Virus record (IMG/VR): IMGVR_UViG_3300044637_000057
Coordinates: 1 to 28,142 of that record
Reading direction: 5' to 3' (one strand)
Length of the DNA: 28,142 bases
Source of the DNA: a virus
Notes under the pieces: generated by a model
The model's database searches: none
Seen by the model: only the letters and a program-made list of their open reading frames with translations
Told to the model about the DNA's origin: nothing
In this document: one piece after another, positions 1 to 28,142 of the stretch
Position numbering within the stretch: the stretch's first letter is position 1
Layout of the letters: every line of letters begins with the position of its first letter
Made by a program: the position numbers and the translations under genes

Positions 1-120
1 TCTTCGAAGAAAGTATATCGCCGTGCCGACCTGATCCGGCTACGTATGACCGATCCAAACCGCTATGAGGCTTTGCAACCTGAAATTATGGCTGCATACT
101 CTGAAGGTAGGGTCAAATAA
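1..120 (+). CDS. 3' end of upstream virion-assembly gene (probable scaffold)
   Basis: The first frame is open from the window edge to a TAA at 118-120 and encodes the last 39 residues of a protein, ending in a charged tail with the run TDPNRYEALQPEIMAAYSEG. Short charged C-termini of this style, placed directly before a podovirus major capsid gene, are typical of capsid scaffolding/assembly proteins. The position supports that role, but the fragment is too short to prove it. The gene is cut by the window edge, not broken. A 38-base AT-rich spacer separates it from the capsid gene. Confidence 0.6.
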   Translation, partial: SSKKVYRRADLIRLRMTDPNRYEALQPEIMAAYSEGRVK

Positions 121-158
121 TTTATTTTTATATTAATTAATTCTTAGGAGAATTTAAA

Positions 159-1085
159 ATGGCTTTAGGTACAGATAACGTTACAACAACAACCGCAGCA
201 ACGTTCATTCCAGAAATCTGGTCTGATGAAATTGTTGCTGCTTACAAGAAAAGCTTGGTCGCTGCCAACCTGATCAAGAAGATGAGCTTTAAGGGCAAGA
301 AAGGTGACACCGTTCACATTCCTGCACCTACCCGTGGTTCCGCTTCTGCTAAGGCTGCGTCTACCCAAGTGACTTTAATTGCAGCCACTGAAGGTGAGCG
401 TGTCATTAGCATCAACCAACACTGGGAATACTCGCGTCTGATCGAAGACATCGTGGAAGCCCAAGCATTGACTTCGCTGCGTCAGTTCTACACTGATGAC
501 GCTGGTTACGCTCTCGGCTTGAAAGTTGACAGCAGCATTATCCAGTTGGGTCGTGGTGTTAACGGTGGTAACATCGCTAACTCTGCTTACGCTGGTGCTT
601 TCTCTGGTGCTGACGGTACTACTGCTTACAACGCAAGTGCTAACACTGGTTCCGGTGCTTTGACTGATGCTGCTATTCGCCGCGCCATTCAGCGTTTGGA
701 CGACAACGACATTCCTATGGATGGCCGTTTCTTGATCGTTCCTCCTTCTAGCCGTAACACCTTGATGGGTATCGCTCGTTTCACTGAGCAAGCCTTCGTG
801 GGTGAGACAGGTGCTTCTAACACCATCCGTAACGGTGAAATTGGTAACGTGTACGGTATCCCCGTCTTCGTGTCCAACAACTCCGATACAACTTCTGGCA
901 CTACCGCTACTCGCGTGTGCTTGATGGCTCACAAAGACTTCGGTGTTCTGGTTGAGCAGATGGGTGTTCGCACTCAGACTCAGTACAAACAAGAGTGGTT
1001 AGCCAACTTGTTCACTGCTGACGTTCTGTACGGTGTTGCTGAGTTGCGTGACAACGCTGCTGTTGCTCTGACAGTTCCAGCTTAA
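159..1085 (+). CDS. major capsid protein
   Basis: This 308-aa protein is the probable major head protein. It starts MALGTDNVTTTTAATFIPEI, continues with a long amphipathic stretch (about residues 20-45, WSDEIVAAYKKSLVAANLIK), then the GDTVHIPAPTRGSA strand, and has many Gly/Ala/Asn-rich beta segments. This is the style of HK97-fold coat proteins of podoviruses. A strong Shine-Dalgarno (AGGAG) sits 8 bases before the ATG. Codons are markedly biased to C/T-ending forms (GGT, GCT, AAC, CGT) compared with neighbours, as expected for the most highly expressed virion gene. It lies between a scaffold-like gene end and a strong terminator, as in T7 gene 10. Family assignment rests on sequence style and synteny, since no unique catalytic motif exists for coat proteins. 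Confidence 0.85.
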   Translation: MALGTDNVTTTTAATFIPEIWSDEIVAAYKKSLVAANLIKKMSFKGKKGDTVHIPAPTRGSASAKAASTQVTLIAATEGERVISINQHWEYSRLIEDIVEAQALTSLRQFYTDDAGYALGLKVDSSIIQLGRGVNGGNIANSAYAGAFSGADGTTAYNASANTGSGALTDAAIRRAIQRLDDNDIPMDGRFLIVPPSSRNTLMGIARFTEQAFVGETGASNTIRNGEIGNVYGIPVFVSNNSDTTSGTTATRVCLMAHKDFGVLVEQMGVRTQTQYKQEWLANLFTADVLYGVAELRDNAAVALTVPA

Positions 1086-1106
1086 GCTTATAGCATAAGT
1101 TAAATC

Positions 1107-1138
1107 GGTTCCCCGCTCACAAGGTGGGGAGCCTTTTT
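1107..1138 (+). terminator. rho-independent terminator after the capsid gene
   Basis: An 8-bp stem (GGTTCCCC at 1107-1114 with GGGGAGCC at 1126-1133, one T-G wobble) closes an 11-base loop and is followed by five T residues. It stands 21 bases past the capsid stop codon, the same place as the T-phi terminator of T7. It probably lowers transcription of the downstream virion genes relative to the coat gene. Confidence 0.85.
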
Positions 1139-1187
1139 CATATGCTTTTAAAGTATTGTGTAAAGTATATAAGAAAGGTAATAAATT

Positions 1188-1379
1188 ATGGCTAAATTTA
1201 AGTGTAATCATTCGGGTAATATTGTTGAGTTTCTCTTGGAGCATGACATTAAGACAATGCGAGTACATCCTGAGTACACTGAGATTGTTGTTGAAGAAAC
1301 CCCTGTTAAAACTACTACTAAGAAGGTGAAACAAGATGAGACCAGTATCGGTAGGAACGACACTAACAACAACGACTAA
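1188..1379 (+). CDS. small conserved-type phage protein next to capsid
   Basis: A 63-aa protein starting MAKFKCNHSGNIVEF, followed by a segment with HPEYTEIVVEE and a Lys/Thr-rich, then Asn/Asp-rich, tail. An AAAGG motif lies about 8 bases before the ATG. Short proteins of this form (a KFKC..SGN..EF start followed by HPEY.E) are often found beside capsid genes of tailed phages; no function is established. The last 44 bases overlap the next gene in another frame, so its Thr/Asn/Asp-rich C-terminus is constrained by that gene. Confidence 0.7.
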   Translation: MAKFKCNHSGNIVEFLLEHDIKTMRVHPEYTEIVVEETPVKTTTKKVKQDETSIGRNDTNNND

Positions 1380-1668
1380 GACTACAGTTTACACGGTTCC
1401 CACAGGCTATTATGCTATGTGGAACCTTGCTTACGCTGTAAACCACTCAGGCAACAATAAACACGTTGACATTATTTGGTACGATGCCAGTGATAATCTT
1501 GAGCATTTTGTCATAGATAATTATGTCTTAACTCCTACTCAGTTTATTAAGTTTGATGGTGGTGCTTACATTGTGTTAGAAGAAGGTGATCAAGTTCGGG
1601 TTCAAATTGAATCAGGAGCTACAATGAATGTGATTAATACGTTTGAATTACATCGTAACAAAGGTTGA
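1336..1668 (+). CDS. small beta-rich virion-type protein
   Basis: A 110-aa protein with alternating hydrophobic and polar strands (YTVPTGYYAMWNLAYAVNHS, VDIIWYDASDN, GGAYIVLEEGDQVRVQIESG) and no signal peptide or membrane segment. It reads like a compact beta-sandwich, as in head decoration or head-fibre proteins, but I do not recognise a named family. AAGGTG lies 8 bases before the ATG. The start overlaps the preceding gene by 44 bases. Its place between capsid and fibre genes supports a virion role. Confidence 0.65.
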   Translation: MRPVSVGTTLTTTTKTTVYTVPTGYYAMWNLAYAVNHSGNNKHVDIIWYDASDNLEHFVIDNYVLTPTQFIKFDGGAYIVLEEGDQVRVQIESGATMNVINTFELHRNKG

Positions 1669-1673
1669 ATAAA

Positions 1674-3782
1674 ATGGAAGCATGGGATTACGACAAATAT
1701 GTCCAAGGTTTAAAATCTGGTAATGTAGACTTTAATCAAGAGTTTGCAAAGATGGGTGGCTTGGCTGCTCGTAGTACCCAAAACCTTTACCGTGAAATCT
1801 TAGCACAGCAAGCCGCAGGTTCTTCTGACTTCTGGTACGCAGGTAATACAGCCTCAAAAGAAGCAGCTGCTGCAGATTTTGCTTTACGTTTAGCTGAGAA
1901 TGGTATTGGTTCGTTAAGTCAGTTAGGTCAAATCACAATACCGGGAGGTGTTGATGGCGAAGGTGGGAGTATGCCTGATGAACAGGTTACAATTAATACA
2001 ACCACAGGTCAACCTATTCCTCGACCAGAACTTTTAGGTAGAGGTAACCGTGATTTAGATATTGATTATAATCTAATCTTTACCGCTAATGGGCAAGTTA
2101 TTCCCTACACGAGTAATCGTGAAAGTAGCTGGATGAGTTTTAGAGAGAATGCTCTTAAACCTGCTGCCTCTTTTGCCTTAGCATATTTTGGAGCACCTAT
2201 GATTGGTGCTGCTGTAGCTCCTGCTGCCACTGCTGCTACTCAGGCTGCTATTGGAGGAGCTATCGCAGGCGGTGGTTCTGCTGCTCTGACAGACGGTAAT
2301 GTTCTCCAAGGTGCTTTGTTAGGCGGTGCAGGTGGTTACTTACGAGGTGCTGCTTCTGTTCCTGCCAGTGACTCTATTTATTCATTAGCTACAGGTACGC
2401 CTAACCTAGACTACATGGGTGGCGGTCAAGGCTTGATGTCCACAGGTTCAGCTAATTTAGCTTCTATGGGTGGTGCTCAAGGATTGCAGATTCTCGCAGG
2501 TCTTCCTTCGACAACAGTAGCAGAAGCTTTAAATACTTTTGGAGGTGTAAATCCTTCAGTATTACCCGGAATGGGTGCTGGTACGGGTATTACACTTAAC
2601 ACACCTACAGGCTTAGTGACAGGTACAGGAACCATCAATCCCGGTAATGTTATCAGCGAGACAGGTATTAATACTGGTTTCAATACAACAGATTTTCTCA
2701 ATGCCAATGTTGGTGCAGGTCTTGGGACAACACTAGCAGATGTAAATACAGGTATCAATAGCGGTGCAACCACTGCTGGTACTTCTACAAGTGGTTTAAC
2801 CAATAGTCAGATAGCTAGTCTTTTAAACGCAGGTCTTGGTTTAGCTGGTTTAGGCGCTACTGCTGGTATAGGTAGTGGGGGTGCTTCAACTACTATGCAA
2901 AGTCCTACACAAGGATTAGCAGCTTATACTCCTGAATACTATCAGCAGTTACAGCAGTATTACAATTCTTATTTGCCTCAGACTCCTCGTGATGTAGTGA
3001 CTCCGTTGCAACAATGGTATAGTGGTGCATTTGGTCAAACACCCCCTACCTATGCTTCCATTGCAGCAAATACTGCTGTTAATGTACCAAACAATACAGG
3101 TTCTATTACTGATCCTGCATTAGTAGCTGCTATCAATGCACTTACCAACAGAACAGCAACTACAGCAACGACAGGAACTACAGCAAGACCAGTAACACCT
3201 ACTGCTGTTACTCCAGTAACACCTGTTACAACTACTGCTCCTCCTTCTGGTCTATTAAACAGTGCTCTTTTAAATGATTCTGTTTATCGTGACACAGCAC
3301 AAGCGGTGGCTGCAACAGGAACTCCTGCTCAAAAGGCTGAGTGGTACAACAGTATGCTGAGTAGCGGCTATGATGATGCGTCTGTTAAAGCTTTGGTAGA
3401 CAGTGCTGTAGGCCAACAGACAGCTTCTGATTGGGCTTATTTGCAACAGCTTGCTGCATCACAAACTGCTCAACCAGAAGTTTATCAGCCCCCTGTGTAT
3501 CAGCCTGAAGTCTACCAACCTCCTGCGGTTTCGGTTCAGCCTCCTATAAACCCTCCTCTTCCTGTTTCTTCTAATTTATCATTATTTAATGATGCTGTTT
3601 ATCGCGATACGGCACAAACAGTAGCCTCGACAGGTACACCTGCTCAGAAGGCTGAATGGTATAACAGCATGATTGGTAGTGGCTATAGTGATGCTGCTGT
3701 AAAAGCTTTAGTAGACAGTGCCGTAGGCCCTCAAAGTAGCTCCGATTGGGCTTACTTACAACAATTAGCAGCTTCTCGTTAA
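1674..3782 (+). CDS. large virion protein with duplicated C-terminal module
   Basis: A 702-aa protein of unrecognised family. The ATG at 1674 is chosen over an upstream TTG at 1665 because AAAGG at 1660-1664 is spaced 9 bases from it. Order of parts: a charged N-terminus (1-90), a hydrophobic Ala/Gly-rich stretch near residues 165-230 resembling glycine-zipper segments, a long Thr/Gly/Asn-rich region (230-420), a Tyr/Gln-rich part with QQLQQYYNSYLPQTP, a Thr/Pro linker, then two near-identical 66-residue modules (531-596 and 636-701) joined by a Pro-rich linker repeating PEVYQPPVYQ. The modules carry VYRDTAQ, TPAQKAEWYNSM and SDWAYLQQLAAS. It is probably part of the particle or its adsorption apparatus, from low complexity and position. 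Confidence 0.6.
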   Translation: MEAWDYDKYVQGLKSGNVDFNQEFAKMGGLAARSTQNLYREILAQQAAGSSDFWYAGNTASKEAAAADFALRLAENGIGSLSQLGQITIPGGVDGEGGSMPDEQVTINTTTGQPIPRPELLGRGNRDLDIDYNLIFTANGQVIPYTSNRESSWMSFRENALKPAASFALAYFGAPMIGAAVAPAATAATQAAIGGAIAGGGSAALTDGNVLQGALLGGAGGYLRGAASVPASDSIYSLATGTPNLDYMGGGQGLMSTGSANLASMGGAQGLQILAGLPSTTVAEALNTFGGVNPSVLPGMGAGTGITLNTPTGLVTGTGTINPGNVISETGINTGFNTTDFLNANVGAGLGTTLADVNTGINSGATTAGTSTSGLTNSQIASLLNAGLGLAGLGATAGIGSGGASTTMQSPTQGLAAYTPEYYQQLQQYYNSYLPQTPRDVVTPLQQWYSGAFGQTPPTYASIAANTAVNVPNNTGSITDPALVAAINALTNRTATTATTGTTARPVTPTAVTPVTPVTTTAPPSGLLNSALLNDSVYRDTAQAVAATGTPAQKAEWYNSMLSSGYDDASVKALVDSAVGQQTASDWAYLQQLAASQTAQPEVYQPPVYQPEVYQPPAVSVQPPINPPLPVSSNLSLFNDAVYRDTAQTVASTGTPAQKAEWYNSMIGSGYSDAAVKALVDSAVGPQSSSDWAYLQQLAASR
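3264..3776 (+). repeat. two in-frame copies of a 198-bp coding module
   Basis: Copy 1 is 3264-3461 and copy 2 is 3579-3776, each exactly 66 codons, separated by 117 bases encoding a Pro-rich linker. The proteins are nearly identical (TGTPAQKAEWYNSM is shared), while many third codon positions differ. This indicates an old duplication kept by selection on the protein. Confidence 0.9.
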
Positions 3783-3798
3783 TCTCTAAGGAATAAGA

Positions 3799-5376
3799 AT
3801 GTCCTCAACAATCATTACAAAGAATAGTAGCACAGCCTCTGCTGTACCTGCAGCAGGAGACTTAACTAAAGGTGAGTTGGCTGTCAACGTTACCGATAAG
3901 AAGTTATATACCAAAGATAATAGTGCTGCTATTGTCAAGATTGTAGGCTCCTTAGGTAACCAAGAAGCTAATGCTGTAGCCATCACTGGCGGTACAGTTG
4001 CTGGTGTTGCCCAAACAGGCGGTACAATCAATAACACACCTATTGGTGCTACTACTGCCTCCGCTGTAACAGGTACAGTTGTCACAGCTACTACAGGCTT
4101 TGTAGGTAACGTGACAGGCGCTGTGACAGGTAACGTCACTGGTAACGTCACAGGTAATGTGACAGGTAACGTCACAGGTAACTTGACAGGTAACGTAACA
4201 GCAACTAGCGGTTCATCTACATTCAACAACGTAACCATCAGTGGTTCGTTGGATATGGATGCAGGTACTTCTGCTACCATTACTGGTTTGCCTACTCCTG
4301 TTAATAACAGCGATGCAGCTAACAAGATTTATGTTGATACAGCTATCAGCAACTTAATTGATGGTGCTCCTGCTAACTTAGATACCCTGAATGAGATTGC
4401 TGCTGCTCTGAATGATGATGCTAACATTGCAGCAACATTAACAGCCTCTATTGCTACTAAAGTATCTAAAGCTGGTGATAGCATGACAGGTGCTTTGGCT
4501 ATGGGCACTAACAAGATCACAGGTCTGGGTACACCTACAGCAGGCACTGATGCTGCTACTAAAACTTATGTTGATACAGCGGATGCCTTAAAGCTTAGCT
4601 TGACAGGTGGCACTATGTCTGGTGCTATCGCTATGGGGAGCAATAAGATCACAGGCTTAGGTACTCCTACTGTTGATGCTGACGCAACTACAAAACTATA
4701 TGTCGATGGTATCTTAGGTTCTGCCACTTCTGCTGCGACTTCGGCATCGGCTGCTGCTACCAGTGCTACCAACGCAGCAAACTCAGCAACTGCAGCCTCT
4801 ACAAGTGCTTCTTCCGCTTCTGCTAGTGCTACCTCTGCTGCTGCTTCTTTGGACAGCTTTGATGATCGTTACTTAGGCTCTAAAACTACTGATCCTACTG
4901 TTGATAATGACGGTAACGCACTGCTTACAGGTGCTTTGTATTGGAACAGTACAAACTCACGAATGGAAGTTTATACAGGAACAGCTTGGTTAGAATTCTA
5001 TCCTGCTACTAATCCTGTTGAACAATCTGATATTGGCACAGCACCTAATGAAGTTCCTTTGAACCAATACTTAGGTAAGTTAGCTTATGAGGATGTGTTA
5101 GGTTTATTTGCAACATTAAACCCTGCACCTACGATTGCATCTGCTGCAACCATTCAGCCTTTAACACCTATTACTTTTGTTTCGGGTATTACAACAATCA
5201 ACACAATCACAGTTCCCGCTGAGTTTGTTGGTGGTGGTCAGATTACTTTGATTCCAACAGGGATATTTTTAACTGGAACATCTGGAAACATTGCAGTTGC
5301 AACAACTTCAGTGGTTAGCAGGGCATTAATAATGACTTATGACGCAGCCACTGCCAAGTGGTATCCCTCTTACTAA
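3799..5376 (+). CDS. tail fibre protein, repeat-rich
   Basis: A 525-aa fibre. The N-terminus (1-50) has the GDLTKGELAVNVTDKKLYTKD motif common to phage fibre attachment domains. Next come a GNVT tetrapeptide repeat (103-134), three KITGLGTPT...YVD type units ending near 180, 260 and 303, an Ala/Ser/Thr-rich segment (307-350) suited to a trimeric coiled coil, a DDRYLGSKTTDPTVD segment with GALYWNSTNSRMEVYTGTAWL, and a unique C-terminal domain (about 400-525) that probably faces the host. AAGGA lies 7 bases before the ATG. It is followed after 9 bases by the spike gene. The family call rests on these recurrent fibre motifs; receptor specificity cannot be read. Confidence 0.85.
   Translation: MSSTIITKNSSTASAVPAAGDLTKGELAVNVTDKKLYTKDNSAAIVKIVGSLGNQEANAVAITGGTVAGVAQTGGTINNTPIGATTASAVTGTVVTATTGFVGNVTGAVTGNVTGNVTGNVTGNVTGNLTGNVTATSGSSTFNNVTISGSLDMDAGTSATITGLPTPVNNSDAANKIYVDTAISNLIDGAPANLDTLNEIAAALNDDANIAATLTASIATKVSKAGDSMTGALAMGTNKITGLGTPTAGTDAATKTYVDTADALKLSLTGGTMSGAIAMGSNKITGLGTPTVDADATTKLYVDGILGSATSAATSASAAATSATNAANSATAASTSASSASASATSAAASLDSFDDRYLGSKTTDPTVDNDGNALLTGALYWNSTNSRMEVYTGTAWLEFYPATNPVEQSDIGTAPNEVPLNQYLGKLAYEDVLGLFATLNPAPTIASAATIQPLTPITFVSGITTINTITVPAEFVGGGQITLIPTGIFLTGTSGNIAVATTSVVSRALIMTYDAATAKWYPSY
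4105..4200 (+). repeat. 12-bp tandem repeat encoding GNVT units
   Basis: Eight consecutive 12-base units close to GGTAACGTCACA encode GNVT or variants (GAVT, GNLT). Units ending GTGACA and GTCACA alternate, so adjacent units form short inverted repeats. The unit is a multiple of three, so copy-number change would keep the reading frame. Confidence 0.9.
4477..4707 (+). repeat. duplicated KITGLGTPT/YVD fibre unit
   Basis: Two units of about 100 bases (near 4477-4578 and 4606-4707) encode MTGALAMGTNKITGLGTPT...YVD and MSGAIAMGSNKITGLGTPT...YVD. A more diverged third unit (ITGLPTPV...IYVD) ends near 4338. Such units are typical of repetitive shaft segments in tail fibres. Confidence 0.8.
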
Positions 5377-5385
5377 GGAATCAAT

Positions 5386-7215
5386 ATGGCTATTCAATCT
5401 AATTTCCCTGCAATCAAGCCAACACTGCTGCTTGACTTCGCCAACACCAAGCAACTTGATCCAAGAATCGCCTTCACCCGAGCCAGCACTGCTACCTACT
5501 ACGGCACTCAAACGGCTAAGGCCGAGGAGAATTTGGTTTTGCAGTCGCAGGACTTCACAACTACTTGGACAACAGCAAGCCAGAACGCAACTGTTACGGC
5601 GAACACGACTGCCGCCCCTGATGGCACGACCACCGCCGACACCCTAACCGATAACGCAACTAGCGGTGTTCACCGTGTCGCTCAGACAATCACAACCAGC
5701 AACAACAATCAGTTAGTCCTAAGTTGCTTTCTGAAGTACAGCACAATGCAATGGGTTTCGCTGTCTGCCGCAACCAATACGGGGCAATGGGCTGGCGCTA
5801 AGTTTGATGTTCAGAATGGAGTGCTTGGTAGCACCAGCCAGCAAGGAACTGATTGGACTGCCAACTCATCTTCAATTACCTCAGTCGGCAACGGTTGGTA
5901 TCGCTGCGTTCTTGTGCTCACTCCGGGTAACTCTGGGTCGCTTGGTGTATATGTTAACGGCGCAGCTGATGGCACTACGTTTACAACAAGTCAGCGAGGA
6001 GCAGAGGTTTACACGGGTGCAAGCAGTTCAGTGTTTGTCTGGGGCGCTCAACTAGAGCAACGCTCCGCAGTCACAGCCTACACACCCACAACCACTACAC
6101 CGATCACCAACTACATCCCTCAACTTCTGACTGCTGCAAGTGGTGTGGCACGGTTTGACCACAACCCAACTACGTTTGAGAGCTTGGGGCTGGAGATTGA
6201 AGAGCAGCGAACGAACTTGCTGACTTACTCTGAGCAGTTTAATAATGCGGCTTGGACAAAAACAAACTCAACAATTACAGCAAACACAATTATTGCACCT
6301 GACGGAACACTTACTGGCGATAAGCACGTACCAAACAATGGAGCAACCCTTGGCACTGGAGCAAGTTCTACCAGAGTGTTTCAATCCCCTACTTTGGTTT
6401 CTGGCACAGTTTATACGCTGACGTTTTACGCAAAGGCAGCGGAGTACGACCAATTTCAAATGTCAGTTATTACTACGCCTACTTTGTCGGCTGCTTTTTC
6501 ATTGACAGCAGGCACAGTTTTGTCTGGAACTGGAGCAACAATTACTGCGGTTGGCAACGGCTGGTACAGATGCAGTTTACCTTTTACTTCCGACATTACA
6601 GGTTCTTTGCAAATTAGGTGGTCAGGCAATTCAAGCACCACATCAACAGGCGATGGCTACAGCGGCATCTACATCTGGGGCGCTCAACTGGAAGCCGGAG
6701 CATTTGCCACCAGCTACATCCAAACAGTGGCCTCACAGGTCACACGTTCGGCTGACGCTGCAAGCATGACGGGAACGAACTTCAGCAGTTGGTATAACCA
6801 AGCGGAGGGGACTGTTTATTCCGAGGCAAGCACATTTGATGCTTCTGTAGTTCGTTCAGCATTTTCTGCCAGCGATGGGACAACAACATTTAGAGTTTTG
6901 ACCGCACATGGCACAGGCGCAAGGGGGTTTGTTGCCAATAACGGCACACAGATGTCTCAGACTATTGCTTCTGTTGCGTTTTCCAATAATACGTTTTCCA
7001 AAATGTCTGTGGCTTATGCTGTTAACAACGGCAACGCTGCTGCAAACGGTACGCTTGGCACACTTGATACAACCATGACAATTCCAGTAGTTACACAACT
7101 GCAAATTGGCTTACAGACGGGTAGCGCAACTCAAACTTTAAATGGCACAATTAAAAAGATAGCCTACTACCCCCTGCGTGTCACCGATGCTCAGTTGCAA
7201 GCCCTCACAAGTTAA
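5386..7215 (+). CDS. receptor-binding spike with two carbohydrate-binding-like modules
   Basis: A 609-aa protein with a short N-terminal segment holding LLLDFANTKQLDPRIAFTRA (1-35), usual in phage head-spike/tail-spike proteins. Two related jelly-roll-like modules follow: residues 49-224 and 277-436. Each begins with an NL..S..F....W pattern, contains GNGWYRC, and ends WGAQLE. The C-terminal part (about 460-609) resembles a LamG/concanavalin-type lectin domain (WYNQAEGTVYSEAS early, IKKIAYYPLRVTDAQLQALT at the end). Such proteins bind cell-surface glycans. AAGGA precedes the ATG. Base composition is richer in G+C and C-ending codons than neighbouring genes, suggesting module exchange. No catalytic residues for glycan cleavage are recognisable. 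Confidence 0.8.
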   Translation: MAIQSNFPAIKPTLLLDFANTKQLDPRIAFTRASTATYYGTQTAKAEENLVLQSQDFTTTWTTASQNATVTANTTAAPDGTTTADTLTDNATSGVHRVAQTITTSNNNQLVLSCFLKYSTMQWVSLSAATNTGQWAGAKFDVQNGVLGSTSQQGTDWTANSSSITSVGNGWYRCVLVLTPGNSGSLGVYVNGAADGTTFTTSQRGAEVYTGASSSVFVWGAQLEQRSAVTAYTPTTTTPITNYIPQLLTAASGVARFDHNPTTFESLGLEIEEQRTNLLTYSEQFNNAAWTKTNSTITANTIIAPDGTLTGDKHVPNNGATLGTGASSTRVFQSPTLVSGTVYTLTFYAKAAEYDQFQMSVITTPTLSAAFSLTAGTVLSGTGATITAVGNGWYRCSLPFTSDITGSLQIRWSGNSSTTSTGDGYSGIYIWGAQLEAGAFATSYIQTVASQVTRSADAASMTGTNFSSWYNQAEGTVYSEASTFDASVVRSAFSASDGTTTFRVLTAHGTGARGFVANNGTQMSQTIASVAFSNNTFSKMSVAYAVNNGNAAANGTLGTLDTTMTIPVVTQLQIGLQTGSATQTLNGTIKKIAYYPLRVTDAQLQALTS

Positions 7216-7224
7216 GGACACATC

Positions 7225-7452
7225 ATGGACTATTACCTCGCCTTTCCTGACCAAGCTGCTGCTGATGCAGTGTTATACGGTGCAGAAGATAAACCTAACT
7301 ATGCCAACATTGACATTATCGGAACCATCTACAAAGATGAACAAGCTATCTCTGGATGGCACATTAATGTACGTTTAGTAGATGGAGAAGACTCTAGTGC
7401 TTTGACATCATTTGAAGTAACACCCACGACACCTGTTCGTGTCTGGGCCTAA
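7225..7452 (+). CDS. small phage protein downstream of tail spike
   Basis: A 75-aa acidic protein ([20 protein letters not shown] ... [13 protein letters not shown]...) with AAGGA 6 bases before its ATG. Proteins with this MDYYL.FPDE.....VL start and GWHVNVR core occur after tail fibre genes of proteobacterial phages and are usually left as hypothetical. A minor virion or fibre-assembly role is possible from position only. Confidence 0.65.
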
Positions 7453-7462
7453 GGAGAATATT

Positions 7463-7651
7463 ATGCCTCTCAAAAAAGGTAAATCAGATAAGACTGTCAG
7501 CGAGAACATCTCCATGATGGTCAAAGAAGGTAAACCACAGAAACAAGCTGTTGCGATTGCTTTGTCAGAAGCAGGACGCTCCGCTGGTAGAGCTAAGCCT
7601 GAGCGTGGTAGCCGTACTAAGAAGAATAAAGATAAGAAGAAAAGTAAATAA
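7463..7651 (+). CDS. small basic DUF6496-like protein
   Basis: The ATG at 7463 is preferred over a GTG at 7439 because AAGGAG lies 7 bases before it. The 62-aa product begins [20 protein letters not shown], contains [18 protein letters not shown], and ends in a Lys/Arg-rich tail. This matches the short DUF6496-type proteins found widely in phages and bacteria, for which no function is known. The basic tail could contact nucleic acid; that is inference. Its end lies 3 bases from a strong promoter. Confidence 0.75.
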
Positions 7652-7654
7652 TAG

Positions 7655-7683
7655 TTGACAAACAGCTAAAAATCTGGTATACT
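7655..7683 (+). promoter_or_regulatory. strong sigma70 promoter with extended -10
   Basis: TTGACA at 7655-7660 and TATACT at 7678-7683 are separated by exactly 17 bases, and a TG at 7675-7676 gives an extended -10. Five of six -10 bases and all -35 bases match consensus. A transcript would start near 7690, about 20 bases before the tail adaptor gene. It is the best promoter I can find in the window. Confidence 0.85.
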
Positions 7684-7710
7684 ATTATCTATATTTAAAG
7701 GAACATAAGG

Positions 7711-8364
7711 ATGGCTTCGACCTATTTACAACTGGTTAACAACGTACTCACAAGGTTGCGGGAAACTGAGGTATCTTCAGTTGAAGACACTCCTTATAGC
7801 TCCTTAATCGGTGTGTTCGTTAATGACGCTAAACGAGAAGTAGAGGATGCACATGAGTGGAATGCTTTAGCAACCACCATTGTAGTCCCTACTGTCGTTG
7901 GTCAGCGTAACTACACACTGGCAGGTTCAGGTGAGCGATTTAAGACAGAGGATGTAATTAATGATACTGAGAACGTGGGTATGCGTCAAGCTCCACAGAC
8001 TTGGCTTAATCGTCAATACTTCATTGCTACTGTCCAAGATGGTGCTCCATATTACTACAGCTATAACGGTTTTACAGCCGGAGGTGATGCTAAAGTAGAC
8101 CTCTGGCCTCAGCCTGATTCTGTATATCAACTTCGCTTTGAGTTAGTTGTCCCTCAACTGGACTTGGTTAACAACAGCGATAACTTAATTGTCCCTGCTC
8201 ACTTGGTACAGATGCTGGCATATGCTAAGGCTGTTGGTGAGCGTGGTGAAGATGGTGGATCAGCCTTTGGTGAAATCTATCAGCAGTATCGCTTAGCTCT
8301 GGCTGATGCTATTGCTATTGAACGTAACCGATACGAAGATCAGGTTGTCTGGACAGGTGTTTAA
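7711..8364 (+). CDS. tail tubular protein A-like adaptor
   Basis: A 217-aa protein, close to the size of T7 gp11 (196 aa). It starts with a helical segment YLQLVNNVLTRLRETEV, followed by VFVNDAKREVEDAHEWNALA and a beta-rich centre, and ends in helices that include AYAKAVGERGEDGG and FGEIYQQYRLALADAIAIER. This helix-rich N- and C-terminal pattern is typical of the gatekeeper/adaptor ring between portal and nozzle in podoviruses. AAAGGA precedes the ATG. It is followed 2 bases later by the nozzle gene, the usual pair. Confidence 0.75.
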   Translation: MASTYLQLVNNVLTRLRETEVSSVEDTPYSSLIGVFVNDAKREVEDAHEWNALATTIVVPTVVGQRNYTLAGSGERFKTEDVINDTENVGMRQAPQTWLNRQYFIATVQDGAPYYYSYNGFTAGGDAKVDLWPQPDSVYQLRFELVVPQLDLVNNSDNLIVPAHLVQMLAYAKAVGERGEDGGSAFGEIYQQYRLALADAIAIERNRYEDQVVWTGV

Positions 8365-8366
8365 TC

Positions 8367-9905
8367 ATGGTAGCTAAACTCCTAACGACAACCATTGCTG
8401 CTCCCGGCTTTAAAGGAGTCAACACTCAAGACTCTTCCGTTACGTTAGAGGATGGGTTTGCTACTGTAGCTAATAACTGTGTCATTGATAAGTTTGGTCG
8501 TATTGGTGCTCGTAAGGGTTGGATACCTTCTCACACTGCTAACGGAACATTAGGTACAGGATTAGTCAAAGCTATTGATGAGTTGATTACTGTAGCTGGT
8601 GTATCTTACATTGTTGCTGCGGGTAACAATAAGTTATTTAAACTGGCAGGCTCTACTCTGACTGAGCTGACCTATGGCGGTGGTGGTACAGCCCCTACGA
8701 TCACAGATAGTAACTGGCAGATGGCTGCATTGAACAGTTGCTTGTATATGTATCAGGCTGGACATGATCCATTAGTATTTGATCCTGCTGTAAGTACTAC
8801 TACTTATAGACGTATCTCTGAGAAGTCAGGCTACGTAGGTACAGTGTCTAATAACAACTGTGTGATCAGTGCCTATGGTCGTACATGGAGTGCTAATAAC
8901 AGTACCAATAAGAGCACTGTACAATTCTCAGACTTACTCTCAGGACACATTCTGAGCACAGGTACTGCGGGTACATTGGATGTCTCTCAGGTATGGCCTG
9001 CTGGTGGTGATGAGATTGTAGCCTTAGCTGCTCACAACAACTTCCTGATTGTCTTTGGTCGTAGACAGATTCTGATCTATAACAATGCTAACAATCCTAA
9101 TGAACTATCATTGTCTGATGCTATTACAGGTACTGGATGCTTCGCTAGGGATTCAGTAGTAGTTACAGGTGGTGATGTCTTATTCTTGTCTGATGCTGGT
9201 GTTAAATCACTGATGCGTACCATTCAAGAGAAGTCTGCACCTATGCGTGACATCAGTGCTAACGTCCGTGATGACTTAGTGTTTGAGATTACCTTAGAAG
9301 ACCCTGATGAGATTAAGGCTGTGTATTCCGATAAGGATGCCTTCTATCTGTTATCTCTTCCAGCACGTCAGTTATCCTACTGTTTTGATATGAGGGGAAC
9401 TCTTCAGAACGGTGCTAATAGGACTACAACATGGGATGGCTTAGTACCCACAGCAATGAAGTATCTCCGCAGTAAAGACTTATTGGTAGGTAGACCTAGT
9501 TACATCGGTAAGTATGATGGCTATAAGGACAACACTGATAGTTACTTGATGCGTTACTACACTAACTACTTTGACTTCCAAGCTCCTACAGTTATAAAGC
9601 TGATGAAGAAGGTAGGAGTTACAGTTATTGGTGGTGGTGGCTACGGTGTTACCTTGAAGTTCGGATTCGATTATTCAGACATTCTTAATAGCCGACAGTT
9701 CTCACTTGCTAATACTGCTGTAGCTGAGTACAACATTGCTGAATATGACATTGGTGAATACGGTGGTAATGCCTTCGACAACAAAGTTATTAATATTGGT
9801 GGCTCAGGTAAGGTTATTCAATTAGGTTTTGAAACCATTGTGTTTGAGAAACCTGTATCCATTCAGAAGCTAGACGTTTACGTTAAAACAGGAAAGACTC
9901 GCTAA
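8367..9905 (+). CDS. tail nozzle / stabilisation protein (tail tubular protein B-like)
   Basis: A 512-aa beta-rich protein. The N-terminus has APGFKGVNTQDSSVTLEDGF followed by ATVANNCVIDKFGRIGARKG, the opening of nozzle-type proteins that form the distal tail tube (P22 gp10-like and T7 gp12-like roles). The middle holds repeated propeller-like strands (YMYQAGHDPLVFDP, NNFLIVFGRRQILIYNNAN, VVVTGGDVLFLSDAGVKSL). It is separated by 2 bases from the adaptor gene and by one base from the next gene. A weak AGG lies upstream of the start. Shorter than T7 gp12 (794 aa) but near the P22 gp10 length. Confidence 0.75.
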   Translation: MVAKLLTTTIAAPGFKGVNTQDSSVTLEDGFATVANNCVIDKFGRIGARKGWIPSHTANGTLGTGLVKAIDELITVAGVSYIVAAGNNKLFKLAGSTLTELTYGGGGTAPTITDSNWQMAALNSCLYMYQAGHDPLVFDPAVSTTTYRRISEKSGYVGTVSNNNCVISAYGRTWSANNSTNKSTVQFSDLLSGHILSTGTAGTLDVSQVWPAGGDEIVALAAHNNFLIVFGRRQILIYNNANNPNELSLSDAITGTGCFARDSVVVTGGDVLFLSDAGVKSLMRTIQEKSAPMRDISANVRDDLVFEITLEDPDEIKAVYSDKDAFYLLSLPARQLSYCFDMRGTLQNGANRTTTWDGLVPTAMKYLRSKDLLVGRPSYIGKYDGYKDNTDSYLMRYYTNYFDFQAPTVIKLMKKVGVTVIGGGGYGVTLKFGFDYSDILNSRQFSLANTAVAEYNIAEYDIGEYGGNAFDNKVINIGGSGKVIQLGFETIVFEKPVSIQKLDVYVKTGKTR

Positions 9906-9906
9906 C

Positions 9907-10137
9907 ATGGCTAACTATACAAAATCAACTAACTTTGCTGTCAAGGATGGATTACCAACAGGTAATGCTAACAAGATTATCAAAGGTACTGAGATTGATA
10001 CTGAGTATAACAACATTGCTTCAGCTATTAGTTCTAAGAGCAATGCTAATAACGGTGCTTTTACAGGCACTACAACTATGGTTAACTTGACTGTATCAGG
10101 TACTTTTGATGCTACAGTGGATGGAGGTACATACTAA
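9907..10137 (+). CDS. stand-alone fibre N-terminal-like protein
   Basis: A 76-aa protein starting MANYTKSTNFAVKDGLPTGN, then GTEIDTEYNNIASAISSKSN, and ending with one beta repeat VNLTVSGTFDATVDGGTY. In many phages this sequence is the N-terminal, tail-attached part of a longer fibre; here it stops after one shaft-like unit. Its stop codon overlaps the next start (TAATG). It may be a connector or a remnant of a fibre. Confidence 0.65.
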   Translation: MANYTKSTNFAVKDGLPTGNANKIIKGTEIDTEYNNIASAISSKSNANNGAFTGTTTMVNLTVSGTFDATVDGGTY

Positions 10138-11072
10138 TGGCTTTCGATTGGACTTCTTTAATTGGCCCTGCTATTGGGGCTTTAGGCACAGGTTATGCTG
10201 CTAACCAAGCTGCAGGTAATGCTACAGCATCGGCTAACCAAGCTGCTCAGATGGCTCAGTTCCGTCCTGTAGGTGTTACTACTCGCTTTGGTCGATCAGG
10301 CTTTAACTATGGCCCTCAAGGTGAGTTGACAGGTGCTGGCTATCAAGTAGCTCCTGACATTGCTGCGATGCGTGAAGGCTTGATTGGCATGGCTGGTACA
10401 GGCCTGTCACAAGCTCAAATGGCTCAGGCACAGCAACCGGGAATTACCACAGCAGGTCAGGGCCTGTTTAACCTCGGTCAGCAGTATGTTGGTGCTTCGC
10501 CTCAGGCTGTAGCTGCTAACTACATGACTCAGCAGCAAGGTTTGTTAGCTCCCGGTCGTGAACAGCAGTTAGCTCAGTTGACTAACCAACAGCAGCAACA
10601 AGGTCGATTAGGTCTTGCTACTGGTGCTACATCAGCAGGTTATAGCATGGGTGCTCCCGGCTTACAAGCTGCTAACCCTCAAATGGCTGCTTACTACAAT
10701 GCCTTGGCTATGCAGGATGCTCAGTTGGCTGCTCAGGCTAATCAAGCAGGACAACAGCAAGTTACATTCGGTCAGGGTTTGATGACAGGTGGTATTAACC
10801 TTCAAAATGCTGGCTACGGTCTGCAGTCTAATGCTCTTGCTCCATACACTAACTTAATTGGTGGTGCTCAAAACGTAGAGAACTTAGGTATGAATGCTTT
10901 GACAGCAGGTCAAGGGTTAGGCTCTGCAGCAGCAGGCGGTAACCAAGCAGCAGCTAACCAGTATATGCAAGGTCAGACTATTGCTAACCAAGCTAACCGT
11001 GCTGCCTTACAAGGTGCTGTAGCAGGTCTGACTGATCCTATCGCTGCTTTGATTGCAGGTTTGACTCGTTAA
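10137..11072 (+). CDS. probable internal virion (DNA ejection) protein
   Basis: A 311-aa Ala/Gln/Gly-rich protein. The N-terminus is hydrophobic and glycine-rich (SLIGPAIGALGTGYAANQAA), the middle has Gln-rich runs, and the end contains LTDPIAALIAGLTR. GGAGG lies 9 bases before the ATG, within the end of the preceding gene. It is the first of three consecutive low-complexity, helix-prone proteins between the nozzle and lysis genes, the place of T7 internal core proteins. No enzymatic motif is visible. Confidence 0.6.
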   Translation: MAFDWTSLIGPAIGALGTGYAANQAAGNATASANQAAQMAQFRPVGVTTRFGRSGFNYGPQGELTGAGYQVAPDIAAMREGLIGMAGTGLSQAQMAQAQQPGITTAGQGLFNLGQQYVGASPQAVAANYMTQQQGLLAPGREQQLAQLTNQQQQQGRLGLATGATSAGYSMGAPGLQAANPQMAAYYNALAMQDAQLAAQANQAGQQQVTFGQGLMTGGINLQNAGYGLQSNALAPYTNLIGGAQNVENLGMNALTAGQGLGSAAAGGNQAAANQYMQGQTIANQANRAALQGAVAGLTDPIAALIAGLTR

Positions 11073-11084
11073 TAAGGAATAACA

Positions 11085-12266
11085 ATGGCAACATCACCTA
11101 GTTTATTTGGAGGCTCTATGTCTCCTCAAGAGATGCAGGCTCAGTTGTTAAACCAACGTGCTGCTCAGTTTGCTCAAATGAATCCTAATGAACAGTTAGG
11201 CATGATGGCTTATAAAGCTGGTTCAGGAGTGGGTACAGGATTGGCAAATGCATTCGGTGTAAACGTACAAGACCCTACTATTCAACGGGCTACAAGGCTC
11301 CGTGAGTTAGCAGGTCAGTATAACACTAACACTGCTGCAGGCCTGCGTCAAATGGCTGATGCTTTACGCACACAAGACCCTGACATGGCATTGCAGTTGT
11401 CTCAACGTGCTGCTGCTATGGACTTGGAAGCTGCTAAACTTAGTTCTGAACAAGCTCTTGCTTCTCAGCGTGGTCGTGAAAAAGAATCTGCTGATCCTTT
11501 CCAGAAGCTTGTACAGTCAGGTAAATATACTCCTGAAAGTTTAGCTGCATACCGAACTTCACAGAACCCTGCTGACTTAGTATTGGCTACTAAAGAATCT
11601 AAGACTAGCTATGGTGCTGAAGCTGATCGTGCTGCCAAAGCTAACTTCAATAAAGACTTTGCTGATTTAACACAAACAGAAGCTAAAGTTATTGACGATT
11701 TGTTAGAAGCCCGTGGCATCAAGAAAGCTAAAGCAGGTAAGACAGACGTTGTTCTTCCGGGTGTTAAGACAGCAGGTGATGTGACAGGTCTTCGTAGAGA
11801 CATTCAAGCTATTACCAAGCCTTATCAAGAGCAAGCTGATGCTGCTGAGTCTGCTATTGATGCGGCTAACATGGCTATTAAGAGTAACAACTTTGCTGCT
11901 GTGTCTAGCCTGTCTCGTAGCCTTGCTAAAGCATCAGGTGAAACACAGTTATCTGCCCGAGATGTAGAATCATTTGGTATTGATCCTTCCTTAGTTGGTC
12001 GTGTATCAGATACGGTTTCTCGCTTGGCTCAAGGTAGACCAACAGTTGATACTCTTACTAAATTGCGTCAACTTGCAGAAGCTCTTAAGAAGAAAGCTGA
12101 TGCTCGTATCAAACTTGAAGAAGATCAAACTATTGAAGTTGCTCGTGCAAGTGGACAGTTTACTGAAGACCAACTTAAATTATTTCGCCGTAGGCCTGCA
12201 CAGGCTAAGGGCGGTAACACTAAAACTACCCGTAGTGGGGTTACATATACAGTGGAGAATGATTAA
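11085..12266 (+). CDS. probable internal virion protein, helical
   Basis: A 393-aa protein with long helix-forming, charged Ala/Gln-rich segments (SPQEMQAQLLNQRAAQFAQM near the N-terminus; LTKLRQLAEALKKKADARIK near residue 330). AAGGA lies 8 bases before the ATG, and the stop overlaps the next start as TAATG. Order and character fit the second internal core/ejection protein of T7-like particles. I see no conserved catalytic residues. Confidence 0.6.
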   Translation: MATSPSLFGGSMSPQEMQAQLLNQRAAQFAQMNPNEQLGMMAYKAGSGVGTGLANAFGVNVQDPTIQRATRLRELAGQYNTNTAAGLRQMADALRTQDPDMALQLSQRAAAMDLEAAKLSSEQALASQRGREKESADPFQKLVQSGKYTPESLAAYRTSQNPADLVLATKESKTSYGAEADRAAKANFNKDFADLTQTEAKVIDDLLEARGIKKAKAGKTDVVLPGVKTAGDVTGLRRDIQAITKPYQEQADAAESAIDAANMAIKSNNFAAVSSLSRSLAKASGETQLSARDVESFGIDPSLVGRVSDTVSRLAQGRPTVDTLTKLRQLAEALKKKADARIKLEEDQTIEVARASGQFTEDQLKLFRRRPAQAKGGNTKTTRSGVTYTVEND

Positions 12267-14842
12267 TGCCAACGTACACCATCAATGGAAAGAAAGTTCG
12301 AACAGATCGAGAATTGACAGAAGCAGAGATTGATGAAATTGCTGCTGACATAGGTGGTGCTACTCAACGTCCTACGACAGGGCCTGCAGCTATCCCTACA
12401 GGCGGTGATCCTACAATCCCAATGACACAAGCTCCTCCTAATGCCCGTGAGCGTATGACAGCTAATGCCCTTGCGGGTCTTGCTGCTGTTCCTGCTCTGG
12501 CGATCCCTGCACGAGGTGTACAGCTTGCTACTACAGGTACTCGTGCTGCTCCCTACGGACAAGCTGCTGCTAATATCTTTATCCCTAAAACAGGTACTGA
12601 CTTAGCTAGACAAGCAGCTATCAGTGCTGGTAGTACTGTTATTGCAGGTGAAGCGGGTCAAGCAGTGGCTCAAAAGGCAGGTGAACAGTATCGCTTACCT
12701 GCTGAAATGGTTTCTGGTGTAGCTCTTGCGTTGCCTGCTAATGCGTTAATGACATCAGGTGAATTGGCTGTTAAAGGTCTGTTTAATAGAGCAACAGGTA
12801 AAGAGTTCTTTGACGCAGGTTCACAAGCTGCTGCAACCTTCGGTGGTGCTCGTGCTGAGACTCGTTTGCGTACTGCTATGCAGTCTAACCCTGACTTAGC
12901 TGCTGATCTTGCACGTGCTGCTGAGATTGAACAGTTAACAGGTGTGAAGTTACCTGTCACTGCTGCTGCTAAAGGTGATACTACCTTAACAGGTCTGTTG
13001 GCTTCTCAGACATCACGAGGTGAGAATGCAGCCTTTACTGCTGCTATTAAGCAACAAGAGAAGGATGCTTTAGAAGCTGTTCGTGCTGCTCAGAAACAGT
13101 TAGCAGGTGATCCTCGTAATGCGGCCTTGACTGCTGAGGTTGAAGCTAAGAAGCTGGCCTATGAGAACTCACGTAGACAGACTGCTTTTGATATGAAGCA
13201 GGCTAACATTGAGCGTCAAGTAGGTACTATTGATACACGTATCCAAGACCTTACTTCTGATTCGTTAATGACAACAGCAGGTAAGGAAGATGTAGGTAAT
13301 CGTGTTACTAGCTTACTGAATGCTCGTGAAGCTGTAATTAGACAAGAATTTAAACCACTGTATGATGATGTCTTGACCAATGCTTCTAAAGCTGGTGTTG
13401 AGATGGATTCTCCTGTAGTGGCTAACCTGTGGAACTTTGTTAAGACTCGTCAAGCTGAGGATGTCTTTAATAAGTTCCCTGCTTTGGATGCAGCAATTAA
13501 ACGTGTCTTAGCTCCTACTAAAGCTCCTGTTAGCAGTAAGTTTGCAGAGAAGTATCCTAACTTAGTTCGCTCAGTTGAAGGTACATTCAAGCCTCTTAAA
13601 GTTACTGATATTGATTCTCTGAAGCGCGGTATTAACCGTGCTATTGGTGATACTCAAGACAAAGATCAGTTACGGATGTTGTATGAGTTGAAGAACAGGT
13701 TTGATGAATCTTTGAACACACTGCCTGAAGACTTTGTACAAGCTTACAAAGGTTTGGATAAACAGTATGCTGACAAGTTAGGTATTCCTTTCAACGAAGC
13801 AGGTGTACTGTCTGTTGATCGTGCTAGGTTCGTAGAATCTACAGTACCTCTCCTGACTAGTAAGCCTTCAGCTATTCGACAGATTCTAGCAGCTACTGAC
13901 AATTCTCCTGAGGCTGCAAAGATCATTGAAGATGCTTTCTTGATGAAGATTAGTCAGACTAACGGTATTGTTAATCCTAATACAATGTCTGTCAACCCTG
14001 CTGCTTTGCAATCATTCTTGCGTAAGAACACAGAAGCTATTGATCAAGTTCCCGGATTACGTCAACGATTAGAGGGTTTGTCTAATAATGTTACAGGCTT
14101 ATTGTCTGAGCGTCAACGACTGTTAGACTTACAGAAGAATGCTGCTGTGGGTAAGATTGAGAATGTATGGTCTCGTGCTTATGGTCAACAAGGTGGCTTT
14201 GAAGGCTTTGTAAGCAGAGCCTTAGGTAACCCTGAAGAACTTAAGCAACTCATGGTAGCTGCAGGTTCTGATGCTACCTTGCAACGTGGCTTGAAGGCTG
14301 TGGTGATGGACTTAGGCTTGAAGTCTTCTAACAAGATGGGCTTCTTTGATGACAATGCTCAGTCTATCAATGCTTTGTTTGGTAAGGATCATGCACAAAA
14401 CGTAAAGGCTCTGTTAGAAGCTTCTGAACGATTGGCTCGTAACCCTGTTATGGCTAAGATCAATCAGTCACTGACTCAGACAACACAGTTTGAACAGTTA
14501 ACAGGTTCTGATCCTGCTCGTGCAGCTTCTCTGATTCGTCAGCAAGTTCAAAGTACATTCTATAAGGTATCTACCTTAATGAGTCGCTTCTTACAGAACA
14601 AGTCTGTTAAGGCTGAGAACACTGAGATTCAGGAGTTCCTGAGTAATCCTAAGAACGTCAAGGATATGTCCGAAGCTATCAGAGCTATGGAAGAGGGTGG
14701 CGAGAAGGGCTTCCAGAAGGCTAAAGCCATAGCGGGTAAGTTATTAGGTAACGCCTCTATTGCAGCTTTGATTGGGGCTACAGCACCTGCACGTATTATT
14801 GAGAGAGAAGAAACAATACCTTTAGATATGGAGCAGGAGTAA
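12266..14842 (+). CDS. large internal virion protein (DNA ejection)
   Basis: An 858-aa protein, the largest in the window. It starts with a short segment MPTYTINGKKVRTDRELTEA, then a Pro/Thr-rich linker, an Ala-rich hydrophobic stretch (about residues 60-185) and long charged helical parts through the C-terminus (LTSDSLMTTAGKEDVGNRVT, GLSNNVTGLLSERQRLLDLQ). GGAG lies 8 bases before the ATG. Large helical proteins just before lysis genes are usually the ejection proteins of podoviruses (T7 gp15/gp16 position). The lytic transglycosylase motif of T7 gp16 is not visible, so peptidoglycan cleavage is not supported. Confidence 0.65.
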   Translation: MPTYTINGKKVRTDRELTEAEIDEIAADIGGATQRPTTGPAAIPTGGDPTIPMTQAPPNARERMTANALAGLAAVPALAIPARGVQLATTGTRAAPYGQAAANIFIPKTGTDLARQAAISAGSTVIAGEAGQAVAQKAGEQYRLPAEMVSGVALALPANALMTSGELAVKGLFNRATGKEFFDAGSQAAATFGGARAETRLRTAMQSNPDLAADLARAAEIEQLTGVKLPVTAAAKGDTTLTGLLASQTSRGENAAFTAAIKQQEKDALEAVRAAQKQLAGDPRNAALTAEVEAKKLAYENSRRQTAFDMKQANIERQVGTIDTRIQDLTSDSLMTTAGKEDVGNRVTSLLNAREAVIRQEFKPLYDDVLTNASKAGVEMDSPVVANLWNFVKTRQAEDVFNKFPALDAAIKRVLAPTKAPVSSKFAEKYPNLVRSVEGTFKPLKVTDIDSLKRGINRAIGDTQDKDQLRMLYELKNRFDESLNTLPEDFVQAYKGLDKQYADKLGIPFNEAGVLSVDRARFVESTVPLLTSKPSAIRQILAATDNSPEAAKIIEDAFLMKISQTNGIVNPNTMSVNPAALQSFLRKNTEAIDQVPGLRQRLEGLSNNVTGLLSERQRLLDLQKNAAVGKIENVWSRAYGQQGGFEGFVSRALGNPEELKQLMVAAGSDATLQRGLKAVVMDLGLKSSNKMGFFDDNAQSINALFGKDHAQNVKALLEASERLARNPVMAKINQSLTQTTQFEQLTGSDPARAASLIRQQVQSTFYKVSTLMSRFLQNKSVKAENTEIQEFLSNPKNVKDMSEAIRAMEEGGEKGFQKAKAIAGKLLGNASIAALIGATAPARIIEREETIPLDMEQE

Positions 14843-14844
14843 CA

Positions 14845-15048
14845 ATGCCGGACTTGACACAAACTACAACTGAGACAGCAACGGGAATGGCAGCTAAGGC
14901 TTCTGCTCCTATCACTGTCTCTCTAGCAACCGTAGCAGGCTATCAAGTATCTGAGTTATTACTTTGGTGTACCTTACTTTATACTGTGTTAATGATTGCT
15001 CATAAACTGTACAGTATCTACAAAGATGTAACTGAACGTAAGCCATGA
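14845..15048 (+). CDS. holin
   Basis: A 67-aa protein with a polar N-terminus, a weakly hydrophobic stretch (about 22-35, PITVSLATVAGYQV), a strong membrane segment (about 37-58, SELLLWCTLLYTVLMIAHKLYS) and a charged tail KDVTERKP. Size, topology and place directly before the endolysin support a holin. AGGAG lies 6 bases before the ATG. Its stop overlaps the endolysin start as ATGA, so the two are probably translationally coupled. Confidence 0.75.
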   Translation: MPDLTQTTTETATGMAAKASAPITVSLATVAGYQVSELLLWCTLLYTVLMIAHKLYSIYKDVTERKP

Positions 15049-15503
15049 TACGCCCTGCCATTACTTCACTATACCTATCAGCAGCCGTGTTAGTAGGGAT
15101 AGCTATCGAGGAAGGATTTACTTCCAAGGCAGTTATCCCTGTTCCCGGTGATGTGCCTACCATAGGCTTTGGTACGACTAAGGGAGTTAAGAGAGGTGAT
15201 GTTATTACTCCTGAGAGAGCACTGGTAAGACTTTTAGACGATGCCAGTACTTTCTCAGAGGGTGTTAAAAGATGTGCTAATGTGCCTCTGTTCCAGTATG
15301 AGTTTGATGCCTATGTGTCACTCTCCTACAACATTGGTACAGGAGCTTTCTGTAACTCTACCCTTGTTAAGAAGCTTAAGACTTATGACTATGAAGGAGC
15401 TTGTAAAGAGATTCTTAAATGGGATAAGTTTCAAGGTCAGTCTCTCAAAGGTTTAACACACAGGAGACAGAGGGAATATAAACTCTGTATAGGTAATGTA
15501 TAA
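15045..15503 (+). CDS. SAR endolysin, GH24 lysozyme
   Basis: A 152-aa lysozyme that cleaves peptidoglycan. Residues 8-21 (SLYLSAAVLVGIAI) form a weakly hydrophobic N-terminal segment typical of signal-arrest-release endolysins, which are exported by Sec and then released from the membrane. The catalytic Glu is in EEGF (E23), followed by VPGDVPTIGFGTT (34-45), the conserved GH24 core. The usual Asp of the E..D..T triad is displaced: Pro lies at the aligned site and Asp36 follows Gly35, a variant found in Burkholderiales phage lysozymes. The C-terminus holds FDAYVSLSYNIGTGAFCNST and GLTHRRQREYKLC. It overlaps the holin and i-spanin genes. Confidence 0.9.
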   Translation: MIRPAITSLYLSAAVLVGIAIEEGFTSKAVIPVPGDVPTIGFGTTKGVKRGDVITPERALVRLLDDASTFSEGVKRCANVPLFQYEFDAYVSLSYNIGTGAFCNSTLVKKLKTYDYEGACKEILKWDKFQGQSLKGLTHRRQREYKLCIGNV

Positions 15504-15933
15504 GATCATCGCTGTCATTGTGATTTGGTTATGTTCTATAACTATTACAGGGTGGTTGTCGTATGGAGCAGGAGTAGACAAAGAAGCTACAAAGTTCATC
15601 AAGTACAGACAACAGCAACAAACCTTAGTTTTAGAACAACAAGAACAACACAAGGTTAAACTCACTGAACAACTCAAGGACAAAGAAGATGCTATCAAGA
15701 GTATTAATAAGCGTCATGCTACTATCGTTAGTGGGTTGCGCCAGCGTACAGAGAGACCCGTTACCGACCCTACCGTTAAAGAAGTTAGTAGTGCCCCTGT
15801 CTGCACAGGAACAGGAAGCACTGGAGAACAACTTTACCGACAGGATGCAGAGTTTCTTATCGGGGAAGCTGCCAAAGCAGACATCCTCAGAGAAGCCTTA
15901 AAGACTTGTCGTACACAGTTATTAGAGCAGTAA
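15496..15933 (+). CDS. Rz: i-spanin (Rz-like)
   Basis: A 145-aa protein with one N-terminal membrane anchor (about 3-25, KIIAVIVIWLCSITITGWLS), then a Gln/Lys/Glu-rich coiled-coil periplasmic part (30-75) and two Cys (C102, C139) in a C-terminal domain. This is the inner-membrane spanin that joins an outer-membrane lipoprotein to disrupt the outer membrane. It starts inside the lysozyme gene end (8-base overlap) and contains the whole o-spanin gene in another frame. A strong terminator follows 7 bases after its stop. Confidence 0.85.
   Translation: MYKIIAVIVIWLCSITITGWLSYGAGVDKEATKFIKYRQQQQTLVLEQQEQHKVKLTEQLKDKEDAIKSINKRHATIVSGLRQRTERPVTDPTVKEVSSAPVCTGTGSTGEQLYRQDAEFLIGEAAKADILREALKTCRTQLLEQ
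15689..15901 (+). CDS. Rz1: o-spanin (Rz1-like lipoprotein), embedded
   Basis: A 70-aa protein fully nested in the +1 frame of the Rz-like gene. Residues 1-17 are a lipoprotein signal: MLSRVLISVMLLSLVGC, with lipobox LVGC and Cys17 as the lipidated residue. The mature part is short, with a proline stretch (DPLPTLPL) and polar C-terminus, as in Rz1. AAGGA lies about 9 bases before the ATG. The embedded arrangement matches that of phage lambda. Confidence 0.85.
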   Translation: MLSRVLISVMLLSLVGCASVQRDPLPTLPLKKLVVPLSAQEQEALENNFTDRMQSFLSGKLPKQTSSEKP

Positions 15934-15940
15934 ACAAAGA

Positions 15941-15977
15941 AGGCCCGTTAGAGTTCATCGCTCTAACGGGCCTTTTT
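15941..15977 (+). terminator. perfect hairpin terminator between converging operons
   Basis: A 13-bp perfect stem (15941-15953 with 15961-15973) closes a 7-base loop and runs into a T tract (15972-15976) on the plus strand. It ends the late block 7 bases after the Rz stop. On the minus strand the hairpin is followed by TTCTTTG, a weaker U-run, so it may also stop leftward transcription, though less well. Confidence 0.9.
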
Positions 15978-16606
15978 CATTCTACTTCAGCTTTAACTTT
16001 AATCTTCTTAACCTTAGGAGGTTTATCGAGCTTGCTCAAGTAACGATACCTACGTACCATACGTTTACCTGCTTCTTCAGCATCAAACCAATATTCCTTA
16101 CCATTCTTAAGTTCACTGAGTTCCTTGTCTGTCAGGAACCCTGTGTAAGCTTGATCAAGTAATCGGTTAATCTGTCTCGTAGCAAAGTCAGTCTGTCCTT
16201 TAACGTTAGGCACAGTCCCGATAGAACCATAGTGGGCAGTGTGAAGCATAAACTCAGCACTGTCAGCAATGTAGCACTCAGGAGCCATACAAGCCAACAT
16301 ACTGGCAGCACTATATGCCGCACCAATAACTGTAACAGATACATCACCTCGACATCCCTTCATAGCTTCAATGATTTGCCAGATAGAGTCTGTACGACCA
16401 CCTGAGCTATTAACAAGTAGATTAACAGAGTCATTCTCACTACAGGTAGCTAGGCAATGGATCACATCACGATAGTTACTAGGAGATGTAATGTCATCGT
16501 CAATGAACACTAAGTGTGTATTGATTTGCTGTGTCAAAGTTCGGATTAGACCCTTCTGCTCAGGCATCATCATCATTAGTTCTTCGATGTTCTCATTAGC
16601 TTTCAT
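15977..16606 (-). CDS. ClpP-fold serine protease
   Basis: The ATG at 16606 is preferred over one at 16627 because AAGGAG lies just before it. The 209-aa product has the ClpP/crotonase fold: NLLVNSSGG (oxyanion-type loop, 62-70), VIGAAYSAASML with nucleophile Ser99, EFMLHTAH with His122, and a candidate catalytic Asp175 in YWFDAEEAGKRM. The C-terminus is Lys-rich. Such proteases serve either as phage head-maturation proteases or as ClpP homologues. It lies at the end of the early/replication operon after PhoH and an 87-aa gene, far from the capsid gene, and no Clp ATPase is visible. Its target is unknown. It overlaps the upstream gene by 11 bases. Confidence 0.85.
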   Translation of the reverse strand: MKANENIEELMMMMPEQKGLIRTLTQQINTHLVFIDDDITSPSNYRDVIHCLATCSENDSVNLLVNSSGGRTDSIWQIIEAMKGCRGDVSVTVIGAAYSAASMLACMAPECYIADSAEFMLHTAHYGSIGTVPNVKGQTDFATRQINRLLDQAYTGFLTDKELSELKNGKEYWFDAEEAGKRMVRRYRYLSKLDKPPKVKKIKVKAEVE

Positions 16607-16859
16607 GTTTCTCCTTATCTGGTACATACAGTGTGTTCAGAGTCTCAAAGGAGCCATCTTCGTTCTTCTTGACTACGATAGAGGTATGGATTGTATCTCG
16701 ACCTAAGATAGGATGATCTAAGCCAAACACTATGGCTTTCTCATAACATCCATCATCGTCTAAAAACTCTGCAAACTCTACAAGAAGTTCTTCTGATGTA
16801 AGCTGAATACGGTGGAACTCAGGTTTGTCTAAAAACCTTACTGTTGGTTTGGTAATCAT
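16596..16859 (-). CDS. hypothetical protein between PhoH and ClpP-like protease
   Basis: An 87-aa acidic protein (MITKPTVRFLDKPEFHRIQL ... HTSIVVKKNEDGSFETLNTL...) of no recognised family. It reads as a small alpha/beta fold without membrane segment or metal motif. GAGGA lies 6 bases before the ATG, and the start overlaps the PhoH stop as ATGA. The end overlaps the protease start. Coupling to both neighbours suggests a shared role, but nothing shows it. Confidence 0.75.
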   Translation of the reverse strand: MITKPTVRFLDKPEFHRIQLTSEELLVEFAEFLDDDGCYEKAIVFGLDHPILGRDTIHTSIVVKKNEDGSFETLNTLYVPDKEKHES

Positions 16860-17602
16860 TCGCCATCCTCATACTTTACACGAGCAATAATATAGTTCTT
16901 AACCAATGAGCTACGAACAATATCCTCAATGTGAAACTCGATACGAATAAACTCTTTCATCAGTCCTGCAATGTCAAAGAACTTCAAGATACCACTCTTG
17001 TCATCCTTCTTCTTCAGGTCAGTTTGTCGGTAGTCGCCACAGAAGATAATCTTAGACTTATCGCCAACACGAGTAATGATTGTATCAAGCTCTTCAAAGG
17101 TCATGTTCTGAACCTCATCCACAACAATAATGCTGTTGGAGAAAGTAGTACCTCGGATAAACGATGTAGAGACAAACTCAATATGTCCTTGCTCTACCAA
17201 TCTATCCCAAGCATCCTTACGCTTGAACAGGTCACTACAGATTTGTCGATAAGGTTGAATGTACACCTCCATCTTCTCATCAGCATCTCCCGGTAAGAAG
17301 CCCATGTCCCTACCTTGAACACTGCTACGAATGATAGTCACCTTGTTAAAGGGGTTGTTACGATCCATAGCCTCTTCCAAGGCTTTGTACAAGGCAATGT
17401 ATGTCTTACCTGTACCTGCTACGCCATGCAAGGCCATGAAGTAGTTAGAGGCTTGGTAGGCCTCAAAGAAGTCCATCTGTTTCTCAGTCTTGGGCTTAAT
17501 GACTGTCATATCATCTAGCTTTAACTTCAAGCTGTTGCTGACTTTCTCACGAGGTGTTAATTCCTTTGCAGGAATAGCTCGATTAAGTTGTTTAGTTGCC
17601 AT
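16856..17602 (-). CDS. phoH: PhoH-like P-loop ATPase
   Basis: The ATG at 17602 is used rather than a GTG at 17620, since GGAGG lies 11 bases before the ATG and the GTG has none. The 248-aa product has Walker A GVAGTGKT (60-67), Walker B IIVVDE (158-163), a sensor-like FCGDYRQTD (188-196) and RSSLVKNYIIARV near the end. These are the hallmarks of the PhoH family, related to helicase-type ATPases and common in marine and freshwater phages. Its role in infection is not settled; RNA metabolism or phosphate-stress functions have been proposed. Its start overlaps a possible 35-aa ORF stop as TAATG. Confidence 0.92.
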   Translation of the reverse strand: MATKQLNRAIPAKELTPREKVSNSLKLKLDDMTVIKPKTEKQMDFFEAYQASNYFMALHGVAGTGKTYIALYKALEEAMDRNNPFNKVTIIRSSVQGRDMGFLPGDADEKMEVYIQPYRQICSDLFKRKDAWDRLVEQGHIEFVSTSFIRGTTFSNSIIVVDEVQNMTFEELDTIITRVGDKSKIIFCGDYRQTDLKKKDDKSGILKFFDIAGLMKEFIRIEFHIEDIVRSSLVKNYIIARVKYEDGE

Positions 17603-17709
17603 TAATTCCAATGCCTCCACGTATTTGCAATAATATGAATGCAGGTGATCATTTCAACCACCCGCAATGCCCAATAGATTATCTTGTCTTTATCAAAAGG
17701 AAATCTCAC
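17602..17709 (-). CDS. possible 35-aa peptide between RNR and PhoH
   Basis: An open frame starts with GTG inside the RNR end and stops with TAA that shares bases with the PhoH ATG (TAATG). The product has a charged start (RFPFDKDK) and an amphipathic stretch IIYWALRVVEMITCIHIIAN. An AGGTGG lies very close to the GTG. It would fill a 90-base gap in an otherwise fully coding operon. No homologue is known to me; translation is uncertain. Confidence 0.3.
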   Translation of the reverse strand: MRFPFDKDKIIYWALRVVEMITCIHIIANTWRHWN

Positions 17710-19612
17710 AACCACCTGCTGTACAAGCCAAAGTCTGAGCACCTTCTACGTTATCAGTGTTCTCAATAAACTGATCCCAATCAATACCTTTAGGCATAAT
17801 TGCTAACATCTCTTCGTAACCTTTCTCGTCAAAGGACTCATAGGGAGCCTGTCGATAAGTTCCACCATCCATAGGCAAGAAGCTAACACCTGTAATCTCA
17901 TCAAAGTTCTTCCAGCACCATGCACCAACTTCAGGCCATTCATGTTCCAACACAGAGATTGTAACAGAAGGCTTATGCTCACAGTAGTGTCGCTGATACA
18001 TTAACCACAGCTTCAAATGTTGAACAGCACTCAAGTCCTCACGCAACACAGCACCTTCAGCAACCTTTACAGGGAAGCTAAACACTGTAGTGCTCTCAGG
18101 CTTCATCACACAAGGCTCTGAAGGGAATCCTTGAGACTTCAGGAAGTTAGTCAAAGGGTCTTTGTTATCAGATCGTACACGGCGAATATAGTACTCAGAG
18201 TGCTGAGGGTGAATACCGCTAGCAGTGCTGGTGAGCTGAGATACAGTTCCTTCAGGCTTGATAGCGGTAATAGCAACAGAACGATTAATCCCGATAGCGT
18301 CAGCATACTCAGCGTTAACATCAACAGCAACATTCTTCAAGTTCTCCAAGATAGTAGGAAGTTCAAGGTTATCAGGATCATTCAACAAAGAGTTATCCAT
18401 AATACCTGTCATAGACACACCCAACAAACGCTCTTCTTCAGTGTTTGTCTGCCACACCTTACGCAGGTATGGGAAGTTAGTCATGGTCGATTGGAACGTC
18501 CCGAGAATAGTTGCCATAGCCACCTTATCCCGAAGTCGATCCAGAGTATCAGTGCTACGAACAATAACACTGGAAAGATTGCAAAACTGATAAGGGCGAA
18601 GAATAATTTCAGAACATGGGTTAGTACCCCATTCTTGATCAGGCTTTCGTCTACCATTCTTTGCAACCTGAAGCTCTGAAGCATAGCGATTAAAGATTCC
18701 GCGCTCTCCCGAATGACTTTCATAGATGCTACTCCATTCACGCATAAACTGCCCAACATCGGGCTTTACTTCATACACTGCACTGTTGTTAGCCAAGGCT
18801 CGTTGACCATTACCATCCCACCAATTACCTGCCTTAGCGTGAGCCATACGATCATCACCGAGGTCAGACAAACTAATCATGGCTGAACGGCGTACTCCCC
18901 CAACCACAACGACTTCCCCAATCTTACACAAGATGTCATGCGCTTCAAGTGAAGTAAGTTTACGACCAGTTGCGGATTTGAACTTAGAAACCACGTATTT
19001 GAACAAGTCAACGAGTGGTTCCGGGCCAGAAGCTCGTCCACCAAAGGTTTTAAGCCGTGTCCCTGCAGCCCGTACTGCAGATACGTCCCACTTAGGCGCT
19101 TCTCCAGCATATAACAAGGAGATAACCTGTCGCAGTGCTTTAGCCCATCCTTCTTTGGAGTCTTTAACGACAACCACAGTGTTGCTATCGTACAGCTTCT
19201 CTGGAATCTCTGGCAACTTGTTAACATACTTTTGCTCCACACTAAAACCTACACCTGTACCACACAGGAGAATGTACATAGCCTCATCAAAGCCTTTAGG
19301 ATCATCAATAGGCAAGTAAGAGCAGTTATAACCTGCAATGTTCTGACGCTCCAAGGCATCACCTGCTGTCATAATGCTACGCATAGAAGGCACAACATCA
19401 AGATCAGTAACAGCAGTTTGCAGCTTGTTACGCAGTTCACCTGTCAATGTGTAGTCGTGATTCTTCTTCAGGTGTTTCTCCATGAAGTCAAAGTAACGGG
19501 CTACTGTCTCAGGCCAGTGTTCACGGCGACCCTTATCATCCAAGAATCGTGCATAGCGACTCTTAGCGATATAGTGGTTATAAGGCATCATTGTAAATTT
19601 ATCTGTGGTCAT
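17693..19612 (-). CDS. nrdJ: class II (adenosylcobalamin-dependent) ribonucleoside triphosphate reductase
   Basis: A 639-aa monomeric-type RNR that makes dNTPs from NTPs. By alignment in mind to the Lactobacillus leichmannii enzyme (739 aa): active-site NPCSEI gives Asn331, thiyl Cys333 and Glu335; the reducible pair is Cys97 (NCSYLP) and Cys344 (FCNLS); the C-terminal shuttle pair is Cys630 and Cys635 (ACTAGGCEISF). GTGVGFSVEQ lies at 118-127. All catalytic residues are present. The protein is 100 residues shorter than the Lactobacillus enzyme. It needs adenosylcobalamin and a thioredoxin-type reductant, neither encoded here. Its ATG overlaps the preceding 52-aa gene as ATGA. This class marks the SIO1/cobavirus group. 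Confidence 0.95.
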   Translation of the reverse strand: MTTDKFTMMPYNHYIAKSRYARFLDDKGRREHWPETVARYFDFMEKHLKKNHDYTLTGELRNKLQTAVTDLDVVPSMRSIMTAGDALERQNIAGYNCSYLPIDDPKGFDEAMYILLCGTGVGFSVEQKYVNKLPEIPEKLYDSNTVVVVKDSKEGWAKALRQVISLLYAGEAPKWDVSAVRAAGTRLKTFGGRASGPEPLVDLFKYVVSKFKSATGRKLTSLEAHDILCKIGEVVVVGGVRRSAMISLSDLGDDRMAHAKAGNWWDGNGQRALANNSAVYEVKPDVGQFMREWSSIYESHSGERGIFNRYASELQVAKNGRRKPDQEWGTNPCSEIILRPYQFCNLSSVIVRSTDTLDRLRDKVAMATILGTFQSTMTNFPYLRKVWQTNTEEERLLGVSMTGIMDNSLLNDPDNLELPTILENLKNVAVDVNAEYADAIGINRSVAITAIKPEGTVSQLTSTASGIHPQHSEYYIRRVRSDNKDPLTNFLKSQGFPSEPCVMKPESTTVFSFPVKVAEGAVLREDLSAVQHLKLWLMYQRHYCEHKPSVTISVLEHEWPEVGAWCWKNFDEITGVSFLPMDGGTYRQAPYESFDEKGYEEMLAIMPKGIDWDQFIENTDNVEGAQTLACTAGGCEISF

Positions 19613-19767
19613 TCAATCTCTCTTTCTAGTTTATCTCTATTATCTTCAATCATATCTTCGAAACGCTGAACAAGGTCATAACTATTGATATTTAATATCT
19701 CCAGTATTGTAACCTCATCCAGCATCGCAAGCCTCTCTTTTAACTCTTCAAAAGTCAGGTTTGTCAT
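19609..19767 (-). CDS. small acidic phage protein upstream of RNR
   Basis: A 52-aa ORF below usual length cutoffs, read from ATG at 19767 to a TGA overlapping the RNR start. It opens MTNLTFEELKERLAMLDEVT and continues ILEILNINSYDLVQRFEDMI before a charged helical end. Similar short proteins with this EELK..L...DE.TLLE.L.I...DLV.RF.D.I pattern are frequent in podoviruses; their role is unknown. It overlaps the DUF3310 gene by 20 bases and has only a weak ribosome site, so it may depend on coupling. Confidence 0.75.
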   Translation of the reverse strand: MTNLTFEELKERLAMLDEVTILEILNINSYDLVQRFEDMIEDNRDKLEREIE

Positions 19768-20203
19768 AGCTATCAATTAGCTTGTCCAAATACCAACGAG
19801 CTTTCTTCAAGTCTTCTACACCATTCTTGTCCATAAAGCGCATCAGGTATTGCATCATCTGTACGTAATCAGCAGTGAATAGACCACCATAGTCACGGGA
19901 AACAGGAGGAATCTTGTTTACAAGCTTCTCGATGACATCACGTACTTCAATGCCTTCTTCTTCAAACAACATATAGTGTTTAGGCTTGTGAACTGTATCA
20001 TACCAGAACTCTTCCTGCGTTTGATCCTTACCTTCCTCAAACCACTCATCAATAGCTTCCTTTAACGTAGCAGGGCCATGTTGAGGATTCTTGTACATTG
20101 TAAAAGGAACCCAATTAGAGTAGTTAGTACAGGTCACACAAGGAGCTTCTAAATCTTTATCGTTCGTCATGTAAAAGCACGTATTACATTTGTTTACTGC
20201 CAT
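19748..20203 (-). CDS. zinc-ribbon plus DUF3310 protein
   Basis: The ATG at 20203 is chosen because GGAG lies 7 bases before it; an upstream start would add residues that only shadow the previous gene. The 151-aa product has a two-knuckle zinc-ribbon motif, Cys6/Cys9 (CNTC) and Cys22/Cys25 (CVTC), then a C-terminal DUF3310 domain: HKPKHYMLFEEEGIEVRDVI, TADYVQMMQYLMRFMDKNGV and EDLKKARWYLDKLIDSY. DUF3310 proteins are common in phages and sometimes labelled nucleotide kinase-like without proof. Its place between nucleotide and RNR genes suggests nucleotide metabolism; that is inference. It overlaps the metallophosphoesterase by 20 bases. Confidence 0.8.
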   Translation of the reverse strand: MAVNKCNTCFYMTNDKDLEAPCVTCTNYSNWVPFTMYKNPQHGPATLKEAIDEWFEEGKDQTQEEFWYDTVHKPKHYMLFEEEGIEVRDVIEKLVNKIPPVSRDYGGLFTADYVQMMQYLMRFMDKNGVEDLKKARWYLDKLIDSYDKPDF

Positions 20204-20957
20204 ATTTACGCTCCAAGTATTCAATAGACAACAGCATCTCATCGAAGCCACCATCCTTGACATCATTTAACACAACCAAGCCACGCCAATGACGATTGCT
20301 TAGTTGATCCATATAGTCCTCATCGTGTAGATAATAACTACCTGCAATGATAGCACAGATAGGTTTACCATCAGCACGTTTACCATAGGCAATTTGCTTA
20401 CCTTGTTGGTGTCCTGCAACACAACTCATGTGAAGCTTGTTAACAATAGTAGCAGCAGTTCCAGCAGGCCTGCCCATAGCACCCACAGGCCAGTAATGAC
20501 TGAACCCAACATTGTTAATAAATACAGGGTGTAAAAACTCATGTACTTCCCAATCCTTGTCGTAATCCAAGTCTTTAACACTGATTAGTCCTTCCAAGGT
20601 AGGGTTGTTGTTAACAGCACGATTGATACGATTCTCATGGTTACCTAGAGTCAGTATCATACGAGGCTTGTAAACCTTGTGTTTAGTCTCCTTCTGAGTC
20701 TTCTGCAAGTCACGCAGAGGTTGTAGAAGCTTCTTCATAGCCTCCTTAACTACCTCTACATCTTTCTTGTACCGAAGACCTTCAAAGTACTTAGAGCCTT
20801 TGACATCATGGGTAGACAGGGATGGCATATCTGCAAAATCACCAATGTTTATTACAACATCAGGTCGATACTCACAGATAGCCTTACCTGCCCACTCAAG
20901 ATGATCTAAAGCAACTCCTTCTTTGACTTGACAGTCAGGAATTACTAAGATTCTCAT
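20184..20957 (-). CDS. calcineurin-like metallophosphoesterase
   Basis: The ATG at 20957 is preferred over a TTG at 20966. The 257-aa product has metal-binding motifs in order: PDCQ (Asp8, Gln10 in place of the usual His), GDFAD (Asp40), GNHENR (Asn106, His107), FSHYWPVG (His154) and AGHQQG (His183). These define the calcineurin-like phosphoesterase superfamily. The DxQ form recurs in phage members. Substrate unknown: nucleotides, nucleic acid ends or a signalling nucleotide are all possible. It lies among nucleotide-metabolism genes and overlaps both neighbours slightly. Confidence 0.85.
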   Translation of the reverse strand: MRILVIPDCQVKEGVALDHLEWAGKAICEYRPDVVINIGDFADMPSLSTHDVKGSKYFEGLRYKKDVEVVKEAMKKLLQPLRDLQKTQKETKHKVYKPRMILTLGNHENRINRAVNNNPTLEGLISVKDLDYDKDWEVHEFLHPVFINNVGFSHYWPVGAMGRPAGTAATIVNKLHMSCVAGHQQGKQIAYGKRADGKPICAIIAGSYYLHDEDYMDQLSNRHWRGLVVLNDVKDGGFDEMLLSIEYLERKYGSKQM

Positions 20958-20959
20958 GC

Positions 20960-21262
20960 TTACCAATCACCCAGATCGTCATTACCAACCTCTACCTCAT
21001 CCTCATCGGAAAAGTATTCACCTGTCCAAGGATCAATGTAATCAGAATAGTGTTCGTACATACTTGAGAGATACACAGGCTCCCGTAGACGTACATTATT
21101 CATAATATTGTATTGGAAGATAGACTCAAGGAATCGTACATAATCGTTCATGCATTCCATCCATGTACAACCTTCAGTGGTAATCTCTTTCTTGTATGTC
21201 TTACCATCACAGTCAACATAAACAAACCCATACTGCTGCATAGCTTCATTCTTATCGGTCAT
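20960..21262 (-). CDS. hypothetical acidic protein
   Basis: A 100-aa protein (MTDKNEAMQQYGFVYVDCDG ...) with a strongly acidic C-terminus including DPWTGEYFSDEDEVEV. No family is recognised and no membrane segment seen. AAGGA lies 8 bases before the ATG, and the start lies within the end of mazG (11-base overlap). The aromatic and acidic content would suit a protein-binding or DNA-mimic role, but that is speculation. Confidence 0.7.
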   Translation of the reverse strand: MTDKNEAMQQYGFVYVDCDGKTYKKEITTEGCTWMECMNDYVRFLESIFQYNIMNNVRLREPVYLSSMYEHYSDYIDPWTGEYFSDEDEVEVGNDDLGDW

Positions 21263-21560
21263 CGCCTGATCCTTTCAAAGTGTTATTAGCTTGACGTTCT
21301 GCAAGCTTACGTAAGTTCTGACTAGCAATATCTGCTAAACTCCAACCCATCACAGTAGACAGCCCTGCAATCTGCCACAGGACATCACCTACTTCTTTCT
21401 GCATACCTTCTTCATCTAAGAAGCCATCCCGAACCCATTTGGCATATTTACCTGATACCTCGCCAGCTTCAGAGGTAAGGTTAGCTACCATGTAAGCGGG
21501 GTTCTTAGCTGTCTCTAGTGCTGTCTTATACGCTAGTAGTTGATATTCATTTAAGGTCAT
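21252..21560 (-). CDS. mazG: MazG-like NTP pyrophosphohydrolase
   Basis: The ATG at 21560 has GAGG 6 bases upstream; longer starts do not. The 102-aa product holds the MazG metal-binding pairs SEAGE (Glu31, Glu34) and KEVGD (Glu56, Asp59) on two helices of the usual four-helix fold. MazG proteins hydrolyse NTPs or dNTPs to monophosphates; phage forms are thought to adjust nucleotide pools or (p)ppGpp, which is debated. It sits between ThyX and RNR gene groups, in keeping with nucleotide supply. Start overlaps the 59-aa gene. Confidence 0.88.
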   Translation of the reverse strand: MTLNEYQLLAYKTALETAKNPAYMVANLTSEAGEVSGKYAKWVRDGFLDEEGMQKEVGDVLWQIAGLSTVMGWSLADIASQNLRKLAERQANNTLKGSGDDR

Positions 21561-21726
21561 TGTCATCCTCTGCAATGTAACGACAAAAGAAGTATTTGCC
21601 GTAGGTTTCTATTTCTGCTTCTGGATAACCTTGTTCGATTAACCAGAGGTGTAAGTTATCAGGAGGTGGACTAGGGAGTCTCTTAGGAAACCCATAAGCC
21701 CATCCCCGTGGTGGATCAATTAGCAT
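21547..21726 (-). CDS. small conserved-type phage protein between ThyX and MazG
   Basis: A 59-aa ORF just under common length cutoffs. It opens MLIDPPRGWAYGFPKRLPSP and includes HLWLIEQGYPEAEIETYGKY, then FFCRYIAEDD. The MLIDPP.GW.YGFPK start is shared by many short phage proteins of unknown role that sit in replication/nucleotide operons. Its start overlaps the thyX end by 11 bases and its end overlaps mazG by 14 bases, filling what would otherwise be a gap. Confidence 0.8.
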   Translation of the reverse strand: MLIDPPRGWAYGFPKRLPSPPPDNLHLWLIEQGYPEAEIETYGKYFFCRYIAEDDNDLK

Positions 21727-22342
21727 ATGAAATTACATTAGGAAAGTGTTTAACAATCTCTGCTTTACAGAGTTCGGCTACTTCTCGATGTTCCTTCTGA
21801 GTAGCTGCATCACATCGAATATCAATGTAGTGCAACCAGCTACGAAGTGTACCATTCATATACATTCTACTCATTGTCAGGCCTTCAGGGAGCAGCTTAC
21901 GTGCTACTTCCTTAGCAATGCCTTTCTTTAGAGCAGATTCGTACATGAACTTAGCATCATCTAACACACGCTTCTGAGCACCTTCCCACCAATACATGAG
22001 ACCATAATCTTCTGTCTCTAAGCTATTCTGGCGGTTCTTAGCGTCCTGCAGTCGTGCCTGCGATAGTGCATAGTTGTCAACCTCTGCATAGCGTTGAGAG
22101 AACTCCTGAAAGCTAAAGCTACGATGCCGAAGAATCTGCCTAGCAATATCACGGGTAGTCTCAATCTCCATACAGATATTAACCATCTCCAGAGGACTCC
22201 AGTGCTTGTGCTTGATAAGATACTTGATCAGCTTAGGTGCTGTCTCTTTATTATCTTGGTTAGCAGGAGCACTTACACGAGCCATGTACGCTATCAGGTC
22301 TTCACCTTCAGGGGTTGCCCATACTGTCCGTACTTTATTCAT
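21716..22342 (-). CDS. thyX: flavin-dependent thymidylate synthase
   Basis: A 208-aa ThyX, which makes dTMP from dUMP with methylene-tetrahydrofolate, FAD and NADPH. The signature RHRx7S is present: Arg72-His73-Arg74 to Ser82 in RHRSFSFQEFSQRY. The C-terminal SRMYMNGTLRSWLHYIDIRC and TQKEHREVAELC hold the other substrate-binding positions. Length is usual for the family. AGGA lies 10 bases before the ATG, and the start overlaps a 46-aa gene. Together with RNR and MazG it provides nucleotides for phage DNA. SIO1-type phages also carry ThyX. Confidence 0.95.
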   Translation of the reverse strand: MNKVRTVWATPEGEDLIAYMARVSAPANQDNKETAPKLIKYLIKHKHWSPLEMVNICMEIETTRDIARQILRHRSFSFQEFSQRYAEVDNYALSQARLQDAKNRQNSLETEDYGLMYWWEGAQKRVLDDAKFMYESALKKGIAKEVARKLLPEGLTMSRMYMNGTLRSWLHYIDIRCDAATQKEHREVAELCKAEIVKHFPNVISYAN

Positions 22343-22475
22343 TAATCATAATTCCTAATATAAGGTTGATACCGTGAATTAGTTGTGTCTGTTCGAACGG
22401 ATTAAGCTTAGACCAAGGTTTAGAGTTAGGAAAGTGTTTACGAGCACTTTCGTAAAACCTTTCTACGTCACTCAT
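22335..22475 (-). CDS. 46-aa hypothetical protein upstream of thyX
   Basis: A short ORF whose ATG overlaps the stop of the 56-aa gene, and whose TAA overlaps the thyX start by 8 bases. The product (MSDVERFYESARKHFPNSKP, then WSKLNPFEQTQLIHGINLIL) has the P..W..L...EQ..FI..IN.IL pattern seen in tiny phage proteins near replication genes. Function unknown. Coupling on both sides supports translation. Confidence 0.7.
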   Translation of the reverse strand: MSDVERFYESARKHFPNSKPWSKLNPFEQTQLIHGINLILGIMINE

Positions 22476-22638
22476 CGTCATCCTCTTCTACGATCTTCAA
22501 TTCATCACCTAGTCGCATAGCTTCTTTCAAAGCAGACAAGATACCGATACGGATTAGGCTCTCTTCTTCTTCCCTTGTCAGGTCAAAGCTGTAGTTAGCT
22601 GAACCATCACTGTTTTCCTTGATCAGTGTAACCTGCAT
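22468..22638 (-). CDS. 56-aa hypothetical protein
   Basis: A short ORF with a good ribosome site (AAAGGAG, 7 bases before the ATG). The product begins MQVTLIKENSDGSANYSFDL, with LTREEEESLIRIGILSALKE and an acidic end EEDDDE. The two-strand then helix pattern with an acidic tail occurs in small podovirus proteins of unknown role. It overlaps the preceding gene by 32 bases and the next by 8. Confidence 0.75.
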   Translation of the reverse strand: MQVTLIKENSDGSANYSFDLTREEEESLIRIGILSALKEAMRLGDELKIVEEDDDE

Positions 22639-22846
22639 CTCGTGTCTCCTTTAAGAACTCGTTAAACTCTTCATACGTAGTGAAGTATCGTAACACAGCA
22701 AGAATATCCTTAGCTGTATCAAAGTCATCAAAGTCTAAGCACATGATGTAATGTTCTTGCAATCGTTCGACAACAAGTAAATCAATCACATCATACGCTA
22801 ACTCTTTAAAGTTAGGATTCTCTAACAATTTAAAAATACTATTCAT
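22607..22846 (-). CDS. 79-aa hypothetical protein
   Basis: A mainly helical, acidic protein (FKELAYDVIDLLVVERLQEH, DFDDFDTAKDILAVLRYFTT). No family is recognised. AAGGAG lies 7 bases before the ATG, inside the end of the endonuclease I gene, with an 8-base overlap. No metal or P-loop motif is visible. Confidence 0.7.
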   Translation of the reverse strand: MNSIFKLLENPNFKELAYDVIDLLVVERLQEHYIMCLDFDDFDTAKDILAVLRYFTTYEEFNEFLKETRDAGYTDQGKQ

Positions 22847-23246
22847 CCAACCACTCCTTTGGTATCATCTTGTCAGCATATTTAAACCCATTCTTTATAC
22901 ACCATTGTGCATATGTCGTGGTACTTGTCTTGCTAATTCTTGCATTAGAGTTGCTAAAGACAAACCTAATATCAAGTGTTGGATTGTGCTTCTTCACAAG
23001 GATATGCTTCTGACGATCAGCAAGTAAGAACCTACCTTTAGTCTCAATAACAATCCCGTTAGACAACACAAAGTCAGGGGTGTATACGTGCTTTGATGCT
23101 GGCTTTATGTAATTCAGCTTCACTTGCTCATACGTGTAATCAATCCCTGCCTTGTCCAACTGCTCCGCAACTCGCTCTTCCAAGCCACTGCGGAAGCCAT
23201 ACTTAGCTGCTACCTGCTTAGCTGTTAAGCTACGTTTGGTTGCCAT
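22839..23246 (-). CDS. T7 gp3-like endonuclease I (Holliday junction resolvase)
   Basis: A 135-aa protein strongly like T7 endonuclease I (149 aa), which resolves branched DNA and helps degrade host DNA. The family's active site is present with a constant +3 offset: Glu23 (RSGLEERV), Asp58 (YTPDFVL), Glu68 and Lys70 (IVIETKG). The C-terminus ADKMIPKEWLDE also matches. The basic C-terminal tail of T7 gp3 is absent. It overlaps the exonuclease end by 22 bases. Confidence 0.95.
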   Translation of the reverse strand: MATKRSLTAKQVAAKYGFRSGLEERVAEQLDKAGIDYTYEQVKLNYIKPASKHVYTPDFVLSNGIVIETKGRFLLADRQKHILVKKHNPTLDIRFVFSNSNARISKTSTTTYAQWCIKNGFKYADKMIPKEWLDE

Positions 23247-23944
23247 ATCTCCCCTTCATAACGTCTCAGCCATAGTAGCTGGCCTTGTTCCGTAAAATAC
23301 TCAAGCGTATGTCCCAGTTCTTGATACTTTTCCCACGCTGTCTCCAGAAGTTCTTGTGGCATCTTCGCGTCTTTAAGAGTCTTTTCAGCCTTTTTCGGGC
23401 CAATGCCTTGTAAGCCGGGAATGTTATCCGTTCTGTCGCCTGTAAGCAACTGAACACAAAACGATTTATAAGCCTTGAATTCATCAACATATTGCTCCAA
23501 GTCTTTTGATGGATTGAAGTGCCATCCGGGTATCTGAAGTAAGTCCTTATCCACACCTACTAGAGTGTATGTATCAGGCTCCTTAGACATCCGTATGGCT
23601 ACCTCGTCATCCGCTTCTTGTCCCTCTACTACGACAGCTCCTAACCGTTTAACCATGTGATCCCTAAGCTCTTGGTAATAAGGAGGCTTAGCGGTATCTT
23701 TGCGATTACCCTTGTAAGGAACTGTCTTAGCAATGTCGTATCTGAAGTTACCTTTACCTGTCAGGAATGCTTCATAAGAGTCAGCTTTGAGGTGTACGTA
23801 GACTAAATTTTCAAGTGTCTCTACTAACCTATTCTTTGCTGTTCTCTCTGAAGCATCCTCACACGTAAAACCAATAGCGTAGATCAGGTAATCTGCGTCT
23901 ATGAGTAACTTATCTGGCCTCTTAGCGGTAGCGTTAGAGGACAT
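23225..23944 (-). CDS. 5'-3' exonuclease, FEN/PIN family (T7 gp6-like role)
   Basis: The ATG at 23944 is favoured over a GTG at 23962. The 239-aa product has the acidic metal cluster of flap/5'-3' exonucleases: LLIDADYLIY (Asp16, Asp18), QEADDEVA (Glu110, Asp112, Asp113), VGVDKDLLQ (Asp132, Asp134), and the helix-hairpin-helix LLTGDRTDNIPGLQGIGPKK (Asp170, Asp173). It would remove RNA primers and break down host DNA. It lies between SSB and endonuclease I and overlaps both. Confidence 0.93.
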   Translation of the reverse strand: MSSNATAKRPDKLLIDADYLIYAIGFTCEDASERTAKNRLVETLENLVYVHLKADSYEAFLTGKGNFRYDIAKTVPYKGNRKDTAKPPYYQELRDHMVKRLGAVVVEGQEADDEVAIRMSKEPDTYTLVGVDKDLLQIPGWHFNPSKDLEQYVDEFKAYKSFCVQLLTGDRTDNIPGLQGIGPKKAEKTLKDAKMPQELLETAWEKYQELGHTLEYFTEQGQLLWLRRYEGEIWQPNVA

Positions 23945-24350
23945 CTTCCAATTCTTCTTCACCTTCAGGTACGTATGTCTTCAACTCAGTAATGATGATC
24001 TTCTGAATCGAAGGTGCTGCACCGAACTTAGCAGACATCTTGTGACGATACGAGCTAACCAGTGCTGTAACCTTAGTACCGTTACCGATAGCAGAGATGT
24101 CAACCTTGTTACCATCAGCATCTACAGGCTCAAACAGGAACTTAGACTTACCGACAATGTACTTGCCTTGTGTGTCCTTCTCTTTAATCTTGATACCCAA
24201 CTCTTCCAAGGCTGCTGCTGCTTTATCAGACAGATCACCAAGGGTACATTCGTACTTATCATTCTCCTCATTAAACTTAGTGTTGAAGTTTGCCATCCAG
24301 TTAGCCCAATAGAGGGAGCCGGAGACTTTAACGGGTTTAATACTGCTCAT
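23934..24350 (-). CDS. single-stranded DNA-binding protein (gp2.5-like)
   Basis: A 138-aa protein with an OB-fold-like beta pattern: VKVSGSLYWANWMANFNTKF, GKYIVGKSKFLFEPVDADGN, GNGTKVTALVSSYRH, QKIIITELKTYVP. It ends in an acidic tail EGEEELEDVL, typical for interaction with polymerase and helicase, although the final aromatic residue of T7 gp2.5 is missing. AAAGGA lies 8 bases before the ATG. Placement next to exonuclease and polymerase supports the role. It is the first protein gene after the tRNA. Confidence 0.8.
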   Translation of the reverse strand: MSSIKPVKVSGSLYWANWMANFNTKFNEENDKYECTLGDLSDKAAAALEELGIKIKEKDTQGKYIVGKSKFLFEPVDADGNKVDISAIGNGTKVTALVSSYRHKMSAKFGAAPSIQKIIITELKTYVPEGEEELEDVL

Positions 24351-24365
24351 TTCATTTTCCTTTGT

Positions 24366-24381
24366 AAAAGCTCTTTCGAGC
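24366..24381 (-). terminator. short hairpin with U-run just 3' of the tRNA
   Basis: On the minus strand GCTC-GAAA-GAGC (4-bp stem, GAAA loop) is followed by TTTT. It begins 6 bases after the tRNA CCA end and lies 16 bases before the SSB start. It may be a weak terminator or a processing signal for the tRNA 3' end. The short stem makes full termination unlikely. Confidence 0.35.
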
Positions 24382-24387
24382 GAAACT

Positions 24388-24471
24388 TGGTGCGAGAGGA
24401 GGGATTCGAACCCTCAAACCTTTCGATGGCAGATTTTAAGTCTGCTGTGTATACCGTTCCACCACACTCGC
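24388..24471 (-). tRNA. tRNA-Leu (anticodon UAA), CCA encoded
   Basis: The minus strand folds as a class II tRNA: 7-bp acceptor (GCGAGUG with CUCUCGC, one U-U mismatch at pair 6-67), 3-bp D stem (GUG/CAC), anticodon stem GCAGA/UCUGC with loop CUUAAAA giving anticodon UAA, a 13-base variable arm with a small GAAA-capped stem, T stem GAGGG/CCCUC with loop UUCGAAU, discriminator A, and encoded CCA. It reads UUA (and UUG) codons. UUA is frequent in both gene blocks, so the tRNA probably supports phage translation. It lies within the leftward replication operon. Confidence 0.93.
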
Positions 24472-24477
24472 TAAATC

Positions 24478-24693
24478 TTAGTGAAGTCGATCCTTGATCT
24501 TCTTTACTGTTTCCATGTCCTTTGCAACACCGTGTAAGTATTGCAGAGAAGCATATAGGATAGCATAAACATCCTCAAATGTCAAGCTATCTGTCTTAGA
24601 AATATCAAAATTATTTTCAAAGACATCAAAGCGAATACTTCCTACGTATGCGCCATCACCTTCCTCAGTGGGTTTGTCGCCAGTTTGATCCAA
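24478..24693 (-). CDS. 71-aa hypothetical protein, TTG start overlapping DNA polymerase
   Basis: The frame has no ATG at a suitable place. The TTG at 24693 has a strong GGGGAG 7 bases upstream, so I use it; a TTG further up at 24747 has no such site. The product includes GDGAYVGSIRFDVFENNFDI and DVYAILYASLQYLHGVAKDM, a small alpha/beta form of no known family. The start lies within the last 29 bases of the polymerase gene; the end is 6 bases from the tRNA. Confidence 0.6.
   Translation of the reverse strand: MDQTGDKPTEEGDGAYVGSIRFDVFENNFDISKTDSLTFEDVYAILYASLQYLHGVAKDMETVKKIKDRLH
24557..24585 (-). promoter_or_regulatory. candidate sigma70 promoter upstream of tRNA-Leu/SSB
   Basis: On the minus strand TTGACA (24585-24580) and TATCCT (24562-24557) are 17 bases apart. 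The -35 is perfect, the -10 matches four of six. A start near 24550 would feed the tRNA, SSB and the nucleotide genes. It lies inside the 71-aa gene. Chance occurrence in AT-rich sequence is possible. Confidence 0.35.
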
Positions 24694-26377
24694 TCTTGTA
24701 CTCCCCGTCCAAAGGACATCTAAGTTTAAAATACTCTCCTGCTTCAATGATAGCTTGTCTAAAGGCTTTACCTACATCCTCAGCAATATCCTTAGGACAC
24801 TCAAGCTGTGCTTCATCGTGAACATTTGCAACATATTTAACCTTCCATTTGTTGCATTTTACCTTGTTATCAAACAAAACGAGAGCCTTCTTCATCACGA
24901 TTGCACCAGCCCCTTGCAGTAAGCTATTAAGTGCTGCGTGTTCGGAGCGTACCCATATCTTACGACCATCAAGCCCCGGTACAAAGCCCTTACCCGCATA
25001 CTTCGACACTGTATCTCGTAAACGCTGGAGCGAGGGAGTCCCTTTAAGGAAGGAAGCAATAAGTCTTTCACCATCTTTGGCTTTGCCACCAACAATAGAA
25101 CCGATCTTGGCCGAACCTGCCCCGTAGAGGAAAGCATAGATGAATGTCTTTGCCTGATCCCTCGTCTGTAGCCCTGCTGCTTTCTGGTTCTTCGTATGGA
25201 CATCCGTGCCATCCTTACTTGATCCCTCAACGACAGTTTTGACATACTCATTATCTTTCATATAGTGAGCCAACATACGAAGTTCCAAACCTGAAGCATC
25301 GCAACCTACCAACACATTACCATCTTCAACAGTCCAGCACTCCCTACACTCAGGCCCATAGATAGAGCCTGCATTAGGAATCTGAGCCATGTTAGGGCTA
25401 CTATGAGTCATACGACCTGTAACAGCACCATTAGTGATGACCTTACCGTGTACCCTACCGTCCTTACCTACAGCTTCCATCCATGATTCAATCTGACTGA
25501 TTCGTTTGTTCAGCATCAGATACTCAGCAATGATCTTAGCTTCAGGTATGTTCAGCTTCTCTAGCACAGCTTCATCCACAATCGGATGACCTGTAGGTGT
25601 AAAGTCCTTAGGCTTCCACCCAAGTTCCTTTAGCTTCTCTCCGATTTGTTGTCTACTTCCGGGGTTGAAAGTAACCACGCTGTCCTTGAGTCGCTTTCCT
25701 GTCTTGTCAGAGATTCGTTCAACAGTGACGGGAGGCCATCTCTCTTGCATTCTCTCATATATTCCTGCCACTTTTGACTTGATGTCAGTAAGTAAGCAGG
25801 TTGCATAGATTTGGTCAAGTTTAAACCCATTCCTTTCCTGTTGAGCAATGATAGCTGCAACACTTTGTTCAAGTTCTAACGATTCAAGACTAAATTCCTT
25901 CTGATTGAACTCACTAACCAAATGATGATAGAGCTTAGCAGTAACCTCAACGTCCCTAATGCAGTAATGCTCAAGAAGACTATCAATAGGTTTGTCGAAG
26001 CATTCACCTTTGTACTCCTCTTTCCTGTCCATCATCCACTGCCATACGGCTGTGTAGTCAATCTTGTGGAACCCCAGAGTATTTCCCCATGCCTCTAGTC
26101 CGTGTCCTGTCTCTCTGCTCGGATCGAGAAGCCTGCTTACTATCAATGTATCGTAGACCTGATTCAATCGAATCTGAGTCTTCCATAAGCGATTCAATAC
26201 TGGTGCATCGAAACTTATGCCGTTGTGCATGACTATCAACGATACGTCCTTTAAATACTCCTGCAGGCTGCTTGCTTGTTTCCACGATTTTACTTCTCCA
26301 GTGTCAATGTCTTTAGTCACAACAAGATGAATCTTATCGTGTGCTAGGTTTGTCTCAATGTCTAGGACAATCCTCAT
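24665..26377 (-). CDS. family A DNA polymerase (T7 gp5-like) with 3'-5' exonuclease
   Basis: A 570-aa replicative polymerase. Exonuclease domain: DIET (Asp6, Glu8), HNGISFD (Asp57) and YCIRD (Asp142). Polymerase domain: motif A GCDASGLELRMLAHY (Asp360), motif B RDQAKTFIYAFLYGAG (Arg406, Lys410, Tyr414), motif C NVHDEAQLE (His520, Asp521). Tyr414 is at the place of T7 Tyr526 / E. coli Phe762. It is 134 residues shorter than T7 gp5 (704 aa); the thumb region (about 240-310) seems to lack the thioredoxin-binding insertion, so it may not use host thioredoxin as processivity factor. AAGGA lies 7 bases before the ATG. It follows two tiny genes after the primase-helicase. Confidence 0.95.
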   Translation of the reverse strand: MRIVLDIETNLAHDKIHLVVTKDIDTGEVKSWKQASSLQEYLKDVSLIVMHNGISFDAPVLNRLWKTQIRLNQVYDTLIVSRLLDPSRETGHGLEAWGNTLGFHKIDYTAVWQWMMDRKEEYKGECFDKPIDSLLEHYCIRDVEVTAKLYHHLVSEFNQKEFSLESLELEQSVAAIIAQQERNGFKLDQIYATCLLTDIKSKVAGIYERMQERWPPVTVERISDKTGKRLKDSVVTFNPGSRQQIGEKLKELGWKPKDFTPTGHPIVDEAVLEKLNIPEAKIIAEYLMLNKRISQIESWMEAVGKDGRVHGKVITNGAVTGRMTHSSPNMAQIPNAGSIYGPECRECWTVEDGNVLVGCDASGLELRMLAHYMKDNEYVKTVVEGSSKDGTDVHTKNQKAAGLQTRDQAKTFIYAFLYGAGSAKIGSIVGGKAKDGERLIASFLKGTPSLQRLRDTVSKYAGKGFVPGLDGRKIWVRSEHAALNSLLQGAGAIVMKKALVLFDNKVKCNKWKVKYVANVHDEAQLECPKDIAEDVGKAFRQAIIEAGEYFKLRCPLDGEYKIGSNWRQTH

Positions 26378-26385
26378 AGCAATCC

Positions 26386-26535
26386 TTATTTAATATTCAA
26401 CCACAATCCAATCTGAGCAAAGGCATAACCTGTCCAGATCATCCCGTTAGAGATTTCTCCCTTGCTCCATTGTAGCACACCTACTACCAGATAACCTACT
26501 CCAGTAGCTCCTACGATTAAATGTTCAATCATCAT
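26386..26535 (-). CDS. 49-aa two-segment membrane protein
   Basis: A short ORF starting in the end of the 50-aa gene; AAAGG lies 9 bases before the ATG at 26535 (other in-frame ATGs exist at 26544, 26541 and 26532). It has two membrane-type stretches: LIVGATGVGYLVVGVLQW and MIWTGYAFAQIGLWLNI, with SKGEISNG between. Small phage proteins with a YLVVGVLQ..KG and GYAFAQIGLW pattern are familiar to me as unassigned. It might be a minor membrane effector, but no role is shown. Confidence 0.7.
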   Translation of the reverse strand: MMIEHLIVGATGVGYLVVGVLQWSKGEISNGMIWTGYAFAQIGLWLNIK

Positions 26536-26677
26536 GTTCATCATCCTTTAAAGGTTCCTCTTCAAGAACCTTCTCTGTAGGTCTCTGTCTGAATATCCTG
26601 TCCCACCCTTCACCGTAAGCCTTCTGATCTTGCTGCTTACGAGGGCTATCTCCTTTGCCAGCTTCGCTCTGACTCAT
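26525..26677 (-). CDS. 50-aa conserved-type phage protein downstream of primase-helicase
   Basis: A short hydrophilic ORF with an excellent ribosome site (GAGGAGG, 5 bases before the ATG). It starts MSQSEAGKGDSPRKQQDQKA and has YGEGWDRIFRQ before an acidic tail. The S.AGKGD.PR......Y...WD.IF core recurs in many phages next to replication genes; its role is unknown. The ATG overlaps the helicase TGA (ATGA). Confidence 0.8.
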   Translation of the reverse strand: MSQSEAGKGDSPRKQQDQKAYGEGWDRIFRQRPTEKVLEEEPLKDDEHDD

Positions 26678-28142
26678 AAAACCTCCTCTAAAACCTCAGT
26701 CATTCGGCCTGTGTAAGCGTTATATTGTAGTTTGCAAGCCGGACCAGTGTCCCCTGAAAAGCGATTCTTAGCCACTGCAATCTTAGTCAAGTGACGTTCA
26801 TTCTCGTTCTCAGCCATACTGTTACGCTCCAAAGTAATCACAGCATCACTCAACTGTGCAATAGCACCTGAGCCTCGTAACTGTGACAGAGATACACTAC
26901 CACCATCCTCGTGACCTTGATTACCTTGTGGCCTCTTCAAGTGACTCACACAGATCAGGGTGATGTTTAACTCTTGTACAAGTGTTCGTAGCTTTGTCAT
27001 CATATTATCTATAGCCTTCCGCTCATCGCCAAGGTCTTGACCAGAAACAACGATAGATATATGGTCAAGAAACACGACACGACAATCGCAAGCTTTTGCC
27101 ATGTATCGAATACGGTTACTAATGTTATCAACATCACTACTACCGAAATGATCAAAAAGGTATATACGATTACTTCCAAGAGTAGCATCAAAGGCCTCCT
27201 TCAGTTCCTGCTCCGTTGTAGGTGTATCAGGTAAATGTAACAGTTTGTTAGCGTGTAAAGACATAATACTTCTAGCTGTCTTACGGGTAGATTCTTCTAA
27301 GAACAATCCACCAATGTTCCAACTAGTAGTCTTCAAGATATGATACAGAATCTCCCTGAGGAATTGACTCTTACCTAAGCCACTCCCTGCGGTGACCGTA
27401 ATCAACTCTGCAGGCCTGATGCCGTACAACAGCTTATTCAAGCCCTTCCACGGGTACTGTGCTTCTGCTACAGGTTCAGGTTTAGAGATTTCATCCCATA
27501 GGTCTGCAGCGTTAACAATACCATCAGGCACATAGGGAGCAGCCTTCCACCAAGCATTTACAAACTCTTTGGTAGCCCCTGCAATCAGGTACTCACAAGC
27601 ATCCTTGTAGCCATCCTTGTACTGCATGATCTTGGCTTTGTTACCGAACAGTTCAGCTACCTCTTTAGCAGCCTTCTTCCCCGGTTCATCACCATCAAAG
27701 CAGATAACCACGGCCTCAAAGCTGTTCAACCATTCATACTGTGCTTTACAGTCCTTTAAAGCTGCTTGTGCTCCGTTACGTATCGAGACACTAGGCCACT
27801 GGCTACCTGTAAGTTGATACCCTGCAAGTGCATCAAGTTCTCCCTCATAAACTGTGACGTACTTTCCCCCAACATGGAATAACTGTTGTCCAAAGAGTGT
27901 AGCATCTGTGAATGTCCCTTTGATACTAAAAGACTTGTCGGCAACTGTCCTGACCTTGCAAGCAACTCTATTGCCTGCTCCATCTGTGTAAGGGTAATAG
28001 TGTTTTCCATCATCCTGTGTTACTCCAAACTTCTCACACGTTTGCTGTGTAATACCTCGTTCAGGTATTGACTTTACAGTCCCTTTAACTTCTAACTTAG
28101 CTGACGCTCCGCTGGTTGCTACAGCATCTCTCATAACTGATC
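26674..28142 (-). CDS. T7 gp4-like primase-helicase (5' part outside window)
   Basis: The frame stays open to the window edge, so the ATG at 28134 is probably internal and the N-terminal zinc domain lies beyond. Counting from that Met: primase TOPRIM motifs TVYEGELDAL (Glu97) and VICFDGDEPG (Asp147, Asp149); helicase Walker A TAGSGLGKS (248-256, Lys255); LEES at 279-282; Walker B VVFLDHISIVVSG (353-365); SHLKRPQ (His398); RGSGAIAQLSD (420-430); NRFSGDTG (457-464). These match the bifunctional T7 gp4 that unwinds DNA and makes primers. The acidic DTDF-like tail of T7 gp4 is missing; it ends TEVLEEVL. Confidence 0.95.
   Translation of the reverse strand, partial: SVMRDAVATSGASAKLEVKGTVKSIPERGITQQTCEKFGVTQDDGKHYYPYTDGAGNRVACKVRTVADKSFSIKGTFTDATLFGQQLFHVGGKYVTVYEGELDALAGYQLTGSQWPSVSIRNGAQAALKDCKAQYEWLNSFEAVVICFDGDEPGKKAAKEVAELFGNKAKIMQYKDGYKDACEYLIAGATKEFVNAWWKAAPYVPDGIVNAADLWDEISKPEPVAEAQYPWKGLNKLLYGIRPAELITVTAGSGLGKSQFLREILYHILKTTSWNIGGLFLEESTRKTARSIMSLHANKLLHLPDTPTTEQELKEAFDATLGSNRIYLFDHFGSSDVDNISNRIRYMAKACDCRVVFLDHISIVVSGQDLGDERKAIDNMMTKLRTLVQELNITLICVSHLKRPQGNQGHEDGGSVSLSQLRGSGAIAQLSDAVITLERNSMAENENERHLTKIAVAKNRFSGDTGPACKLQYNAYTGRMTEVLEEVL

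Follow-up and report, generated by a model that had tools for sequence, protein, structure and literature searches.

A putative host sigma70-type promoter ahead of the tail genes in a group of uncultured phages without a T7-type RNA polymerase

Introduction

Which polymerase reads the tail genes of a T7-like phage that carries a strong host-type promoter sequence directly in front of them? This question is raised by positions 7655-7683 of the virus record IMGVR_UViG_3300044637_000057. The window analyzed here is the whole linear record of 28142 bases, which is probably a fragment of a larger genome.

In the late region of T7, a promoter is followed by capsid gene 10, the terminator Tphi, and further late promoters. 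The group of phages to which the window belongs resembles T7 in having a hairpin right behind the capsid gene and then another promoter downstream. It differs in that its candidate promoters are of the host sigma70 type, whereas those of T7 are phage-polymerase promoters, and in that the fibre genes separate its terminator-like hairpin from the tail genes.

Results

The site and its surroundings

The late genes of the window lie on the + strand, from the capsid protein gene (159-1085) through the lysis genes, and end at 15933. The replication genes lie on the - strand and converge with the late arm at a bidirectional hairpin (Table 1). The terminase and portal genes are beyond the window. The gene directly behind the site had been called a tail adaptor from the letters alone, and this assignment was borne out: its product matched PHROG 10775 (tail protein) and, by profile, tail tubular protein A (9k09_d, E 2e-6). 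The large proteins encoded at 10137-14842 are probable internal virion proteins, judged by position alone. At the end of the replication arm, a gene for a ClpP-like protease (15977-16627, - strand) is found near a PhoH-like gene, outside the capsid module.

Table 1. Features of the late arm around the putative promoter (positions of the window).
Feature	Position	Strand	Remark
Terminator-like hairpin GGTTCCCCGCTCACAAGGTGGGGAGCC, then TTTTT	1107..1133	+	in the 102-bp gap after the capsid gene
Fibre and accessory cassette	1188..7651	+	tail fibre families; between capsid hairpin and promoter
-35 hexamer TTGACA	7655..7660	+	TTGACA in 87/92 relatives, TTGACT in 5/92
Spacer, 17 nt, ending TGG	7661-7677	+	TG at 7675-7676
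Extended -10 element TGG	7675..7677	+	TG in 87/92 relatives
-10 hexamer TATACT	7678..7683	+	positions 1, 2 and 6 (T, A, T) the same in all 35 distinct cores
Leader, predicted transcript start ~7690	7684..7710	+	start position inferred from sequence
AAAGGA, ribosome-binding-like	7697-7702	+	in leader before tail tubular protein A
Tail tubular protein A (head-to-tail adaptor)	7711..8364	+	first gene behind the promoter
Remaining downstream late unit	8367..15933	+	tail/stabilisation protein, probable internal virion proteins, lysis genes
Endolysin	15045-15503	+	within the lysis genes
Bidirectional terminator-like hairpin	15937..15977	.	predicted on both strands, between late (+) and replication (-) arms

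The sequence-only reading had given the site as TTGACA, a 17-base spacer with TG, and TATACT, and the letters at 7655-7683 are exactly these. Compared with the E. coli consensus of a sigma70 extended -10 promoter, assumed to hold for the host (for which a search through genome contigs gave no match), the site showed 11/12 matches together with the 17-nt spacer and TGG, and it was the best among 26 promoter-like sites in positions 1-20000. A single further site in the window reaches 11/12, TTGACA-16-TATAGT at 25239-25266 (+). It has no TG, runs antisense within the DNA polymerase gene and could be a chance match. When the pattern was searched with up to two mismatches, 7655-7683 was found at 0 mismatches and one other site at 1; shuffles gave on average 0.34 sites with up to two mismatches each. 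The total of promoter-like sites in the window was not above that in shuffles; the match alone therefore proves little, though so good a match is rare.

The gap holding the site had been described as unusual for the late block, and it is: it measures 59 bp (7652-7710), while all other late junctions range from -44 to +16 bp, except the 102-bp gap behind the capsid gene. All 16 records compared, the window among them, have a hairpin with a T tail behind the capsid gene, and its stem sequence differs between them.

Conservation at the junction

Conservation of the two hexamers in related genomes, by which the sequence-only reading had wanted the site to be judged, was clearly seen when relatives were retrieved using the genes behind the promoter as queries. 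All 92 distinct relatives (tail protein 67-99% identical) retained the -35, the -10, and a spacer of exactly 17, although they represent 43 distinct cores and kinship makes 92/92 overstate the number of independent retentions. The shared form was TTGAC[A/T]-17 bp-TANNNT, placed 15-30 nt upstream of the start codon. T at -17, T at -15, and G at -14 were nearly invariant, giving TNTG, which is close to the TRTG motif, and a run of AAA occurred at spacer positions 9-11 in the relatives.

TG was absent in five relatives, three of which have one common core sequence. The -10 hexamer of these five was TATAAT (4) or TAAAAT (1), while TATAAT occurred only once among the 87 relatives with TG. The -10 hexamer had on average 5.8 matches without TG versus 4.5 with it. 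Such a trade-off between TG and a better -10 hexamer is what should be expected of a sigma70 site.

The median score at the junction was 13.5, compared with 8-10 in front of 22 further genes of these records, and only 0.3% of random 80-mers reached a score of 13. Two values, a maximum of 15 for fib among the junction scores and a distance of 10042 for L125, were likely contig-edge artefacts and were ignored.

The gene in front of the promoter varied: it encoded a small basic protein in 71/88 relatives and fell into at most 9 further clusters in the rest, although a few of these clusters may reflect misassigned reading frames. The spacer sequence also differed between relatives. Because the upstream gene varies and the site stays constant, the site is linked to the downstream gene and not to the upstream one. 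In the window, the small basic protein (phrog_2423, 7463-7651) adjoins the promoter. Its homologue in the relative G003 stands behind the lysis gene, so this small protein moves within the late region.

It is this conservation that makes the site more than a chance match, and 7655-7683 is very probably a real sigma70-type promoter.

Other strong sites in the related phages

In each of five near-complete relatives, the late strand carried exactly three strong sites, preceding terminase, scaffold/capsid, and tail tubular protein A, while the early strands of the same five had 0, 0, 2, 0, and 0; their shuffles gave 0-1 strong sites per strand. The promoter-like site at 7655-7683 is thus not a lone oddity but one of three strong late-strand sites in the group. 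The site before the terminase small subunit was present in G003, G001, G002, G005, G006, and others. The capsid site lay about 1.4 kb upstream of the capsid gene, behind the portal gene. L002, a relative that shares 99% tail-protein identity with the window, has this site as well, so the window's own genome probably has a capsid promoter too, just past the edge of the fragment. In the G008 clade the capsid site was missing and a gene insertion was found there; in L146, a collagen-like gene (4381-6327) is inserted between the portal gene and the next gene.

The sequence-only reading had proposed that the tail, ejection and lysis genes are uncoupled from the capsid part. This was sustained in that the promoter stands behind the capsid hairpin, but in near-complete relatives a separate host-type promoter precedes the capsid part.

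On the early strand, a weaker conserved site with TG was found upstream of primase. One relative, G007, had two strong sigma70-like sites on that strand (L145, 7301-7329 and 12531-12558, - strand), so the strand bias is not universal. The window itself has TTGACA-17-TGC-TATCCT at 24557-24585 (- strand), inside a small early gene (24478-24747); the site is identical in the relative G019, and conservation as a promoter and conservation of coding are indistinguishable for it.

Search for a phage polymerase

Neither the window nor any of 23 related records, several of them with a full gene set, matched T7-type RNA polymerase (PF00940), while the same search detected T7 with E 1e-109. The sequence-only remark that no phage polymerase is visible thus held for the T7 type in the window and in the related records searched. 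The single-subunit RNA polymerase that marks Autographiviridae was accordingly not found. Repeated ends were seen in 4/23 related records, with an exact overlap in G005 and overlaps that were not letter-perfect in G001, G002, and G006; such records carry terminase, portal, capsid, tail, lysis, reductase, and replication genes.

The larger unassigned proteins of one relative with a full gene set gave no polymerase in PHROGs, and N4-type and multi-subunit polymerases were covered indirectly, by PHROG matches in one relative. In a search for repeated phage-type promoters, no exact 15-mer occurred at least three times in the window, G005, or G006, though a degenerate motif would escape such a search.

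Early proteins and symmetry of the spacer

No DNA-binding family was recognised among the early proteins with PHROGs, and most of the early proteins tested matched no family of known function. In the spacer, perfect inverted repeats with arms of at least 5 were found in 12/43 distinct cores, compared with 4.5 +/- 2.0 after shuffling columns, and 2/500 column shuffles reached the observed count. Positions 5 and 14 of the spacer were complementary at a frequency of 0.51 versus 0.29 expected, while a fixed-centre symmetry test gave 0.39 versus 0.33; relatedness inflates the inverted-repeat tests. A repressor operator in the spacer was rejected as an explanation: inverted repeats are in excess, but their centre is not fixed and kinship inflates the count.

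Relation to named phages

No near DNA relative of window positions 5000-15000 was found among named phages, and the closest tail proteins of named phages were only about 23-26% identical among the matches listed. The window has podophage capsid and T7-like tail families and tail tubular protein A, and it lacks PF00940, as is typical of the SIO1/VpV262 type; by its layout, the window may plausibly belong to the SIO1/VpV262 group (Zobellviridae). SIO1 lacks an RNA polymerase, and the cobaviruses have two arms, a bidirectional terminator, a cobalamin-dependent reductase, and ThyX (PMC6775973); the word promoter is absent from that paper. The likeness of the window group to SIO1, VpV262, and the cobaviruses lies in being T7-related podophages, for the cobaviruses in the two-arm plan with a bidirectional terminator, and for SIO1 in the absence of a T7-type polymerase.

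In the distant Roseobacter phage CRP-1 group, a tail tubular protein A homologue of about 23% identity directly follows the capsid gene, and the gap between the two holds a hairpin. In 51 distinct members this junction had no promoter, with best scores of 7-10. The fibre gene of CRP-1 stands behind the tail genes, unlike in the window group.

Discussion

We infer the activity, the start site, the transcript extent, and the timing of 7655-7683 from sequence. Our main reading, to which we give a probability of roughly 0.84, is that a host sigma70-type extended -10 promoter lies here, which would restart late transcription behind the capsid hairpin and the fibre cassette, in a group without a T7-type polymerase. 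Host RNA polymerase (sigma70 holoenzyme) would start near 7690, and the transcript would run in the direction of the bidirectional terminator-like hairpin at 15937-15977, covering the genes for tail tubular protein A and for the other tail, ejection, and lysis proteins. A restart at 7690 would make the core tail genes independent of read-through past the capsid-unit hairpin and the variable fibre cassette. The tail, DNA-ejection, and lysis proteins of this phage and its relatives are very probably made by host machinery. The proposal of the sequence-only reading that host polymerase drives these genes thus stands as far as the conserved sigma70-type site and the absence of a T7-type polymerase go, while the transcript start and its reach stay predictions.

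The same arrangement could be read in other ways. The site might express tail tubular protein A only early or at a low constitutive level, with the late genes served mainly by read-through from the terminase and capsid promoters. The capsid hairpin may leak, and the relatives do have two strong promoters upstream, but a strong extended -10 site kept precisely here, with a hairpin upstream in all records examined, is unlikely to have a negligible role, and we regard this alternative as unlikely. That the match arose by chance, or that the sequence is kept for RNA structure or coding, would agree with a total of promoter-like sites no higher than in shuffles, but it is extremely improbable in view of the fixed spacing in 92/92 relatives and the absence of such a site at other junctions and at the 51 junctions of the CRP-1 group.

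Two further alternatives concern control. The promoter may carry an operator, a dyad in the spacer (L004 CAGATTaaAATCTG, L053 ACACTaaAGTGT) on which a repressor, either of the host or an early one of the phage, would sit until late in infection. The 12/43 cores with a perfect inverted repeat and the complementarity of positions 5 and 14, both above expectation, speak for it. The symmetry centre, however, shifts between clades, many relatives have no symmetry at all and that of the window is imperfect; together with the fixed-centre result, the inflation by relatedness, and the lack of a recognised DNA-binding family, this makes the operator quite unlikely. It is improbable that a phage sigma-like or RNAP-binding factor redirects host polymerase to sites that merely resemble sigma70 promoters: sigma70 needs no helper to recognise a full consensus with TG, and no sigma-like family was found, even though the small early proteins mostly match no known family and T5 has an RNAP-binding protein despite its sigma70-like late promoters (PMC7472727).

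For the preferred reading of a host-read restart promoter, the delay of late expression could possibly come from the order of DNA entry. We put forward only tentatively the wider model, that a T7-like late layout is run wholly by host polymerase and that, with three strong sigma70 promoters on the late strand and mostly weaker ones on the early strand, its timing would be set by DNA entry order or by a small early factor at the spacer and not by the class of promoter.

Late promoters of the host type are known in kind, and the present one is a well-supported further case; what is unusual is how the strong sites gather on the late strand. In phage tf (LUZ24/PaP3/tf, Pseudomonas podophages), convergent arms meet at a bidirectional terminator and sigma70 promoters are found in both halves, seven of ten predicted promoters in the early half and three in the late half (PMC3517423). 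The window group shares the convergent two-arm plan, the bidirectional terminator and the late-half sigma70 promoters with LUZ24 and tf. The early half of tf is promoter-rich, whereas the near-complete relatives of the window have 3 late and 0-2 early strong sites, a comparison across differing scoring methods. No LUZ24-like record was among the matches listed for capsid, primase, and tail proteins.

In T5, early and late genes alike are preceded by strong sigma70 promoters, and the switch is left unexplained (PMC7472727). The likeness to the window group is that strong sigma70 promoters precede late genes with timing unexplained; the difference is that T5 is unrelated and long-tailed, transfers its DNA in two steps, and has a known RNAP-binding protein (PMC7472727). 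The question already posed for T5 is made concrete here: how does a phage delay strong sigma70 late promoters that host polymerase could read at once? A widespread group of uncultured phages now gains a testable transcription map with three conserved host-type late promoters, a capsid hairpin, and no T7-type polymerase.

Comparison with the CRP-1 group suggests that the fibre cassette came between the hairpin and the tail genes, and that the promoter would secure expression behind the cassette. The fibre-region genes of the window contain a 191-nt repeat (3270-3460 and 3585-3775, 77% identical) and a 12-nt tandem repeat (4105-4200), which suggests that these are changeable parts of the fibre.
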